A stretch of DNA of 64,000 bases, from assembly GCF_032930845.1 (NCBI RefSeq), contig NZ_CP136758.1, positions 1,503,001 to 1,567,000 of the forward strand, in the 5' to 3' direction. The DNA comes from Parvularcula sp. LCG005. Lineage in GTDB: Bacteria > Pseudomonadota > Alphaproteobacteria > Caulobacterales > Parvularculaceae. This document shows positions 1-64,000 of the stretch, piece by piece. A model generated the notes under the pieces. It was not told where the DNA came from and did not search any database. It worked only from the letters and a program-made list of their open reading frames with translations. Each line of letters begins with the position of its first letter. The stretch's first letter is position 1. A program made the position numbers and the translations under genes.

Positions 1-509
1 AGTTCCTTGCGCCGCCCACCAATATCAACGAGCAGGGCGCGGAGGTCCTTCAGGTCCAGAAGCGGCAGGCCTTCCTCGTCCGCGACCCGAAAGGCGAGGG
101 TCAGAACGCCCTCCTGAGTGTCATTAAGATCGAGGAGCCGGCCGAGAAGAAGCGGCCCCATCTCAGTGACGGTGGCGCGAATGGGATGACCTTTCTCGCC
201 GTGGAGGTCCCAGAACGTGACGGGCATGGCTTCGCCGCTGTAACCGTCTAGGCCAATTTTCTCGGCCCGCTCTGTCAGAAAACTCTTGTCTGCCCCCCGG
301 GTGGCAAGCCCCGCCAGATCACCTTTCACATCAGCGACGAAGCACGGCACACCCTCCCGGGAGAACGCTTCGGCCATGATCTGCAGGGTGACCGTTTTTC
401 CCGTCCCCGTGGCCCCGGCGATGAGACCGTGGCGGTTGGCGTATTTGAGGGCCAGCGTCACCGGTCGGTCACTTGCGCCCAGAAAAATGCTCAGATCTTC
501 ATCAGCCAT
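1..509 (-). CDS. HerA-like ATPase, DUF853 family (YjgR-like), N-terminal part
   Basis: The frame opens with ATG at 509-507 (MADEDLSIFLGASDRP) and stays open to the left window edge, so only the first ~169 residues are present. A Walker A P-loop reads GATGTGKTVTLQ at about residues 32-43, followed by a VADVKGDL segment and a stretch ending in LVDIGGRRKE. This fits the DUF853/YjgR family of HerA/FtsK-type ATPases, cytosolic proteins of poorly known role. The gene is divergent from the Hpt gene at 648. The family call rests on the N-terminal motif order; the C-terminal part lies outside the window. Confidence 0.8.
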   Translation of the reverse strand, partial: MADEDLSIFLGASDRPVTLALKYANRHGLIAGATGTGKTVTLQIMAEAFSREGVPCFVADVKGDLAGLATRGADKSFLTERAEKIGLDGYSGEAMPVTFWDLHGEKGHPIRATVTEMGPLLLGRLLDLNDTQEGVLTLAFRVADEEGLPLLDLKDLRALLVDIGGRRKE

Positions 510-647
510 CGATGGACTTCTCCAATGCGTCTCCGTGAGACGTTGAACGAGCCGTTGTCACAGGAGGCGTCGGCTAATCGCAATGATCTTTTAACAAAGA
601 TTCGTAAAACATGACGAACCGGCACGCAAAAAGGATGCCCCGTAGAT

Positions 648-989
648 ATGGCAAAGACGTCGCTTATCGATCTTGATCATCTGGACCGCTATGTGGCGGG
701 CGACCGTTCGCTTCGCGACGAAATTCTTTCCATTTTTGAAGAGCAGGCCGAGATGTGGACGCGAATGCTTGATCCGCGTGCCGAAGATAGCGCCTGGAAG
801 GATGCTGCGCACGCCTTGAAGGGCGCCTCGCGCGGCGTTGGCGCGTGGCAGATTGGCGATATTTGCGAGCATGCGGAAACGCTCGTCGGCTCGACCGCCG
901 ACTCGGCGATGCGTGTCGACGCGGTAGACGAACTGCGCAATGTGGTCCGCAATACGGTGGCAGAGGTTCGTCGCCTGCGCGAACTCTAA
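648..989 (+). CDS. Hpt domain histidine phosphotransfer protein
   Basis: A 113-residue protein that is almost entirely an Hpt four-helix bundle. The phosphorylatable histidine is H55 in the segment [13 protein letters not shown], which matches the HxLKG(A/S) signature of Hpt proteins. It would relay phosphate between a hybrid histidine kinase and a response regulator; no partner is encoded nearby. The C-terminal half ([19 protein letters not shown]) is the usual last pair of helices. Its stop codon overlaps the stop of the convergent isomerase gene by 4 bp. Similar small Hpt proteins act in alphaproteobacterial cell-cycle phosphorelays, but nothing here ties it to a particular one. Confidence 0.85.
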
Positions 990-2023
990 AGCTCAACCAG
1001 CTCTGCTGATCTGAGGGCAGCAAGGTTTGCGCTGCCCGTGCAGAAACACGCAATCTTCAACGTTTCTATCACCGTTTCGAAGTGCTCGATCACCGCCTCA
1101 GTGCTCGTGATCGCGGCCTCCAGCGTGCCTGCTGCCTGTCCGACGATATCGGCCCCCAAGCGGATGGCCTTCGCGGCATCGACACCATTCCTGATCCCGC
1201 CCGAGGCAATGATCGTGGCATGCGACGCGGCCTTGCGAGCCGCCTGAACCGCAATCGCCGTCGGTACGCCCCATTCGGTAAAGGCACTGGCGATCTTGCG
1301 CATGCGCTCGTCGGGATGTCTGGCCCCCTCAACCCGGGCCCAATTGGTCCCCCCGGCACCGGCCACGTCGATGACCACGACGCCGATATCCGTCAGTTCC
1401 CGGACCACTGGCGCTGACAGGCCAAATCCCACTTCTTTCACTGCAACTGGCACATCCGACGCCACGAGGCGAGCGATACCTTCAAGAACACCGCGCCACG
1501 CCGTATCGCCGCCTTTCTGCACCGCCTCCTGCAGAGGGTTGAGATGGACGAACAAGCCATCGGCATCGATCATATCGATCGCGGCACGCGCGCGGTCGAC
1601 GCCGTCCCGGTCAAGCAGTTGAGCTGCGCCGATATTGCCGATCAGCGGCACGTCGGGCGCCATCCGCCGCAATTCACCGGACAGGCCTCCGGCGCCCTGC
1701 TGTTCAAGGGCAATCCTCTGAGACCCGATGGCAAGCGCGATGCCCAGCGCATTCGCAGCCTCGGCAAGGTGCCTATTGATGGCTTCGGCCCGGTCAACGC
1801 CGCCTGTCATTGAACTGATCAGGAAGGGTGCCCGCAATTGCCGGCCGAAAAGCCTGGCTGAGAGATCCACGGCGGACAGGTCCAGCTCGGGCAGGGCGTT
1901 ATGGGCAAGTTGTACGCGTTCGAACCCGGTGGACAGCCGGCCGAAGCCAACATCCCCGTTCAGGACGATATCGATATGGTCGGCCTTGCGACGTGCAATA
2001 TCCGAGGATGTCTTTTCAGTCAT
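986..2023 (-). CDS. fni: Type 2 isopentenyl-diphosphate delta-isomerase
   Basis: A 345-residue FMN-dependent TIM-barrel enzyme that interconverts IPP and DMAPP. Family segments visible include the N-terminal [20 protein letters not shown], a glutamine-rich [31 protein letters not shown], the phosphate-binding [11 protein letters not shown] and [12 protein letters not shown]. Length is normal for the family. It is divergent from the polyprenyl synthase at 2173, so the two isoprenoid genes share a ~150-bp control region. Type 2 isomerases are FMN/NAD(P)H dependent and unrelated to the type 1 Idi enzymes. Confidence 0.95.
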
Positions 2024-2172
2024 GCGCCTGATCTAGCGCGGTCAAGCCCGGTCGTCATGACCCCAATTGGGTAGTTTCGTCGCAGGCGCGCGCGCTTTGC
2101 CTTTTGCAGGGTGTAGGCCTATTCTCACGCCAGAGAAAAAGGCGCGCGAAGCGGCGCTGCGAAAGGACCGGG

Positions 2173-3108
2173 ATGAGCCATACGATCGCATCTGCGCCGC
2201 CGACAGCGCCAGGAGAGCGACCGGGATTTGGCGATGAGATGGGTGCACTGCGCCAGCTCGTCGACGCGCGCCTCGACCAACTGGTCCCCATGGCAGGACG
2301 CCCGAGCCTGGCCGCGCGACACAGCCTCCTTGCGCCTGGCAAGCGCCTGCGGGCGATCCTGACGCTGCTGGCGGCGCGCCAGTGCGGCGGTAGCGATGAG
2401 GCCGCGCTCGACACAGCCTGTGCCGTGGAGATGGTCCATACGGCGAGCCTCGTCTTTGACGACCTGCCTGCGATGGATGATGCGCGCCTGCGCCGCGGGG
2501 TTGAGACCGCCCACGTTCAGTTCGGCGAAGATGTGGCGATCCTTGCGGGCATCGGCCTGTTGAACGGGGCCTTTGGCGCGGTTGCCAAGGACAAGTCGCT
2601 GTCCAGTGCGCAGATCCAGATGATCGTCGGTATCCTGAGTGACTGCATCGGCTGGACAGGTCTGGTGCATGGCCAGGCCCTCGATCTCGAGGCTTGTGAC
2701 GGCGAGGCCGCGGTGGATGATATCCATTACGGCAAGACCGGCACTCTGTTCATTGCCGCAGCGCTTGCGGGAGCGGCAACGGCGACGCTGGACGACCAGA
2801 CCTGCACGATGTTCACCTCCTACGGCACGGCGCTGGGTCATGCGTATCAGGCCTATGACGATGTGCTGGATCTGATCGCCGATGACGGTGTGGCCGGGAA
2901 AACGACAGGACGTGACAGCGATAAGCTGACAGCCCTGTCCACAGCGAGAGGTCGTGACGAGCAGATCGAAGCCGGTCTGACCCGGGCAGAACATCACCTG
3001 AAGCTTGCCCGCGCTGCGACCATGACGGGCACCGATGAAACGCCGCTATCCCTGCTGGCCAGCCATATCGGCCGCTATTTCCGGAAGACATTCGCGACTG
3101 TCAGCTGA
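2173..3108 (+). CDS. ispA: Polyprenyl synthetase (farnesyl/geranyl diphosphate synthase type)
   Basis: Trans-prenyltransferase of about 311 residues. The first aspartate-rich motif reads FDDLPAMDDARLRRG and the second YDDVLDL, with the basic KTTGRDS loop behind it; these bind the Mg-diphosphates of IPP and the allylic substrate. I chose ATG 2173 (MSHTIASAPP) because GAAAGGACCGGG lies just upstream and the 23 residues before it are an arginine-rich low-complexity lead. The product is probably FPP or GPP for ubiquinone, undecaprenyl or carotenoid synthesis; chain length cannot be read with certainty. The 3' end overlaps the convergent nth-like gene by 8 bp. Confidence 0.88.
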   Translation: MSHTIASAPPTAPGERPGFGDEMGALRQLVDARLDQLVPMAGRPSLAARHSLLAPGKRLRAILTLLAARQCGGSDEAALDTACAVEMVHTASLVFDDLPAMDDARLRRGVETAHVQFGEDVAILAGIGLLNGAFGAVAKDKSLSSAQIQMIVGILSDCIGWTGLVHGQALDLEACDGEAAVDDIHYGKTGTLFIAAALAGAATATLDDQTCTMFTSYGTALGHAYQAYDDVLDLIADDGVAGKTTGRDSDKLTALSTARGRDEQIEAGLTRAEHHLKLARAATMTGTDETPLSLLASHIGRYFRKTFATVS

Positions 3109-3847
3109 CAGCCCGCTCATCCTTGCTTTCGCCGAACGGAAACCGAATCACGGTGGCCGTGTTGCGCGTCTGCGATGGACAAAGCTCCGCCAGCGGACAG
3201 TCGCCACAGGCGGGTTTGCCCGCATGACAGACTGAGCGTGCTAATCGGCGCAGCCCGTCACTCAGCTTGGAAAACTGGTCCGAGCCCCACGCCGCGGGTG
3301 CCCGCTCCGACACATGACGCGGTACCGCAGACAATGGTGCCCCCATGCTGCAAAGCTCCAGCCGCCGAATGACGCGCGCATTGTCTGCATCTATCGTCAC
3401 AAGAGGACGCGCGAGACTGGAGAATGCCAGGACCGCCGCGGCTACGCCGGAGGACACACCTGGCAGGCGCTCGAGCCAGCGCTGTCCGGCGTCGGTGGAC
3501 AGTTTGGCCAGAAAGCTGATGTCGATCGCGCCTTTCTCCTCCGCGATCTGACGAAGGATCGCAGGCACCGCTGCGGCCTTCTTCGTCGCGCGGGGCAGGC
3601 CGATAAAAAATGGCGCCAAATCTTCAGCAGACACGTTGGACAGCGCAACCCAATGAGGCCAGCGCGCTCGCACCCGATTGAAGACGGCCAGCCCGACGGG
3701 CGGCGCGGCGCCTTCACCGATCACACCGAAGATCAGCTGTGCCAGCGGATCGGACAGGGTCTGCCTGGCCGAAGGGTAGGTCGCCGACAGACGACCCAAT
3801 ATCTCAGGCAGTCGGTTATCGGTCGCGAAGGTAAGCGAGGTCTGCAT
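3101..3847 (-). CDS. Endonuclease III (Nth)-like HhH-GPD glycosylase without the catalytic lysine
   Basis: The ~248-residue protein has the HhH-GPD fold segments of base-excision glycosylases. The helix-hairpin-helix reads LPGVSSGVAAAV, followed by IDADNARV, which keeps the catalytic aspartate. The C-terminal [4Fe-4S] ligands have canonical spacing C-x6-C-x2-C-x5-C (CHAGKPACGDCPLAELC). The Nth Schiff-base lysine (LPGVGRK in E. coli Nth) is replaced by glycine, so lyase activity is unlikely; it may be a monofunctional glycosylase or belong to a divergent subfamily. A GTG at 3871 would add eight residues; neither start has a clear Shine-Dalgarno sequence. Confidence 0.8.
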   Translation of the reverse strand: MQTSLTFATDNRLPEILGRLSATYPSARQTLSDPLAQLIFGVIGEGAAPPVGLAVFNRVRARWPHWVALSNVSAEDLAPFFIGLPRATKKAAAVPAILRQIAEEKGAIDISFLAKLSTDAGQRWLERLPGVSSGVAAAVLAFSSLARPLVTIDADNARVIRRLELCSMGAPLSAVPRHVSERAPAAWGSDQFSKLSDGLRRLARSVCHAGKPACGDCPLAELCPSQTRNTATVIRFPFGESKDERAVS

Positions 3848-3912
3848 GTGGAAAACATAGTGAACAAACACAGAACATGCAAGAGGTGATTCGCGTCAGG
3901 GCAGTATTGATA

Positions 3913-5097
3913 TCACGCGGCACTTGTCCGCCTGAATGGAATGTCCACTGTCCCGAATGTTGCCGCCCGCCACAGCCATTCGAGAGGCCCGTAGCGATAG
4001 TGCCGATACCAGAGGCTTGCCGCGATCATCTGCATACCGAAGGTGATAACACCAAATGTCAGCGCCTGTCCCTGATTCCAGTCGTCCCATAGCCCCAGAC
4101 CATAACCATAGAATACGGGGACAAACAGCAGGCTCTGGCCGACATAGAGAGTGAGGGTCATGCGTCCCACAGGGGCGAGTGTCTGCATCACACGCGGCAC
4201 AAGACGCCAAACTTCAACAAACAAGATGACCTGTGCGCCGGTGAAGGCCAGCTTGTGATAGCTGCCCCATATCTGGCCAAACCATTGGCGGGCGAAGCCA
4301 TCGGGGCCCGCTGGTACCATCTGGGTGACACTGCCCGTCAGGGCTTCGAGCCCAAAGCCAAGGAGCAGGAACAGCCCCAGCAAGATCCGCCGCGACGTGA
4401 CGTGCCGGTCGAGCTGCGCAAAGAAGCCGATGCGGCCAAGAACGAGCCCGAGGATGAAAAGGCCTACGATCTGCATCATCCGCCCGGACGTCCAGTAAAA
4501 GCTCATGCGCTGATGCACGCCATCCCACAGATTGACCGCGAGGATATCGCCGAAAGAGCTATTGGCAAAGGTGTTCAATGACTGATCGAGCAGGAAATAG
4601 GGTGGTTGCAATGCCCAATCTGCGCCATTCAGTGCACTGATCGTGCGAATAATCAGCTCTGGCTGCAGGAACAGGAACCCTGCGAGGGCCAGCAGGATCC
4701 AGTTATTTCGTATACGGTGAATGAAAATCAGGAGAAGCCCAAGAGGCGCCAGAACAGTCAGAATATCGCCCCGATAGATCAGTCCGTGAAGCACACCGAT
4801 AACCATGAGAAGGGTGAGACGCCAGACGAAGCGCCCTGAAAAATCCGTTCCCCGCCGCGCCGCTCTATCCATGATGATGTGAAAGGACAGACCAAAGCAG
4901 AGGGCGAAAATGGCGAACGCCTTTCCCCCGAAAAGGCCAAAGACGAGACTGTTCACGACGCTCGGGTAGGGGTTCAGCCAGTAGAGCTCAAAATATTCAA
5001 CACAGTGAACGAGGAACAGGCCCATGAGCGCGTAGCCGCGCAACGCGTCGACGATGACAAGGCGTTCAAAAAATGGCGGTGCTTTTGGTGTTGTCAT
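3913..5097 (-). CDS. DUF418 family multi-pass membrane protein (YeiB-like)
   Basis: A 394-residue inner-membrane protein with roughly ten hydrophobic spans. The N-terminal signature RLVIVDALRGYALMGLFLVH and the C-terminal block (VGRMTLTLYVGQSLLFVPVFYGYGLGLWDDWNQG) are characteristic of DUF418/YeiB proteins, distant relatives of acyltransferase-3 membrane enzymes. The substrate is unknown. The gene stands alone between nth-like and trmFO on the same strand, with ~75 bp to the trmFO stop, so it may be co-transcribed with trmFO. Confidence 0.85.
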   Translation of the reverse strand: MTTPKAPPFFERLVIVDALRGYALMGLFLVHCVEYFELYWLNPYPSVVNSLVFGLFGGKAFAIFALCFGLSFHIIMDRAARRGTDFSGRFVWRLTLLMVIGVLHGLIYRGDILTVLAPLGLLLIFIHRIRNNWILLALAGFLFLQPELIIRTISALNGADWALQPPYFLLDQSLNTFANSSFGDILAVNLWDGVHQRMSFYWTSGRMMQIVGLFILGLVLGRIGFFAQLDRHVTSRRILLGLFLLLGFGLEALTGSVTQMVPAGPDGFARQWFGQIWGSYHKLAFTGAQVILFVEVWRLVPRVMQTLAPVGRMTLTLYVGQSLLFVPVFYGYGLGLWDDWNQGQALTFGVITFGMQMIAASLWYRHYRYGPLEWLWRAATFGTVDIPFRRTSAA

Positions 5098-5171
5098 TGT
5101 TGTCCTCCCCTGTCCAATCGGGAACTATAGGGCGGACACACGTTGACCAGCAAGATGGCCGGCAGGGTGGC

Positions 5172-6542
5172 TTATGCGGCCACCCACCCCGCTAGATCGA
5201 CCAGTGCCCGGCGCGACATCGCCTTCTTCCGCGCACGCCCCTTTTCCTTGCCCTTGATGCGGTTGCCCTCATCATCGATGCGCGGGGTCTCCATCTCAGG
5301 GAAAAGACCAAAGTTCACGTTCATCGGCTGGAAGGAGCCTTTGCCGCCGTCCACATGACCTTCGGTGATGTGATAGTGAAGCGCCCCCAACGCCGTGGTG
5401 CGCGGCGGCGGCGATATGATTGCGCCGCGCGCCTCTGCCGCCGCAAACCGACCGGTCAGAAGGCCGATGGCCGCGCTTTCAAGGTATCCCTCAACCCCGG
5501 TGATCTGTCCGGCAAAACGCAAAGAAGGCCGCGCCTTTACCGACAGGGTCTGATCAAGGATCTTGGGGCTGTTGATGAAGGTGTTGCGGTGGATGCCGCC
5601 GAGCCGCGCGAACTGCGCCTTCTCCAAGCCGGGTATGAGACGAAAAACCTCCGCCTGCGCTCCATATTTCAGCTTGGTTTGGAAACCGACCATATTATAC
5701 AGCGTACCCAGCGCATTATCCTGGCGCAGCTGCAGCACGGCATAGGGCCGCCGCCCGGTGCGCGGATCGGTCAGGCCCACGGGCTTCATCGGACCAAAGC
5801 GCAAGGTGTCGCGACCGCGTTCGGCCATGACTTCGACGGGCAGGCAGCCCTCGAAATAGGGGGTGTTCTTTTCCCATTCCTTGAACTCGGTTTTCTCACC
5901 GGCGATGATCGCGTCGAGGAAGGTATTGTACTCTTCCTCCGAGAACGGAAGATTGATATAATCCTTGCCTGTGCCGCCAGGGCCCGGCTTGTCATACCGC
6001 GACTGGAACCAGGCAATGTCGAAATTGATCGATTCCTTGTGGATGATCGGCGCAATGGCATCGAAGAACGCCAGCTCATCATTCCCCGCAACGGCCTTGA
6101 TGGCATCCGCCAGCGCCCCCGAGGTCAGGGGCCCCGTCGCAATAATGGCGTTCGTGCCGGGCGCGGGCAGTTCCGTGACTTCCGACCGGTGAATGGTAAT
6201 GTTGGGATGCGCCTCGATCGCAGCTGTCACTGCACTGGCGAAACCGTCGCGATCCACGGCCAGCGCGCCACCCGCGGGCACCTGGTTGGCATCGGCGCAG
6301 CGCAGGATGAGCGAGTTGCAGCGGCGCATCTCCTCGTGCAGCAGACCAACCGCGTTATACTCCGCGTCATCCGAGCGGAAGGAGTTGGAGCACACAAGCT
6401 CCGCAAAATTGTCCGTCTCATGGGCTTCGGTCTTGCGGACCGGGCGCATTTCGAAAAGGTCAACGCTCGCCCCGGCCTCTGCAGCCTGAAAGGCGGCTTC
6501 GGAGCCTGCAAGACCCCCGCCAATGATTGTAATATCTGCCAT
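5172..6542 (-). CDS. trmFO: Methylenetetrahydrofolate--tRNA-(uracil-5-)-methyltransferase TrmFO
   Basis: A 456-residue FAD enzyme that makes m5U54 in the tRNA T-loop using methylene-THF. The N-terminal FAD Rossmann motif [12 protein letters not shown] is followed by the family blocks [25 protein letters not shown] and GLLHEEMRR, and by [23 protein letters not shown]. The C-terminal half has [18 protein letters not shown] and the [10 protein letters not shown] block. Length matches the family. TrmFO is typical of Firmicutes and Alphaproteobacteria, where it replaces SAM-dependent TrmA, so it also supports the taxonomic reading. Confidence 0.97.
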
Positions 6543-6638
6543 AGCGGCGGGCTTTAGCGGTCACGCGCCTGCGGCGAAAGGGGGGCTGGTCGGGCGCTCA
6601 AAATCAGATAATCATCGAAATGACAAAAGCGAGGCGCC

Positions 6639-7436
6639 ATGCAGGAAACAGACGTTTACGACCCGGCCTTCGTGAAAAGCGTCTTCGATCGCTGTTCGGA
6701 AAAATACATAGCCTTCAGCTACGTGGCATCACTGGGTTTTACTGAGCGCTGGCGCAGGCAGTGCGTGGCCAAGCTCGACAAGACGACATCGCCATCACCG
6801 ATTGCCTATGATCTAATGGCAGGAACGGGGGAGGTATGGCCCCACCTTCTAAAAAAATATCCGGATTTAGGCAGCATCACGGCCATTGACCTGTCATCGG
6901 GCATGCACAGACGCGCCATCGAACGACTGCACACCCACAGGGCCCACCGGATTGATTTTATCGAAGATGATGTTTTGGCCAGCGATCTGCCAGATTCAGG
7001 CGCTGATTTTGTCGTTTCAACCTTTGGGCTCAAAACGTTCAATAGAGAGCAACATGCAAAACTGGCCAAGCTGCTTGCCCGTGTCCTGAAATCAGGCGGC
7101 AGTTTCAGCCTGATAGAAGCGTCGGACCCAAAGGGCTGGTTTCTTCGGCCCCTCTACAATTTTCATCTGCACACGGTCCTGCCGCTCATCGAACGGTTCT
7201 TCCTGAAAGGCGCACAAGATTTTGCCATGATAGGGACGTACACGGCCAATTTTGGCAACGCTGCGGCCTTTGCTGATATGCTGAGAGCCGAGGGACTGGA
7301 AGTCCGCTTTCAGAAACACTTCTTTGGCTGTGCGACCAGCGTCAGCGGTCACAAGCCTGACCCTGTTCATTCGATATTACGTCGCAACGGTCACCCCGTC
7401 GAAAGGCGCGCGGCGTCTGGCCGGTGTCTTCCTTGA
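6639..7436 (+). CDS. Class I SAM-dependent methyltransferase, UbiE/COQ5-like
   Basis: A 265-residue protein with the order of a UbiE-type methyltransferase: an N-terminal helical cap (VFDRCSEKYIAFSYVASLGFTERWR), motif I AYDLMAGTGEVW, an acidic AIDLSSGMH (motif II) and VVSTFGLKTFN (post-I). The substrate is unknown. It does not sit with other ubiquinone genes, so I would not call it ubiE. AT content looks higher than in its neighbours, which may mark horizontal transfer. The 3' end overlaps the convergent AraC regulator by 95 bp, and the last ~25 residues (RRNGHPVERRAASGRCLP) look like a read-through extension into that gene. Confidence 0.8.
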   Translation: MQETDVYDPAFVKSVFDRCSEKYIAFSYVASLGFTERWRRQCVAKLDKTTSPSPIAYDLMAGTGEVWPHLLKKYPDLGSITAIDLSSGMHRRAIERLHTHRAHRIDFIEDDVLASDLPDSGADFVVSTFGLKTFNREQHAKLAKLLARVLKSGGSFSLIEASDPKGWFLRPLYNFHLHTVLPLIERFFLKGAQDFAMIGTYTANFGNAAAFADMLRAEGLEVRFQKHFFGCATSVSGHKPDPVHSILRRNGHPVERRAASGRCLP

Positions 7437-8421
7437 ACGCGCGGTTGAACGGGCCGATGGAGCCAAAGCCGCAGCTCATGGCGATGTCCAGGATGGAGGT
7501 GTTCCGATGCGCCGGATCGACCAGCAGGCGTTTGGCCATGTCGACCCGGTAGCTGTTGAGACAGCGATTGAAGTTGGCAAAGCCTAGACCGGTCGTAATC
7601 GCCTGCGTCACCTTATAGTCTGGCTCACCCAAAATCTGGGCCAGATCGCCGATTTTCAGATTAGGGGTCGTAAAGACATCCTCGGCGGACAGGGTGCGCC
7701 CGACCTTCAGCGCCAGACGATCGAGACCAGCGCCGGCCACGGGCTCAGATTTGCGCGCCTTGCGCTGCGCCGTCACCGGGTGGCGTTGGCGGTACCGCAC
7801 GGCCGCGATGCCCCCCGCCAGGGCGGCCATCGCCATCAGCACGCGAACCGTTTCCGCTTCGCGCGCGAAGAACGAGCCTGCCGGCGCATTGTCCACGATG
7901 ATTACGGCGAAAAGCAGAAGGCACAGATAGCCGATGATGAAGGTCACCCGGAAACGCCCCTCGGCGCGCGACATGGCAAGACCAATCCCCCTCCAGGCCT
8001 CAAACAATGACATGAGAAGAACAGTTGAGCTCATCATCCCCGTGACCTGACGGAACGCGCCGCTCCACGCCCAGCCATCAGGAAGGAACTGACCGCCAAA
8101 CCCGCTAAGGCTCAACAGTGCCACCAGAGCGAACGGCCATCGTTCGCCCGCCCGCGCCGGGTCAAACAGGGACCGCGACAGGAGCCACGACCAGCCACAT
8201 CCCGCTACACAAAGAAAGCCAAACACAGGCAGCAGCGGCCCCAATCTGTCGCCGTACACCGCGCTGAAGATAAAACTGCCGATCGCAACCGCGAAGAACG
8301 CCGCCACGACATTGAGCTGGCAAAGCGGTTTCCGGCGCAACTGATCTACGACGAACCAGAGGGCGAGGGTGACCGTCGCCGTCGAGGTCAGCACAAAGAG
8401 GTTCATTGCCCCGAATGTCAT
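7342..8421 (-). CDS. AraC-family transcriptional regulator with membrane-spanning N-terminus
   Basis: A 359-residue protein. The first ~205 residues hold about six or seven hydrophobic spans (for example TATVTLALWFVV, VAAFFAVAIGSFIFSAVYG, FIIGYLCLLLFAVIIV). After a charged linker, a C-terminal AraC/XylS double helix-turn-helix follows: IGDLAQILGEPDYKVTQAI, then ILDIAMSCGFGSIGPFNRAFKEDTGQTPRAFR. Membrane-anchored AraC proteins are a known class that senses envelope or membrane-soluble signals. It is divergent from the DUF2306 membrane gene at 8589, its most likely target. Confidence 0.88.
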   Translation of the reverse strand: MTFGAMNLFVLTSTATVTLALWFVVDQLRRKPLCQLNVVAAFFAVAIGSFIFSAVYGDRLGPLLPVFGFLCVAGCGWSWLLSRSLFDPARAGERWPFALVALLSLSGFGGQFLPDGWAWSGAFRQVTGMMSSTVLLMSLFEAWRGIGLAMSRAEGRFRVTFIIGYLCLLLFAVIIVDNAPAGSFFAREAETVRVLMAMAALAGGIAAVRYRQRHPVTAQRKARKSEPVAGAGLDRLALKVGRTLSAEDVFTTPNLKIGDLAQILGEPDYKVTQAITTGLGFANFNRCLNSYRVDMAKRLLVDPAHRNTSILDIAMSCGFGSIGPFNRAFKEDTGQTPRAFRRGDRCDVISNEQGQACDR

Positions 8422-8588
8422 GATGTTCGCCTTCCGCCCCAGGGGTCAGACTATGCAAATCTCCGGAAATTTTCAACGAAACTGACCGAATTGGCAAATC
8501 GGCGAGAGTTGGCGGGCCGTCCGTTCCTACGCAGGACCAGCCTGCCGCCTTGAAGGCAGGTCTGATTCATCTGCAAGGACTGACCGCC

Positions 8589-9398
8589 ATGACCGAACGC
8601 CACCCACAAACCCGACGCGCCGATCTGTTTCTGAAAGGCACCGGCATTTTCTGGTATATCGTCGCGGCGATAGGGCAGGCAATCTTCATCTACTACATCT
8701 TCGCCTTTTACGGTGAAGCGACCGTCCAGAATGATCTTGGCTCGCTTAACGAGAAGGACGTCATCACCGGCATCGTCGATGGGGATGAGACCGGGAATTT
8801 CCTGTTCATCACCCACGCGCTGGGTGCGGCGGTCATCACCCTTGGCGGCCTTTTGCAGCTCATCCCCGCCATCAGGCGGTATGCTCCCGCTTTTCACCGG
8901 TGGAACGGGCGGATCTTCATGCTCATGGCCTACATGATGGCCCTTGGCGGCCTGATGATGGTGTGGGTCAGGGGGAGCTACACCTCCATGGCCGGTGCGG
9001 TCGGCATCACGGGCAATGCGCTGTGCATCATCCTCTTTGCTACGATCGCCCTTCGCCTCGCCATGCGGCGCCGCATCAATGAGCATCGCAAATGGGCAAT
9101 GCGACTGTTTCTGGCGGCCAATGGCGTGTGGTTTATTCGCGTCTTTGTGATGGCGTGGATCATCATCAACCAGAGCCCCCGCTGGCTCGGTGACGGGCTG
9201 GAGGGGCCAGCCGGTGTCGCGATATCCTTCGCCGCCTTTTTTCTGCCTGTTGCCGTGCTGCAGCTTTACTTTGCGGCGCAGGACAGCAGGAGCGCCGCGC
9301 CCAAATACATCATGGGCGGCGGCCTCATCCTTGGCACGCTAATCATGGCAATGGGCATTTTCGGTGCCACCCTGTTCATGTGGGGCCCGCATTTCTGA
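8589..9398 (+). CDS. DUF2306 family membrane protein
   Basis: A 269-residue inner-membrane protein with about seven or eight transmembrane spans (FWYIVAAIGQAIFIYYIFAF, ALGAAVITLGGLLQLIP, GRIFMLMAYMMALGGLMMVW and others). Conserved polar positions in the spans, such as the HALGAAV segment and the FHRWNGR loop, are typical of DUF2306. I chose ATG 8589 (MTERHPQTRR), with AAGGA about 14 bases upstream; an in-frame upstream start at 8550 would add 13 residues. Divergence from the membrane AraC regulator suggests a regulator-target pair. Biochemical role unknown. Confidence 0.75.
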   Translation: MTERHPQTRRADLFLKGTGIFWYIVAAIGQAIFIYYIFAFYGEATVQNDLGSLNEKDVITGIVDGDETGNFLFITHALGAAVITLGGLLQLIPAIRRYAPAFHRWNGRIFMLMAYMMALGGLMMVWVRGSYTSMAGAVGITGNALCIILFATIALRLAMRRRINEHRKWAMRLFLAANGVWFIRVFVMAWIIINQSPRWLGDGLEGPAGVAISFAAFFLPVAVLQLYFAAQDSRSAAPKYIMGGGLILGTLIMAMGIFGATLFMWGPHF

Positions 9399-9402
9399 CG
9401 GC

Positions 9403-10353
9403 TCAGTCCGCCGCCATCCAGCGCAGGACATCGGGCAGGATGGCCCCGCCATGCTGATCCGAATGTCCGCCTTCGCCCCACACGTGGTCGATGACGTAAC
9501 GGGGGCCGTCATCGCCCCGCTCATCGGCCGCGCGATTGGCGTAGTTGAGCGCGGCCAGCATCTGCTGATTGGCGAGGAACCAGTTGCCATGCTCATTGTC
9601 GATATCGTTGGAGCCGTCCTGCAGGAAAATCTTCAGGGGGCGGATCGGCAGTTTGCGGATCATGGCGGGGTAGGCATCGCCGCCACGCTCCAGCGGCACG
9701 TCCAGCTCGGGCCGATAGGCAATGGACGTGTAGCTGCCGATAAAGCTGATGACCTTGCCAAACTGGTTCGGACGGTGCCAGCCCACGGTGAAGGCCGCAA
9801 TCGCCCCGCTGCTGGTGCCGCCGATGATGCGATCAGCGGGGTCATCGGAAAAGCTGTAATCCTCCGCCACAACGGGCAACAGCTCATCAATCAGCATTGT
9901 CGCGTAGTCGTCGTCCAGCTGGTCATATTCCTGCCAGCGATGGTCTGGATTGCTCATGCCCAGATCATCCGGATAATGCTCGCTCAGATGGCCGGGCGTG
10001 ATGAAAACGCCGAGCGTCGGGGGGATGTCACCCTTGGCAATGAGATTGTCGAGGACGGTCGGGATGCGCAGCGAGCCATTAAGATTCGTCGCACGCTGGC
10101 CATCCTGAAACACGAGAAGATCAGGCGGTGACACCGCGTCATATCCCTGAGGCACATAGATCCAGTACTGCCGGACAGTGCCGTCAAACACCTCGCTATG
10201 GAATTCGAAGGGGCCCTTCAGGTCACCTTTCGCGACGTTATCCTGTACAAGCGAATCCGGGGTGAAAGGGTATTCGGGAGGTTCTGCCGCCACGCCAGGC
10301 CCCGGCGCTACCAGCAAGACAGCGCCCAGAACCATTGATGCCAAGTGTTTCAT
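9403..10353 (-). CDS. Exported alpha/beta-hydrolase esterase (Fes/esterase D-like)
   Basis: The ~316-residue protein starts at ATG 10353 with a clear signal peptide (MKHLASMVLGAVLLVAPGPGVAAEP) and a GGGGGAA ribosome-binding site. The nucleophile elbow reads IIGGTSSGAIAAF (G-x-S-x-G), and a late GEGGHSDQHGG segment supplies the likely catalytic histidine. The overall pattern (YWIYVPQGYD ... LLVFQDGQRATN ... LGVFITPGHL) fits the putative-esterase family that includes enterochelin esterase and esterase D. It probably acts in the periplasm; substrate unknown. It is convergent with DUF2306, with stops 4 bp apart. Confidence 0.85.
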   Translation of the reverse strand: MKHLASMVLGAVLLVAPGPGVAAEPPEYPFTPDSLVQDNVAKGDLKGPFEFHSEVFDGTVRQYWIYVPQGYDAVSPPDLLVFQDGQRATNLNGSLRIPTVLDNLIAKGDIPPTLGVFITPGHLSEHYPDDLGMSNPDHRWQEYDQLDDDYATMLIDELLPVVAEDYSFSDDPADRIIGGTSSGAIAAFTVGWHRPNQFGKVISFIGSYTSIAYRPELDVPLERGGDAYPAMIRKLPIRPLKIFLQDGSNDIDNEHGNWFLANQQMLAALNYANRAADERGDDGPRYVIDHVWGEGGHSDQHGGAILPDVLRWMAAD

Positions 10354-10501
10354 GATTTCCCCCGCGCGAAGCGTTTCCTTTTGACCACAGTGTGGCACGG
10401 TCATGTCCGGATCGCCAGCAGGACGGGAGGCGCTGATATGGACAGACGCTGCGCCACACCGTAGCGTTCACGCACGTTGAGTTGTTGTGGGGCAGGGCGA
10501 G

Positions 10502-11542
10502 ATGGGAAAACCGCGGATTTCCGCCTTTGGCGTGATCTATGAATCGCTGGGATTCGCGGTGTCAAAATTTGCCACGGTCCTGCGCGTGGCGTGGCTTCCC
10601 CTTGTTCTTCTTCTGGTCCTTGAGGCAGTTGGCGCCAAGCTGGGAATGCGATCCCCCTATGCAGGCATTGCGACCAGCCTCCGGCTCGACCCGGGTTACA
10701 CCTTCAAATTCGTTCAGGCGCTATTGATCCTGAATCCCGTTTATATCGGCCTGATGGGTGTCGCCGTGATCCTGCAGGCGAGCTACGCGGTGCCGTTGAT
10801 CCGCTACGCCAGCCACAACATCGTGCCCCATCACCGCACGGTGCATCTGTCCTTCGGCCCGCGGCACCTGAAATATGTCCTGGCCTGTGCGGTCAGTTTT
10901 GCAGGTGTGATCTTCGGCGCGCGGTTTCTCGCTCATTTCGGCATGCAGGCGATGGACGGTACCGTGGGCAATATGCTCCAAGCCGAGCATGCCGTCTTTG
11001 CAGAGGGTAGCCTGCATTCGATCGAGACCGTACCGACCTATGACAGCGTGAATGCCGTTCTTTTACAGATTGATGCCTACCTCATGCGCATCGGGATCAA
11101 CGTGGACACGCTGGATACCGTGGTCTTGTTGCCAGTGCTGATCTTGGCGCTTTACGCGATTATCCGCCTCTTCCCGCTGCCGTTTCTGGCGGCGGGGCGG
11201 GAGCCGGGGGACTCGTATGACAGTGTGCGCGGCGCCCTGCGCCTGACGGCTGGCTGGAATATCTTCCCCATGGTGCTGGTGCTCATTCTTTTCGTCCTGA
11301 TCCATGTGGCGTTTCTGGCGCTGCTCTGGCTGGCGTTTCAGATCTTCAGCGCCCTGTCGATCGGCACTGAAACCCTGATCTTCAGCTTTGATGCCATGCT
11401 GCCCGACTGGTCCATGGGCCCGGTCCTGCGGGGCCTGATGTCCGTCATCATGGGGATGCTGGTGATTGGCGCGGCCGGGTTCACCGCTGCTCTGAATGCC
11501 GGGCTCGGCGGTGCACTGGTACATCGCGCCTTACGCGGCTGA
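10502..11542 (+). CDS. Multi-pass membrane protein of unknown function
   Basis: A ~346-residue protein with about six hydrophobic spans (WLPLVLLLVLEAVGA, PVYIGLMGVAVILQASYAVPLI, YVLACAVSFAGVIFGARFLAHFG, TVVLLPVLILALYAII, MVLVLILFVLIHVAFLALLWLAF, MSVIMGMLVIGAAGFTAALNAG). The N-terminus and the repeated RYASHNIVPHHRTVHLSFGPRHLKY type loop suggest a conserved hypothetical family, but I do not recognise it. Start ATG 10502 (MGKPRISAFG) follows a GGGGCAGGGCGAG ribosome-binding site; an earlier ATG at 10487 is possible. It is convergent with uvrA, 11 bp between stops. Confidence 0.7.
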   Translation: MGKPRISAFGVIYESLGFAVSKFATVLRVAWLPLVLLLVLEAVGAKLGMRSPYAGIATSLRLDPGYTFKFVQALLILNPVYIGLMGVAVILQASYAVPLIRYASHNIVPHHRTVHLSFGPRHLKYVLACAVSFAGVIFGARFLAHFGMQAMDGTVGNMLQAEHAVFAEGSLHSIETVPTYDSVNAVLLQIDAYLMRIGINVDTLDTVVLLPVLILALYAIIRLFPLPFLAAGREPGDSYDSVRGALRLTAGWNIFPMVLVLILFVLIHVAFLALLWLAFQIFSALSIGTETLIFSFDAMLPDWSMGPVLRGLMSVIMGMLVIGAAGFTAALNAGLGGALVHRALRG

Positions 11543-11553
11543 TGACTTCCGGC

Positions 11554-14493
11554 TCATTTTCTTTGCCGTCTTCTTGGTGGCTTTTTCGCCGTCGCCTTTT
11601 TGGCCGCGGTCTTTTTCGTCGCAGCTTTGCGCGCCGGCTGACGCGGCTTTGCTGACCGCTCCAGCATAGGCTTGAGGAAGCGACCAGTATGGCTGCGCAT
11701 TTCGTCTGCGACGTCTTCCGGCGTGCCCGCCGCCACGATCTCACCGCCGCCGTCACCGCCCTCAGGACCGATATCGATGAGCCAGTCCGCCTGCTTGATG
11801 ACATCGAGATTGTGTTCGATGATGACGACCGTGTTGCCGGTGTCGACGAGTTCCTGAATCACTTCCATCAGCTTACGGACATCTTCGAAATGCAGGCCCG
11901 TGGTTGGTTCATCAAGAATATAAAGCGTGCGGCCCGTGGCCACCTTGCTCAACTCCTTGGCCAGCTTGACCCGTTGCGCCTCACCACCAGACAGGGTCGT
12001 CGCCTGCTGTCCGATCTTCACATAGCCGAGGCCCACGCGATTGAGCGTGGCCAGCTTGTTGCGGATGGACGGCACGGCGGAGAAAAATTTCGCGCCTTCC
12101 TCAACGGTCATGTCGAGCACATCGGCAATCGACTTGCCCTTGAACTGCACCTCGAGCGTTTCGCGGTTATAGCGCTTGCCCTTGCAGGTATCGCACGTGA
12201 CGTACACGTCGGGCAGGAAGTGCATCTCGATCTTGATGACGCCGTCACCCTGGCAGGCCTCGCACCGACCACCCTTCACATTGAAGGAGAAACGGCCCGG
12301 CTTGTAGCCCCGGGCTTTCGATTCAGGCAGCTCTGAAAACCAGTCACGGATCGGCCCGAACGCGCCGGTATAGGTGGCCGGATTGGATCGCGGTGTACGG
12401 CCGATTGGCGACTGATCGATATCGATAACCTTGTCGAGCTGCTCGAGACCGTCAATGCGGTCATGCATCCCCGGCACGGTCTTCGCCTTCATCAGCTTGC
12501 GCGCAGCTGATTTGTACAGGGTCTCAATCGTCAGGGTGGATTTCCCGCCGCCCGAGACGCCGGTGACACAGGTCAGAAGTCCGATCGGAAACTCAGCCGT
12601 CACGTTCTGCAGATTGTTTGAGCTCGCGCCGATCACCGTGATGACCCGCTTCGGGTCGAACACCCGACGTTCGGCCGGGACGGGTACTTCCATCCGGCCG
12701 GACAGATAGGCACCGGTAATGGAATTTTCGTTCGCCTCGATTTCGGCGGGCGTGCCGGCAGCCACGACATTTCCGCCATGCACCCCTGCGCCGGGTCCGA
12801 TGTCGAGCACGTAGTCGGCGGTCCGGATCGCGTCTTCGTCATGCTCAACCACGATCACCGTATTGCCCAGACCCTTCAGTCGACGGAGGGTATCGAGCAG
12901 TCGGTCATTGTCACGCTGGTGCAGGCCAATCGACGGCTCATCCAGCACATAAAGAACGCCGGTCAGCCCCGAACCAATCTGGGAGGCCAGTCTGATCCGC
13001 TGACTCTCCCCGCCGGACAGAGTGCCGGACGCGCGGGCCAGGCCAAGATAGTCGAGGCCAACAGAATTGAGGAAGTGCAGCCGGTCCCGAATTTCCTTCA
13101 GGATGCGTACGGCAATACTTTTCTGCTTGGGCGTAAAACTCTTGTCGATATCCGCAAACCACGCGTCGGCATCCCGGATGGATTTGGATGTGACCTCTGA
13201 AATGTTCCGCTCACCGACCTTCACGGCCAGGGCTTCGGGCCGCAGGCGCTGGCCATCGCAGGCGTCGCAGGGAGAGACCGACTGGTACTTCTCCATATCC
13301 TCGCGCACCCATGAGGAATCCGTTTCCCGCCAACGCCGTTCGAGATTGGGCAGAACACCTTCGAATGTCTTCGTCGTATCATAACGGCGAATGCCATCAT
13401 CGTACACGAACTGGACCTTCTCCCCCTTGGTCCCAAGCAGGATCTTGTTCTTCTGCGCAGCGGTCAGGTCTTTCCATTTGTCCTCAACGGAGAAGCCGTA
13501 TTTCTTGCCCAATGCTGCAAGCGTCTGGGTGTAATAGGGGCTCTGGGTCTTGGACCACGCCGCAATGGCGCCATTACGCAAGGACAGGTGCGGATCCGGC
13601 ACGACCAGTGCGGGATCAAATTCCATCTTCGTGCCGAGGCCATCGCAGACCGGGCAGGCCCCTTGGGGCGAGTTGAAGGAGAATAGCCGCGGCTCGATCT
13701 CGTCGATGGTGAAGCCAGATACGGGGCAGGCGAATTTGGCGGAGAAGGTGATCTTGTGATCTTCCTTGCCCTTGTCCGCACTCTCCGCCACCGCAATGCC
13801 GTCAGCCAGGTCCAGCGCCGTCTCGAAGCTTTCAGCCAGACGCTGCTCGATCCCTTCCTTTACGACGATCCGGTCGACGACCACGTCGATGTCGTGCTTC
13901 AGCTTTTTATCAAGGGCAGGGACGTCCGCTATATCGTGAAAGGTTCCATCCACGCGCACGCGCTGGAAGCCTTTCTTCAGCAGCTCGGCGAATTCCTTGC
14001 GATATTCACCCTTCCGCCCCCGGATCATCGGGGCGAGCAGATAAAACCGCGCGCCCTCGGGCTCTGTCATCAGCCGGTCGACCATCTCGGAAACCGTCTG
14101 GGACGTGATGGGCAGGCCGGTCGTCGGTGAGTAGGGGACCCCGACTCGCGCCCAGAGGAGGCGCATATAGTCGTAAATCTCCGTCACCGTGGCGACGGTG
14201 GAACGCGGGTTCTTGGACGTGGTCTTCTGTTCGATCGCGATTGCCGGTGACAGTCCATCGATCTGGTCCACATCGGGCTTCTGCATCAGCTCGAGGAACT
14301 GGCGCGCATAGGCCGACAGGCTTTCCACATAGCGCCGCTGCCCCTCCGCATAGATCGTATCAAAGGCGAGGGAGGACTTGCCCGAGCCCGACAGGCCGGT
14401 GACCACCACCAGCGAATCGCGCGGCAGCTCAACCGAGATGTTCTTGAGATTATGTTCGCGGGCGCCAACGACGCTGATGGATTTCAAGGACAA
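11554..14493 (-). CDS. uvrA: Excinuclease ABC subunit A
   Basis: A 979-residue UvrA: two ABC ATPase modules with Walker [15 protein letters not shown] near residue 31 and [14 protein letters not shown] near residue 640, signature motifs LSGGESQRI and LSGGEAQRV, and Walker B YVLDEPS and YILDEPT. The zinc modules are visible as CPVSG...CPVCDGLG and CEACQGDG...CDTCKGKR. UvrA finds DNA lesions with UvrB in nucleotide excision repair. The last ~30 residues are a lysine/alanine-rich extension ([12 protein letters not shown]) beyond the usual end, probably a nonspecific DNA-binding tail. A LexA-type operator lies 63 bp upstream at 14556-14570. Confidence 0.98.
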
Positions 14494-14555
14494 GGGCTGT
14501 CTCCGAGGGCACTGGGAAGGTCAGGACATAGGCCCTTAACCACATGTGTCGCCCA

Positions 14556-14570
14556 GAACAAGTGACGAAC
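14556..14570. promoter_or_regulatory. LexA (SOS) operator of uvrA
   Basis: The sequence GAAC-AAGTGAC-GAAC is an exact match to the alphaproteobacterial SOS box (GTTC-N7-GTTC on the other strand). It lies 63 bp upstream of the uvrA start and also 45 bp upstream of the divergent monooxygenase gene at 14615. A second perfect copy in front of ssb supports the reading. Confidence 0.85.
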
Positions 14571-14614
14571 ATCCAGTGGTGTGGTACAAGGTCGCAAATA
14601 GTCGGAGGGAAACG

Positions 14615-14914
14615 ATGTACGGACAGATTGGAAAATTCACCGCCGCTCCAGGCAGACGCGATGACCTGATCGCTGTCCTGTTGAACGGCACAAAGGACAT
14701 GCCCGGCTGCCTCAGCTACGTCATCGCAAAGGATGCGCAGAACGGGGATGTCATCTGGATCACCGAAACCTGGGATACCAAAGAAAGCCACGCCGCGTCG
14801 CTGCAGCTGCCTGCTGTTCAGCACGCCATCGCGCAGGCCAAACCGATGATCGCCGGGATGGAGCGGACGGCCCAGACCGAGCCGCTCGCCAGTTTTTATC
14901 ATCAGAACGCGTAG
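14615..14914 (+). CDS. Antibiotic biosynthesis monooxygenase (ABM) domain protein
   Basis: A 99-residue ferredoxin-like alpha/beta barrel protein: MYGQIGKFTAAPGRRDDLIAVL, a GCLSYVIAKDA strand, VIWITETWDTKESH and a C-terminal helix. These match the ABM/YgiN-type small dimeric proteins that act as quinol monooxygenases or related enzymes. Start ATG 14615 is preceded by CGGAGGGAAACG. It is divergent from uvrA, with the SOS box between them, so it may also be damage-inducible. Its 3' end overlaps the convergent TonB receptor by 13 bp. Confidence 0.85.
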   Translation: MYGQIGKFTAAPGRRDDLIAVLLNGTKDMPGCLSYVIAKDAQNGDVIWITETWDTKESHAASLQLPAVQHAIAQAKPMIAGMERTAQTEPLASFYHQNA

Positions 14915-16941
14915 CGGACTGACAGTCTCAGATTACGACCGGGCTGTGGTGCGATGTCCTTGAGGAACGAAGTGTGCAGCCGAACCTCTTCGTCGGTCGC
15001 GTTCATCAGCGCCGCGCTGAGGGTCAGGCCGTCGGGCAGGGCACTGGGCGACCAGTCAGCAAACACATTGACGACCGAATATCCATCGGTCGGCAGTTCC
15101 AGCTCGGTCACGTCAGACCGGTCAGCAGCATGCTCGAGCTCGGCCCGCAACTGCCATTGCTCCGCTTCCGCATTCAGGCCGAGAGTTGCTGAGAATGGCG
15201 GTATACGCGGCAGAATATCATCGCCCGCGCCCTCCAGATCGGCATCAACGATATCCGCGACCAGATCCGTGCTCAACTCGAACGCGCCCCACTCACCGAA
15301 ATGCAGATGGCCCTCAAACTCGGCCCCTTGGAAGACGGCATCGGCGGCCGTGAACTGATAGACAGGCAGGCCATCTTCTTCGCCACCTGTGTAAGCCTCG
15401 TAGATGTAGCCGTCATATTCCGTGTAGAACAGGTTCACGGTCGCGTGGCTGACATTGTTGCCAAGCCGGAAAATAGCCTCAACGCCCCGGGAAATTTCTT
15501 CATCCAGCGTCGGGTCCCCCAGCTCGAACTGACTGGTCGCCAGATGTGGCCCGCCGGAGTAAAGCTCCTCGGTGGTCGGCGCGCGCTCGGTGCGGAAGAG
15601 TGTGCCGCCGACTGAAAGCAGGTCGCTGGCCTGCCAGATGGCACCAACCGAACCGCTGATCCCGTCAAACCCGCGATTTTGGGCGAGGCCTTTGGCGTCG
15701 TGGTCTGTGCGTTCAAACCGGGCAGCGGCCTCCAGACTGACATCGCCGATCGCATATTCCTGGAAGCTGTAGACGCCCCATTGGTCCGATGTGGTCGGGG
15801 GCACGAAGGCCTCATCACCAATCGCCGCAAAATCCCGGTGTTGAACCTGGTAGCCGGACGCCCCGCGCCAGCCGCCGCGTTGACGCTGGATCAGTTCCAG
15901 ACGTGCTTCGTAGCCTTCATTGGTGAAGACGGTGCCGGGCTCACCGGGAGCCTCGAACTCCGTGTGGGTATAGTCTGCATAGCCCGCAAAGAGCTTGATG
16001 GCCTCGAACGGGCCATCAAGATCAAGTCGGCCATTCAGGTCGTAGCGGGTCTGATCCAGCTCGATAAAGACACCATCGCCTTCTTCGCTGTGCTCATCGC
16101 CATGTTCATGTTCATGGCCGGGCACGCCATAGGTCGTGTTCGACTGCTTCACGCCAAATGCGAGGAAGCCCCGATCTCCGATGAAAGACAGCGATCCGGC
16201 ATAGGCATCAGCATCGGCGAATGAGTTCTCGACCGTCCCGCGCTCGGCCTCATCAATATCTTCGCCTTCGGCCATCAACTGCCGTACTGATTCCGCGGTG
16301 CCCGGAATGTCGTAGTCTTCGGCTTCGCGCCAATTGCCGTCGAGATGGCCAACGACGGTTACCCCACCAAGCTCAGCTATCGTACCGGTGACGGCTCCCG
16401 CCGCCTCGCGGCCCTCATTCACCGTACTCAGGCCGAGGCGAACCGCGCCTTCCAGTCCATCTTCAGGCACGCGCGACGGCAGGCGGCCGTCGATAACGTT
16501 GACGACACCGCCCGCACCCGAACTGCCATAGCGCAAAAGCGCCGTGCCGCGGATGATTTCGATCCGCTCAGCCATGGCCGGGGTTACAGCGACCGCATGG
16601 TCGGGACTGGCGGAAGACGCGTCGATAGAGCCGATACCATTGTCGAGGATACGGATCCGGTCACCGCCCTGGCCCCGGATGATCGGACGAGAGGCGCCAG
16701 CACCAAATGACGTTGCTGAAATGCCGGGGACCTGTTGCAGCGTTTCGCCGAGCGTCCCGGACATCCGGCGGCCGAGCGCCTCGTCTTCGAGGACCGAGAC
16801 GCCGACCACAGCGTCACTGGTAGACCGTTCAAGAGGCGAGCCCGTTACAACGATCGTGTCTTCATCGGATTGGGCAAGGGCAGGGGTGAGGAGGACTGCG
16901 ACTGCACACGCAGCCGTCGACAGAACAAGTTTCTGTTTCAT
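14902..16941 (-). CDS. TonB-dependent outer-membrane receptor, probably for zinc (ZnuD-like)
   Basis: A 679-residue receptor: signal peptide (MKQKLVLSTAACAVAVLLTPALAQ), TonB box region DTIVVTGSPL, plug domain (LGETLQQVPGISATSFGAGASRPIIRGQGGDRIRIL) and a C-terminal barrel ending in aromatic YAF. An extracellular-loop segment is very rich in His and acid (GHEHEHGDEHSEEGD, around residue 280), as in zinc receptors of the ZnuD type. The next upstream gene, probably co-transcribed, encodes a small exported protein with GPHDHDG. Zinc is inference; copper or another divalent metal remains possible. Confidence 0.88.
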   Translation of the reverse strand: MKQKLVLSTAACAVAVLLTPALAQSDEDTIVVTGSPLERSTSDAVVGVSVLEDEALGRRMSGTLGETLQQVPGISATSFGAGASRPIIRGQGGDRIRILDNGIGSIDASSASPDHAVAVTPAMAERIEIIRGTALLRYGSSGAGGVVNVIDGRLPSRVPEDGLEGAVRLGLSTVNEGREAAGAVTGTIAELGGVTVVGHLDGNWREAEDYDIPGTAESVRQLMAEGEDIDEAERGTVENSFADADAYAGSLSFIGDRGFLAFGVKQSNTTYGVPGHEHEHGDEHSEEGDGVFIELDQTRYDLNGRLDLDGPFEAIKLFAGYADYTHTEFEAPGEPGTVFTNEGYEARLELIQRQRGGWRGASGYQVQHRDFAAIGDEAFVPPTTSDQWGVYSFQEYAIGDVSLEAAARFERTDHDAKGLAQNRGFDGISGSVGAIWQASDLLSVGGTLFRTERAPTTEELYSGGPHLATSQFELGDPTLDEEISRGVEAIFRLGNNVSHATVNLFYTEYDGYIYEAYTGGEEDGLPVYQFTAADAVFQGAEFEGHLHFGEWGAFELSTDLVADIVDADLEGAGDDILPRIPPFSATLGLNAEAEQWQLRAELEHAADRSDVTELELPTDGYSVVNVFADWSPSALPDGLTLSAALMNATDEEVRLHTSFLKDIAPQPGRNLRLSVRYAF

Positions 16942-17013
16942 GGAAATACCTGAATTTCATAGAGAATGGGCGACAGACGACGCAATTCGCCTGTCGGATG
17001 TCACAAGAGAAAT

Positions 17014-17295
17014 TCAGGCGTGGGGCGGCGCTCGTCCCGGCGGCAGGATCCGGACCGTCGGCACGATCAGGCTGCGCGCCAGGAATTCACTGATCTGTGC
17101 GAAGACGACAGGCTCGATCAGAACCGCATCGTCTGTTACCAGCCAGTCATCGTCCTGATGACTGCCCCAATGCGCCATGACGCAGGGCACGCCATCGTGA
17201 TCGTGCGGGCCATCGCCATAGGACGTCGCATGCACCGCCGACACCATTTTCAGGCTCAGCGTCACAAAGACAGCGAGGGCGAGAAGAACGCGCAT
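17014..17295 (-). CDS. Small exported histidine-containing protein, linked to the TonB receptor
   Basis: A 93-residue protein with an N-terminal signal sequence (MRVLLALAVFVTLSLKMVSAVHA) and a short segment GDGPHDHDGVPCVMAHWGSH with four histidines and one cysteine, suited to metal binding. The C-terminal part ends in an RSLIVPTVRILPPGRAPPHA tail. It lies 72 bp upstream of the TonB receptor on the same strand and is probably the first gene of that operon. It resembles small periplasmic proteins that accompany zinc/copper uptake receptors, but I cannot name the family. A 5-bp-arm inverted repeat (17298-17310) overlaps its ribosome-binding site. Confidence 0.65.
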   Translation of the reverse strand: MRVLLALAVFVTLSLKMVSAVHATSYGDGPHDHDGVPCVMAHWGSHQDDDWLVTDDAVLIEPVVFAQISEFLARSLIVPTVRILPPGRAPPHA

Positions 17296-17366
17296 GATGA
17301 TACCTTATCACGCAGCACGCAGTTGCGAAACGATTTTTGCAGCGGTCCGTTCTTGCACTTACACGA

Positions 17367-17381
17367 GAACAATCCTAGAAC
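17367..17381. promoter_or_regulatory. LexA (SOS) operator of ssb
   Basis: GAAC-AATCCTA-GAAC is a perfect alphaproteobacterial LexA box, 96 bp upstream of the ssb start codon. It has the same form as the box in front of uvrA in this window. Confidence 0.85.
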
Positions 17382-17477
17382 GTTGTGGAAAGAAACCGCA
17401 GCGCCGGCACTAGGCGCAGCGAGGGTCCGCGACTACGGTCCGGCAAATTAACGAATTCTGAAGAATAGGAGCCGGGT

Positions 17478-17954
17478 ATGGCAGGTAGTGTGAACAAGGT
17501 CATTCTGATTGGCAATCTGGGCCAGGATCCTGAAGTGCGTGCATTCAGCAATGGCGGCCAAGTCTGCAACCTGTCCATCGCCACATCCGAAAGCTGGAAG
17601 GACAAGAGCACCGGTGAGCGCCGCGAGCGCACCGAGTGGCACCGTGTCTCGATCATGTCCGAACCGCTCGTCCGCGTGGCGCAGAACTATCTGAAAAAAG
17701 GCTCGAAAGTCTATATCGAGGGCCAGCTTGAGACTCGCAAATGGCAGGATAAGGATGGTCAGGACCGGTACACGACTGAGGTTGTGCTGCGCCCTTATCG
17801 CTCTGAGCTGACCATGCTCGACGGCCGCGGCGACAATGCCGGCGGCGGCTATGGCCAACAGATTTCGGGCGGCGCGTCATCCGGTGGCGGCAGTAATCCG
17901 GGTTATGAAGATCGCGGCTCGAAGTTCGAGCTGGATGACGAAATCCCGTTCTAA
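17478..17954 (+). CDS. ssb: Single-stranded DNA-binding protein
   Basis: A 158-residue SSB: an N-terminal OB fold ([62 protein letters not shown]), a glycine-rich linker ([17 protein letters not shown]) and the acidic protein-interaction tip DDEIPF. It coats ssDNA and recruits repair and replication proteins. Start ATG 17478 follows AATAGGAGCC. A LexA box upstream suggests SOS control, as is usual for alphaproteobacterial ssb. rsmE follows 12 bp downstream and may be co-transcribed. Confidence 0.98.
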
Positions 17955-17966
17955 GGATCTGATCCT

Positions 17967-18734
17967 GTGGCGAAACCGCCGCCTCGGCTATTTGTTGGCG
18001 ACGATCTGAGAGAGGGGATTCAGCTTCCTCTCTCCAAAGAGCATGCTCACTATCTTGGCACCGTCCTGCGCCTGGTCGAGGGGTCGGATATTCTCCTGTT
18101 CAATGGTCGCGACGGTGAGTGGCGGGCGTCGATAGGCCAGCTTGGTCGCAAGGGCGGAGAGGCGGCGCTGCTGAACCGGACGAGGACCCAGACAGATCTA
18201 CCAGCGATTTCGCTCTGGTTTGCGCCCCTGAAAAAAGGTCCCACGGACCTTGTCGTTCAGAAGGCGACGGAACTGGGGGTCACCACAATCCAGCCTGTGA
18301 TCACAGCGCGCACCAATTCTGATCGGTTCAAGACCGACCGCGCCCACACCATCGCGACAGAAGCCGCCGAGCAGTCCGAGCGGCTCGACCTCCCAGATAT
18401 CCGAGACCCTTTGCCCTTGGCAAAAGCGCTGGCCGAACGGGATGGTGCGCATCTCATCTTCTGTGATGAGGCGGGTGATGATCCGGAAGAACGGTGGGGC
18501 GGGGCTGGTGGACGCGGGCAAGCTGCACTGCTGGCCCTGCAAGCCGCTCCGCCAGGACCTGCGATCATCCTCATTGGCCCTGAAGGCGGGTTCACGCCCG
18601 AAGAACGCGCGCTTGTTCGCCAGTCAGAGAACAGCACCGCCATCTCTCTCGGCGCGCTCATCCTCAAAGCAGAAACTGCGGCGATTACGGCCGTGGCGCT
18701 ATGGCAGGCGGTCTGTGGACATGCGCGTCCATAA
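17967..18734 (+). CDS. rsmE: 16S rRNA (uracil(1498)-N(3))-methyltransferase
   Basis: A 255-residue SPOUT-class methyltransferase. An N-terminal PUA-like part (RLFVGDDLREG, HAHYLGTVLRL...GDILLFNG type) is followed by the SPOUT domain with LWFAPLKKGPTDLVVQKATELGV, ERSDRTEAA-like EQSERLDLP, and the knot motif IILIGPEGGFTPEE then ISLGALILKAETAAI. It methylates U1498 of 16S rRNA. The start codon here is GTG (17967; gtg gcg aaa), 12 bp after the ssb stop. Confidence 0.95.
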   Translation: MAKPPPRLFVGDDLREGIQLPLSKEHAHYLGTVLRLVEGSDILLFNGRDGEWRASIGQLGRKGGEAALLNRTRTQTDLPAISLWFAPLKKGPTDLVVQKATELGVTTIQPVITARTNSDRFKTDRAHTIATEAAEQSERLDLPDIRDPLPLAKALAERDGAHLIFCDEAGDDPEERWGGAGGRGQAALLALQAAPPGPAIILIGPEGGFTPEERALVRQSENSTAISLGALILKAETAAITAVALWQAVCGHARP

Positions 18735-18848
18735 TTCTATCGCGCCTGTGCCACAGGGACGCTGATACCCACCCGGCATAGTTTTGGCTTGGTATGATGG
18801 TCAGTTCGGCCTAGTCCCGGCGCACTATAAGACCAATCGGAGGGGCGA

Positions 18849-20222
18849 ATGACCCAACTAGATGCCAGCACGCGGGCGAACCTGCCCCCCATCGAGAACC
18901 GCGCAGAATTGGCGGAATATCTGGCCTCTGGGTGCAAACCGTCGGATCAGTGGCGGATTGGGACTGAGCACGAGAAGTTTGGCTTTCTCTGGGACAGCCT
19001 CAAGCCGTTGCCGTTTGCTGGTGAACGGTCAATCGAAGCCATCCTCCATGGACTGTCCGACCAGTTCGGCTGGCAGCCGCTTTATGAGGGCGATCATCTC
19101 GTCGCCCTCAAAAAGGCTGGCGCCTCCATCACGCTGGAGCCGGGCGGACAGTTTGAGTTGTCCGGCGCGCCGCTCGAGACAATCCACGAGACCTGCAACG
19201 AGGTGCACACCCATCTGGCTGAAGTCAAAGCCGTGTGCGAACCAATGGGCGCGGCATTCATCGGCCTTGGGGCCGCACCGGACTGGACCCGCGCCGACAT
19301 GCCAAAGGTGCCGAAAGGTCGGTACACGATCATGCGGGAGTATATGCCGAAAGTCGGCAATCTGGGCCTCGACATGATGCACCGGACCGCCACCGTGCAG
19401 GTAAACCTCGACTTCTCCACCGAAGCCGACATGGTGGCCAAGTTCCGCACGTCTCTGGCGCTGCAACCCCTCGCCACAGCGCTGTTTGCGAATTCGCCGC
19501 TGACCGAAGGCAAGCCGAACGGGTTCAAGTCATGGCGCGCCCATATCTGGACCGACACCGACCCGAACCGCACGGGCATGCTTGATTTCGTGTTCGAAGA
19601 GGGCTTCGGATTTGAGCGGTACGCAGAATATATGCTGGACGTGCCGATGTATTTCGTCTGGCGCGACGGGGCCTACACCGACGCGGCGGGCCTGTCGTTT
19701 CGTGATTTTCTCGATGGCAAGCTGCCCGCAGCGCCGGGCGTTTTGCCAACGATTGAAGACTGGACGGACCACCTCTCGACCGCCTTCCCGGAGGTCCGGC
19801 TCAAGACGTTTCTCGAGATGCGCGGTGCGGATTCAGGCAGTTGGGGCCGGATCTGTGCCCTTCCTGCTTTCTGGGTCGGTCTTCTGTATGATGAGCAATC
19901 CCTCGCAGCCGCCTGGGACCTCGTGAAAGACTGGACACCAGAAACCCGCGCCCAGTTCCGCATCGATGCCGCGCGTCATGGTATGCAGGCTGAAGTCGCG
20001 GGTATGAAGCTGACCGAGCTGGCGGGGGAGGTTCTGCGCCTCTCTGCGGAGGGCCTGCGTCGACGCGGCCATCTGGATCGCAGCGGTATGGATGAGAGCG
20101 GCTTTCTGGCCCCGATCCAGGAGATTGCGCGCACGGGCAAAAGCTTCGCCTGCACGATGCTGGAAGAGTTTGCCGCCGCTGATGGCGACTTGCGACCGAT
20201 CTTCAAACGTCATGCTTTCTGA
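18849..20222 (+). CDS. gshA: Glutamate--cysteine ligase
   Basis: A 457-residue ligase of the plant/alphaproteobacterial (GCS2-like) type, the first step of glutathione synthesis. Recognisable blocks are RIGTEHEKFGF, the substrate-binding ITLEPGGQFELSGAPLETIH, DMMHRTATVQVNLDFS and FRTSLALQPLATALFANSP, and the later SWRAHIWTDTDPNRTG. Start ATG 18849 is preceded by CGGAGGGGCG. The 3' end overlaps the glycosylase gene at 20212 by 11 bp, so the two are translationally coupled. Confidence 0.96.
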   Translation: MTQLDASTRANLPPIENRAELAEYLASGCKPSDQWRIGTEHEKFGFLWDSLKPLPFAGERSIEAILHGLSDQFGWQPLYEGDHLVALKKAGASITLEPGGQFELSGAPLETIHETCNEVHTHLAEVKAVCEPMGAAFIGLGAAPDWTRADMPKVPKGRYTIMREYMPKVGNLGLDMMHRTATVQVNLDFSTEADMVAKFRTSLALQPLATALFANSPLTEGKPNGFKSWRAHIWTDTDPNRTGMLDFVFEEGFGFERYAEYMLDVPMYFVWRDGAYTDAAGLSFRDFLDGKLPAAPGVLPTIEDWTDHLSTAFPEVRLKTFLEMRGADSGSWGRICALPAFWVGLLYDEQSLAAAWDLVKDWTPETRAQFRIDAARHGMQAEVAGMKLTELAGEVLRLSAEGLRRRGHLDRSGMDESGFLAPIQEIARTGKSFACTMLEEFAAADGDLRPIFKRHAF

Positions 20223-20838
20223 TGACCTGACGGAGGCGCTTGCCGCACTCCGCCAGGCAGATCCCATTATGGCGCGGGCTATCGACGCCATTGGCACACC
20301 CGTGATCCGGCACCGCCCACCGGGATATGCTGGCCTGTTTCGCATCATCGTCGAACAACAGGTCTCGGTTGCCAGTGCGCGGTCGATCATGACCCGCTGC
20401 GACACGCGTCTTGGATCATCGTTGAAGAGCCAACAGGTCCTTGATCTGACGGAGGAGGACCTGCGCAAATGCGGCCTTTCCGGTCCAAAGATCCGTTATG
20501 TAAGAGCTGTCGCAGAAGCCGAACAGTCGGGTCAATTGAACCTCGCGACGCTGAAATCCCTGAACGATCGGGATGCAGCTGCCCACTTGACGGCAATCAA
20601 GGGGGTTGGTCCGTGGACGGCGGGTATCTATCTTCTGTTCTGTGATGGGCGACCGGATATCTGGCCCAGCGGCGATGTGGCGCTTCTGGCCGCGTATTGC
20701 GCGGCGAGCGGCATGACTGTGAAGCCGCCGATGAAGCAGTTTGACGAGGGCGCGGCACGGTTCTCGCCCTATCGCGGTATCGCCGCGCACTGCCTCTGGA
20801 CCTATTATGGCAAGCTGAAGGGCCGGGCGCCCAACTGA
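20212..20838 (+). CDS. DNA-3-methyladenine glycosylase II-like (AlkA family, short form)
   Basis: A 208-residue HhH-GPD glycosylase without the AlkA N-terminal domain. It has the family blocks IIVEQQVSVASARSI and IKGVGPWTAGIYLLF, and the GDVAL segment with the catalytic aspartate. It excises alkylated purines in base excision repair. The start ATG at 20212 lies inside the gshA 3' end (MLSDDLTEAL), giving an 11-bp overlap. The C-terminus (YRGIAAHCLWTYYGKLKG) matches short AlkA-like proteins. Confidence 0.9.
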   Translation: MLSDDLTEALAALRQADPIMARAIDAIGTPVIRHRPPGYAGLFRIIVEQQVSVASARSIMTRCDTRLGSSLKSQQVLDLTEEDLRKCGLSGPKIRYVRAVAEAEQSGQLNLATLKSLNDRDAAAHLTAIKGVGPWTAGIYLLFCDGRPDIWPSGDVALLAAYCAASGMTVKPPMKQFDEGAARFSPYRGIAAHCLWTYYGKLKGRAPN

Positions 20839-21184
20839 GACCTCCATGGGACTGTCCGGGCCACAATCGCCACTGATACCTGACCTGCCTCTCATGCGCT
20901 TAAACACCGCAGACGGCGTCAACCTTATTTCGCTCTAAGCTCTTGATTGGTCATCCACCTTGGCATTAATTTCCAACGACAAGAAACTGTCACGGAGAAT
21001 CAGTTAGGGTTCTCACCGATGGGCGATCAGCGCCCCGACAGCAGGGAGTACGGCGCGTTCACTGACGCTACCTTACATACCGAAGCCAAGGTTCGGCAGC
21101 AGACCTGCAGCCGAATAAGTCCCTTCACCCGCGGTGGTGTCGGGTCGCAGCATTCTTCGCATTCCAGAAAGAGGAGGCGGTAGG
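20839..21184. other. 346-bp intergenic region; holds a structured RNA candidate
   Basis: No coding frame is convincing here. The right half (about 21021-21145) carries nested complementary segments described in the next entry. The left half (20839-21000) shows nothing I can assign. Confidence 0.5.
21021..21145 (+). ncRNA. Candidate structured non-coding RNA or leader (unassigned family)
   Basis: Long-range complementary pairs enclose local hairpins: CCCGACA (21034-21040) with TGTCGGG (21138-21144), then AGGGA (21043-21047) with TCCCT (21120-21124). Inside lie GCGT...ACGC (21055/21065), and two hairpins that compete for the same TTCGG: CCGAA (21080-21084) with TTCGG (21092-21096), or TTCGGC (21092-21097) with GCCGAA (21110-21115). 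A GGGCG/CGCCC hairpin (21021-21035) precedes. It could be a trans-acting RNA or the 5' leader of the HNH gene at 21185. I could not match it to 6S, SRP, tmRNA or RNase P motifs. The strand is uncertain. Confidence 0.35.
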
Positions 21185-21751
21185 ATGCAGACCCAGCGCC
21201 ATGTCCCGGACGGGTGTCCCGCTCTCGTGCTGAACGCAGATTTTCGGCCCCTGAGCTATTTCCCGCTCTCCCTGTGGTCATGGCAGGACACGCTGAAAGC
21301 CGTGTTTCTGGAAAGGGTCGATGTCGTCGCCGAATATGAGACGGAGGTGAAAAGCCCCACATTCTCAATGCGGCTGCCTTCCGTTGTTTCGCTCAAAACC
21401 TACGTCAATCACGCCCGACGCCCCGCCTTCACGCGGTTCAACGTTTTCCTGCGCGATGGCTTTGCGTGCCAGTACTGCGGCAATGAGAACCGCGACGGTC
21501 TTACCTTCGATCACGTCGTTCCACGGTCACGCGGCGGCAAGACCACCTGGACCAACATTGTCGCCGCCTGCAGCCCGTGCAATCTGCGCAAGGGGAACAA
21601 GATGCCGCGAGACGTCCGCATGTTCCCTCGCCATCCGCCGCACCAGCCCAATATGTACGAGCTGAACGAGAAGGGGCGGGCGTTCCCGCCCAACTATCTG
21701 CACGACAGCTGGCATGACTATCTTTACTGGGACAGCGAGCTGGAGCCCTAA
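21185..21751 (+). CDS. HNH endonuclease
   Basis: A 188-residue protein with a classic HNH zinc module in its second half: CQYCGNENRDGLTFDHVVPRSRG, then NIVAACSPCNLRKGNK (CxxC ... DH ... N ... CxxC). This is the widespread chromosomal HNH family with an ALVLNADFRPLSYFPLS N-terminus, found as a stand-alone gene in many Alphaproteobacteria; its biological role is not settled. Start ATG 21185 follows AGAAAGAGGAGGCGG. The structured region just upstream could be its leader. Confidence 0.9.
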   Translation: MQTQRHVPDGCPALVLNADFRPLSYFPLSLWSWQDTLKAVFLERVDVVAEYETEVKSPTFSMRLPSVVSLKTYVNHARRPAFTRFNVFLRDGFACQYCGNENRDGLTFDHVVPRSRGGKTTWTNIVAACSPCNLRKGNKMPRDVRMFPRHPPHQPNMYELNEKGRAFPPNYLHDSWHDYLYWDSELEP

Positions 21752-21782
21752 AAGGCTGGGCATTTTACCTATGGCAACGTTT

Positions 21783-21820
21783 GCGGGCGGGAAGACTCTG
21801 TTCCCCGTCCCGCTATTTGT
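21783..21820 (+). terminator. Probable intrinsic terminator of the HNH gene
   Basis: Imperfect hairpin with GCGGG (21783-21787)/CCCGC (21809-21813) and GGGAA (21789-21793)/TTCCC (21801-21805), followed by TATTTGTTAT. It lies 32 bp after the HNH stop codon. Confidence 0.5.
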
Positions 21821-21857
21821 TATCTTCCGAGCCGAATAACAAAGAGGATGCCACTCA

Positions 21858-24215
21858 ATGGGCCAGGTCTCCCAAGGTCAGTTTGCGATCAACCGTCGCC
21901 TGTTTCTTGTCTCCGTATCCGCCGCTGCGCTGACCGGCCCGGCCTTGGCCAGGGTATCAGGGACGACGCAACCTACATCGGTGCCGCTCGCCGATATCAG
22001 GCTGAAACCCTCTGTTTTCAGAACATCCGTCGACACCAATCGCAAGGTGCTGTTTGATCTGGAACCGGATCGTCTTCTTCACAACTTTCGCTGGTCCGCA
22101 GGGCTGGAGCCCAAAGCGCCCGTTTACGGCGGCTGGGAGAAGCGCGGCATCGCTGGTCACAGCCTGGGGCATTACCTCACAGCTTTGTCCATCATGGCCC
22201 AGCGTGGCGACGAGGGTGCCCGTGAGCGCGCGCGATATATCGTGTCGGAACTCCAGGCCTGCCAGGACGCCCATGATGACGGATATGTGGGCGGCACGAC
22301 CGTGGATCGCGACGGTCAGATTGTGGACGGAAAAATCGTCTTTGAGGAATTGCGGAACGGGCAGATTTCGACCTCAGGTTTTGACATCAATGGCGGCTGG
22401 GTACCGCTTTATACTTGGCACAAGGTGCAGGCGGGCCTGATCGACGCCTACCGGCAAGCCGATATTCCTGATGCGCTGCCGGTGCTTGTGGGCATGTCCA
22501 CCTACCTCGGTGATGTACTGGATACACTCGACCACGACCAGATGCAGAAAGTCCTGGCGGCAGAGCATGGGGGGCTGAATGAGTCCTATGCTGAGCTTTA
22601 CGCTATCACGGGCAATGTCCGCTGGCTCAAGCTGGCAGAGCGGATCCGCCATGAGGCGGTGCTGAACCCACTGGCTGAAGGCAAGGACAATCTGCCTGGC
22701 CTGCACGCCAACACACAGATCCCGAAAGTCATCGGCCTGGCGCGCCTCCATGAGCTGACCGCCAATGCAAGCTACGCCAGTACGTCAGAATTCTTCTATC
22801 GTACGGTGACGGACCACCACAGCTACGTGATCGGCGGCAATTCCGAGCGAGAACATTTCTCTTCCCCCGATGTTGTGGCGCCGACCTTGAGCGACCGCAC
22901 GTGCGAGGCCTGCAACAGCTACAACATGCTCAAGCTGACGCGCCACCTCTGGGCCTGGCAGCCTGATGCCGCCTATTTTGACGAGTACGAACGAACATAC
23001 ATCAACCACATTCTGGCCCATCAGCACCCCGATACTGGCATGTATGTCTACTTCATGCCGTTGCGCTCAGGCTCTCGCCGTACCTACTCGACGCTGGAAG
23101 ACAGCTTCTGGTGCTGCATGGGGTCGGGCATGGAGAGCCACGCCAAACATGGCGACAGCGCCTTCTGGCAGAGCGGTGGCGATACGCTGTTCGTCAATCT
23201 CTACATGGCCGCTGACGTCGATTGGCGCGCGGGCGAGATAAGCCTGTCTATTGATACGATATTCCCTGAGGAAGAACATATCCGTATCAAAATCAATTCA
23301 GCCGGTAATAAGACGAGAACGCTCGCCCTTCGCCTGCCGGGCTGGAGCGCGGCTCCGTCCATCACCGTCAATGGCAAACAGGTCAAGGCGGAACCGGGAC
23401 CGGGATATGCAACAATCGAACGCAAGTGGAAAGCTGGCGACGAAGTCGCCATCCACCTGCCGATGCATCTCACGGTCGAATCCGCCCCGGACGATGAGGC
23501 CCTCGTGACCTTCCGTCACGGTCCTCTGGTCCTGGCGGCTAATCTGGGCACCGACGAGGAGCGGGAGGGTGTCATCCCGCCAGCCCTCGTGACGGCGGAT
23601 GTGAAAAATGCGGCGACACCGGTCAGCGATCAGTACGCGGCCTATCATATCGCGGATGCCGTGCCTGCGCCACTGACGCTCGAGCCATTCTACGACCAGT
23701 ACGACAACCGGACAGCCGTCTATTTTCCTCGATTTACACAGGCCGCATGGGCCGAGAAAGAGCAGTCCTATCGGGACGATCAGGCAGCCCTGCAAGCGCT
23801 CAAGAAACGGACACTGGACGTCATCTATCTTGGTGAGATGCAGCCTGAACGGGATCACAATTTTTCAACGAACCAATCGGATGTGATCGCCAATGGCGGC
23901 CGGACAGGCCGCACCGCATGGTGGGGCGAGGGCAACTTCATCGCTTTCGATCTCGCCGTCAGCGAAGGACCCGTCATCTTGCGGGCCATGTATTGGGGGG
24001 AGGAAACCGGCAAGGACTTCCAGGTCATGGTCGAGGGCGAAGTGATCGCGCGCGAACGCCGGAAAATGCCGCCGTCGCGCTCCTTCGTCTATGTCGACTA
24101 TGACGTGCCGGAACGGCTGACCCGCGGCAAGAAAACGATCAAGGTTCAGTTCCAGACCCTGAGCACCGATGCACCGGTTTACGAAGTTCGTACACTGAAG
24201 CCCGAAACGATCTGA
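21858..24215 (+). CDS. Glycoside hydrolase family 127 (beta-L-arabinofuranosidase-like, DUF1680)
   Basis: A 785-residue exported glycosidase. The N-terminus has a twin-arginine-like signal (NRRLFLVSVSAAALTGPALA). The (alpha/alpha)6 barrel shows family blocks GWEKRGIAGHSLGHYL, DDGYVGGT, GGLNESYAELY, IPKVIGLARLHELT and the cysteines CEACNSYNMLKLTRHL and DSFWCCMGSG. GH127 enzymes use a zinc-bound cysteine as nucleophile, and these cysteines fit. A C-terminal beta domain (after ~residue 560) and a final DUF-like module follow. It probably releases arabinofuranose or a related sugar from algal/plant glycans; the neighbours give no polysaccharide locus. Confidence 0.9.
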   Translation: MGQVSQGQFAINRRLFLVSVSAAALTGPALARVSGTTQPTSVPLADIRLKPSVFRTSVDTNRKVLFDLEPDRLLHNFRWSAGLEPKAPVYGGWEKRGIAGHSLGHYLTALSIMAQRGDEGARERARYIVSELQACQDAHDDGYVGGTTVDRDGQIVDGKIVFEELRNGQISTSGFDINGGWVPLYTWHKVQAGLIDAYRQADIPDALPVLVGMSTYLGDVLDTLDHDQMQKVLAAEHGGLNESYAELYAITGNVRWLKLAERIRHEAVLNPLAEGKDNLPGLHANTQIPKVIGLARLHELTANASYASTSEFFYRTVTDHHSYVIGGNSEREHFSSPDVVAPTLSDRTCEACNSYNMLKLTRHLWAWQPDAAYFDEYERTYINHILAHQHPDTGMYVYFMPLRSGSRRTYSTLEDSFWCCMGSGMESHAKHGDSAFWQSGGDTLFVNLYMAADVDWRAGEISLSIDTIFPEEEHIRIKINSAGNKTRTLALRLPGWSAAPSITVNGKQVKAEPGPGYATIERKWKAGDEVAIHLPMHLTVESAPDDEALVTFRHGPLVLAANLGTDEEREGVIPPALVTADVKNAATPVSDQYAAYHIADAVPAPLTLEPFYDQYDNRTAVYFPRFTQAAWAEKEQSYRDDQAALQALKKRTLDVIYLGEMQPERDHNFSTNQSDVIANGGRTGRTAWWGEGNFIAFDLAVSEGPVILRAMYWGEETGKDFQVMVEGEVIARERRKMPPSRSFVYVDYDVPERLTRGKKTIKVQFQTLSTDAPVYEVRTLKPETI

Positions 24216-24239
24216 TCGTGCGCCACGACGCACTGATGC

Positions 24240-24722
24240 TTAGCGCAGTGACGCGTCAATCTGCTGGCGGCTGGAAGAGCTCTCGATGCGGCGCGCATGG
24301 CGGACGGGACGCACTTTGCCATCGCTCTCATGAGCTTCCAGCTGCCGCTCAAGATAGCGGTGAAAGAGCCGTGTGTTTTTCACATTCGCCTTGAACCAGA
24401 TATCGAAAATCCCGCCGAGGATCGGGACCACCCCGACAATGGTATCGAGCGCGATGTTGAACGCCATACGGAGCAATAGGGAGAAGGGGGCCCCTGCGCG
24501 CCACGCTTCCGCAACGATATAGCTGGACATGATGCCAGTAATGGCATCGCCCACGCCGGGGATCAGGCCGATAATCGCATCCCAGCCGAATGAGAACCCG
24601 AAGACGCGGAACCGCGTATCAAGTGCCAGGCTTAATGCGCGTGATCGTTCAAGCTTTCTCGCGATCGTGTCCCGACTGTCGTTGGGCTCGATCATTGAGG
24701 TCGTTGTCGATTCCGGCATCAA
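24240..24722 (-). CDS. DUF4112 family membrane protein
   Basis: A 160-residue protein with two hydrophobic stretches built on the repeated pattern IIGLIPGVGDAITGIMSSYIV and IVGVVPILGGIFDIWFKAN, the hallmark of DUF4112. The N-terminal half has RALSLALDTRFRVFGFSFGWDA. The C-terminal tail is charged (VRPVRHARRIESSSSRQQ). Function unknown. Convergent with GH127. Confidence 0.85.
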   Translation of the reverse strand: MMPESTTTSMIEPNDSRDTIARKLERSRALSLALDTRFRVFGFSFGWDAIIGLIPGVGDAITGIMSSYIVAEAWRAGAPFSLLLRMAFNIALDTIVGVVPILGGIFDIWFKANVKNTRLFHRYLERQLEAHESDGKVRPVRHARRIESSSSRQQIDASLR

Positions 24723-24794
24723 ATCCCCTTCCTCGTCGCTGCAGCGGGCGCAGCAGGTTAAGGATTGAACGCCAATGGCGCGGGATGGTTGCCT

Positions 24795-26297
24795 CTAGGC
24801 GCGCTGTTTTGCCAGTGAGCGGATCTGCTTCAGTGTCGGCGCGCCGCCAGACGACAGGACACCATTGCGATAGATCCGGCCCATGGTGCCGACCACATAG
24901 ACAACCACGGCGACAAATAGCGCTGTGGCCGCGATCAGCTCCCACTGCGGGGGATCAGCGCTGATGCGGATCATGATCGCATAGGGCGTGTAGATCGGAA
25001 TCCAGGTGAAGATCCGCGCGACGATGCCGTTAGGGTCTTCCACAATAAGCCGCAGGAATGGGAAGGGCAAAAACAGCATGATCGTCAGTGGACCGACAAA
25101 GCTCTGGGCATCCTGAATGGACGCGCTCAACGCCCCCACCGCCAGATAGATCGACGCATAGAACAGATATGCAGCGATGAAGTAGAAGAAGAACAGCGGC
25201 ACGAGAGGTGAGCCGAACAGGGTCGAGCGGATCGCCTCCGCCGCCACGCCATCCAGCAACAGATGAAGGGCTGCAAAACCGCCAAGCAGGGCCAGGGCCG
25301 GCAAGGTCATGCCCACCAGCGCCAGCCCAACCAGCTTGCCCACCATGAGCTGTGTTGCGGACACGGAAGAGAGCAGGACCTCGACAATCTTGTTGGATTT
25401 TTCCTCGACCGTGCTGGTCAGCAGCATGCCGCCGACGGTCGTGATCATCAGCAGGAGCGCATAGGCAAGGCCGAGAGGGATGAAGGTCTGGGCCCGTTCC
25501 GCAATGCCCACGCGCCCGTCGCCCTCACTGCCCGCCTTGAACTGCGTGACAGCAACATCAATGTTTTCAATCCGGCGGATTTCCGTGCGGGTGACGCCTG
25601 CGGCTTCATAAGCCGTCGACCGAACTGCGTCGGTCAGCGTGCGGTCGATGAACCAGCGCAGGTCTTCATCCACCAGATTGTTGGTCCAGAACTGCACCTC
25701 ACCGGCGCCTTCAGCAAAATCTTCAGGGATGAATACGACGGCAAAGAGAGGCTGGCCATTGTGGTCAAGCAGTTCATCGCCTGAGAGATAGGGCAACAGC
25801 GCCTGTACCGTTTCCTCGCCTGTCGCCTTGCGCGCGGCAGGCGGCACGTTCACCCGCTCAAATGACGGGCGCAGCACCGGCGGGTCGGGAGCTTCGTCTC
25901 TGACATAGGGGCGCGCCGCGGCGATGGCCGCTGCCAGGCCACCCTGATCAGAAAATGCAGATCGGCGGGCATCACTGTCGTCGCCGGGTCTGTAGGGAAA
26001 TTCGAGCGGCGCGCTGCCATCCTCGGCCGGCCTGACGGCGACGTAGGCCCACGCATCGAACAGCTGTATCTCGTCATCGATCATCCGGTCCGCCAAGGCG
26101 CGGTCGATCACCGCCGCATACTGACCGGTTTCGTCCACAAGGGCGAAGGAACGGATAGGCGCGGCTCGGTCGCTGATCACCACGGCAAAAATACCGAACG
26201 CAGCGGTGGCGGGCAGGATCAGCAGGAACAGCAGAAAACCGCGCGTGAAGACGTATTTGCGGTATTCGTGGGAAATCAGTTGAAACAGCGTGTTCAT
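24795..26297 (-). CDS. ABC-2 type exporter permease (NatB-like)
   Basis: A 500-residue permease: an N-terminal span (FLLFLLILPATAAFGIFAVVI), a large ~200-residue extracytoplasmic domain, then about five or six spans (AYALLLMITTVGGMLLTSTVEEKSNKIVEVLLSS, LVGLALVGMTLPALALLGGFAA, VPLFFFYFIAAYLFYASIYLAVGAL, FVGPLTIMLFLPFPF). The EEKSNKIVEVLLSSVSATQLMVGK stretch is diagnostic of the NatB/YhaP permeases. It pairs with the ATPase gene upstream (ATG overlapping its stop by 4 bp). Likely an exporter of sodium or an unknown substrate. Confidence 0.92.
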   Translation of the reverse strand: MNTLFQLISHEYRKYVFTRGFLLFLLILPATAAFGIFAVVISDRAAPIRSFALVDETGQYAAVIDRALADRMIDDEIQLFDAWAYVAVRPAEDGSAPLEFPYRPGDDSDARRSAFSDQGGLAAAIAAARPYVRDEAPDPPVLRPSFERVNVPPAARKATGEETVQALLPYLSGDELLDHNGQPLFAVVFIPEDFAEGAGEVQFWTNNLVDEDLRWFIDRTLTDAVRSTAYEAAGVTRTEIRRIENIDVAVTQFKAGSEGDGRVGIAERAQTFIPLGLAYALLLMITTVGGMLLTSTVEEKSNKIVEVLLSSVSATQLMVGKLVGLALVGMTLPALALLGGFAALHLLLDGVAAEAIRSTLFGSPLVPLFFFYFIAAYLFYASIYLAVGALSASIQDAQSFVGPLTIMLFLPFPFLRLIVEDPNGIVARIFTWIPIYTPYAIMIRISADPPQWELIAATALFVAVVVYVVGTMGRIYRNGVLSSGGAPTLKQIRSLAKQRA

Positions 26298-27259
26298 GTG
26301 GCCTGTCCTGAAATCGGGTCGGCCCCGGCGAGGCGGAAGAAAATATCGTGAAGTGAGCTGTGGGCCCGGCCGAAGAACTCCACCCGGATGTTCTCACGGA
26401 TGCAGGCCTTCAGGATTTCCTGACGATCGACCTTGTCGGTCACCACAAGCTTATAGCGGCCCTGGTCCTGCGCCATGATGTCGATGATGCCGGGCACCTC
26501 CATGAGGGGCAGGGGGTCATCGGGGGTCTGTAAGATAAGTGTTGGTTCATCGGTGGCGCGCGCGTCTTCCAACGTGCCTTCAAAGACCTTTGTCCCTTTG
26601 CGGATCATCAGGAAGCGGTCACACAGCCGCTCGGCATGTTCCATGACATGGGTCGAGAAGATGATGGTCCGGCCCTCTTCGCGCAGGTTTCGGATCATAT
26701 CCTCCAGCACCTGCTGGTTGACCGGATCGAGGCCGGAAAACGGCTCGTCCAGGATCAATAGCTCGGGCTCATGGGCAATACAGCTGAGGAGCTGGACCTT
26801 TTGCGCCATGCCCTTGGACAGAGTCTCGATCTTGGCTTTCGCAAACTGCCCCAGCCCGAACCGGTCGAGCAGCTCGTCGGCGCGGCGGCGTGCCAGATGG
26901 CCCGGCACCCCTTTCAGGCGCGCAAAATAGGCAATCGTGTCGCGACACTTCATCTTGCGATAAAGCCCGCGCTCTTCAGGCAGATAGCCAACGCGACGTT
27001 TGACGGAACGCGGCCGGGTAGAGCCGAGCACGCTGATCTCGCCGCCGGTGGGCGGGACGATATCCATGATCATGCGCAGGGTGGTGGTCTTGCCCGCGCC
27101 GTTCTGGCCGAGGAAGCCGTAAATTTCACCGGGACGGACCGAGAACGACAAATCGTTGACCGCGGTAAAGCTGCCATATTGTTTGGTGACGCCCTTTAGA
27201 ACCAGTTCGGCCTCGGGCTGCTCGCCGGGGGAGGGATCAGCCGTGTCTGTCTGCACCAT
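26294..27259 (-). CDS. ABC exporter ATP-binding protein (NatA-like)
   Basis: A ~321-residue ATPase. Walker A GQNGAGKTTTLRM, signature LSKGMAQKVQ, Walker B LLILDEPFSGLD and the switch His (IIFSTHVMEHAERLC) are all present. The C-terminal ~80 residues form the DUF4162-like extension common in Nat-type ATPases. I place the start at ATG 27259 (MVQTDTADPSPGE); the frame is open further upstream to 27487 but that part is low-complexity. It forms one transcription unit with the permease. Confidence 0.92.
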   Translation of the reverse strand: MVQTDTADPSPGEQPEAELVLKGVTKQYGSFTAVNDLSFSVRPGEIYGFLGQNGAGKTTTLRMIMDIVPPTGGEISVLGSTRPRSVKRRVGYLPEERGLYRKMKCRDTIAYFARLKGVPGHLARRRADELLDRFGLGQFAKAKIETLSKGMAQKVQLLSCIAHEPELLILDEPFSGLDPVNQQVLEDMIRNLREEGRTIIFSTHVMEHAERLCDRFLMIRKGTKVFEGTLEDARATDEPTLILQTPDDPLPLMEVPGIIDIMAQDQGRYKLVVTDKVDRQEILKACIRENIRVEFFGRAHSSLHDIFFRLAGADPISGQAT

Positions 27260-27425
27260 GAGGTTCTCGTCTTGCCCGGTCACTAAGGGAGTTCTGGCCT
27301 CCCCACTCAGACCTGCAGTGTGGCTTGCACCGGGCGATGACGCAACCACTTGCGATCCGACAACAAAAAGGCGGTGCGCCCTGTGACGCACCGCCTGAAG
27401 ATGGTGTTTGACGGATGTTAAGATC

Positions 27426-27920
27426 TCAAGAAGACCGGCGCAGATCGGCTTCAAAATCAGGCTCGCCCTTACCGCAGAGCTCAGCAACCTTGTTCTCGAT
27501 ATCGTCCACCGGATGGTTGGTCAGGTCGCTGTCGACCTCGGCCACAATGCGCTTCTGCACTTCGTCGTGCAGCTCGGGCCGGAGATTACCCAGGGCCGAT
27601 GGGGAGGCAATCAGGATCAGCCGGTCGAACGCGTTATTGAGCGCCGCCTTGTTCAGGGTCGCGGCAAAGTCCTTCGCAAACCGCTCCTTGCCCAGCTCAT
27701 GCCAGTCGGTGTCGGAATAGGCCGAGCGGTGCGCGCTGTCCGGGTTTGAATTGTTCACGCGGCCACGGCGGTTGGCGGCCTGGTCCCGGCGGGCAGGATT
27801 GTCGATTTCTTCCTTCGACACAACGTTCAGGAACGGTTGGCTGTCCGTATCATCATTACGAAGAATAAGAGCTTTCTCACCGTCAGCGACGGCAACCCAC
27901 ATTGTATCGACGAGATTCAT
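27426..27920 (-). CDS. Host attachment family protein (release-factor-like fold)
   Basis: A 164-residue cytosolic protein beginning MNLVDTMWVAVADGEKALILRND. The start at 27920 follows a very strong ribosome-binding site (AAGGAGGTCACC). The family pattern includes the N-terminal VAVADGEKALIL strand, SDTDWHELGKERFAKDFAATLN and the LILIASPSALGNLRPELH block. These match the 'host attachment protein' family (Agrobacterium AtsC type), related to bacterial archaeo-eukaryotic release factors (baeRF). Despite the name, a role in translation or stress is more likely. ~115 bp of upstream frame is open but not likely translated. Confidence 0.8.
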   Translation of the reverse strand: MNLVDTMWVAVADGEKALILRNDDTDSQPFLNVVSKEEIDNPARRDQAANRRGRVNNSNPDSAHRSAYSDTDWHELGKERFAKDFAATLNKAALNNAFDRLILIASPSALGNLRPELHDEVQKRIVAEVDSDLTNHPVDDIENKVAELCGKGEPDFEADLRRSS

Positions 27921-27984
27921 GGTGACCTCCTTTTTTAGGTTATTGTAGAAACGGGAAAAGCGGCCCGTAGGCCGCCCCCACTGA

Positions 27985-29151
27985 TTAATAGCTGCGATTG
28001 TATCGGTCGCTTGAGTTGTACGACGCGCGATAGTCACGCGGCTGTATCACGACATATTCCTGCGACGAGGCACGATACCGATCGTCACTTGTCGCAAGCG
28101 CGATGCGTGCTGACGGATAACCATAGTCATTCGACAGACGGACCGTGGTGTTGATGCGACCATAACGGTCGGCCTGCAAATCGCGGATCTGGCGCATGTT
28201 GCCGTCATCACGACCGGCATAGAGCAGGACGTCTGCGTGGGGAGGGAAGCCCTTGGCCACGAGTTGAATGTCCTTGTCCACGAGACCACGGCGAGGCGTG
28301 ATCGAGACGATAGGCTCATAATTGCCGGCACGGTCTTCGCTGACAACTGTCACGGTCTGACCATCATGATCACCGCGACGGACGGCGCGATAGTCGTCAT
28401 GGTCAGGGATTTGGATATATTCGCCGACCCGCAGACGGTAGGGATCCACGCCGGGATTCAGGCGGAGAAGCGTGCGGGTCGAAACATTATAACGATCCGA
28501 GATCTTTGCGATCGTATCGCCTCTGCGGACACGATAGCCATCGGTGTCATATTCATCTGCGTAACGGTTGGATACGTAATCCGTACGGTAACTGACCGGC
28601 TGTGACCGCGCCAGCGAGGTACCGGCATAGACGTTGCCTTTCACTGGTGGGATCTCAAGGCGCTCACCGCGCGTCAGGCGATGAGGGTTATAGATCTTCG
28701 GATTGGCATCCATCAGGGCGGTCACTGGCACATCGCAATACTCAGCAATGTCGCTCAGCGTATCGCCAGTTTGAACAGTGACAACGCGCTCGCAGTCACC
28801 ATCGACTTGTTCCGCATAGCCATCCGAGTACCGAATATGGGCAGCCCGCGCGCCATCGATACCGCGGAACTGATCGCGATCGGCACGGTTACCGTCATAA
28901 TGTGTCGGCACGCCCGGTGGGTTGGCGCCATACTGATCTGGCGTGTACGATGCATCGCGATAATAGCGGCGATCGTAGATCTGGCCGTCAGCGGTCTGAT
29001 AGGAGCTGGTGGAATAATAACGACCGTCGGAATAGTCGTAATATCCGTCACGGTCGTAATAGGGTGACGCGCACGCTGTCAGCATCAACCCGGCTGCAAC
29101 GATTGAACCGCGTTTCATCATGGGGTACAGAGAATTACTATCACGAAGCAT
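27985..29151 (-). CDS. LysM-domain lipoprotein
   Basis: A ~388-residue lipoprotein: signal MMKRGSIVAAGLMLTAC with lipobox cysteine, a tyrosine/aspartate-rich segment (YYDRDGYYDYSDGRYY), then two LysM modules (VVTVQTGDTLSDIAEYCDVP...GERLEIPP and YRVRRGDTIAKISDRYNVS...GEYIQIPD) that bind peptidoglycan, and a C-terminal domain rich in Asp, Arg and Tyr. Start ATG 29151 follows AGGAAAGAGGTGCCCC. No hydrolase catalytic domain is visible, so it is likely structural. Its high Tyr/Arg/Asp content is unusual. Confidence 0.85.
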   Translation of the reverse strand: MLRDSNSLYPMMKRGSIVAAGLMLTACASPYYDRDGYYDYSDGRYYSTSSYQTADGQIYDRRYYRDASYTPDQYGANPPGVPTHYDGNRADRDQFRGIDGARAAHIRYSDGYAEQVDGDCERVVTVQTGDTLSDIAEYCDVPVTALMDANPKIYNPHRLTRGERLEIPPVKGNVYAGTSLARSQPVSYRTDYVSNRYADEYDTDGYRVRRGDTIAKISDRYNVSTRTLLRLNPGVDPYRLRVGEYIQIPDHDDYRAVRRGDHDGQTVTVVSEDRAGNYEPIVSITPRRGLVDKDIQLVAKGFPPHADVLLYAGRDDGNMRQIRDLQADRYGRINTTVRLSNDYGYPSARIALATSDDRYRASSQEYVVIQPRDYRASYNSSDRYNRSY

Positions 29152-29619
29152 GGGGCACCTCTTTCCTGTCATCTGCCCCATTAACGATCTTTACATTTAG
29201 ATTGTTCCGTGCTCCTTGCGCAGATGATTTTCTAGGCGAAACGAAAATTTTTCCGCAACGCTGACACCTGATAATTGTTCCCATTAAAACGCAAATTTTG
29301 TCTTTGTCCGGACATGTGCGATAGCTCGGTCTCCAGCTAGTGCCCACGCTGACAATGCGTTGGTTCTGGCGACGCGAGTGTCGCTCAACACTGCGTCTGC
29401 GTCTTCACATGACCAAATGGTCACCTTCAGAAATTAGGCGGTCTGGTCGTATTGAGCGCTGCGGGAATTCACCGGGGCCAAAATGTCGCGCCTGCTGATA
29501 TGGCTGAGCCGCCCGGTCTTGCCGTCCTTGCCCACCAAGAGAACACAGAACGCCCATGAGAGCGGCCAATAAAAAAGGGCGCCCGGGGGCGCCCATTTCT
29601 TCCAGGGGGGAGGTAGTCC
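29152..29619. other. 468-bp intergenic region with palindrome and icd terminator
   Basis: The left end holds the promoter/leader of the LysM lipoprotein. A perfect palindrome TGACCA-AA-TGGTCA at 29410-29423 could be an operator. The icd terminator lies at 29571-29594. I see no gene in the rest; a 63-codon minus frame (29405-29596) overlaps the terminator and looks non-coding. Confidence 0.5.
29571..29594 (-). terminator. Intrinsic terminator of icd
   Basis: On the minus strand, a GC-rich hairpin (GGGCGCC at 29577-29583 pairing with GGCGCCC at 29588-29594) is followed by six T residues (29571-29576). It starts 25 bp beyond the icd stop. Confidence 0.9.
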
Positions 29620-30831
29620 TCAGCCCATAGCTTTCTGGAAATTCTCGTCGACCTTGTCGAGGAAGCCGGTTGTGGTGAGCCAGCCCTGGTCCGCGCCGAT
29701 CAGGAGGGCGAGGTCCTTGGTCATGTGGCCGTTCTCGACCGTCTTCACGACGGTGTCCTCAAGAGTGGTCGCAAACTTGGCGAGCTCGGCATTGTCGTCC
29801 AGTTTCGCGCGGTGAGCGAGGCCACGGGTCCAGGCGTAGATCGACGCGATCGAGTTGGTCGACGTCTCTTCACCCTTCTGGTGAGCGCGATAGTGACGGG
29901 TCACGGTACCGTGGGCCGCTTCGGCTTCAGCCGTCTTCCCGTCCGGCGTCAGGAGGACCGACGTCATCAGGCCGAGGGAGCCAAAGCCCTGGGCAACGGT
30001 GTCGGACTGCACATCGCCGTCATAGTTCTTACAGGCCCAGACATAGCCGCCCGACCATTTCATGCAGGACGCGACCATGTCGTCGATCAGACGGTGCTCA
30101 TACCATTGCTTGTTGGCTTCGAACGCATCCTTGAACTCGGTCTCGTAGATCTCCTGGAAGATGTCTTTGAACCGGCCATCATACTTTTTCATGATGGTGT
30201 TCTTGGTGGACAGGTAGACCGGGTAGTTCCGCTGCAGACCGTAGTTGAAGGTCGCGCGGGCAAAATCGCGGATCGACTCATCAAGGTTGTACATCGCCAT
30301 GGAAACACCGGCGCCCGGTGCGTCATAGACGTCATATTCCTGGATCTCGCCGGTTTCGCCTTCCCACTTGATCGAGATCTTGCCCTTGCCGGGGAAGATG
30401 AAGTCCGTGGCGCGATACTGGTCGCCAAAGGCGTGACGGCCGATGATGATCGGCTTCGTCCAGCCGGGGACGAGGCGAGGAACGTTGGAGATGATGATCG
30501 GCTCGCGGAAGACGACGCCGCCGAGAATGTTGCGGATGGTGCCGTTGGGCGAACGCCACATTTTCTTCAGGCCGAATTCTTCGACACGGGCTTCATCGGG
30601 CGTGATGGTGGCGCATTTGACGCCAACGCCGTGCTCTTTGATGGCATTCGCTGCGTCGATGGTGACCTGGTCGTCCGTCGCGTCGCGGTGCTCCATGCCC
30701 AGATCGTAGTAGTGCAGATCCAGATCGAGATACGGGTGAATCAGCTTGTCCTTGATAAGCTGCCAGATGATCCGCGTCATCTCGTCGCCGTCGAGCTCGA
30801 CGACCGGTTTTGCGACCTTGATCTTCGCCAT
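29620..30831 (-). CDS. icd: NADP-dependent isocitrate dehydrogenase
   Basis: A 403-residue TCA-cycle enzyme that oxidises isocitrate to 2-oxoglutarate with NADP. It is the eukaryote-like dimeric type: [19 protein letters not shown] at the N-terminus, [48 protein letters not shown], and [25 protein letters not shown] with the metal-binding aspartates. Length fits this type. Start at ATG 30831 has GAGGAAC upstream. A clear terminator follows. Confidence 0.98.
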
Positions 30832-31147
30832 TGAATGGTTCCTCTACTTCAAAGTGGGGTGTTTGGCTGGCGCTATACCACTCCGCCGGGCCGGAGCAAG
30901 GGCGGGAGGGCCGTACAGCTGGACATAAACCGCGGAATAACTGCTGCGGATCGGTACCTCAGGGCTGCACCCGACAGGCCTTGCTCCCGGCAAACGGGTC
31001 CGATTTGATGCAGCGAGACGATTATTTCTCGACGACAACTTCAATTTCTTAACCCTGTTTGAAACTTCTGACCCCGCGCCATCGTACCTTTCCACGTCTC
31101 CCGCCCACCATGGGCGAACGGCAGGTTTTGGAGAGGAAAGACAGATA
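30832..31147. other. 316-bp intergenic region
   Basis: Divergent promoter region of icd and the CTERM protein gene. A good ribosome-binding site (GGAGAGGAAAGACAGATA) ends it on the plus side. I see no gene or distinct repeat. Confidence 0.4.
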
Positions 31148-32101
31148 ATGACCCATAAGATGATGTGGATCGGTGCAGCATCGGCCCTTGTGCTTGCGAG
31201 CCCTGCGATGGCCGCGCCGGTTGCCTATACGCTCGGGGGCGACGGCACCCAGCTTTATAAAATTACGGACTTCAACAATCCCGGTAGTGGGACGAACATG
31301 GCGCTGACCGATGCGATGGGTCAGCCGGTGAGCTACGACTCTTTGGCTTATCGCCCCCGTACCGGGCAGCTCTACGCCTATGACGACACGCTGAACCGCG
31401 TCGGCCTTGTTGATCTGTCGACAGGCGTCGTAACCCCCATTGTGACAACGGCATCCGGGACCCCCGAAGCCACGGTGGTGGCAACAGTCGGCTTCGACTT
31501 CAACAACGCCATCGATGCAGCGCGCATCGTGACGACCGACGACATGAATATCGTGTTTTTCCCGAATAACTCGCCGGCAAACGTCACCCGGTTTACAGAC
31601 CTCTTCTACGCCCCAGGCGACGTCAATGAGGGGGCAGACCCGTCAATCTTCGCCAATGCGTATACAAACGCCGTCCCGATGACGAGCACGACCCGTCAGT
31701 TCGGCCTTGATTCCCAGACCAACTCTCTGGTGCAGATCAACAATAATAGCGGCCACCTGACAACCGTCGGCCGCCTGACGCTGGATGGCATGACGACGCT
31801 CGATTTCACCGATAATGGCGGATTCGATATCCTGTCATATTCGGAAGGCGACAATACCGCCTACGCACTTTTGACCACCGGTGGCGGCATTGGCCTGTTC
31901 ACCTTCGCGCTGACCGCCAACGCCGATGGCTGGCTCGAAACAACGTTCCTTGGTTCTTTCGGCAGTTTCACCAATGTGTTCACCAGCCTGGCGGTCTTTG
32001 ATGACGGCAGTCCGGTCCCGATCCCGGCGGGGGCGCTTCTCTTTGCGTCAGGCCTCGGGGTCGCGGGGGCCCTTCGGCGACGGAAAAAAGCCGCCGCCTG
32101 A
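31148..32101 (+). CDS. Exported DUF4394 protein with VPxPA-CTERM sorting signal
   Basis: A 317-residue surface protein. It has a signal peptide (ASALVLASPAMAAPVAY), a DUF4394-like body (AYTLGGDGTQLYKI, DSLAYRPRTGQLYAYDDTLNRVGLVD, ...DFNNAIDAARIVT...) and a C-terminal sorting signal PVPIPAGALLFASGLGVAGALRRRKKAAA, with the VPxPA motif, a hydrophobic span and a basic tail. This is the PEP-CTERM-class signal processed by exosortases. The exosortase-associated hydrolases at the right window edge suggest the processing system is present. A terminator follows at 32127. Confidence 0.9.
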   Translation: MTHKMMWIGAASALVLASPAMAAPVAYTLGGDGTQLYKITDFNNPGSGTNMALTDAMGQPVSYDSLAYRPRTGQLYAYDDTLNRVGLVDLSTGVVTPIVTTASGTPEATVVATVGFDFNNAIDAARIVTTDDMNIVFFPNNSPANVTRFTDLFYAPGDVNEGADPSIFANAYTNAVPMTSTTRQFGLDSQTNSLVQINNNSGHLTTVGRLTLDGMTTLDFTDNGGFDILSYSEGDNTAYALLTTGGGIGLFTFALTANADGWLETTFLGSFGSFTNVFTSLAVFDDGSPVPIPAGALLFASGLGVAGALRRRKKAAA

Positions 32102-32126
32102 CTTTTCGCCAGATGTTTCAGAATCT

Positions 32127-32157
32127 GCCGAGCTTCATATCGAAGCTCGGCTTTTTT
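32127..32157 (+). terminator. Intrinsic terminator after the CTERM protein gene
   Basis: Perfect 10-bp stem (GCCGAGCTTC / GAAGCTCGGC), 5-nt loop and a run of six T residues. Confidence 0.95.
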
Positions 32158-32244
32158 GTGGCCGATGGGCTGCAGACCCCGCGCTGCCTTGCCCATGAAA
32201 GTGTTTTCGCCCAAGAACCGCTGCAATACCGGAGGAAAGTTCAA

Positions 32245-34215
32245 ATGTCCGCTTTGCTGAAGTCAATTACAGCCACACTCGCATTCTCGAGCTGCGCGGC
32301 CCTTGTCGCGTCAGCCGCGGCATCGCCTGCATTCGCGCCCGTGTTCACCGACCATGCCGTCCTGCAACGCGACGGTGAGGTGGTGATCTGGGGCACGGCA
32401 GATCCGGGCGAAGAGGTCACTGTGAGCCTCGGCGAGGCGCGGTCAATGCGCAAGAACGTCAAGACAAATGCCGATGGTGAGTGGGAAGCAACGCTGAAAC
32501 TGAAAGGCGCCGGTGGCCCTTACAAACTGACCGCGAAATCGAAAAACGGTGAGCAAAGCCTGACGGACATCATGGTGGGTGACGTCTATCTGTGCTCCGG
32601 CCAGTCGAACATGGAATTCCAGACGCGGTATGCGACCAACGCCTATTCTGTGATGAATGCGGCTGGCAACGATTCGCTGCGGCTGTTCACCGTGCCGCGT
32701 CGCATCTCGCTTTCACCCGCCAAAGGCTTTGAAGAAGAACCAGGCTGGATGGTCGCCACGGCAAGCTCGGTCGCGGATTTTTCAGCCGTCTGTTATTTCT
32801 TCGGTCAGCAGATGCAGACGGCCGCGGACGTGCCGGTCGGTCTGATCGCCTCGTCCTGGGGCGGTACCATCATTGAGGCGTGGATCAGCGACGAGTCCCT
32901 CGGCGAGATGCCGTCACTGGCGGACAAGGTCGAGCTGCAGCGTCTGGCCCGCGAAAACCAGGACGAGGCCAAGGCTCAATACAAGAAAAGCCTTCTTGAA
33001 TGGTGGTATAAGACCGACCCCGCGATGACGGCCAGCCCGGCCTGGTATGCGGCCGATCTGAAAGATTCCGATTGGAAGCCCATCGCGACTGACAATTTCT
33101 GGGAATTTGCCGGCATTCGCCAGCTGGCCCAATTCGATGGTCTTGCCTGGTACCGCAATCACGTCGTCCTGACGGCTGAAGAGGCTGCCCAAGAGGCGAC
33201 GATGACCCTCGGGCCGATTGACGATGTCGATATGACATTCGTGAACGGCGAGTCCATCGGGGCGACCGATGGCTGGGACAGCCCGCGCACCTACACCATC
33301 CCCGCCGGCACCCTGACCGAGGGCGATAATGTCATCGCCATCGGGGTTTTGGACACGGGCGGTGGCGGCGGCCTGTGGGGCCCTGCCGAAAGCAAGACGC
33401 TGACCTTCGCCGACGGCACCAGCAAATCCCTCGCCGATAACTGGATCGTGAAGATTTCTGCGCCCATCCGTGGCCTGGGGGCAGCGCCCACGTCACCGGT
33501 TGGTGGTCCGAATGCCTACACGGTTCTTTATAATGGTATGATCGCGCCGCTGGCGCCGTACACGCTGAACGGCGTGCTCTGGTATCAGGGCGAGTCCAAT
33601 GTGAACAATGCCAGCGAGTATGCCGATCTGATGAAACAGTGGATTGCTGACTGGCGCGACACCTTCCGGGCGGACGACCTGCCGTTCTTCTTCGTCCAGC
33701 TGGCAGATTTTGGGCCAGTGGCGAAGAACGAACCCACTGAGAGCGCCTGGGCCGAACTGCGGCAGGCCCAGAACGAGGTGGCGGCAAGCGATGAGTGGGT
33801 TGGCATGGCCGTAACCCACGACATTGGCGATCGCTATGACATCCACCCAACGCAAAAGCGGGTGGTCGCTGAGCGCCTGGCGCTGATCGCCAAGAAAATG
33901 CTGCTTGGCCAGGACCTGCAGGCCAGCGGCCCGATGCCCGTGTCCGCGACGCTCGCAGACGGCAAGGTTGTTGTCGATTTCACCGAGGGACCATTGGCCA
34001 CCTACGGCTTTAACAAGGCCATCGGCTTTGAAGTCTGCGCAGAAAACAACTGTCAGTACACTGATGCGACGGTCTCGGTCGACGGCGTGGTGCTCGACGT
34101 GCCGACGGATGTGACGCCGGACAAGATCCGCTTCTGCTGGGCCGATTCACCGGTCTGCAATCTGTACAATGACGCGGACCTACCGACGGCGCCATTCGAG
34201 ATGGACATTCAGTAA
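32245..34215 (+). CDS. Sialate O-acetylesterase family (SGNH) exported enzyme
   Basis: A 656-residue exported protein with a signal peptide ending near ASAAASPAFA. SGNH catalytic elements: block I around YLCSGQSNMEFQTRYATN, a central GVLWYQGESNVNNASEYADLMKQWI, and the catalytic dyad region THDIGDRYDIHPTQKRVVAERLAL. The beta-sandwich modules before and within the hydrolase part (from DHAVLQRDGEVVIWGTADPGEEV) are family features. It deacetylates acetylated sugars, probably in glycan degradation. Start ATG 32245 (MSALLKSITATLAFSS) follows GGAGGAAAGTTCAA. Confidence 0.92.
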   Translation: MSALLKSITATLAFSSCAALVASAAASPAFAPVFTDHAVLQRDGEVVIWGTADPGEEVTVSLGEARSMRKNVKTNADGEWEATLKLKGAGGPYKLTAKSKNGEQSLTDIMVGDVYLCSGQSNMEFQTRYATNAYSVMNAAGNDSLRLFTVPRRISLSPAKGFEEEPGWMVATASSVADFSAVCYFFGQQMQTAADVPVGLIASSWGGTIIEAWISDESLGEMPSLADKVELQRLARENQDEAKAQYKKSLLEWWYKTDPAMTASPAWYAADLKDSDWKPIATDNFWEFAGIRQLAQFDGLAWYRNHVVLTAEEAAQEATMTLGPIDDVDMTFVNGESIGATDGWDSPRTYTIPAGTLTEGDNVIAIGVLDTGGGGGLWGPAESKTLTFADGTSKSLADNWIVKISAPIRGLGAAPTSPVGGPNAYTVLYNGMIAPLAPYTLNGVLWYQGESNVNNASEYADLMKQWIADWRDTFRADDLPFFFVQLADFGPVAKNEPTESAWAELRQAQNEVAASDEWVGMAVTHDIGDRYDIHPTQKRVVAERLALIAKKMLLGQDLQASGPMPVSATLADGKVVVDFTEGPLATYGFNKAIGFEVCAENNCQYTDATVSVDGVVLDVPTDVTPDKIRFCWADSPVCNLYNDADLPTAPFEMDIQ

Positions 34216-34224
34216 GACAGGGAA

Positions 34225-34245
34225 GAGGGGGCTTTACGCCCCCTC
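34225..34245 (+). terminator. Hairpin after the esterase gene, possible terminator
   Basis: Perfect 8-bp stem (GAGGGGGC / GCCCCCTC) with a 5-nt loop, 9 bp after the stop codon. It lacks a T run, so it may act as a 3'-end stabiliser or Rho-dependent site. Confidence 0.5.
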
Positions 34246-34323
34246 CTGCGATCACTTAACCAGTGATTAAGGCTGATCGTCGCAAATACGGCGTTTGTGC
34301 CAGTCTTGAGGGGCAACTCTGTC

Positions 34324-35271
34324 ATGGTCCACCCCAGCTTCCGTCGTCTTTGTGCCGTGCTGCTCCTTCTGGGGCTCGCCGCGTGTTCGAGCACCGGCTC
34401 GAAAATGCCGGGACCTTTTGGCCAGCCAAATGTGACGCCCAATCCTCACGTTAAAGTTGGCACGCCATACGTCATTGCCGGGCGCACATATTATCCCAAG
34501 GCCGTGCCGATCGGGACGGTCAGTCAGGGTACAGCGTCGTGGTACGGGCCAAAATTCCATGGTCGCCTGACAGCCAATGGGGAGCTGTTCGACCAGGACC
34601 GCCTGTCCGCCGCGCACAAGACACTGCCGCTCCCATCCCTCGTTCGTGTCACCAATCTTGAAAATGGCCGCTCGGCCGTTCTTCGGCTGAATGATCGCGG
34701 ACCTTACGCCCATGAGCGGGAAATCGATCTGTCCAAAGGCGCCGCAGAAAAGCTGGGCATGCGGGAGAAAGGCCTGGCGCGCGTTCAGGTCGAATATCTG
34801 GGCCCCGCCAATCTTAGCGATGCGATCGTTCGCGTGGGTGAACCTGAAAATTACGCGGCACTTCAAGCGCCAGTCATATCGGCCCCGGCGCCGCAGCCAA
34901 CCATGACCTATGCCGAGGCCGCGCCGGTCCGGCTTCCGCCACTCCCCACCGTCGCCCCGCGTTTTGAAGAGCCGATCGCTGTCGTCCGCGAGCCGACCCT
35001 GGTTGCAGCCGCTCCAACGACATCGCCCGCGGTACGCTCTCAGGCCTATTTCGTGCAGATCGGCGCCTTCACCTCACGCGACAATGTCGACGCGGCGAGA
35101 GCCCGGCTGCCTGAGGTGATTCCTGTTCATGTCAGCACGACGCCGTCCGCAATGCATCTTGTCCGGCTGGGCCCCTACACCCACGAATTTGCCGCCGAAG
35201 AAGCCGCAAAAGTGGCCGTAGAGCGCGGCTTTGTTGATGCCCGTATTGTTCAGGAGTTGGAAGCTGAGTAA
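34324..35271 (+). CDS. rlpA: Septal ring lytic transglycosylase RlpA, lipoprotein
   Basis: A ~315-residue lipoprotein: signal MVHPSFRRLCAVLLLLGLAAC with lipobox, then the double-psi beta-barrel RlpA domain (GTASWYGPKFHGRLTANGELFD, RVTNLENGRSAVLRLNDRGPY, EIDLSKGAAEKLGM), a proline-rich linker, and a C-terminal SPOR domain (YFVQIGAFTSRDNVDAARARL...). RlpA cleaves denuded glycan strands at the septum; SPOR binds them. It heads the operon rlpA-dacC-tmk-holB-tatD-MBL, with dacC 15 bp downstream. Confidence 0.95.
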   Translation: MVHPSFRRLCAVLLLLGLAACSSTGSKMPGPFGQPNVTPNPHVKVGTPYVIAGRTYYPKAVPIGTVSQGTASWYGPKFHGRLTANGELFDQDRLSAAHKTLPLPSLVRVTNLENGRSAVLRLNDRGPYAHEREIDLSKGAAEKLGMREKGLARVQVEYLGPANLSDAIVRVGEPENYAALQAPVISAPAPQPTMTYAEAAPVRLPPLPTVAPRFEEPIAVVREPTLVAAAPTTSPAVRSQAYFVQIGAFTSRDNVDAARARLPEVIPVHVSTTPSAMHLVRLGPYTHEFAAEEAAKVAVERGFVDARIVQELEAE

Positions 35272-35286
35272 GCTTTTCAGCACGCC

Positions 35287-36465
35287 ATGACCTTATTTTT
35301 TGCCCTTGTTCAGCGATGGATTACCCGCGCCTGCATCGTCGCAGTGTCGGGACTGGCTGCGTGGGGCACGGCGGTGGCGCAACAGCCATTTTCGACCAAG
35401 GCCCCGCACGCGGTCATCATGGATGAAGCCACGGGCAACATCCTCTACGCCAAGGATGCCGACATCCCCATACCGCCAGCCTCCATGAGCAAGCTGATGA
35501 CCGTGGCGGTTGTTCTTGACCTGATCGAGAAGGGGGAGCTGACCCTCGACACGCCGTTCATGGTATCGGAAAAAGCCTGGCGGACGGGCGGCTCCAAGAT
35601 GTTCGTGCTGGTCGACACTGAGATCAGTGTTGAAGACCTGCTGCGCGGGGCCATGGCCGTAAGCGGCAATGACGCGACAATCGTCCTTGCCGAGAATATC
35701 GCCGGGTCAGAGGCTGAATTCGCCAATCTGATGAATGAGCGGGCCAAGGCCTGGGGGCTTAAGAGCTCTCATTTCGTCAATCCGACAGGCGAAGCGGGTG
35801 AAGGGCAGGTGATGAGTACGCTGGATCTTGCGCGTCTCGCCCGGCTGATCTGGCGGCGCTATCCCGACTATCACTATCTGTTCAGCATCAACGAATTCAC
35901 CTGGTCCAAGATTACGCAGCGCAACCGAAACCCCCTGCTCGCCACCTTCGCTGGTGCCGACGGGATGAAAACCGGGTACACGGACGAGGCGGGCTACGGT
36001 CTTGTCGGCACAGCAGAACGCGATGGCGCCCGACGCTTCATCGTCCTCGCCGGCATGGAGTCCGAACAGGAACGCGCCCGCGAAGCCGACCGCATGATGG
36101 GGCTGGCCTTCACCGAATTTGCAAAGCGTACCTTCTTTAACCCCGGCGATCTGGTGGGCGAGGCCGAGGTGTTTGGCGGCCGGGCACCGGCGGTACCGCT
36201 GCGCATAGACGTGCCGATCACCTTCACGCTGCACAAGCGTATACTGGACGGTGCTGAGGCCAAGATCGTTTATGAGGGTCCTCTGACAGCGCCCCTGCGG
36301 GCAAATGAACGCGTCGCCGTCTTGCAACTCTCCATGCCTGACCATCAGACACGCGAATATCCGCTGTACACCGCAGAGCCGGTACGGGGATTAAGCGCCA
36401 TGGCCAAGATCAAGCTGGGTCTGGAAATTCTGTTCACACCGCCCAGTGAAATTGACCAGCTATGA
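35287..36465 (+). CDS. dacC: D-alanyl-D-alanine carboxypeptidase (PBP5/6 type)
   Basis: A 392-residue periplasmic serine peptidase S11: signal (CIVAVSGLAAWGTAVAQ), active-site SxxK in PPASMSKLMTVAV, SxN in AVSGNDATIVLAEN, and KTG in ADGMKTGYTDEAGYGL. A C-terminal PBP5-like domain and a terminal amphipathic anchor (IKLGLEILF) follow. It trims the pentapeptide of peptidoglycan. The 3' end overlaps the thymidylate kinase gene by 4 bp. The symbol could equally be dacA or dacF. Confidence 0.95.
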   Translation: MTLFFALVQRWITRACIVAVSGLAAWGTAVAQQPFSTKAPHAVIMDEATGNILYAKDADIPIPPASMSKLMTVAVVLDLIEKGELTLDTPFMVSEKAWRTGGSKMFVLVDTEISVEDLLRGAMAVSGNDATIVLAENIAGSEAEFANLMNERAKAWGLKSSHFVNPTGEAGEGQVMSTLDLARLARLIWRRYPDYHYLFSINEFTWSKITQRNRNPLLATFAGADGMKTGYTDEAGYGLVGTAERDGARRFIVLAGMESEQERAREADRMMGLAFTEFAKRTFFNPGDLVGEAEVFGGRAPAVPLRIDVPITFTLHKRILDGAEAKIVYEGPLTAPLRANERVAVLQLSMPDHQTREYPLYTAEPVRGLSAMAKIKLGLEILFTPPSEIDQL

Positions 36466-37079
36466 CGGGTCTGTTCATCAGTTTTGAAGGCCCCGAAGGC
36501 GCGGGCAAGTCCACGCAGATCAGCATTCTTGCAGCGCATTTGCGGGCCGCCGGCCATGATGTCGTCCTCACCCGCGAACCAGGCGGCACATCGGCGGGTG
36601 AAAGCCTGCGCTCAGTGCTCCTCGATCCCGATCAGGACTGGTCGCCGCTCGCGGAGGCGCTCCTGATGAATGCCGCGCGGGACGCGCATATGCGGCAGGT
36701 GATTGTGCCCGCCCTGGAGGCAGGTCAGACTGTGCTGTGCGACCGCTTCTGTCATTCAACCCGTGCCTATCAGGGCGGCGGCGGTGATGTGGACCTGGCA
36801 CTCCTGAAGTCGATCGAAAAAGCCGTCTGTACGCGGATGCCCGACCTCATCCTTCTATTTGACCTGTCGCCGGAAGAGGGCCTGGCCCGGGCCGCGGCCC
36901 GCGGGCGCGCCGACCGGTTCGAAGCCAAAGGCCCAGACTATCACAGCCGCGTTGCCGCAGCATTCCGCGCCATGGCTGATGAACCGAATTGCCATTTGAT
37001 TGATGCAGCGGGGACAGTGGACACGGTGTCCGCGCGCATCCGCGACGCCGTCGATCCGGTGATTGGCACGGCGCCATGA
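36462..37079 (+). CDS. tmk: Thymidylate kinase
   Basis: A 205-residue nucleoside monophosphate kinase: P-loop FEGPEGAGKSTQ, DRX segment LCDRFCHSTRAYQGGGG, and the LID arginines RAAARGRADRFE. It phosphorylates dTMP to dTDP. Overlaps dacC by 4 bp and holB by 4 bp, so it is translationally coupled in the operon. Confidence 0.96.
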   Translation: MTGLFISFEGPEGAGKSTQISILAAHLRAAGHDVVLTREPGGTSAGESLRSVLLDPDQDWSPLAEALLMNAARDAHMRQVIVPALEAGQTVLCDRFCHSTRAYQGGGGDVDLALLKSIEKAVCTRMPDLILLFDLSPEEGLARAAARGRADRFEAKGPDYHSRVAAAFRAMADEPNCHLIDAAGTVDTVSARIRDAVDPVIGTAP

Positions 37080-38101
37080 GCGATAATGAGCTCAACACGG
37101 ATGATCCGCGTTTTTCGGCCGACGCCCTGATCTCACCTTCCGTCCGCCAGCGGCTCGAAAGCGCAAACCGGGCTGGCGCGCTGGTTGGGGGGTGGTTGCT
37201 GGCGGGTCCGAGGCAAATCGGCAAGGCCACCTTGGCCTACGCCATTGCGCAATGGGTGATTGGTCAGACCGACCATCTCGGTGCCACCAATCCTCAAGTT
37301 GCGCCCCTGATCCACAATGGCAGCCATCCCGATCTGTTTGTGGTTGAACGCCAGGCCCACGAAAAGACGGGGCGGATGCGCAGTGAAATCGTCGTTGACG
37401 ACATTCGGGGTGTCATCAACGGCCTGCACCGCACATCAACGACGGGCCATCGCGTCGTGATTGTCGACACGGCAGACGACCTGAACCGGCAGGCGGCCAA
37501 TGCCCTTTTGAAAATGCTTGAGGAGCCGCCACAGGGGACGCTTCTGCTTCTCCTCTCATCGGCACCGGGTCGGCTCCTGCCCACCATCAAGTCCCGCTGC
37601 CGAAAGCTCTCTCTGGCGCCGCTGAAAGATGAGGAACTGCTGCCATTCCTCGAGAAAAATCGTGGCCTGCGGGGCCAGGAGGCAGCGGATATCGTTCGGT
37701 TAGCTGGGGGGCGGCCAGGACGGGCGCTTGACCTCGCATCGGGGGAGGGGGCGGAAGCCCGAAAGCTGGTGCAAGGCTTCTGGTCAGCGCTGTCGCCGCG
37801 CGGCGACCTGATTGCCGCCGCGACGGCGATGGCCTCAAAGACCGCCGATGAGCTTTGGCCGGAAGTGCGTCAATTGATACTCGATGACATCGGCGACGCG
37901 ATCGTCTGTCGCGGACGAGGGGAAACACCCTTGCGTACGGAGCTGGCTGAAGCCGATGTGCCGGCCTTGCTCGATCTGCATGAAAACCTGACCGCCTTGA
38001 CTCGGCGCGCCGATGCGCTGAACAGCGACCGCACGCAGACAGCCCTGATGATGGGGCTGAAAACGCGAGAAGCCGCAAGAGGGTCTCATGCTGGTCGATA
38101 G
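37076..38101 (+). CDS. holB: DNA polymerase III subunit delta'
   Basis: A 341-residue AAA+ clamp-loader subunit. It has the degenerate P-loop GPRQIGKATLAYAIA, the RTSTTGHRVVIVDTADDLNRQAANALLKMLEEPPQGTLLLLLSS block (Walker B-like and sensor region) and SRCRKL (sensor). No zinc-finger cysteine quartet is visible, as in many alphaproteobacterial delta' subunits. tmk-holB-tatD is a common neighbourhood. Confidence 0.95.
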   Translation: MSDNELNTDDPRFSADALISPSVRQRLESANRAGALVGGWLLAGPRQIGKATLAYAIAQWVIGQTDHLGATNPQVAPLIHNGSHPDLFVVERQAHEKTGRMRSEIVVDDIRGVINGLHRTSTTGHRVVIVDTADDLNRQAANALLKMLEEPPQGTLLLLLSSAPGRLLPTIKSRCRKLSLAPLKDEELLPFLEKNRGLRGQEAADIVRLAGGRPGRALDLASGEGAEARKLVQGFWSALSPRGDLIAAATAMASKTADELWPEVRQLILDDIGDAIVCRGRGETPLRTELAEADVPALLDLHENLTALTRRADALNSDRTQTALMMGLKTREAARGSHAGR

Positions 38102-38870
38102 CCACGTCAATCTACATGGTGAGCGGTACGCGGACGATCTCGACGACGTCCTGTCGCGGGCGGAGAGCGCCGGCGTTACCGCGATGCTCGCCATTTCAGA
38201 TGAGCTGGCCTCAACGGACGAAATCCGCGCCATTGTCGGCGATCGCCCGAATATTTGGCGATCTGTCGGTGTTCACCCCCACCACGCCAAAGACTATGCA
38301 GACCTGAGCGCCGAAACGCTGATCAAGCTGGCGGAAGATCCGAAAGTCGTTGGTATTGGCGAATGCGGTCTCGATTTCCACTATGAGTACTCCGAGCGCG
38401 AACTGCAGGAGCCTGTGTTTCGGGCGCATATTGCCGCGGCCCGGGAAACGGGGCTGCCGCTGATCATCCATTCCCGCAACGCGGATGATGTAATGGCCAG
38501 TATTCTGCAGGAAGAATATGCAAAAGGCCCGTTTGTGCCTTTGCTGCATTGCTATACCGGGGGGCCGGAACTGGCGACCGTTGCCTTGAACATGGGCGGG
38601 TACGTCGCATTTTCAGGCATCATCACCTTCAAAAAGGCGGACGACGTCCGCGCCGTGGCTGCAATGGTACCCATCGACCGCATTCTCGTTGAGACCGATT
38701 GCCCGTTCCTCGCGCCAATACCCCATCGCGGGCGGCGGAACGAGCCAGCCTACCTGCCGCATGTCGCAGACTGCCTCGCAGAGATCAAAGGCGTCAGTCG
38801 TGACGAGATTGACCGCACGACGACCGACGCCTTCTTCAACCTGTTCACGCGCGCTGAACGACCCACATGA
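38088..38870 (+). CDS. tatD: TatD-family metal-dependent hydrolase
   Basis: A 260-residue TIM-barrel amidohydrolase: VDSHVNLHG at the N-terminus, GECGLDFHYEYSERELQ, LPLIIHSRNADDVM, LHCYTGGPELA, and ETDCPFLAP with the metal aspartate. The first metal site usually reads DxHxH (SHCHLD); here the second His is Asn (SHVNLH), though other ligands are kept. Such a variant may occur in alphaproteobacterial TatD proteins. Likely a 3'-5' DNase or D-aminoacyl-type hydrolase. It overlaps holB by 14 bp and the MBL gene by 4 bp. Confidence 0.92.
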   Translation: MLVDSHVNLHGERYADDLDDVLSRAESAGVTAMLAISDELASTDEIRAIVGDRPNIWRSVGVHPHHAKDYADLSAETLIKLAEDPKVVGIGECGLDFHYEYSERELQEPVFRAHIAAARETGLPLIIHSRNADDVMASILQEEYAKGPFVPLLHCYTGGPELATVALNMGGYVAFSGIITFKKADDVRAVAAMVPIDRILVETDCPFLAPIPHRGRRNEPAYLPHVADCLAEIKGVSRDEIDRTTTDAFFNLFTRAERPT

Positions 38871-39715
38871 AACTGCGCGCCGTCATCCTGGGCTGCGGCT
38901 CATCACAGGGCGTACCCCGTCTCGGCGGTGCCGATGGCGCAGGAGACTGGGGCGCATGCGATCCCACCAATCCGCGAAACCGTCGCTCACGGTGCTCGAT
39001 CCTTGTTCAGCGGGCGGACGACCGACTGGGATGGTCTGCCGACCGCTTCACGACGGTCCTCATCGACACGTCGCCGGATTTACGCAGCCAGATGCTGGCT
39101 ACAGAGCAGGCTCATGTGGATGCCGTCTTCTACAGTCACGACCATGCTGATCAATGCCACGGCATTGATGACCTGCGTGTTCTGGCGTTGAACAGCCGCC
39201 AGCGTATTCCGGTCTACATTGATGAGCTGACCTCGCCAAACCTCATGACCCGGTTCGCCTACTGCTTTCAGGACAATCCGAAGACCGGCTACCCCGCCAT
39301 TCTCGATGCGCGCGTCATGCCGACGGTCGGCGAATGGCTCGATATTGAGGGTCCGACAGGCCCCATTCCGCTCACGTCGTTTCTGCAGCAGCACGGCGCG
39401 GTCCAGTCACTGGGCTTTCGCTTCGGGCGGAGAGGGGGGCTGGTTTACTCTCCCGACGTGAATGAGCTTGACGACACAGCGTTCGCGACCGTCGGACAGC
39501 CGGAAGTGTGGATCGTCGATGCGTTGCGTTATTCCTCACACGTCAGCCATGCCCATGTGGACAAGGCCGTCGACTGGATCAACCGGTCTGGCGCCACGCG
39601 CGGCATCCTGACCAATATGCACGTCGATATTGACTACGATGCGGTGATGAACAGCACGCCTGATCACGTCACGCCGGCCTATGATGGCCGACTGATCGAG
39701 GTGACTGCTGATTAA
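38867..39715 (+). CDS. MBL-fold metallohydrolase (PhnP/RNase Z-like)
   Basis: A 282-residue beta-lactamase-fold hydrolase: GCGSSQGVPRLGG, DTSPDLRSQML, and the metal motif SHDHADQCHGIDDLR. The usual HxHxDH here ends with Gln instead of the last His, while a His follows two residues later. VYSPDVNEL provides another ligand Asp and MHVDIDYD the C-terminal His. This family commonly follows tatD in Alphaproteobacteria and is thought to cleave cyclic or phosphodiester substrates. It ends the operon, overlapping the convergent 641-residue gene by 4 bp. Confidence 0.9.
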   Translation: MKLRAVILGCGSSQGVPRLGGADGAGDWGACDPTNPRNRRSRCSILVQRADDRLGWSADRFTTVLIDTSPDLRSQMLATEQAHVDAVFYSHDHADQCHGIDDLRVLALNSRQRIPVYIDELTSPNLMTRFAYCFQDNPKTGYPAILDARVMPTVGEWLDIEGPTGPIPLTSFLQQHGAVQSLGFRFGRRGGLVYSPDVNELDDTAFATVGQPEVWIVDALRYSSHVSHAHVDKAVDWINRSGATRGILTNMHVDIDYDAVMNSTPDHVTPAYDGRLIEVTAD

Positions 39716-41637
39716 TCAGCCGCCGCCTCAGACCAGGTGACGTCGAGGCCAAGCATTGCATCAACCATTTCAGGCGTCAGCGGCTCTTCGCCCTGTTGCA
39801 TTTGCGCAAACGATGCCGCCGTCAGCGGCTCCTCCGGAGCGACGACCGCGGTCAGTGTACCGCCAGAGGTCAGGAAGGACGAGAACGCGCGAATATAGCC
39901 TGCCGCCGACGGATAGACTTGCGTGACCGAACCGCTGGCCAGGCTGAGCATACCCGCCACACCATTGCGCATCTGTGTCGGGTCAGCGCCTTTGAACGCT
40001 GCCAGTTGCGGTGCCATTTGATCCTCAGGCATCATGTCCAGGAAGGCAATCATCGTTGAGAATGCACGATCAAGGCCACCTTTATCCGTCAGGTCCAGCT
40101 GGCCACGAATAATCGCCGCCTGCTGAGCAAATGTGCCGGCCAGCGCTGGCGATGACCAGCTCTCGGCCTCGTTTAGATCGAGGGCGGAGAGGGCGGCATA
40201 ATCCGGCATTTGTCCGTCAACGGAGAGAGCCATCGACCCATTATCCCGCAAGGACAACAGATAGTTCAGACCGGTGGCGCCGTCCTGTGGTGACCAGTCA
40301 AACGTGAAAAGGCTATCGAAGGCTACAACGTCGAGGTCATTCGCTTCGAGCATCGCCTTGACCTGCTGCAGCTGAGCCATGTCCGACGCAGACGGATCGG
40401 CCGCTGCCATGTCGGCTTCCATGTCTTCGTCCATGTCGGACAACACATCTATTGCCGGCCCGGACATCGCCTTCATCTGCTCGTCCACCATGTCAATCAT
40501 GGAAGTGACGTGATAGACGGTGTTCTCCGTACGCAGCTCGATATGCGTCGGCAGCAGCCAATGGAAATCGCGAGCATCAAGCACCATGAGGTCCTGTGAC
40601 ACAAATGGCTTGCCATTGAGATCATAGCTCAGACCGCTCACGGTCCAGCGCCCGAGACTTAAGACATCGGTCTGCGTCATTTCCGGCACGCCATCTGCTA
40701 ACATGTCGAATATCGCATTCAGGCGGAGATCAGCCAGGGTCAGCCTGTTGAGCGAATAGTCGATGGACATGGCAAAATCCGCCATTGCTTCGGCCATTGG
40801 GCCTTCCGGATCAGCTTTCATGTCCATGGTGAAAGAGGTGCCGTCGGCAAATCCAAAGCCGTAATTCCAACCGCTGACGTCCTTGTAGCCAGCGAAATCC
40901 ATCCGCATGGACATATCCATGATGAGGCCATCATCGACCATATCCATATCATAGACATAATCTTCGACAATGACGGCATCGTAGCTGACATTCTTGAACA
41001 GCGACATATAAGCCAGAAGCGGCTCTGACTGTTCAGTGTCCGGCAGACCAATGCTCAGCCCGTCGATCAGGATACGACCAATATTGAGATCCAGAGCATT
41101 GGCGGCGGCGGGCGCCATCGCGGCCATTTCATCTTCAGACAGAAGATTGGCGGGCAGGGCCTCCATGATCATTTCATTCATGGCGCCGTTCATCAGTTCG
41201 GTTATGCCGAACGGCGCCATGCCGACGGCTTCGACACGGCCAATCGTTAACAGCGCAGACGGGTCGTCACCACCAACGAACTCCATGATCTCGTCCACGG
41301 TCACGTCCCAAAGGTGCAGTTCGTCGATGTTAACGCCGACGTCTGGCAACGCGTCGACCGTCAGTGTCACATTCTGGGCGTAGACGCCGCCATCCGCATC
41401 GATGAGGCTGTCATAGGCGATGGCGACCGGCCAGTCCGCGTCGCGCATCAGCTCGAAGACGTCGGGCGTGCTGCGCGGTGCCGTGGGCGCGATCGACGAC
41501 ACAGCCTTGAGCGCAGCAATGTCGGCCGCATAAGAAATCTCGTCATCAAGCAGATTGTCGTCGACATTCTGCATGACATAATACGTCGCTGCCGCCGCGA
41601 CAGCGACCACACCGACAACAACCAGAACACCGCGCAT
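39712..41637 (-). CDS. Acidic, Asp/Met-rich protein of unknown function with N-terminal anchor
   Basis: A 641-residue protein with one N-terminal hydrophobic segment (GVLVVVGVVAVAAAATYYVM), probably exported or anchored. The rest is strongly acidic and rich in Asp, Met and Ala (for example YVYDMDMVDDGLIMDMSMRMD and DVLSDMDEDMEADMAAADPSASD), with very few Lys/Arg. The pattern of repeated strands (VDALPDVGVNIDELHLWDVTVDE) resembles DUF945/AsmA-like periplasmic proteins, but I do not recognise it with certainty. It is the last chromosomal gene before the provirus. Confidence 0.75.
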   Translation of the reverse strand: MRGVLVVVGVVAVAAAATYYVMQNVDDNLLDDEISYAADIAALKAVSSIAPTAPRSTPDVFELMRDADWPVAIAYDSLIDADGGVYAQNVTLTVDALPDVGVNIDELHLWDVTVDEIMEFVGGDDPSALLTIGRVEAVGMAPFGITELMNGAMNEMIMEALPANLLSEDEMAAMAPAAANALDLNIGRILIDGLSIGLPDTEQSEPLLAYMSLFKNVSYDAVIVEDYVYDMDMVDDGLIMDMSMRMDFAGYKDVSGWNYGFGFADGTSFTMDMKADPEGPMAEAMADFAMSIDYSLNRLTLADLRLNAIFDMLADGVPEMTQTDVLSLGRWTVSGLSYDLNGKPFVSQDLMVLDARDFHWLLPTHIELRTENTVYHVTSMIDMVDEQMKAMSGPAIDVLSDMDEDMEADMAAADPSASDMAQLQQVKAMLEANDLDVVAFDSLFTFDWSPQDGATGLNYLLSLRDNGSMALSVDGQMPDYAALSALDLNEAESWSSPALAGTFAQQAAIIRGQLDLTDKGGLDRAFSTMIAFLDMMPEDQMAPQLAAFKGADPTQMRNGVAGMLSLASGSVTQVYPSAAGYIRAFSSFLTSGGTLTAVVAPEEPLTAASFAQMQQGEEPLTPEMVDAMLGLDVTWSEAAAD

Positions 41638-41754
41638 ATCAGACCCCCAAGACTTCCCATCAGTCGATCAGCCAAATCTTAACGGTGAAATGGCCGAAAT
41701 GTAACCTCAGAAATGAGGCCCACCCCCCGATCGTTCATATTTGAGGCATTTGGA

Positions 41755-41772
41755 TATTTGCGACAATATCAA
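41755..41772. repeat. Left provirus boundary repeat (att, dif core + XerD arm)
   Basis: An 18-bp sequence TATTTGCGACAATATCAA, repeated exactly at 56549-56566. On the minus strand it reads TTGATA (central region) followed by TTGTCGCAAAT (XerD-like arm). The XerC-side arm here (41773-41783) does not resemble a XerC box, as expected of a phage-derived half. Confidence 0.85.
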
Positions 41773-41809
41773 CACCACAAAGCGCGTAAGCCTTTGTTCC
41801 TGTTATGTC

Positions 41810-42148
41810 TTAGGCCGCTTTGCTCGTTTTAGGGGAGGGGTCACTAGACTGTAGCCGATCAAGTATAGATAGCCAAATTTCTGACATTTCGCCGTCATGG
41901 CGGGCCGCATGGGCGCGCAACAGCCATTCTTCGACGGGCTCGTTAGCGGCTTCGCACAGTCGGCTTATTGTGCTGTCATCGGGGACGTTTCGGCCACGAA
42001 ATAGAAGAGAAAGAGATCCCGTAGAGATTTCGATAGCGCGCGCCAGCTTGTTCAGCGAGGGGTTCCCGCTGCGGTCCATGGCGCACTGTATTAGCCAAGT
42101 GATTGTCTTGTCTTGAGACACATACACCCCAATAGGTAGCAACTGCAT
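41810..42148 (-). CDS. Xre-family phage regulator (probable repressor)
   Basis: A small helix-turn-helix protein at the left end of the provirus, opposite in direction to the replication/structural genes, where a lysogeny repressor is expected. The core reads ITWLIQCAMDRSGNPSLNKL, then ARAIEISTGSLSLLFRGRNV and DDSTISRLCEAANEPVEEWLL, a five-helix Xre fold. The start is uncertain: ATG 42148 (MQLLPIGVYVSQDK) is used, a GTG just before SQDKTITWL is also good, and an ATG at 42079 would cut the first helix. The C-terminal tail (SDPSPKTSKAA) is short and holds no RecA-cleavage domain. Confidence 0.75.
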   Translation of the reverse strand: MQLLPIGVYVSQDKTITWLIQCAMDRSGNPSLNKLARAIEISTGSLSLLFRGRNVPDDSTISRLCEAANEPVEEWLLRAHAARHDGEMSEIWLSILDRLQSSDPSPKTSKAA

Positions 42149-42237
42149 TGAGAGCATAGGCGGGGCCGGGGGGCATTGCCAAGGCCAGAAAATCACACCC
42201 CTATGACCTTGCCTTTAGTCGTTGGCTAACAGGCAAA

Positions 42238-42257
42238 GGGGCAACTGCAAATTCCCC
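42238..42257. repeat. Hairpin 1 with loop CAACTGCAAA
   Basis: Stem GGGG (42238-42241)/CCCC (42254-42257). Its 5' half is the 14-bp sequence GGGGCAACTGCAAA, which recurs at 42395-42408 in hairpin 2. Confidence 0.55.
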
Positions 42258-42353
42258 GAACCTCGCGGGCCGCGTCCCTGTTCGACGCCCTGGAAACAGA
42301 CCTCTTCGCGGTCCGCGAGCGTATCACAGAACCGGGCGATGAGAGGGCGTCTC

Positions 42354-42509
42354 ATGAAAATTCGAATGGTGATGATGGGGGCCGAAGGGGGTCAGGGGCA
42401 ACTGCAAAGCCCTGCGTCTCGCGATGATGTCCGAATGAGTGATGACACGGACAATGTTTCAGGTGGCGCGCGAGAGCCACATCAATCCGAAAGGACCGAT
42501 CTATGCTGA
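42354..42509 (+). CDS. Possible small provirus protein
   Basis: A 51-codon frame from ATG 42354 (MKIRMVMMGAEGGQGQLQSP) after GAGAGGGCG. Its stop overlaps the next start codon by 7 bp (ATGCTGA), which hints at coupling. It spans hairpin 2. Composition is not decisive; treat as tentative. Confidence 0.3.
   Translation: MKIRMVMMGAEGGQGQLQSPASRDDVRMSDDTDNVSGGAREPHQSERTDLC
42393..42414. repeat. Hairpin 2 with loop CAACTGCAAA
   Basis: Stem CAGGG (42393-42397)/CCCTG (42410-42414) around the same loop as hairpin 1. The stems differ while pairing is kept, so the structure rather than the sequence seems conserved. Confidence 0.55.
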
Positions 42510-42799
42510 GTAGTTCAGGACAAGTGCCCAATCAGGGCGGAGGTGTTGGCGCAAATGGTGCTCAAATCGGCCAGCAGGGGGGACCAGCGGGCTGTGCCTT
42601 CAGCACCGTTGGGGTTGCTTGCACAGTAGCACTGTTTGCCAGTCTGGGCATTTTGAAGCTGATTGAACTCATCCGCTATCGCCAGATGATGGAGCGTTGG
42701 ATTTACGCCCATGGAGAAGCCGCGCGCATGGGCGTCGGCGCTCATACAGTAGCCAGCGAAAAGCAATGCGATTGCGCTTCCCGTCAGCACAAGGACTAA
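42503..42799 (+). CDS. Small provirus membrane protein, Gly/Gln-rich N-terminus
   Basis: A 98-residue protein. The first ~30 residues are Gly/Gln/Asn-rich (GQVPNQGGGVGANGAQIGQQGG), then comes one membrane span (FSTVGVACTVALFASLGILKLIELI) and a charged tail. A Shine-Dalgarno AAAGGA precedes ATG 42503, and a strong rightward terminator follows at 42859. A competing frame exists on the other strand (42515-42820). Function unknown; possibly a virion or lysogeny membrane protein. Confidence 0.5.
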   Translation: MLSSSGQVPNQGGGVGANGAQIGQQGGPAGCAFSTVGVACTVALFASLGILKLIELIRYRQMMERWIYAHGEAARMGVGAHTVASEKQCDCASRQHKD

Positions 42800-42820
42800 C
42801 TGTGTATTGGTTTGGGGCAT
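42515..42820 (-). CDS. Alternative antisense frame: small exported protein
   Basis: A 101-residue frame on the minus strand. It has a good signal-like start (MPQTNTQLVLVLTGSAIALLFAGYCM), a Shine-Dalgarno AAGGA 10 bases before the start, and five cysteines after residue 20. It overlaps the plus-strand gene at 42503 almost fully; only one of the two may be real. Confidence 0.35.
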   Translation of the reverse strand: MPQTNTQLVLVLTGSAIALLFAGYCMSADAHARGFSMGVNPTLHHLAIADEFNQLQNAQTGKQCYCASNPNGAEGTARWSPLLADLSTICANTSALIGHLS

Positions 42821-42858
42821 GATTTTATTCCTTGTTTCATGCGGTTGTGCCCCGAAGG

Positions 42859-42894
42859 GCCGGTTGCTGCGGATACAGCAACCGGCAGCTTTTT
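42859..42894 (+). terminator. Strong intrinsic terminator in the early region
   Basis: Perfect 11-bp stem GCCGGTTGCTG / CAGCAACCGGC with a 6-nt loop, then AGCTTTTT. It separates the left small gene(s) from the rightward operon. Confidence 0.92.
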
Positions 42895-42919
42895 AAGAGT
42901 CTTTCAGAAAGTCAAGCCG

Positions 42920-43294
42920 ATGATTGATCTACCCCCACCACAATTCATTGAAATCACGTGCGAGGGCGCGGAGCTGACCGAGACCGGCGCGCGCTGTCCG
43001 ATCCCCCAGACCGTGAATCTGGTCCCCGAAGACATGGGCCAGCGCTATGACCTGTCCGCGTTCTGCGCATCGTACAGCGCCGAACCTGTCCCGAACGGCT
43101 GGCCCCGGATCGTGGACCGGATCGAGTATGACGGCTTCCTGTCGATGCTCCCCGACGGCCCCACGGCGGAAATCCGCCTCGTGAACGCCATGGCAGGTCT
43201 TATGGCGTACAAGGTCGAATTGACCGCCTACGGACTTTATCTTGAGAATTGCACCCGCCCCCCTGTCGCGGTGCTCCGAGGCCCTGCGGAGTAG
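42920..43294 (+). CDS. Provirus protein of unknown function
   Basis: A ~124-residue soluble-looking protein starting MIDLPPPQFIEITCEGAELT. It has four cysteines and several short acidic stretches but no motif I recognise. An alternative start at 42812 would add 36 residues, but that part crosses the terminator hairpin. It is followed by a hairpin GCGGTT/AACCGC at 43315-43331. Confidence 0.6.
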   Translation: MIDLPPPQFIEITCEGAELTETGARCPIPQTVNLVPEDMGQRYDLSAFCASYSAEPVPNGWPRIVDRIEYDGFLSMLPDGPTAEIRLVNAMAGLMAYKVELTAYGLYLENCTRPPVAVLRGPAE

Positions 43295-43314
43295 TGACCC
43301 GCAGGGGGCCGAAG

Positions 43315-43331
43315 GCGGTTTTTTGAACCGC
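43315..43331 (+). terminator. Hairpin in the 43.3-kb intergenic gap
   Basis: Stem GCGGTT/AACCGC with a TTTTG loop, 20 bp after the stop of the preceding gene. There is no T run after the stem; a weak terminator or structural element. Confidence 0.35.
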
Positions 43332-43454
43332 AAGCGGGGTCTGGTCTGTTCAACCATGCTGTTGACTTCCCCACCGGACCCCGCCGCCTTTGGCCCCGAT
43401 CACTGACGGCGCGTCAGCGCACCCTTTCAAAAAATCAATGAGGAATACAGACAA

Positions 43455-43823
43455 ATGGCCAAGATCGGCGAACTGATTATCGAGAAAACGGCGGACGGCT
43501 TTTATGGCAAGGGCCGCATTCGGACAATGCACATGCGGGCGTCTTTTGACCTTCTGCCCGTCGAACGGCAGGGCGATAAGGCCCCCTCGCATCATATCGT
43601 TGTCTATGATGGCGGCGAGGCCGTTCCCATCGGCGCGGCATGGCAAAATGCGCAAAAGCGCGGCGACAATGCAGGCGCGGTCATGTTCTCGCTACGGTTC
43701 GAGGACCCGGACTTCCCGGATTGGGCGCAAAACCTGCCCGCCTATGCAACGTCTCCGGACAATTCCAAGCCGCTGGCGATCATGTTCGACCGCTCCCGAA
43801 ATCAGGACAAAGGGGGCGAGTGA
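43455..43823 (+). CDS. DUF736 family protein
   Basis: A 122-residue protein. IGELIIEKTADGFYGKGRIRTMHMRASFDLLPVE, DKAPSHHIVVYDGG and the VPIGAAWQNAQKRGDNAGAVMFSLRFEDPDFP block follow the DUF736 pattern (GxxW-K core, small beta-barrel). DUF736 is mostly known from alphaproteobacterial plasmids and integrative elements; its role is unknown but a single-strand-DNA or replication accessory is plausible given its place before the Rep gene. The stop overlaps the next start (TGATG). It is the first gene of the coupled operon up to 47829. Confidence 0.8.
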   Translation: MAKIGELIIEKTADGFYGKGRIRTMHMRASFDLLPVERQGDKAPSHHIVVYDGGEAVPIGAAWQNAQKRGDNAGAVMFSLRFEDPDFPDWAQNLPAYATSPDNSKPLAIMFDRSRNQDKGGE

Positions 43824-44155
43824 TGGAAAGGCAAATTATGTACACCATCACCGAGGACGAGGCGAAGGCCCTTAACGACTTGAAGTCCATCGGACTGGCA
43901 ACAACGGCGTCAATGCTCGTGACCTTTCGCCGTTTCATTGATGACACGACCGTCGTGGGCACGCAACTTCGTACGCTGATTGATGCTGAGCGATTGGCAA
44001 ACGGGTCACTGGTCAAGGGGGCTGGCATACACGACTACTTCATCTTTTTGGACGGCATAGACCAATTGCTCGCTAGCTTGCAGGCCAATCTCGATGAGCT
44101 GGTCGAATATGCCAAGTCCTCCAAACATCCCCTCGCGGATAGCTTGTCGTCATGA
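43823..44155 (+). CDS. Provirus protein of unknown function, probably helical
   Basis: A 110-residue protein starting MERQIMYTITEDEAKALNDL. It is predicted to be largely alpha-helical with heptad-like leucines (DGIDQLLASLQANLDELVEYA at the C-terminus). ATG overlaps the DUF736 stop, and a GGGGGCGAG ribosome-binding site lies upstream. No family recognised. Confidence 0.65.
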   Translation: MERQIMYTITEDEAKALNDLKSIGLATTASMLVTFRRFIDDTTVVGTQLRTLIDAERLANGSLVKGAGIHDYFIFLDGIDQLLASLQANLDELVEYAKSSKHPLADSLSS

Positions 44156-44622
44156 CTTCTACTCCGTGCCCGTCCATTTCATCACCTCGCGCTCATGTCA
44201 GCGCGCAAGAGGCTTTTGCTATGCGACGGGCGCGGGCGAATGGGGCCAAGCTGGAGGAAATCGCCTATCAGTTTGGCCGTTCTCGCTACACAATCGGCAG
44301 GCATGTGGCCGGGGTTGATCCGTCTACGCCTCACCGGCGGCGCATGGCGATTGCTGAGCGCGCCTATATTGCTGGCCTCACGTTTCAGGAGATCATCGAA
44401 TTGTCGCGTGGGCAGGTTACATTGCACCATTTGCGCATTGCGGCCCTGACCCCAGACGAGCGCGATGATATGCAGACGAATGACTATCGGCTTCATATCA
44501 TTACGCTCCTGACGCGCGATTTTCCGCTTGCGGACATTCAGGAAATTACTGGCATGTCAAGGGCGGAGATTGCCGACGCGTTGGCGGCCTTCGGGCTGGC
44601 CCTGAAAGGCGGCGACGCATGA
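44152..44622 (+). CDS. Helix-turn-helix DNA-binding protein
   Basis: A 156-residue protein with two or three HTH-like segments: AKLEEIAYQFGRSRYTIGRHVAG, AGLTFQEIIELSRGQVTLHHL and FPLADIQEITGMSRAEIADAL. It resembles small phage regulators or replication accessory proteins. It overlaps its neighbours at both ends by 4 bp (ATGA type). Regulation of the late genes is a possible role. Confidence 0.65.
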   Translation: MTSTPCPSISSPRAHVSAQEAFAMRRARANGAKLEEIAYQFGRSRYTIGRHVAGVDPSTPHRRRMAIAERAYIAGLTFQEIIELSRGQVTLHHLRIAALTPDERDDMQTNDYRLHIITLLTRDFPLADIQEITGMSRAEIADALAAFGLALKGGDA

Positions 44623-45137
44623 CCGAGACGGCCAACACACCCTTGGCGATGAAATTTGCGACATGGTGCAAGCGTCAGCACGGCAGCGCCGATGATGTGA
44701 CCCCTGAACGGTTCAAGCGCGAGATGCTGGACGAACGGGCCCGTCATATGGACTGGGTACTGAACGCTTTTGAACCATCAACCCGGCAATATAACGATCC
44801 TGCCTATGCGGTCACGGTCGCTCTATCGTCACTGGCGCAGGCTATCGAGCTGGTCGGCCTGACCCATGGCGGCGAAGAATACACCAACAGCCAGAGAACG
44901 ACCCTCAAGGCGATGATGTATGGCGCGGCCTGTCAACACGAATTTTCACTGTTCGGGACCGAACACCTGAAACAGTTCTTTACACTGAATATACAGGATA
45001 ATTTTGCTTATATCGGCGACGACTTTGCCAAATGGCTCGCGTCCGAAATGGGCGACGACGATCACGAGGGCGATGCCGATGCCTTCGCCGAATACCCCCC
45101 CCCACCCTCTAACAGGGGGGGGTGGCACCTCATCTAA
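44619..45137 (+). CDS. Provirus protein of unknown function ending in a C9/G8 tract
   Basis: A 172-residue acidic protein (MTETANTPLAMKFATWCKRQ) with a helical body and a C-terminus DDDHEGDADAFAEYPPPPSNRGGWHLI. The last ~15 codons run through nine C and eight G bases, and the Rep gene begins in a different frame inside this end. A one-base slip in the tract would fuse most of this protein to Rep. No family recognised. Confidence 0.65.
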   Translation: MTETANTPLAMKFATWCKRQHGSADDVTPERFKREMLDERARHMDWVLNAFEPSTRQYNDPAYAVTVALSSLAQAIELVGLTHGGEEYTNSQRTTLKAMMYGAACQHEFSLFGTEHLKQFFTLNIQDNFAYIGDDFAKWLASEMGDDDHEGDADAFAEYPPPPSNRGGWHLI

Positions 45138-46320
45138 TCCCCTGATCCGGTTCGAGAGCCTCCCTTCACTGACCCTGACCCCCTTGCCCCAAGGGCACCG
45201 GCTCTTATCGGTCGGCTGGGATACCATTCAGGAAAGCTGGGACATTCAACCGGGCGGTCCTTGGTACGCCGTCTTGGAAGTCGCCAAGAAGCGGGCGCAA
45301 GAGAACCGCGAAGGCGGCGAGGGCGTGGCCGTCCTCGAGATCGACGGGGAGCCGTGGCGCGTGTCGTCGGCGGGGGCGATGGGCGGGATCCGGTATGTCA
45401 TTGATAATGGCAAAATCATGCTCCTGATACGGGGGCAGGGGCAGGCGTTTGGTGTACTGGTACGCTACCTGTCGGCAGGTCTATGGCTCGACGGTTGGGA
45501 GGCGTTGCAGGTCGAGGCGGAGGCCATTGTAAGGCGTCTGTTTTCCTGTCCACCGGTTATTCCGGTGAGGGTGAGCCGGGCGGACTGGTGTTTCGACTTC
45601 TACGCGCCGGGATACAAATTTGACGCGTTCCAGATGCGCAAAAATTTGGTCGCTCACTCAAGCGTAAAGTTTCACATTCACGGAACATCCGTCCACGATG
45701 AAACCTTTCTTGTCGGGGCGCTCGGAAACAGACAGCTAACGCTCTACAATAAGACGAAAGAGCTTAAGGATAAGCCGGGCAAGGAATGGTTCTACGACGT
45801 CTGGGCCGTCGCCAATGATGGCGAAATTGTCTTTCCCGATGAGCCTAAAGACGTCTACCGGCTGGAAGTTCGACTAGGCAAGGAGGCCTTCAAGAACCGG
45901 AACATTCGCACACGGGCGGAAGTGATCGACCATCGCGCTGAAACGGTGGCCGGGGCGTTGGCGAATATCAGGGTCGTGGAGCCGGGCGAGGACAGCAATA
46001 AGGACAGACGGCCGGTAAACCCGTTCTGGTCCGAAGCAATCCGGAATTGCGACGTGTCAGAACAGATCAAGGTTGGCCGATATGTGACGGGAAAGCGCGC
46101 GTGCCTTCTCGACCAGATGGCCGCGCAGATGGCCGGGACAATCCGCAGCTATTCCATTTTGCAGGCCAATGAAGTGAGCGACGGCGGGGTTGAAGCCGTC
46201 GTCAAGCGCGTTGTCGAGATCATGAAAAATGATCCGGAGGCGAAGAAGAAGGAGAAAGCCGCAAGTGAAAGATACAAATTCGTGAACGGAGCCGGAGACG
46301 ATGCCACGCAAACTGATTAA
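45079..46320 (+). CDS. Replication initiation protein (Rep_trans-like, rolling circle)
   Basis: A ~413-residue protein. After a low-complexity Pro/Gly N-terminus, it carries the pattern of Rep_trans/phage replication initiators: VRVSRADWCFDFYAPGYKFD, then FHIHGTSVHDETFLVGALGNRQLTLYNKTKELK, and DVYRLEVRLGKEAFKNRN, where Asp, Tyr and the acidic/basic residues form the nicking site in the family. It would nick one strand to start rolling-circle replication, as PM2 and filamentous phages do. Start is uncertain: ATG 45079 has GAGGG eight bases upstream. It overlaps the gene before by 59 bp and the gene after by 20 bp. Confidence 0.75.
   Translation: MPSPNTPPHPLTGGGGTSSNPLIRFESLPSLTLTPLPQGHRLLSVGWDTIQESWDIQPGGPWYAVLEVAKKRAQENREGGEGVAVLEIDGEPWRVSSAGAMGGIRYVIDNGKIMLLIRGQGQAFGVLVRYLSAGLWLDGWEALQVEAEAIVRRLFSCPPVIPVRVSRADWCFDFYAPGYKFDAFQMRKNLVAHSSVKFHIHGTSVHDETFLVGALGNRQLTLYNKTKELKDKPGKEWFYDVWAVANDGEIVFPDEPKDVYRLEVRLGKEAFKNRNIRTRAEVIDHRAETVAGALANIRVVEPGEDSNKDRRPVNPFWSEAIRNCDVSEQIKVGRYVTGKRACLLDQMAAQMAGTIRSYSILQANEVSDGGVEAVVKRVVEIMKNDPEAKKKEKAASERYKFVNGAGDDATQTD
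45095..45125 (+). repeat. C9 / G8 homopolymer tract at the Rep gene start
   Basis: Nine C (45095-45103), then ACCCTCTAACA, then eight G (45115-45122) and TGG. The arms can pair (CCACCC with GGGTGG, or C8 with G8). It lies in two overlapping coding frames. Confidence 0.8.
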
Positions 46321-46681
46321 AAAGCATGACCTGCACTATGAAACCATCGGGCATATCACCTGCCCTTCATGCGCGCGGGAAGGGCTTCCCCTCAAGGTCA
46401 ACCAGAACATGAGCGTCTATGCGAATTGCAGCCGGGCACTGAATACCCCGGCGCCGGGCGAGCGGGCCGAACGGTGTCTGCACCGGCAGGTCTATGACAG
46501 CCGTAAATCCGCATCTCTCATCAATACCTATCGCAACCAAACCGAACCGAAGGAGCAAGGCCATGCCGAACCCGTCAAAACAACCCCAGATGACACCCGA
46601 ACCGACGGACGAACCGAAGAGCGACCAGTGGCCGACGAACGAGGCGAGCGGCGCGACGACGGAATCGACCTCTGGTATTGA
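46301..46681 (+). CDS. Provirus small zinc-ribbon-like protein
   Basis: A 126-residue protein. The first half has HITCPSCAREGLPL with a CxxC and later cysteines (YANCSRAL, AERCLH), suggesting a zinc-binding knuckle; the second half is disordered and rich in Glu, Arg and Asp. It overlaps Rep by 20 bp and the following membrane-protein gene by 119 bp in another frame. Confidence 0.6.
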   Translation: MPRKLIKKHDLHYETIGHITCPSCAREGLPLKVNQNMSVYANCSRALNTPAPGERAERCLHRQVYDSRKSASLINTYRNQTEPKEQGHAEPVKTTPDDTRTDGRTEERPVADERGERRDDGIDLWY

Positions 46682-47162
46682 GCGCGCGCAGGAGGGCGGT
46701 GCTGACACTTCGCATCTCGACACCATGATTGAGGATATGGCGAACGAGGAGGCCGCAGAAGCGCAGGAAACCGCTATTGCGACCATGAAGGACAGCTTCA
46801 TGGGCAAAGAGGCGTTCTTCATGATGTTCTGCGCAGCGTTTGCCCTGCCCAATCAGGTGGCGGCGGGTCTGCGCATGGCGAGGGTGAACACGGGACCGCT
46901 CCCCTTGGCGAGCCTCCCCATCGCGCCCCATGAACAGGAGGCCGCGCAAGGCGCGTCTGATGCCCTCTATGACACGATTGTGGCCATACCCGCCCTGCAT
47001 TTCATCATTCAGCCTGGCGGGGAATGGATGCCGCGGATCATCGCCATTGCGACCTTTGGCGGGCTGAAGCTGATGGCGATCAAGGCGGAGCTGACAGCGC
47101 GGGCGCACGCCGCGGCAACGGCGTCCGACGAGGCACAGGAGGGTGACGCCGATGACGCGTGA
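46563..47162 (+). CDS. Provirus membrane protein upstream of the packaging ATPase
   Basis: A 199-residue protein. An acidic, Pro/Thr-rich N-terminus (MPNPSKQPQMTPEPTDEPKS) is followed by two hydrophobic regions (KEAFFMMFCAAFALPNQ; DTIVAIPALHFIIQPGGEWMPRIIAIATFGGLKLMAI) that could be one or two membrane segments. AAGGAG stands 8 bases before ATG 46563. It ends 11 bp inside the ATPase gene. It probably belongs to the packaging vertex or virion membrane. Confidence 0.65.
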   Translation: MPNPSKQPQMTPEPTDEPKSDQWPTNEASGATTESTSGIERAQEGGADTSHLDTMIEDMANEEAAEAQETAIATMKDSFMGKEAFFMMFCAAFALPNQVAAGLRMARVNTGPLPLASLPIAPHEQEAAQGASDALYDTIVAIPALHFIIQPGGEWMPRIIAIATFGGLKLMAIKAELTARAHAAATASDEAQEGDADDA

Positions 47163-47829
47163 GAATGCCAAACGGATCTTCATTGCCGGGCGCACAGGGT
47201 CCGGTAAATCGACCCTCGCGCGGTCGATGTTTCGCGGGGCAGGGGCGCGGGTCATTGTCTGTGATCCTAAGGGCGACTGGCAGCACGAACGCGGATTCAA
47301 GGCTATTGTCACCGCGCCGGGCTGGCCTCTCGCGCTGTTGCGGACCTTAAGAACCCACTGGCAGAAGGGGTTTAAGATCGCCCTTGTTCCGCCCCCGGAT
47401 GGCGGTAGCCCGGCGCAGGACCTGATCGAGACCTGCAAGCTGCTGTTCAAGGTCCAGAAGCCGTACCATGAGAGGCAGGACGACCGACAAATCACGCTCG
47501 TCATGGAGGAGATGTCCTTTTCCTACCGTCAGGGCGTCGTTTCTCCGGAAGCCTATGCGCCGGTGCAATCCATGATCCGCATGGGGCGCGACTGGGGCGT
47601 GAACATGATCGGGATCACTCAAAGCCCCGGCACCGTGAATCGCGACTATCGCGCCAATTGCGCCGAAGTGTATCTTTTCGCGCTCGGCATATCGGACGCC
47701 AAATCCGTGACGGACGTTAAGGCCCTCATCAAGGACCCGGCACTTAAGTCCGCCTACGATACGATGCCGAACTATCACTATATCCGCATCACGGATCATT
47801 CCTGTGACATGCTGAAAACGAAAAAATAG
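47152..47829 (+). CDS. FtsK/HerA-type packaging ATPase (PM2 P9 / PRD1 P9-like)
   Basis: A 225-residue soluble ATPase: Walker A FIAGRTGSGKSTLARSMF at ~residue 10, VIVCDPKGDWQHER, Walker B ITLVMEEMSFSY, and the sensor stretch GVNMIGITQSPGTVNRDYRANCAEVY with its Gln-Ser in the Q-motif place. The short, single-domain form without a membrane anchor is what tailless viruses use to package DNA; inoviral Zot proteins are similar but carry a membrane anchor. ATG 47152 with AGGAGGG upstream. A terminator follows 3 bp after the stop. Confidence 0.85.
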   Translation: MTRENAKRIFIAGRTGSGKSTLARSMFRGAGARVIVCDPKGDWQHERGFKAIVTAPGWPLALLRTLRTHWQKGFKIALVPPPDGGSPAQDLIETCKLLFKVQKPYHERQDDRQITLVMEEMSFSYRQGVVSPEAYAPVQSMIRMGRDWGVNMIGITQSPGTVNRDYRANCAEVYLFALGISDAKSVTDVKALIKDPALKSAYDTMPNYHYIRITDHSCDMLKTKK

Positions 47830-47831
47830 GG

Positions 47832-47854
47832 AAGGGGGCTTAAGCCCCTTTCTT
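47832..47854 (+). terminator. Terminator after the packaging ATPase
   Basis: Perfect GGGGCTTAAGCCCC palindrome flanked by AAG/CTT, then TTTCTT. The 11-bp GGGGGCTTAAG recurs at 47867-47877. Together they separate the replication/packaging operon from the virion genes. Confidence 0.75.
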
Positions 47855-47964
47855 ACAATTTGTTCAGGGGGCTTAAGGACGGCTCCCTTTTGTCCCTTTA
47901 CGGATGAAGAAAACGCCCGGCCTATAGAACCTGCAATCGAGCAGTGAACTATGAGGCCCGACCA

Positions 47965-48102
47965 ATGCCAAAAACCGCAAAATCCATCGTGGTGGGTACA
48001 TTCGTGACCCTTTCGGCCATGTGCATTTTCGAGTTTGTCATTCGTCCGATGGCGTCGAAAAAATCGACGACCGGGACAGCCTCACCAACTCAAACCGTGT
48101 GA
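47965..48102 (+). CDS. Tiny single-span membrane protein 1
   Basis: A 45-residue protein: MPKTAKSIVVGTFVTLSAMC, then IFEFVIRPMASKKSTT. One hydrophobic span and a short basic tail. It sits with a second such gene directly before the capsid gene, as small membrane proteins do in membrane-containing phages. Below common gene-calling size. Confidence 0.65.
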   Translation: MPKTAKSIVVGTFVTLSAMCIFEFVIRPMASKKSTTGTASPTQTV

Positions 48103-48111
48103 GGTTCTACC

Positions 48112-48294
48112 ATGTCCAAGGTCTCTGGGATCGTTTCCAAAACCAACGTTAAAACGGTCGCTATGACCGCTCTGGGCGTCATCATCGCTGGTGCCGCGCT
48201 CTACTATCTCGGCAAATATCCGGTCTTCAAACAGGCGTCCGACGGCCTCGACGGCAAGGCCAAGGGTGATGGCCTGTTCGGCATGTTCGGCTGA
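48112..48294 (+). CDS. Tiny single-span membrane protein 2
   Basis: A 60-residue protein: TNVKTVAMTALGVIIAGAALYYLG span with basic N-terminus, then DGLDGKAKGDGLFGMFG. Likely a virion membrane protein of the lipid layer. ATG 48112 follows the 48102 stop by 9 bp. Confidence 0.7.
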   Translation: MSKVSGIVSKTNVKTVAMTALGVIIAGAALYYLGKYPVFKQASDGLDGKAKGDGLFGMFG

Positions 48295-48338
48295 TCGCTT
48301 ACCACCCCTTTCAACAATACGTTAACGGAGCAGTTGAC

Positions 48339-49271
48339 ATGAGCGAGACCCAAAAAGCCGGAAATACCGCCGCTGCCGCCATTGCGGTGATGGCCCCAAG
48401 TTTTGACCGAATGCGCCCCGAGCCAAATATCACCGGCATTGTGCCGGGCGGTACCGGCATCCTCAAAATCAGTGACCGCGCCCTTGTGCACAGTCTGGAA
48501 TTTCGGTTCCATGGCGGGCTTCTCCCCAGCCATATCACCGGCCTGACCGTGCTGCTGGACAGCCAAGTTATCATGAAAATGAGCGGCACATATCTTGCCG
48601 ATATTTTCAATGTGTACAAGGACGATTGGGACCCGGCAGTGACGGGCACGGCCACACTTGATTTCGCCAATCCGATGTTGCCCGATCCTGTCGAGGCGAC
48701 ACGAACCGCCATTCCGGTTGGCAATGGCGCAGGCGTCGGCACGCTGGAAGTGCAGTTCGAGATTGACGACGCGGCCCCAGCCGCAGGCAAGCTGACGGTC
48801 AAGTCACAGGTGGGACCGTTGCCCGTCGATGCGGAAGGCCGGGTTATTGCCGGGGCAGGCAGTATCCCCCGCGTCATTTCCGGATCGGTGCAGGGGATCG
48901 AAGTCAACACGCCCATCCGGCTCGACAAGATCGTACCGGCGCGCGTCGGCGCGGACAGCAAGAAGCGGATGCTGGAAAAGCTGGTCTTCGACCTGCCATA
49001 TCAGAATATCGCAAAAATCGAGATTCTTGACGGCGAACAGACCATCGACACGCTGGACCCCGTGCGGCTGAACCGCGACCAGGCCGCAGCCGGGCGCTAT
49101 TTCATCCCGACACGGCAGATCATTGACAAGGTGCTGCGGAGCCGGATCGGTGCCTATCGCGTCATGGCGTTTGAAAATCTGGTTGTGCAGGTCACGTTGC
49201 AGGAGAGCGGCGCTTATCCGCTGCCGGCCAATCTGATCTACACGGCACACCTGACCGGCGCGCTGCACTAG
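48339..49271 (+). CDS. Candidate major capsid protein
   Basis: A 310-residue protein, largest in the block before the spike, with no membrane span and a strand-rich sequence (SLEFRFHGGLLPSHITGLTVLLDSQ, ...TLEVQFEIDDAAP...KLVFDLPYQNIAKIEIL, ...NLVVQVTLQESGAYPLP), suitable for a double jelly roll. It is preceded by two small membrane proteins and followed by a very strong terminator, as for a highly expressed coat gene. PM2 P2 is similar in size and position relative to the ATPase. The fold assignment is inference; sequence alone does not prove it. Ribosome-binding site GGAGCAGTTGAC. Confidence 0.6.
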   Translation: MSETQKAGNTAAAAIAVMAPSFDRMRPEPNITGIVPGGTGILKISDRALVHSLEFRFHGGLLPSHITGLTVLLDSQVIMKMSGTYLADIFNVYKDDWDPAVTGTATLDFANPMLPDPVEATRTAIPVGNGAGVGTLEVQFEIDDAAPAAGKLTVKSQVGPLPVDAEGRVIAGAGSIPRVISGSVQGIEVNTPIRLDKIVPARVGADSKKRMLEKLVFDLPYQNIAKIEILDGEQTIDTLDPVRLNRDQAAAGRYFIPTRQIIDKVLRSRIGAYRVMAFENLVVQVTLQESGAYPLPANLIYTAHLTGALH

Positions 49272-49306
49272 GCAAGCCCTATAGGCGGTGCCTGATACAT
49301 TCATGC

Positions 49307-49339
49307 GGGGGCGGGTGATCGACCTCGCCCCCTTTTTTT
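49307..49339 (+). terminator. Strong terminator after the candidate capsid gene
   Basis: GGGGGCG (49307-49313) pairs with CGCCCCC (49326-49332), with GGT/ACC inside, and seven T residues follow. Confidence 0.95.
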
Positions 49340-49360
49340 CGTCCGGCTACGGAGTCTCAC

Positions 49361-49753
49361 ATGAGCATTTTCAGCGGAATTAACAGTCTCGTGACCACGG
49401 CCAAGGAAACGGTCACGCGCGACTACGGCAATGGCGGGCTGACCCGCGTGCCGACGCAGGTCAGTCAAGGGTCTCTCCTGATGGCGGAACCGGCCAAACA
49501 GTCGATCTTCGGCGGCATCCTAGAGGCCGCGACGGACACACTGGAAACCCTGACACCGGGCATTATTTCCGGCTGGCTGGGTTATGGACCGCCGGAGGCA
49601 CAGCAGATCAACAGCGCCGGGGCGGGTGCGACGGGCGGACAAGTGCCCGTCTCGACCTCCGGCAGTGCAAGCGGCGCGGGCGGGAATAACGCCATGATTT
49701 TGGCGGGCGGTGCGCTCGCCATTGCCGCTCTTTTCGTCGTCATGAAGAAATAG
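49361..49753 (+). CDS. Provirus virion protein candidate with C-terminal membrane anchor
   Basis: A 130-residue protein. The N-terminal ~85 residues are soluble (MSIFSGINSLVTTAKETVTR), then a Gly/Ser/Ala linker and a C-terminal span NAMILAGGALAIAALFVVMKK. C-terminal tail anchors recur in the next two genes, suggesting a set of membrane-bound virion proteins. No family recognised. Confidence 0.65.
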   Translation: MSIFSGINSLVTTAKETVTRDYGNGGLTRVPTQVSQGSLLMAEPAKQSIFGGILEAATDTLETLTPGIISGWLGYGPPEAQQINSAGAGATGGQVPVSTSGSASGAGGNNAMILAGGALAIAALFVVMKK

Positions 49754-49764
49754 GACGTGATCCG

Positions 49765-49953
49765 ATGGCTGTTTCGCTTCCGTCCCTGACCCTCGCGTCA
49801 AGCGATAAACTCGGCTCCGGCTTTGGCGGTCAGGACAACGGGCAGTCATGGGTCTTTGCCCCGCAATATGGCGCGCCGTCACAGGCGGGCGTTCCATGGG
49901 GCATGATCGCAGCCGGGGCGCTGGTGCTGTTTCTCGTGATGGGGAGGCGCTGA
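49765..49953 (+). CDS. Small tail-anchored provirus protein
   Basis: A 62-residue protein (MAVSLPSLTLASSDKLGSGF) ending in one span (GVPWGMIAAGALVLFLVMGRR). The next gene starts 1 bp after its stop. Probable internal-membrane virion protein. Confidence 0.65.
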   Translation: MAVSLPSLTLASSDKLGSGFGGQDNGQSWVFAPQYGAPSQAGVPWGMIAAGALVLFLVMGRR

Positions 49954-49954
49954 A

Positions 49955-50335
49955 ATGGGGCTCCTGTCGTCCAAGAAAACATCCATCACCGAAAACACAA
50001 GCCTGAGCGAAACGACCAATCAATCCGTCTACGGAGCGGGGGCCAGTGTTTCGACCCAAGGGGACGTGACGATCGAAAGCACGGACCATGATTCCGTGAT
50101 GAATGCCATCGCGCTGGCCGCGACCGTCTCCGACGACGCCAACGAGCTGGCAACGTCAACTGTGGGGCAGGCGTTCGAGGCGTCCAATCAGGCGCAGGCG
50201 CAGGCATTCAAGGCGTTTGCGGAAGCGGACCGGACGCAGACGGAGCAATTGTTCACGGACCTGTCATCGCTACTGGTGACACTCGGTTTCATCATCGGCG
50301 GCGTCATCATCTTGCCCAAAATCTTCAAGGACTGA
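49955..50335 (+). CDS. Provirus virion protein candidate with C-terminal span
   Basis: A 126-residue protein with a Ser/Thr-rich N-terminus, a helical middle rich in Ala/Gln (GQAFEASNQAQAQAFKAFAEAD), and a C-terminal span (LSSLLVTLGFIIGGVIILPKIF). It resembles minor membrane proteins that link capsid and membrane. Coupled to its neighbours on both sides. Confidence 0.6.
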   Translation: MGLLSSKKTSITENTSLSETTNQSVYGAGASVSTQGDVTIESTDHDSVMNAIALAATVSDDANELATSTVGQAFEASNQAQAQAFKAFAEADRTQTEQLFTDLSSLLVTLGFIIGGVIILPKIFKD

Positions 50336-50339
50336 TCCC

Positions 50340-50843
50340 ATGGCATTGATTGAAACCAAGGTTATCCAGATTGTGAGCGCGGGCGTCTGGCAGGACGTGG
50401 AGACGGCCCAATGCGACAACATCACCTTGCAAAAGGGGCTGGGGGAAGTCTGGGTCAAGGGGCAGAACACCAAACCTATTCTGTTGCAGGAAAACGCAAC
50501 CCTCAATGAACGGATCATCTCGCCTGAGATCAAATCCTCGTCCGAAGAACGCTTGTTCATTGGCCTGAACATGGACCTCCGCCAGACTTCAAAAACCGCC
50601 GGTTCGCTGGTGCTGGATGCTTCGACCATCGCGGCTTTGAAAGTCGTTGGCCTTGATGCGTCCAGCCTGACGGCCATCGGTGAAGCGATTACGACGCGCG
50701 CGCTGGCGGCCATCCTCCAGGCCAATGTACACGCCGACACCGCCCAAGCGCTGCGCGATATCCTCACGCATGGGGACGTTCAGAACGCGTTTAAAAACAG
50801 TTTTGTGACCGCCCTGACCGAGTACGGCGCGGCAACCGCATAA
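50340..50843 (+). CDS. Provirus virion protein of unknown function
   Basis: A 167-residue protein with strand-rich N-terminal half (IQIVSAGVWQDVETAQCDNITLQKGLGEVWVKG) and a helical C-terminal half. No membrane span. Its position before the spike gene could fit a penton or vertex protein, but that is a guess. Confidence 0.6.
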   Translation: MALIETKVIQIVSAGVWQDVETAQCDNITLQKGLGEVWVKGQNTKPILLQENATLNERIISPEIKSSSEERLFIGLNMDLRQTSKTAGSLVLDASTIAALKVVGLDASSLTAIGEAITTRALAAILQANVHADTAQALRDILTHGDVQNAFKNSFVTALTEYGAATA

Positions 50844-50854
50844 GGAGCAATAGA

Positions 50855-53800
50855 ATGCCAAAGTTCACATTTTCAGGATATGGGTCTGGGTCTGGCAGCT
50901 CTGGGTCTGGCTCCGGTTCGGGCGGCACGGGCGGCAACAATTTGACCGGCGTTCTCGCGTCAATCTGGCTGGCGGGCGTCGGGGTCCCCAACATCGCAAC
51001 CGCCGAAGGCGTCTCGACATTCACTCATCCGGTGACGGAGGAAGTTGTCACGCTGGAAGAGGGGGCCAATTATCTCGACTTGGCGACGGGGACGGCTTAC
51101 GCCTTTGATGACGAAAACGACGAATGGGACGCCTTTCAACCGTTCGGCGGCGGGGGGCTGCTGTTCGACACGCGCAATCCGACCACGGAAGACGGTTACG
51201 ACGGGGCCACATGGCTCAACACGAACACGGGTTCGGTGTACGAGAAAGACGCGGGCGCATGGTCGCAAGTGTCAAGCCTTGTGGGTCCTGCTGGACCGAC
51301 CGGCCCGGCCAATGGCCGCGAGTTCCGCTCATTCGCAGGCGTGCCCACCGACGAAGTGGGCAAGAACGGTGACACGGGATTGAACCGTCTGACCGGTGAT
51401 CTTTACGTGAAGGCCGCCGAGACATGGACGCTCACGGGACAGAACATTTCAGGGCCACAAGGGGCCGACGGCAAGTCAGCCTTTCAGCTTTGGCTTGATG
51501 CAGGGAACACCGGCACGCTTACCGATTATTTTCTCTCGAACAAGGGGGACCAGGGCGAACCGGGTTCACCGGGCGGTTTTTCCTTCCGGACCGGGAACGG
51601 CGCGCCAAACGATGTTCTTGGGATCAACGGTGATGCGTATGCGGATCGTGACAATCGCGGACTGATCTATATCAAGTCGGCTGATACGTGGATCGAGACG
51701 GGCGACTATATCGGGGCCAATCAGATCATTGCAGGCAATGGCTCGCCGACCGGCGCGCAAGGGCTGATCGGTGATCTTTACGTTGACCTCGACAATAATT
51801 CGCGGCTGTATGAAAAGGCCACGGCAACGGCATGGATCGACCTGCAACGCTCGCTCGGCGGCAAGGGTGATCCCGGTAAATCCGCCTACGAATTGGCCGT
51901 TGAAAATGGCTATGTCGGCACGCTGGAAAGCTGGCTGTCCTCTTTCGATGGCGTGGACGGTAAATCCGCATACGAACTTGCCGTCGATGGCGGTTTTGTC
52001 GGGAGCGAAAGCGCATGGCGGGACTCCCTCGTGGGGCCGCAGGGCGAAAGCGCATATGAATTGCACGTGCGCCTCGTCACAGACGCGGGACAGACGCCCT
52101 ATTCGACCAAGGCCGCATGGTTGGCCAGCTTGAAGGGGGCCAAGGGCGATGCGGGCGAAGTGATCGGGATTGACCGGATCGGCGTCACCGGCGTGCCCAA
52201 GGACGGTACAGGCGATGTGACGGCAACGCTGATCGCAATGAACGCGGCGAACCCCGGCAAGCTTCTTGCGCTGGAACCGGGCGAATATCGCGTGCTGATC
52301 GGCGCGGGCGACAGCGTTTTGCCCTTCGCCGCGAATGGCGGGCTGATCGGCGCAGGCCGTGAAAACACCAAGTTGACGCTGGCCTATACCGGCTCCGCAA
52401 CAAGCTTCGTCAAGGACATTTTTGATTTTGGGGTGGCGGTCACGTCGTTCCATGTGGCTGGTCTGGATATCTCAATCGAGGTGGATGACCCTGACAGCGA
52501 GCAGGTCTTCCGCCTGTTCAGGTGGATGCCGGGGATGACGCGGCTTGAAATCCTGAACAACCGTATCCGGACCAATGCGACCTTCGATGCGCCGGGCAAT
52601 ATCAGCTATAACACGCAAGTGATTGACTGCACCGAAGGCACGGCGTTGCGGTCGGGCCTGATCGTTGAGCGGAATATCATTGAGCGGATCAAATGGGGCT
52701 TTATTTCGACCAATGAGGCGCAATGTCAAAGCGCACATATCCGTTTCTATGACAATCAGTGGTCGGACATTGGCGCGTTGCCGCTGTGCTTCAATGCGCC
52801 GCACCCTTCGGCGTCGATCACCGACGTGATTGTTGATGGTGACAGCTTCCACGATATGCGGAACCCAAGTGGGTATCAGCACGCGATTGCCTTCACGGGC
52901 CAGAACGTGTCGGGCGGTCGGTTCCGCAATATCCGCGTAACCGGCATTTGCGGGCCGATCTTCCACTCCGAAGAGGGCGCACACGACATTATTGTTGAGG
53001 ACTGCACGCTGGTCGGCGACATGCGCGCGGGCGGCGTCATCGAGTTCAAGGATAACAATGTGGGCGGCGAGTATCTGGCTTCCCATACTGTCACGGTGCG
53101 GAACAACCGCGCAACCTTCACTGGCGAAACCAACACGAATTGTCATGGCCTCATGGCCACCTATGACGGCGTAGGGGTGGCCACGCTGAAAGATGCGGTC
53201 ATCGAAGGCAATTTCTGGGACGGCTTTGACCGGGGCTTGGCGCTGGGCAAGGATACCGAGACGATTTTCGTTCGCGGGGATCGCTTCAAAAACTGTAATT
53301 TCGGCCTTCATGCCCGCAACCCTAGCCAATCGTTCGAACACGTCATTATTGACGAGGGCACGCTCGTCGGCTGCTACTTCACCAAGGCGGGCATCATCGG
53401 CACGGTGGAAGCGCGCAATGGCGGCGGGTCCGATGCGCTCATCAAGACGAACAGCGTGCATCAGGAAGTGTTTGCAAAGGAAATCATCGTTGAAAAATAC
53501 GATGTGACGATTGCGGACGGGTCGGCGATCATCTGCCCGCTCATCACGGCCCCTTGGCGCGTGGATGCTGAGTTCATCTGCATGATTGAAAAGGGGGACA
53601 GCGCGCGGCGGTCGGTCTCCGGCAAAATGAAGGGTGCGGACAATGGCGGGGCGATGTCCGACTATCAGGTCGCGGTCGATCGGGTGTCGGGATTGGGCGT
53701 CGTCGCCTTCGCCGAGGGCAACGAGATTGTGGCACAGGGGGCCGGGTCTATCATCAACCCGCGCGTCGTCGAGGGGATTTTCGGCGATGATGGAAATGTC

Positions 53801-53899
53801 TTCGGGCCGCGCCTGTCCACCACGGCGAGCGAAGCGGACCGCTCGGGCTGGCGGGTGCATCTCGTCATGCGCGGCTCGATCATGTGGATCAACAACTGA
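50855..53899 (+). CDS. Collagen-like / right-handed beta-helix spike (receptor-binding) protein
   Basis: A 1014-residue protein. A Gly/Ser tract near residue 8-30 (SGYGSGSGSSGSGSGSGG), then collagen-like Gly-X-Y pieces (GPAGPTGPANG, GPQGADG, GDQGEPGSPGG, GKGDPGK) interspersed with repeats of KSAYELAV/KSAFQLWLD and LESWLSSFDG, followed from ~residue 430 by a right-handed parallel beta-helix (NNRIRTNATF, ITDVIVDGDSFHDM, IIVEDCTLVG, TVRNNRATF, VIEGNFWDG). Collagen-like shafts plus beta-helices are typical of phage receptor-binding fibres or polysaccharide depolymerases. In a tailless virus this would be the vertex spike. The stop overlaps the endolysin start (TGATGG). Confidence 0.85.
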   Translation: MPKFTFSGYGSGSGSSGSGSGSGGTGGNNLTGVLASIWLAGVGVPNIATAEGVSTFTHPVTEEVVTLEEGANYLDLATGTAYAFDDENDEWDAFQPFGGGGLLFDTRNPTTEDGYDGATWLNTNTGSVYEKDAGAWSQVSSLVGPAGPTGPANGREFRSFAGVPTDEVGKNGDTGLNRLTGDLYVKAAETWTLTGQNISGPQGADGKSAFQLWLDAGNTGTLTDYFLSNKGDQGEPGSPGGFSFRTGNGAPNDVLGINGDAYADRDNRGLIYIKSADTWIETGDYIGANQIIAGNGSPTGAQGLIGDLYVDLDNNSRLYEKATATAWIDLQRSLGGKGDPGKSAYELAVENGYVGTLESWLSSFDGVDGKSAYELAVDGGFVGSESAWRDSLVGPQGESAYELHVRLVTDAGQTPYSTKAAWLASLKGAKGDAGEVIGIDRIGVTGVPKDGTGDVTATLIAMNAANPGKLLALEPGEYRVLIGAGDSVLPFAANGGLIGAGRENTKLTLAYTGSATSFVKDIFDFGVAVTSFHVAGLDISIEVDDPDSEQVFRLFRWMPGMTRLEILNNRIRTNATFDAPGNISYNTQVIDCTEGTALRSGLIVERNIIERIKWGFISTNEAQCQSAHIRFYDNQWSDIGALPLCFNAPHPSASITDVIVDGDSFHDMRNPSGYQHAIAFTGQNVSGGRFRNIRVTGICGPIFHSEEGAHDIIVEDCTLVGDMRAGGVIEFKDNNVGGEYLASHTVTVRNNRATFTGETNTNCHGLMATYDGVGVATLKDAVIEGNFWDGFDRGLALGKDTETIFVRGDRFKNCNFGLHARNPSQSFEHVIIDEGTLVGCYFTKAGIIGTVEARNGGGSDALIKTNSVHQEVFAKEIIVEKYDVTIADGSAIICPLITAPWRVDAEFICMIEKGDSARRSVSGKMKGADNGGAMSDYQVAVDRVSGLGVVAFAEGNEIVAQGAGSIINPRVVEGIFGDDGNVFGPRLSTTASEADRSGWRVHLVMRGSIMWINN

Positions 53900-54486
53900 T
53901 GGAAATTCTCATCCTTCTGGCGTTGGGCGCGGCTGGCGTCGCGCTCTATCGTTCGCGCATCGACGTTGCCGTGCCGGGTGTCCAGGCGCCAAACGCTGCA
54001 CCTGAACCGACCAGGCCGAACGTCGTCATCACCTATGAGGATGATTACTCCTACGGGTCAGGGGCAACCTACACGGCGGAAGACGTCGATTATATGGCGC
54101 GAACGCTTTGGGGCGAGGCGCGCGGCGAGGATGATGCGGGCATGAAGGCCGTCGCGTGGGTCATCCGCAATCGCCGGGACAGTGGCCGGTTTCCGTCGTC
54201 CATCAAGGGCGTTGTCACACAGGCATGGCAGTTCTCCACATGGAACGCGACCGATCCAAACCGCGCCAAGATGCTGGCCGTGACGGAATCGGACAGCCAA
54301 TTCCGGCGCGCGCAGTCCATCGCGCAATTGGTCCTGTCGGGCGCGACTCCGGACCCGACGGGCGGCGCGGTGCATTACGCCAATGAATCGATCATCCCGT
54401 CATCATCGGCGGCGTGGGAGTGGATACAGACCGCCGAGACCCGCCAGAAAATCGGTCAGCATACGTTCTATACGGGAGTGGCATAA
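53899..54486 (+). CDS. SleB-type cell-wall hydrolase (endolysin or entry enzyme)
   Basis: A ~195-residue protein. The N-terminal span (MEILILLALGAAGVALYRSR) is followed by a hydrolase_2/SleB domain: AEDVDYMARTLWGEARGEDDAGMKAVAWVIRNRRDSGRFP with the family Glu in WGEARGE, then QFSTWN, and GGAVHYANE. SleB enzymes are lytic transglycosylases acting on peptidoglycan. ATG 53899 overlaps the spike stop. It may be carried in the virion membrane for entry or used for lysis. Confidence 0.88.
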   Translation: MEILILLALGAAGVALYRSRIDVAVPGVQAPNAAPEPTRPNVVITYEDDYSYGSGATYTAEDVDYMARTLWGEARGEDDAGMKAVAWVIRNRRDSGRFPSSIKGVVTQAWQFSTWNATDPNRAKMLAVTESDSQFRRAQSIAQLVLSGATPDPTGGAVHYANESIIPSSSAAWEWIQTAETRQKIGQHTFYTGVA

Positions 54487-54704
54487 TGGGAAAAATCGTC
54501 TTTGAAGCGGGCAAGTGGGTCCTGACCGGCGTCGGCGTGTGGGTGGCGGGCCGGTTTGTGAAGGATGCAGGCGAGGGCTTGGAGGCCGCTGGCGATGGCG
54601 TCGAAGCGGTCGGCGAGGGCGCAGCCAAGGCCGCCAATGGCATCGGCAATGCGGTCGCCATCTCTCTGGCGGCCTTCGTCGCTTACAAGGTCCTGACAAA
54701 GTGA
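54486..54704 (+). CDS. Small membrane protein, holin-like candidate
   Basis: A 72-residue protein: hydrophobic start (WVLTGVGVWVAGRFV), a repetitive middle (GEGLEAAGDGVEAVGEGAAKAANG) and a second span (NAVAISLAAFVAYKVL). ATG overlaps the hydrolase stop. Position in a lysis block suggests holin or related function. Confidence 0.6.
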   Translation: MGKIVFEAGKWVLTGVGVWVAGRFVKDAGEGLEAAGDGVEAVGEGAAKAANGIGNAVAISLAAFVAYKVLTK

Positions 54705-54994
54705 GCGAGCGCGACGAGCCGCGCAAGAGCCTGTCTCTGGCGACCATGGGGATTTTGGTGGCCATGGTCACTCAGGTGGCCATCACGCTGATTTGGGTGG
54801 GCAAGATCACCGAGGCCGTGGACGGCCTGAAAATCGCGACCGAGAACATTGCGCAGACGGACGACATTGTCCGGCTGGAGCGCAGGATCGACCGGGCAAG
54901 CGGGCGCGTGGATGCGCTCGAAGCCCGTATTTTCACCATGGCTAGCGAAAGGAACCCGGCCCATGCTCAACAAGATAAAAGACTTATTCCGTAA
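54701..54994 (+). CDS. Single-span protein with coiled coil, spanin-like candidate
   Basis: A 97-residue protein starting at GTG 54701, which overlaps the previous stop. A charged N-terminus is followed by one span (ATMGILVAMVTQVAITLIWVG) and a long coiled-coil region (LKIATENIAQTDDIVRLERRIDRASGRVDALEARI). This resembles inner-membrane spanin (Rz-type) topology or DUF2730-like lysis proteins. Its 3' end overlaps the next gene by 32 bp in another frame. Confidence 0.6.
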   Translation: MSERDEPRKSLSLATMGILVAMVTQVAITLIWVGKITEAVDGLKIATENIAQTDDIVRLERRIDRASGRVDALEARIFTMASERNPAHAQQDKRLIP

Positions 54995-55187
54995 GCGGAT
55001 TTTGGAACCCTCGACCCATGCCGCGATTGCGGTCGTGATCGCGCTGTTTTTCCCTGATGCGAAGGGGGCGGAGGAGCATATCCTCGTGATCTTCAATTCC
55101 ATGGCCGATGTGATCGCGGCAGGGTTTGCTCTGGCGGCGGTCTTCATGCCGGAACGCGGCAAAGTCCCGGACAGGGCGAGAGAATAG
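54963..55187 (+). CDS. Small membrane protein, holin-like candidate
   Basis: A 74-residue protein: basic amphipathic start (MLNKIKDLFRKRILEP), two spans (THAAIAVVIALFFP; HILVIFNSMADVIAAGFALAAVFMP) and a charged tail. Two spans with short loops fit a class II holin. AAAGGAAC ribosome-binding site upstream. A terminator follows at 55215. Confidence 0.65.
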   Translation: MLNKIKDLFRKRILEPSTHAAIAVVIALFFPDAKGAEEHILVIFNSMADVIAAGFALAAVFMPERGKVPDRARE

Positions 55188-55195
55188 CCCCACGC

Positions 55196-55963
55196 TTAAG
55201 GCTTCCTCTCAACTGCCCTGGCGTGATCGCCGGGGCTTTTTTCATTTGCAGAGGTATTGTCGGGGGCGGGGTGAGCGTCGATAACTATGCAAGTGCGTAA
55301 AGCTGCGCATATTTCGCCGGTCCTTCCATAGTTATACGATGCATTGTATGCCGCAATTAAAAGCGCCAGAGCACCGTACCAGAACACGGACCATCGGTCT
55401 AAGTGTCGCTCTTTAAGATCACCCGCGGTGCCTCGATATTTTTCGATCTCCTGTAAATTACGATCGAGAACATTAATTTCCTCAACATCGACACTTTGAA
55501 AAAAGTTGTAAGTTATGAAGTTGTGGTTCTCCACAATTATTTGATAAAAATCCCTCATTTCTTTGCTAAACTTTTCAGACGTTTTCGACAGATGTATAGT
55601 CTCCAGTATATCGTTTGTTCTTCGCTCGAATTCGTCCTGTTCTTCCTTTGTGGAGATCGTATGCTCTTGATACCTACGTAGGTGCTCACAAAATTTCAGC
55701 AAAGCATTCAAATTCTTCCGCATGGATTGAAGAAGAGCTTTGTGTTCATTTTCTGGAGGGTGCGAATAAATTGCGAGCCCGAATGACACCATGAAATATA
55801 TCGTGCTGAGCGCCAAAAGCGGTAGAACCGCACTTCCAGAAAACTGAAAATAGCTACCTGGCATTGCCACATTCTGCCCGACATATCCGCATATCGAAAA
55901 AATGATCAATGCGCTGGCGCTAATTCCTAGCGCAGTGCGGGTTTGATAGGTCTGATTGCTCAT
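55196..55963 (-). CDS. AT-rich membrane protein of the lysogenic cassette, unknown function
   Basis: A 255-residue protein with two N-terminal spans (ALIIFSICGYVGQNVAM; VLPLLALSTIYFMVSFGLAIYS), a long helical middle (KNLNALLKFCEHLRRYQEHTISTKEEQDEFERRTND) and a C-terminal span (WSVFWYGALALLIAAYNASY). Its base composition is clearly AT-richer than the rest of the provirus, and it is transcribed leftward, convergent to the lysis genes. Genes at such a place often act in lysogeny (superinfection exclusion or host defence). No family recognised. Confidence 0.65.
   Translation of the reverse strand: MSNQTYQTRTALGISASALIIFSICGYVGQNVAMPGSYFQFSGSAVLPLLALSTIYFMVSFGLAIYSHPPENEHKALLQSMRKNLNALLKFCEHLRRYQEHTISTKEEQDEFERRTNDILETIHLSKTSEKFSKEMRDFYQIIVENHNFITYNFFQSVDVEEINVLDRNLQEIEKYRGTAGDLKERHLDRWSVFWYGALALLIAAYNASYNYGRTGEICAALRTCIVIDAHPAPDNTSANEKSPGDHARAVERKP
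55215..55242 (+). terminator. Terminator of the structural/lysis genes
   Basis: A 9-bp GC-rich stem (GCCCTGGCG / CGCCGGGGC, one wobble) with a TGAT loop and six T residues. It lies inside the 3' end of the convergent minus-strand gene. Confidence 0.88.
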
Positions 55964-56025
55964 TTAACGCCCCGCTCTCCAAGGCCGAGCGAGGTCGACC
56001 GCGTGCCCGACGGTACGACACGCCC

Positions 56026-56418
56026 TTAACCTTGTCGACGATAGAACCACCGGCGCTGCGCATCTTGCCAACCGATCCCGTCGGCCACGGAGCTGGGCGG
56101 GTCCACGGGCGCGACATCGACCAGAAGACGGCCTTCTTTTGCAAGCCGGTCCACGGCAGCGGCCTGCCCATGCTCAAAACCTTCACTGTAGAGCGTCCGG
56201 CGCGTGATCTCGCGGGCAAGGGTGCGGATGACCGCAGCCTCGATCTCGGCTTGCTGGTGGCGCTCTGGAGCCCGTAGCGCGCGAATGACGTTCTTGATCG
56301 TTGCAAGGCTGACATTGTGCAGCTCGGCATTCTCGGCGTTCGTCACGCCGCGTCGCCATGCCCGCATAATGCTGCGGTTTCTATTGGCTCTATGCTTGGC
56401 CGCTTCTGTGTGTTGCAT
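56026..56418 (-). CDS. Provirus HTH protein, first gene of the leftward cassette
   Basis: A 130-residue protein with a helical, basic N-terminal half and a helix-turn-helix-like segment (RGVTNAENAELHNVSLATIKNVIRALRAP), then a linker and a C-terminal tail (GIGWQDAQRRWFYRRQG). GGGGAAA lies upstream of the start. It leads the two-gene cassette (with 55196-55963), read from a promoter next to the right boundary; it could be an autoregulator or control switch. No family recognised. Confidence 0.6.
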   Translation of the reverse strand: MQHTEAAKHRANRNRSIMRAWRRGVTNAENAELHNVSLATIKNVIRALRAPERHQQAEIEAAVIRTLAREITRRTLYSEGFEHGQAAAVDRLAKEGRLLVDVAPVDPPSSVADGIGWQDAQRRWFYRRQG

Positions 56419-56472
56419 AAATTTCCCCGGTGTGATTTGGTCCGATCGTCAAGACTTTTTGCCTCAAATTAA

Positions 56473-56489
56473 GGCTAATTATTTTAGCC
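56473..56489. promoter_or_regulatory. Palindromic operator candidate at the right end
   Basis: GGCTAA-TTATT-TTAGCC, 6-bp arms. Half-sites with the same core occur at the left end (TTAGCCAAGT at 42091-42100, as in the right copy, and TTGGCTAA at 42223-42230). It may bind the provirus repressor. Confidence 0.45.
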
Positions 56490-56548
56490 AAGTCTAAATT
56501 CCCCACTGTGCTTTCCCTATATTTATCAACAACTTGAATCTCCCAGAT

Positions 56549-56566
56549 TATTTGCGACAATATCAA
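56549..56566. repeat. Right provirus boundary repeat
   Basis: Exact copy of the 18-bp repeat at 41755-41772. It forms the XerD half and central region of the dif-like site at 56550-56577. Confidence 0.85.
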
Positions 56567-56577
56567 TTGTGCGCATT
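56550..56577 (-). other. dif-like XerC/XerD recombination site
   Basis: Read on the minus strand: XerC-side AATGCGCACAA, central TTGATA, XerD-side TTGTCGCAAAT. Against E. coli dif (arms GGTGCGCATAA and TTATGTTAAAT, 6-bp centre) this matches 8 of 11 and 7 of 11 positions. The first arm is not shared with the left boundary, so it is chromosomal. Confidence 0.7.
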
Positions 56578-56755
56578 ATACCTACAAAGGCGCGCGGCCA
56601 AATTGTTGCCGGATATCAAAGTAGATATGTCAGTCTCCGCCTCTCGTTGCGTCGGAAATTTCGGCCATGGTATTGATGGCAGTGAGCGAACAATACTTCC
56701 ATCAGTGACGCGTCTGCCGTCAAAATGGCGAAGTCGTCGAGACTTAGGGGGCCAA

Positions 56756-57169
56756 ATGCGACCAAATTACTTATTGCTGGCGGTCGGGATGATGCTGACC
56801 GTTAGCTTAGCGCTCGTTATCACCCAAATGAGCCGTTTTTCGTTTCCGTGTGAAAATACGATTGTCCAACGTTTGGCCAGTCCAGGCAGTCGGCACACCG
56901 CATTCCTGTTCGAGCGCGGTTGCGGCGCGACAACGGGCTTTAGCGGCCACGTCTCTATTGTAGGCTCAGGCTCGACCCCAAACGGCGCCGGTAACGTATT
57001 GATTGCGGAGCGGAAGAACGGGCCAAGCGGCTCCGAAACATATCACGGGCCGTCAATCATCATGAGATGGCAGGACGAAACTACGCTGATCGTTTCGCTC
57101 GACCCGGAAGCGCGTGTGTTTAAGCAGGAAACGGTATTCGGCGATATTCAGGTGCTCTACACCGATTAA
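56756..57169 (+). CDS. Small exported or anchored protein of unknown function
   Basis: A 137-residue protein with an N-terminal span (NYLLLAVGMMLTVSLALVIT) followed by a beta-rich domain (HTAFLFERGCGATTGFSGHVSIVG...NVLIAERK...IIMRWQDETTLIVSLDPEARVF). Pattern is like DUF5412-type small periplasmic proteins. Start ATG 56756 follows GGGGGCC. First chromosomal gene right of the provirus. Confidence 0.65.
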   Translation: MRPNYLLLAVGMMLTVSLALVITQMSRFSFPCENTIVQRLASPGSRHTAFLFERGCGATTGFSGHVSIVGSGSTPNGAGNVLIAERKNGPSGSETYHGPSIIMRWQDETTLIVSLDPEARVFKQETVFGDIQVLYTD

Positions 57170-57230
57170 ATGGTACGGATTACGTGTTTCAGTCCGCAGT
57201 CGGAGATATCAGTCTTCACATACGCATCCC

Positions 57231-57818
57231 CTACCGCAACGTCACCGATGCCATGATGTTCTCCACCTCATCGGCGTGCAGGCCGAAATAATACTCCGTT
57301 GGCGCATAGAACAGGATGAGGTGCAGCGCCCCCTCTTCCACCGCGGCCTTTGCGGTCCCGCTATATTCCAGCCCCGATGTGTGGGCGCCGGTGAAGTCAA
57401 ACCGGACACCTGACAGTGTGCCAAAGTCTGCCGGCCTCAGGTCATAGGTCTCGACATTGGCCATGCCGGCAAAGATCAGGCTGTCGGCGACGAACTCGGC
57501 AATCTCGAACTCACCCATATCCGCGCGGAATGTCGGCGCGAGCCGCTCCCGGTCACCGTAAGGTAGCTCGATCAGCGTCGCGCCGTCCTTGATGGACGAA
57601 GCGAGAAGCAATTCGTTGAGCATCGTGCCGTCGATGGTCAGCGTACGGGTCTGGGTCCGCCGGTTGACTGGATAGGCCGTCCACGCCTTGCCCATGGTCA
57701 GCTGATAATCCTTGTTCGGCACATAGGTCCCGGGTGGCACCAGATTCACGCCGGTACAGGCGGACACACACAGGACGGCAGCCATGGCGGACAGACGTTT
57801 CAGATCAGGACGCATCAT
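57231..57818 (-). CDS. Lipoprotein of unknown function
   Basis: A 195-residue lipoprotein (signal MAAVLCVSAC with lipobox) and a mixed alpha/beta domain with VETYDLRPADFGTLSGVRFDF and ALHLILFYAPTEYYFGLHAD. It overlaps the upstream M48 gene by 14 bp, so the three minus-strand lipoprotein genes (57231-59744) form one operon. No family recognised. Confidence 0.7.
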   Translation of the reverse strand: MMRPDLKRLSAMAAVLCVSACTGVNLVPPGTYVPNKDYQLTMGKAWTAYPVNRRTQTRTLTIDGTMLNELLLASSIKDGATLIELPYGDRERLAPTFRADMGEFEIAEFVADSLIFAGMANVETYDLRPADFGTLSGVRFDFTGAHTSGLEYSGTAKAAVEEGALHLILFYAPTEYYFGLHADEVENIMASVTLR

Positions 57819-59049
57819 CGTCCGCTTCCTCTTCAGACAGGGCCGGGAAAGTAGCGGGCACAGTGCGCTCTGGGATCGGCATCGACCAGCGTTTCAGATA
57901 CGATTCCACCAGCGCCCGATCCGTCGCGTCCGGTGCTTGGACCAGATAGGTTGAGTACGCGGCCCCAGCCGCAATCGTATCCCCCTGCCGCCGTTGTACG
58001 TTGCCGATCTCGCGCCACGCCGCGGGCGGCGCATCGGCATAGGTCGTGGCGCGCTGATAGGCGGCGAGGGCCAAGGCCTGATCCCCCTCCTCGCGCCGCA
58101 CGCGATAGGCCTCGCCCTGGCGGAAATAGAGAACGCCCTCGTCACCACCGGCGGCCAGCAGATGGTTGATCAGATAGAGATGCGCGCCCAGATCACGGCG
58201 AGCAATATCATCATTGAGCCATTCATTCAGATAGGGCGAGATCGCGGCACGGTGCTCCGCCTGCCCCAGATAGCCGCCCTCTCCCTGCGCACGGGCAAAG
58301 TCCCGCAAGGTTGTCACCCGTTCCTGCGTCAGGGGATGGGTACTGAAGATCGACGCGCGCGCCACCTGCCGCTGCCGACGGCGAGACGATGATGCTTCGA
58401 CCTCATCGATGACATAATCCCACAGGGCTGCACCCTGATCCGGTGAATAGCCGGCATCGACGGCGGCGCGGAAGCCGCCCTCATCGGCCTCACGCTCCTT
58501 GTCCCGGCCAAAACCGTAGAGTCGCCCCGTCAGGACGATCGAGCCGATCTGAGCGGCCTCTGGCACACGGCCAACGGCCGCGCCGAGGCTCAGGACCATC
58601 GACATGTTGGCAGCGTTCTTATACGAGCGGAACTGCTCAAGGCTATGACGTTCCTTGTAATGAATAAATTCGTGACCGAGAACGAAAGCCAGCTGTGCCT
58701 CGTTTTCGGCACGCAGGAGGAGCCCTGTCCACACCTGCATCAGCCCGTTTGGCGCCATGGAGGCGTTAAGATATGGTGCCTCGATAATGTAGACGCGCAT
58801 GTCGTCGCAATAATCAGGGCCCGTCACACGGCAGGCCACGCCGCGGACATAGTCGTTCAGCGCTTCATCGCGAACGACCACAGCGGCTGTCTTGAGCTGT
58901 TCCTCAGCCTTGTCGACCTGATACCACAGGCCCGCTTCGTCCGTGTCCATCTCCGGCGTAACGCCCGCATCGATGGGAGCCACTTTCGTGGTCTCGCACG
59001 CCGCCAGGAACAAGACGCCTATACCGAGAAGAACGCCGCGCCACATCAT
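57805..59049 (-). CDS. M48-family metalloprotease, lipoprotein with TPR-like C-terminus
   Basis: A 414-residue lipoprotein (lipobox FLAACE). The gluzincin motif reads VLGHEFIHYKERH (HExxH) with downstream EREADEGGFRAAVDAGY holding the third ligand Glu. The C-terminal ~120 residues are helical TPR-like repeats (LALAAYQRATTYADAPPAAWREIGNVQRRQGD). It resembles BepA/LoiP-like periplasmic proteases of the outer membrane that help fold or clear outer-membrane proteins. It overlaps both neighbours. Confidence 0.9.
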   Translation of the reverse strand: MMWRGVLLGIGVLFLAACETTKVAPIDAGVTPEMDTDEAGLWYQVDKAEEQLKTAAVVVRDEALNDYVRGVACRVTGPDYCDDMRVYIIEAPYLNASMAPNGLMQVWTGLLLRAENEAQLAFVLGHEFIHYKERHSLEQFRSYKNAANMSMVLSLGAAVGRVPEAAQIGSIVLTGRLYGFGRDKEREADEGGFRAAVDAGYSPDQGAALWDYVIDEVEASSSRRRQRQVARASIFSTHPLTQERVTTLRDFARAQGEGGYLGQAEHRAAISPYLNEWLNDDIARRDLGAHLYLINHLLAAGGDEGVLYFRQGEAYRVRREEGDQALALAAYQRATTYADAPPAAWREIGNVQRRQGDTIAAGAAYSTYLVQAPDATDRALVESYLKRWSMPIPERTVPATFPALSEEEADDDAS

Positions 59050-59744
59050 AGCGGAAACTTCTTGAGCAGGTTGGTGATCATGTGCTCGGCCCCGTCGGCA
59101 TCTCGCATGTCAGAGCCAACGCCTGTCTGCGCCACGTTGAACCAGACAATGTCACCGGTTCGAAGGTCGATCAGCGACGCAAAGGCCTGTTGCCCGCCCA
59201 TGGATCCCGTGACACCAAAGGCGGCGCCCATGAGGATGTTGGCCACCTGCTTGCCGGCGCTTGCATATTCGCCGCGGGCATAAAGCAGGAGGGCGTAGTC
59301 CGCATCATTGTTCCGCGCCATTTCCTGAACGCCCGGCCCAAGTGACCAGTCGAAGGTGTCCTTCTTGGAAGGTAGCGGCAGATTCGCATAGCGATGCAGC
59401 ACGATGGTCGTGCCGACGGCCTCGTGCAGCTTGATCAGCTGGATCTCTCGCGGGGTCGCCTCGCCCAGTTCGAACTGGGTCATGCTGATGTTCCGTGCCT
59501 TCAACTGCTTCTCGAGCTCGGACAGCAGCATCAACTCCGCCGCTTCGGTCCAGTCAGCGCGGGTTTCCCTGACTTCCGATGCCTTGACGAACCGCAGCTC
59601 GACATCAGGCTCCAGCAGCAGGAGCGTAGCCTCGCCGTCAATGCGTTTGAATTCGTTTGTGGTCTTGAGGGTCTTCGTGCTGGTGCAGGCGGACAGCAGC
59701 AGGACCGCCATCAAGGCTCCGGCGATCGATCTAAAGTCCCGCAT
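59046..59744 (-). CDS. Lipoprotein of unknown function
   Basis: A ~232-residue lipoprotein: MRDFRSIAGALMAVLLLSAC signal with lipobox, then a domain with EFKRIDGEATLLLLEPDVELRFV, AELMLLSELEKQLKARN, DYALLLYARGEYASAGKQVANIL and FNVAQTGVGSDMRDADGAEHMI. This pattern recurs in proteins adjoining such M48 lipoproteins. The start at ATG 59744 is preferred because of the signal; the frame opens at 59828. First gene of the operon. Confidence 0.75.
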   Translation of the reverse strand: MRDFRSIAGALMAVLLLSACTSTKTLKTTNEFKRIDGEATLLLLEPDVELRFVKASEVRETRADWTEAAELMLLSELEKQLKARNISMTQFELGEATPREIQLIKLHEAVGTTIVLHRYANLPLPSKKDTFDWSLGPGVQEMARNNDADYALLLYARGEYASAGKQVANILMGAAFGVTGSMGGQQAFASLIDLRTGDIVWFNVAQTGVGSDMRDADGAEHMITNLLKKFPL

Positions 59745-59834
59745 GCGCGCCCCCGCGACCGGCTGTCGTGCAGCCTTCAAGCCTTGAAACTTGGTCAAAA
59801 TTCGCAACGCTGTAAAGGGCCAGGCCATGGCTCC

Positions 59835-60935
59835 TCAGACGCGCTGAGCAACCGTGCGCGCGAACAGATTGCGATAGGCGTCGACCATGACGTTCTCACC
59901 GAACACCTCTTCGGCGCGTTGGCGGTTGGCCGCGCCCAACGCCGCGCGCAGGCTCGCGTCGCTGGACAGTTGACTGAGCGCGTCGGTCAACGCCGCCTCG
60001 TCATGGCGTGGCACGATGAAGGGCCGGTTCTGCTCGGACACCATATCGGCAACGTCGCCGACATCTGTCGCCACGATGGGCAGGGCACAGGCCATTGCCT
60101 CGAGCACGGTCAGCGGCATCTGCTCCGTATCCGACGTCAGAGCGAAGATATCAAACTCATGATACGCACCCGACGGATCGGGCAGGTTGCCAGTGAAGTG
60201 ACAGTTGAGATTGAGATCAGCGGTGAGTGTCTCAAGGCTCGCGCGCTCCGCTCCCTCACCGACGAGAACCACAGCAGCAGGCGTCTCCATTGCGGATACG
60301 GCCCGCAACAGCCTGCCCATGTTTTTCTCCGGCCGCAGCGCACCTACCGAGCCGATGGTCACCGGGCGATCTGGTGCTGCGGCGGGCTGGAACCGCTGAA
60401 GATCGACGCCATTGCGCATCAGGTGCAGACGCGAGGCCGGTATCTTCCAACGATCCGCTGCAATACCGGCAAGGCCATTGGACGGAACGACAATATGACT
60501 GCGGCCGCCCAGTACAAACCGACGGAACTGATCCCGCCGGGCGATGGTACCGCCGGCTTCCTCAGGGCCGAAGCCGTCCTCGAAATGTACATGCGGCAGG
60601 CGGGCCGTAAGGCGATTGGCCAAGGCGGCCTCGATACTTCCCCAGTTATAGGTACACAGAAGATCGGCTTCAGCACGACGGAACAGCGCACGCAGCGTCC
60701 GCAGATTGCGCAGGGACAGGACCGATGCCTTGTCCAAGGCAACCTCATCAAGCGTCACTGATGCCTGAAGCGGCAGGGCTTCAGCGGCTTGCTGATTGCC
60801 GTCCAGCGCCACAACAACATGCTCCCACTCGGGCAGGCCGTTGACGAGCTGAAGAAAGCGCCGCTGCGCGCCCCCCATTGCGAAGGTCGGAAAGACGTGC
60901 AGTGCGCGTCGGGCAATGGCGGGGTCAGGCGTCAT
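59835..60935 (-). CDS. Glycosyltransferase family 4 (GT-B)
   Basis: A ~366-residue GT-B transferase: HVFPTFAMGGAQRRFLQLVNGL at the N-terminus, then GSVGALRPEKNMGRLLRAVSAM, VVLVGEGAERASLETLTADL, and the donor-binding DIFALTSDTEQMPLTVLEAMACALPIVATDVGDVADMV (E-x7-E type). It adds a sugar from a nucleotide donor, probably in exopolysaccharide synthesis. The start at ATG 60935 overlaps the flippase stop by 11 bp. Confidence 0.92.
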   Translation of the reverse strand: MTPDPAIARRALHVFPTFAMGGAQRRFLQLVNGLPEWEHVVVALDGNQQAAEALPLQASVTLDEVALDKASVLSLRNLRTLRALFRRAEADLLCTYNWGSIEAALANRLTARLPHVHFEDGFGPEEAGGTIARRDQFRRFVLGGRSHIVVPSNGLAGIAADRWKIPASRLHLMRNGVDLQRFQPAAAPDRPVTIGSVGALRPEKNMGRLLRAVSAMETPAAVVLVGEGAERASLETLTADLNLNCHFTGNLPDPSGAYHEFDIFALTSDTEQMPLTVLEAMACALPIVATDVGDVADMVSEQNRPFIVPRHDEAALTDALSQLSSDASLRAALGAANRQRAEEVFGENVMVDAYRNLFARTVAQRV

Positions 60936-62466
60936 TTTTGGCCCCCTTCCCGCGAATTCCGGCAAGCGACAGAAGCTGGCGTTCGACGCCATCTGGCTGC
61001 CCCTCGATCATCCAGGCGGCGCCAACGCCTGCAACATAGGCCAGCCCTGCCCCAACGAGGTTGATCCCGACATTGATCACCAGCGGTGTGCTGGCCAGTC
61101 CAGGAATGAACGGTTCGATCGCCACGAAATAGAGTGAAATACCGGCCGCGCCGACAAAGCTGCGCCGCCCCGCCCATAAGGGCTCCCACCCCCGACCGCC
61201 GCTGATTACACGATAAAGACGCGCCTGCAGCAGTACATAGAGCAGACCACTGATCGCACTGACCCAGATCGCGCCGATCAGGCCATATTCAATGGCGGCC
61301 CACACAAACACCGGTGTCTTGATGAGAAAGAAAATCAGCTCCCGGAAAAAGACGGGCTTTGTCATTCCCCGCGCCATGGCAAATGCCTGTATCGACAAAT
61401 AGATGGACAACAGCCCGTTCACCGGGGCCATCAACCGCAATACGGGGATGGCGTCTTCCCATTTCTGCCCCAGCACAAGGTGGATGATGTCATCGGCGAT
61501 GAATGCGGTCCCCACTGCCGCTGGAATGGCGAGCATTGCGAGAGCCTCTGCGCCGCGGAGGAAGGCAAGCCGCATGCGCCCCAGATCCGACTGCATCTGG
61601 TTGAGGCCAGGATAGATGGCCCGCGCTGCCGGCGTTGCCACTTCGATTGTCGGCAGAATCGCCAACTGCTGGCCCATGTAGTAATTGCCGATGCCGTCCT
61701 TGCCGACAAAACGGCCAAGGAAGAGGGTCTCTGTCTTGTTGTTCAGGGCCGCCAGGGCACTGACCCCGAGCAGCCATCCCGTGAAATCCAGCATTTCATT
61801 GAAGGCGGAGAATGTGAGCCGGGGCCGATATGGCATCAAGACATAGGACAGTGTCAGCTGGGTCAGCGCGCCCGCCCCAAGACCAAGGACAATGGCCCAA
61901 TAGCTGCGATAGAAATAAGCGACGGCGACAGAGACCGCGACGCTCATGCCCTTATTCATGATGGAGATGAAGAACTCGCGGGAGAAATCAAGATCGCGCT
62001 CGAACTCGAAAAACTTCGGGTTCAGTGACGAGAACATCAGCGCGATGATGCCGAGCGAGACGAAGATTGGCGCAACCCGATCATCATCATAGAAATGCCC
62101 CGCGAATGGCGCGAGGCCACACAGCAGGGTCAGAATAATCAGCCCCCGAATAAACGACATCGTGAACAGCGTGTCGAGGTGACGGCGCTCAGCGTTCCCG
62201 AACCGGATGACTGCCTGCGATACACCGACATCCGACACATTCTGCAACAGCTGCATGATGGCCACGCCGATCGCCACCACCCCGAAATCCTCGGGCACGA
62301 GAAGGCGCGCCAGCACCAGTGTGTTCACGAACCCGACGAGCCGCATGATAATGCGCGACGAGGCGATCCAGGCAGCGCCCTTGGCAACGCGGCGGCTCAT
62401 CTGATCGTCCGCCCGGGTGTCGGTGATGTCTGGACGAACCGGTGGTTCGGGCGGCAGGTCGGTCAC
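60925..62466 (-). CDS. Polysaccharide flippase (Wzx-like, MATE/MVF fold)
   Basis: A 513-residue membrane protein with about twelve to fourteen spans. N-terminal features GAAWIASSRIIMRLVGFVNTLVLARLLVPEDFGVVAIGVAIMQLL and later LDFTGWLLGVSALAALNNKTETLFLGRFVG are typical of polysaccharide exporters of the PST family. It would flip lipid-linked oligosaccharides across the inner membrane. Coupled to the glycosyltransferase and hydrolase 1. Confidence 0.93.
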   Translation of the reverse strand: MTDLPPEPPVRPDITDTRADDQMSRRVAKGAAWIASSRIIMRLVGFVNTLVLARLLVPEDFGVVAIGVAIMQLLQNVSDVGVSQAVIRFGNAERRHLDTLFTMSFIRGLIILTLLCGLAPFAGHFYDDDRVAPIFVSLGIIALMFSSLNPKFFEFERDLDFSREFFISIMNKGMSVAVSVAVAYFYRSYWAIVLGLGAGALTQLTLSYVLMPYRPRLTFSAFNEMLDFTGWLLGVSALAALNNKTETLFLGRFVGKDGIGNYYMGQQLAILPTIEVATPAARAIYPGLNQMQSDLGRMRLAFLRGAEALAMLAIPAAVGTAFIADDIIHLVLGQKWEDAIPVLRLMAPVNGLLSIYLSIQAFAMARGMTKPVFFRELIFFLIKTPVFVWAAIEYGLIGAIWVSAISGLLYVLLQARLYRVISGGRGWEPLWAGRRSFVGAAGISLYFVAIEPFIPGLASTPLVINVGINLVGAGLAYVAGVGAAWMIEGQPDGVERQLLSLAGIRGKGAKNDA

Positions 62467-63299
62467 GGCGCGTTACCTTTCGCGACCTGGGCCAGCCAAT
62501 CACAAAGCTGACCGATGAGCTGCTGCTGCGCTGCCCGCTCTGTGTGCGTGTGGTCCACGTCCATACCTACCGACAGGGTCAGTCGCCCCGCAAAGCCGTC
62601 CTCGCGAAAATTGGCAAAGAAATGCTCGGGCTTCGTCAGGTCTTCCTGCACGTAATTGGTATAACGAATGAACAACCGACCGCCGCGCTGCGCGAAGGCC
62701 GACAGCCGTTCGCCAAATTCTTCTACTGGCGGGTGGACGCGATCATTGTCTTCCGAATCCACCGTTGGCGCGTTTTCCGGCGGCGGCGTCACGCCGATCA
62801 CCCTGCCGATGGCTCGCCCCCAGCGGTCGGTATCGGTCGCCTTGCTGGCTATTTTATCGAGGCGGGCGCGAACAGAGCCATAGGCATACGGATCAATCAG
62901 GGCGAGCCCGGTTATCCGATCGTCCGCGGCGATCGCTTCATAGGCGTGATCCGCGCCAGAGCACATGCCGTAGACAATGAGCGGCAAGCCCTCAGCGCTG
63001 GTCTGACGATTCCAGTCATCGATCGCCTGGGTGATGTCTGCGACCGCCTGCTGCTCGTGGCCGAGGCCCGGGGCGGCCGGAGCGGTGTCGCCGAGGCCGG
63101 ACAAATCCAGCCTGATACTGGCAAAGCCAATTTCGGACGCCGCTCGCGCTAGTTTGACGTGCAGCCGGTGGGGGCCGCCGCGCCCGACAATGCCGGCATT
63201 GATCAGCAAAAGTCGGCCGACCATTGGACCATCGGGCATTGTCATCGTGCCGACCAGCCGGGCATCAGGGCCAAAGGTGACGATTTTTTCCCTCACCAT
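62463..63299 (-). CDS. Exosortase system-associated hydrolase 1
   Basis: A 278-residue alpha/beta-hydrolase: LLLINAGIVGRGGPHRLHVKLARAASEIGFASIRLDLSGLGDT, nucleophile region PLIVYGMCSGADHAYEAI (G-x-C-x-G, Cys in place of Ser), and VGMDVDHTHTERAAQQQLIG with a late His. This fits 'exosortase A system-associated hydrolase 1', which accompanies exosortase/EPS loci. The nucleophile is Cys; whether it is typical of the family I cannot say from here. Overlaps its neighbours by 4-7 bp. Confidence 0.82.
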   Translation of the reverse strand: MVREKIVTFGPDARLVGTMTMPDGPMVGRLLLINAGIVGRGGPHRLHVKLARAASEIGFASIRLDLSGLGDTAPAAPGLGHEQQAVADITQAIDDWNRQTSAEGLPLIVYGMCSGADHAYEAIAADDRITGLALIDPYAYGSVRARLDKIASKATDTDRWGRAIGRVIGVTPPPENAPTVDSEDNDRVHPPVEEFGERLSAFAQRGGRLFIRYTNYVQEDLTKPEHFFANFREDGFAGRLTLSVGMDVDHTHTERAAQQQLIGQLCDWLAQVAKGNAP

Positions 63300-64000
63300 T
63301 CAGCCACCTGTCGACAGATTTCTTCGATCGTCTGCATGGGAACAAGATGGGCGTTCATCGCCTCGTCGGAGTTCCAGTCCTGCTCGGTCGGATCGAGGAT
63401 CTCATCGAACGAAGCAGACGCACTATCTGCCCAAGCGGCCAAGCCGGGGACGTCGCGCCGTCGGATGGCCAGTGTTTTGGGACGCGTCTTGCCGGTGACG
63501 GATGACAGATCCGTCTTCTCAAGCTCGGATCTGAACGAAGCTGAAAGGCCAAAGCCCAACACTTCCTCTTCGCTTGCTGGCGGTCGACCCATCATACCAC
63601 TGATCGCACGGGCATGAGCCGCTTGCATCTCCGCCAGATAGTCAGGGCCACTGACAACGGGATCCCATAGCAGGAGGCCTATGGGCCGTTCCAGCTTGAG
63701 CGCTTTCATCGCGGCGAGCGCGCCGAATCTGAGCCCGAGCCAGATGTTGCGCGACTGCCCGCTCATGTCTTCAAGCTCGATATGGGCGTCGGCGACGGAT
63801 TGCACCGCGTTGGCGAGGCTGAAATCCTCGCAATCCCCGGCTGACTCACCGCTGCAGGGATAATCAAATCGCAAGGTGGGCGACCCTTGAGCGGCCAGAC
63901 GTTCAGCCAGGACGCGCAGTAGACGGGCAGAGCGGATCCCCTCTTCCCCCCACGGCGGACAGATGACCACGCCCTTTGCCCCGCTCACACGACGCATCGG
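63293..64000 (-). CDS. Exosortase system-associated hydrolase 2, N-terminus outside the window
   Basis: The frame is open to the right window edge; 235 residues are visible. The segment VVICPPWGEEGIRSARLLRVLAERLAAQG followed by LRFDYPCSGESAGD matches hydrolase 2 of exosortase systems (alpha/beta-hydrolase). The elbow-like NIWLGLRFGALAAMKA lacks the usual G-x-S-x-G serine. The ATG at 63997 is internal by family comparison. Transcribed together with hydrolase 1 and the EPS genes. Confidence 0.8.
   Translation of the reverse strand, partial: PMRRVSGAKGVVICPPWGEEGIRSARLLRVLAERLAAQGSPTLRFDYPCSGESAGDCEDFSLANAVQSVADAHIELEDMSGQSRNIWLGLRFGALAAMKALKLERPIGLLLWDPVVSGPDYLAEMQAAHARAISGMMGRPPASEEEVLGFGLSASFRSELEKTDLSSVTGKTRPKTLAIRRRDVPGLAAWADSASASFDEILDPTEQDWNSDEAMNAHLVPMQTIEEICRQVAEW

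Follow-up and report, generated by a model that had tools for sequence, protein, structure and literature searches.

A 1014-residue protein encoded in a prophage of Parvularcula sp. LCG005 is probably the vertex fibre with which a tailless, PM2-like temperate phage binds its receptor. It would sit on a separate small penton base and be built with a shaft and head from the tailed-phage pool. Two observations are new: a relative of the head is encoded in a tailed prophage of the same chromosome, and the slot following the P1 gene, which the fibre gene occupies, often holds an extra gene in related prophages. At the level of sequence, this hints that unrelated virus groups may trade their host-gripping parts. 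A wider reading, which may prove right but which we hold tentatively, is that receptor-binding heads move between the dsDNA phage realms Varidnaviria and Duplodnaviria, with related heads on unrelated supports in one chromosome, the post-P1 slot acting as a dock for tailed-phage fibre parts and P1 here being a bare socket.

Tailless phages are reported to be numerically dominant in the upper ocean (PMC9502842, partial text), and how they change hosts is poorly known. The near-identical PM2-like phages Cr39582 and PM2 carry unrelated spikes (PMC5968719). If the post-P1 slot accepts tailed-phage modules, the knowledge of host range and depolymerases gained from tailed phages would become usable for tailless phages, and co-resident prophages would be a natural place to seek exchange. 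Such an arrangement also raises the structural question of how a fibre is held on a five-fold base without joining the pentamer as the PR772 spike protein P5 is described to do.

The window analysed is a stretch of 64,000 nt (NZ_CP136758.1, positions 1,503,001-1,567,000, forward strand), and its features are listed in Table 1. A 14.8-kb PM2-like (Vinavirales-type) prophage lies between two copies of an 18-bp direct repeat, which are identical and are the only copies in the 3.08-Mb genome with up to two mismatches allowed. The coat protein, ATPase, P10-like protein, gene order and bounding repeat support an assignment to the Vinavirales, of the tailless membrane-phage type, for which an icosahedral, membrane-containing virion would be predicted, and so bear out the tailless element of the preliminary description. 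The packaging ATPase gene lies near the coat gene, as expected for Vinavirales; P10s from related prophages are among the top phmmer matches of the P10/gpJ-like protein (best E=0.0058), and SleB is given as the clade A lysin in the excerpted text of PMC9502842. Among 100 relatives, the coat protein was found by sequence search in its own genome only, and tblastn of the coat protein against the phage collection gave no match. Back-translated patterns of the coat protein and of the single ATPase sequence recovered no close relative from IMG/VR or GTDB contigs; an ATPase alignment search yielded eight distant IMG/VR loci (L011-L018).

Table 1. Features of the prophage and of the spike gene, in window positions.
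Feature	Position	Strand	Basis
Left 18-bp direct repeat copy	41755..41772	+	Bounds prophage
Putative repressor, element start	41810..42196	-	HTH-like by eye; position
Replication initiator, Rep_trans-like (true start may be further in)	45004..46320	+	PF02486, E=1.7e-4, below curated cut-off
Packaging ATPase, PM2 P9-like	47143..47829	+	phrog_2666, E=1.4e-16; aligned with PM2 and Jorvik ATPases
Short membrane protein (60 aa) in PM2 P7 place	48112..48294	+	Position
Major capsid protein, PM2 P2-like double jelly roll	48339..49271	+	P2_N PF18628, E=3.7e-8, above cut-off
P3-like membrane protein	49361..49753	+	Position; hydrophobic C-terminus by eye
P10/gpJ-like membrane protein	49955..50335	+	25%/27% to PM2 gp j/Jorvik gp13 (alignment)
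167-aa protein in P1 place, putative penton base	50340..50843	+	Position between P10 and spike
1014-aa spike/fibre	50855..53899	+	ATG-started ORF
Spike residues 1-30, N-terminal peptide and Gly/Ser linker	50855..50944	+	Read from sequence; putative role
Four A units of the shaft (residues 100-149, 152-200, 242-290, 290-340)	51152..51874	+	Repeat comparison
First B unit (residues 203-232, KSAFQL)	51461..51550	+	Repeat comparison
B units 2-4 (residues 338-430, KSAYELAV type)	51866..52144	+	Repeat comparison
Head: putative beta-helix and C-terminal domain (residues 439-1014)	52169..53896	+	Homology to tailed-prophage tail protein; weak NosD matches
SleB-type cell wall hydrolase	53884..54486	+	PF07486, E=6.5e-23; overlaps spike gene end
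Right 18-bp direct repeat copy	56549..56566	+	Bounds prophage

The spike reading frame and its place inside the element are as first described: the gene begins with ATG, is preceded by AAGGAG as a ribosome-binding site, is closely spaced with the adjoining genes, and belongs to a prophage whose coat protein is of the PM2 type. It is placed between P10/P1 and the lysin, as are the spikes of PM2 and Jorvik, and from this gene position we infer a vertex-spike role and a location in the virion. A search of PDB sequences with the spike gave a single chance-level match (E=0.56). The spike would be made as a separate protein and seated at the capsid vertices on a small penton base, for which the 167-residue product encoded just upstream is the probable candidate, with the N-terminal peptide and Gly/Ser linker as a tether (residues 1-30, a possible anchor to the base). 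The shaft, jointed, presumably trimeric and made up of A and B units with short Gly-X-Y links, would keep the head off the capsid, and the probably beta-helical head with its C-terminal domain may contact or trim the host surface polysaccharide, the fibre thereby adsorbing the virion to the host. Shaft and head appear to be of the tailed-phage fibre or spike type and would have been acquired from that pool.

The KSAYELAV-type repeats of the preliminary description are present in four copies, not three (B units; residues 207, 342, 370 and 398), of which copy 1 reads KSAFQL and copy 4 ESAYELHV. A second unit that it had missed, A, is about 48 residues long and occurs four times within residues 100-340 (pattern GD-Y-D--TG-LY-K---W). 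In each of the 12 within-family pairwise comparisons of A and B copies, whose limits were drawn by eye, no more than one of 500 shuffles reached the observed score. Between residues 101 and 445, seven Gly-X-Y runs of 3-4 triplets add up to 22 triplets against a shuffled mean of 3.7 (0 of 2000 shuffles reached 22), and two of the seven (169-177 and 300-308) fall inside A units. The alternation of collagen-like pieces with repeats described earlier is real, with the qualifications that the tracts are short and that A units alternate as well; a Pfam scan of the protein up to E=1 gave no collagen match. On their own, Gly-X-Y tracts this short (3-4 triplets) may not suffice for a stable triple helix.

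Compared with tail-fibre sequences, as had been proposed, the shaft units match tail fibres among both PHROG families (tail-protein families, E down to 9.6e-19) and phage records (191 of 50,697 match the 1014-residue protein). Judged by their names and sizes (75-323 kb), the 40 of these 191 records that were listed are taken for tailed phages; they match parts of residues 103-499, and most carry an annotation as tail spike, tail fibre or structural protein. The 1326-residue tail fibre of a Burkholderia phage (SURPRISE13 gp173) alternates A-like, B-like and collagen units, read by eye, as the spike shaft does, which, with the 191 matches, supports the tailed-phage-fibre design; its Gly-X-Y runs are longer (3-11 triplets). 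By eye, such elements also alternate in orf32 of Roseovarius Plymouth podovirus 1; both are tailed phages, unlike the element here.

The head fold proposed earlier, a beta-helix, is weakly supported. NosD models match residues ~730-825, though below the curated cut-offs in both Pfam (E=0.099) and NCBIfam (E=0.0018). A coil motif written after reading the sequence occurs eight times against 0.97 expected (0 of 2000 shuffles), and a second version of it was reached by 7 of 2000 shuffles. Single-sequence structure prediction of the head was too poor to use (mean pLDDT 35.2). Close relatives of the head were found neither by tblastn in the phage collection (no match) nor by back-translated patterns in IMG/VR or GTDB contigs.

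Among 398 genomes of the order, head residues ~454-943 have a single long match, which is a tail protein (P0006; 23% identity over 486 residues, E~2e-15) encoded at 1003220-1005691 of the same chromosome. Its podovirus-like prophage carries tailed-phage head-tail adaptor, head and tail genes, and the protein has an N-terminal DUF2793 tail module where the spike has its collagen/A/B shaft. The reverse search from the tail protein across 119 genomes returned, for residues 297-771, the same single partner. The related head in a tailed prophage of this genome gives the earlier suggestion of exchange between virus classes stronger support than the preliminary description could offer; an identity of 23% demonstrates neither a recent transfer nor its direction. 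The use of the collagen-like shaft as a pointer to tailed phages is not supported in that form, because the stalk of the PRD1/PR772 spike P5 is collagen-like too (PMC6750898, partial text).

That the similarity of the two heads reflects convergence or ordinary deep homology of beta-helices, with no exchange, is rather unlikely, although the identity is low, repetitive beta-helices easily score against each other, and neither version of the coil motif is enriched in the head of the tailed partner. Against it stand the length of the match, which extends into the C-terminal region past the presumed coils, the equally unique reverse search, and the scarcity of other relatives: the remaining 397 genomes of the order gave one short head match (33% over 159 residues), and a profile (A5) run on 385 genomes of the class found, besides the own genome, only that same match. 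The short match is pectate-lyase-like; by eye its N-terminus resembles a Tat signal, and its neighbours look cellular. Beta-helix proteins with a related N-terminal region thus exist as secreted cellular proteins, as would fit a moron, i.e. a prophage-carried adhesin or exopolysaccharide enzyme acting on or outside the lysogen with no part in the virion. We regard this as very improbable, as the gene belongs to the structural operon, where it falls between P10 and the lysin, no signal peptide can be seen by eye in the protein, and the shaft units find their matches in tail fibres. Decay of the prophage, with the spike as a dead remnant, is hardly credible: the reading frames of the main structural genes are open, the two bounding repeats do not differ, and the GC3 of the spike gene resembles that of its neighbours. 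No integrase was noticed by eye among the ORFs read, a part of those in the element, but Jorvik-like phages are thought to use the host XerCD (PMC10589892, partial text).

A further alternative concerns the base, namely that the 1014-residue protein is itself the P1 of the element, its N-terminus forming the penton, and that the 167-residue ORF is accessory. It would agree with the single P1 gene of PM2 and Jorvik at the corresponding place, with PRD1/PR772 P5, described as joining penton domain, collagen-like motif and knob in one chain, and with the 167-residue ORF, which was negative in every P1 test. The P1 model ranked this ORF ninth of 81 (E=4.7). In all 10 left-out relatives and in PM2 (E=0.025) its top rank went to the position-assigned P1, and in L011 (E=4.1e-5) and Jorvik (E=1.3, a miss) P1 came second. 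Because the model also missed the known Jorvik P1, the absence of P1 from the element is not proven. Pfam scans found no Spike_JR1, Spike_JR2 or Phage_spike_P1 in the 167-residue protein up to E=10; PM2 P1 matched all three and Jorvik P1 none. Aligned to nine P1s by hhalign, the ORF reached a probability of 0.9% on the second domain (best of 100 shuffles 0.6%), a test without power because the controls, PM2 P1 and Jorvik P1, failed at 0.1% each. Its single-sequence structure model was too poor to use (pLDDT 45.8), PDB sequences gave nothing better than E=0.44, and the phage collection gave no match. Nevertheless, we consider a P1 role of the long protein improbable: its first A-like sequence comes after only about 60 residues, rich in Gly/Ser, as against ~78 in the JR1 domain of PM2 P1; a Pfam scan up to E=1 matched none of the three P1-family domains in it; and in the related prophages read, P1 is encoded apart from the extra gene. 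Each Vinavirales genome shown in the available text of PMC9502842 has a P1 homologue with a penton domain. We keep the 167-residue product, by its position, as the putative penton base.

The preferred arrangement, a fibre on a separate base, shares features with two known vertex systems. The spike gene corresponds in operon place to PM2 (Corticoviridae) P1 and Jorvik gp14, after P10/gpJ and before the lysin, and coat protein and ATPase are of the same kind; PM2 P1 is one chain of 335 residues (JR1, JR2 and spike domain), whereas the present element has a 167-residue and a 1014-residue ORF, neither with a detectable P1 domain. As in the P31 and P5 vertex of PRD1/PR772, a small base gene (here putative) immediately precedes the spike gene, and both spikes have a collagen-like stalk (PMC6750898, partial text; PRD1 P5 sequence), so that such a stalk by itself is not new in tailless phages. 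In contrast to P5, whose N-terminus is reported to resemble P31 and to share its pentamer (PMC6750898), the two proteins here have no similarity (BLASTP, best E=6.2). PRD1 P5 has one five-triplet run at residue 124, compared with several short runs split by A/B units here, and the present head is different from and much larger than that of P5. As early as 2022, a published figure showed a 'fiber, tail fiber protein homolog' for Vinavirales (PMC9502842, Fig. 3 legend); going by that legend alone, a tail-fibre-like gene occurs in PM2-like prophages in both cases, and the word collagen is absent from the main text of that paper. Our literature search found no paper combining collagen, spike, tailless and double jelly-roll, and PMC1950889 gave no match for five terms on spike, fibre, collagen and host recognition.

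Related prophages suggest that the slot after P1 is often filled. An extra ORF follows the P1-like gene in six of eight readable class-level relatives. P1 measures 188-207 aa in elements with the extra gene (L030, L031, L034, L035, L036, L038) and 219-335 aa in those without (L046, L033, L032, L011, Jorvik, PM2). In this exploratory comparison, with ORFs called mechanically, groups assigned after looking and starts chosen by eye, one of 924 label arrangements was as extreme with the window excluded, and one of 1716 with the window included as 167. Depending on the start chosen, P1 measures 197 or 192 aa in L035 and 255 or 243 aa in L011. The comparison left out L012 (256 aa, then a 77-aa gene), L037 (contig ending in the coat gene), L013, L016 and L017 (PM2-like by eye; P1-place ORFs of 495, 495 and 328 aa), L014, L015, and L018 (a different kind of element by eye). 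Five post-P1 slots were examined for their content; those of L030 and L034 gave no module match, and the other three carry tailed-phage or pectate-lyase/depolymerase-type modules.

The shaft of the spike, judged from its sequence, belongs to the tailed-phage type, and what is new is that the spike of a PM2-like prophage bears such a shaft in full. Spike residues 1–30 comprise a short peptide together with a Gly/Ser linker, and the shaft (~60–440) is a mixture of three kinds of unit, namely A units (four clear copies and, by eye, a possible fifth near 62–100), B units, and Gly-X-Y links that are each three or four triplets long. The B units are the KSAYELAV-type repeats of the preliminary description, which was right about their presence and counted three copies where there are four. 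The tailed-fibre design that it proposed for the shaft is supported by PHROG tail families, phage records and a known fibre. The best named-function families are tail proteins (phrog_13286, E=9.6e-19; phrog_15437, E=1.4e-17), and the top match, phrog_25979 (E=1.7e-20), carries no function label. By tblastn, the spike matched 191 of 50,697 records in the phage collection, and parts of residues 103–499 were covered among the matches listed (40 of the 191). In Burkholderia phage SURPRISE13, a 1326-aa fibre shares the alternation of A, B and Gly-X-Y, and its Gly-X-Y runs are longer. The SAYE motif was absent from the other PM2-like loci scanned, in a scan that left out the order relative L046 and PRD1. 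A collagen-like stalk alone is already known for tailless phages, as the PRD1 spike P5 has GIKGDKGDPGAPGPA starting at residue 124.

The head (residues 439–1014) may tentatively be divided into a beta-helix-like part and a C-terminal domain; structure prediction of the head gave no usable model. Among 398 genomes of the order, two matched the head, one of them the genome of Parvularcula sp. LCG005 itself. In the second, the match is short (33% identity across 159 residues, E=1.7e-4) and falls in a cellular-looking protein of pectate-lyase-like type. Besides the spike, the own genome has one further match (E=1.5e-15; query 14–503, ~454–943 of the spike), an 824-aa protein with DUF2793 at its N-terminus, to which the head is 23% identical over 486 residues by BLASTP (E=2e-15). 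Because genes for a head–tail adaptor (phrog_332, E=2.5e-90), a major head protein (phrog_3437, E=1.2e-20), tail proteins (phrog_376, E=1.1e-109; phrog_394, E=1.5e-15) and a phage lysozyme adjoin it, this locus is assigned to a tailed, podovirus-like prophage.

In the reverse search with the 824-aa partner, 27 of 119 genomes matched. Matches in the 26 other genomes were confined to partner residues 15–200, nearly all in the DUF2793 part, and those in the own genome were the partner itself, a neighbouring ORF (residues 148–246) and the tailless spike (residues 297–771). Similarly, 71 phage records matched the partner, with only residues 20–138 covered among the 15 listed. A two-head profile recovered the same two genomes only among 385 genomes of the class; as the genome samples were spread evenly over larger groups and the initial search step was loose, head relatives outside the samples may exist. 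At the level of protein similarity, these searches show a head family common to a tailless and a tailed prophage of one host, and this sharing of the head with a co-resident tailed prophage is the point of specialist interest. The identity is low; therefore, a shared family within one host follows, and neither a recent event nor a direction does. The earlier interpretation, with its exchange between viral classes, holds in part. The tailed prophage (G000:C1, about 1.000–1.026 Mb; L005 and L007) encodes three DUF2793 proteins within ~6 kb, and a 776-aa ORF adjoining its lysozyme gene matched neither PHROG nor Pfam families at E<=0.01.

In order, the genes of the tailless prophage code for a Rep_trans-like initiator, a packaging ATPase and a coat protein of the PM2 P2 type (Pfam P2_N, E=3.7e-8); small membrane proteins, a protein resembling P10/gpJ and a 167-aa ORF follow. 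Next come the spike, a SleB hydrolase whose gene overlaps the 3' end of the spike gene, and small ORFs. The order from coat protein to lysin is the same as in PM2 and in the structural operon of Jorvik, and a SleB lysin is given for the mostly alphaproteobacterial clade A in PMC9502842. The elements of that paper and Jorvik have a GNAT acetyltransferase between P8 and P10, whereas none was seen by eye in window 49361–50335. The bounding repeat has only two copies in the 3.08-Mb genome (<=2 mismatches allowed), and no integrase was seen in the element by eye. The flank of the right copy somewhat resembles, by eye, an arm of Xer/dif, the route that published work proposes for Jorvik-like phages.

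Features of the tailless prophage and extra genes of its relatives
Feature	Position (window)	Strand	Details
Tailless prophage	41755-56566		14.8 kb; bounded by exact 18-bp direct repeat
18-bp direct repeat copies	41755-41772 and 56549-56566		exact
Spike ORF	50855-53899	+	1014 residues; ATG start; AAGGAG upstream
L031 extra gene			pectate-lyase-like; PF12708 E=1.6e-9; tail-spike PHROGs
L036 extra gene			phage depolymerase C-terminal domain; PF25692 E=9.8e-6
L035 extra gene			tail fibre; phrog_11355 E=9.2e-11; one of two extra ORFs of L035

A PF18628 scan was positive in 10 of 385 class and 2 of 398 order genomes (own genome included in both), leaving nine class relatives and one order relative for comparison, with ORFs called mechanically and roles set by position and by eye. 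The contig of L037 stops inside the coat gene; the other eight class relatives have a P1-like ORF after P10, followed before the lysin by at least one extra ORF in six (L030, L031, L034, L035, L036, L038) and by none in two (L032, L033). The order relative L046 has a 219-aa P1-like ORF and no large extra gene. Family matches were found in three of the five extra-gene slots examined; the extra ORFs of L030 (two) and L034 had no PHROG or Pfam match, nor had a 77-aa ORF in the distant locus L012, an uncertain extra-gene case. A 'tail fiber protein homolog' is already listed in the legend to genome maps of Vinavirales (PMC9502842). P1 tended to be shorter in elements with an extra gene, in an exploratory comparison grouped by eye.

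The 167-aa ORF sits where P1 would be and is a putative penton base, so called from position only because sequence tests were negative: Pfam, hhalign and phmmer did not recognize it as P1. In the phmmer control, the window coat protein placed four coat proteins on top, weakly (best E=0.002). A P1 model of ten relatives ranked the position-assigned P1 first in 10/10 left-out relatives, and P1 came first in PM2 (E=0.025) and second at its usual place in the distant locus L011 (E=4.1e-5). In the window, the 167-aa ORF ranked 9/81 (E=4.7) with this model, which also misses Jorvik P1 (rank 2, E=1.3). In the spike itself, Pfam shows no P1 domain, and the sequence ahead of the shaft is by eye too short for one.

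We infer that fibres would stand at the virion vertices, held by the N-terminal peptide of the spike, with the jointed shaft passing through the host's surface layer and the head binding or trimming polysaccharide; later steps would be as in PM2-like phages. A fibre outside the pentamer would need an adenovirus-like tether, not a heteropentamer as in PR772, where the penton base beneath a collagen-like stalk is built from three chains of P5 and two of P31; both arrangements are described in PMC6750898.

Two further observations concern P1-like proteins. At L011 888 (+), another ORF of this viral contig beats the usual-place P1 in the P1 model (E=2e-9 vs E=4.1e-5). The P1-like protein at L035 7155–7748 matches Pfam DUF7243, which may include penton proteins, below the cut-off (E=4.8e-4).
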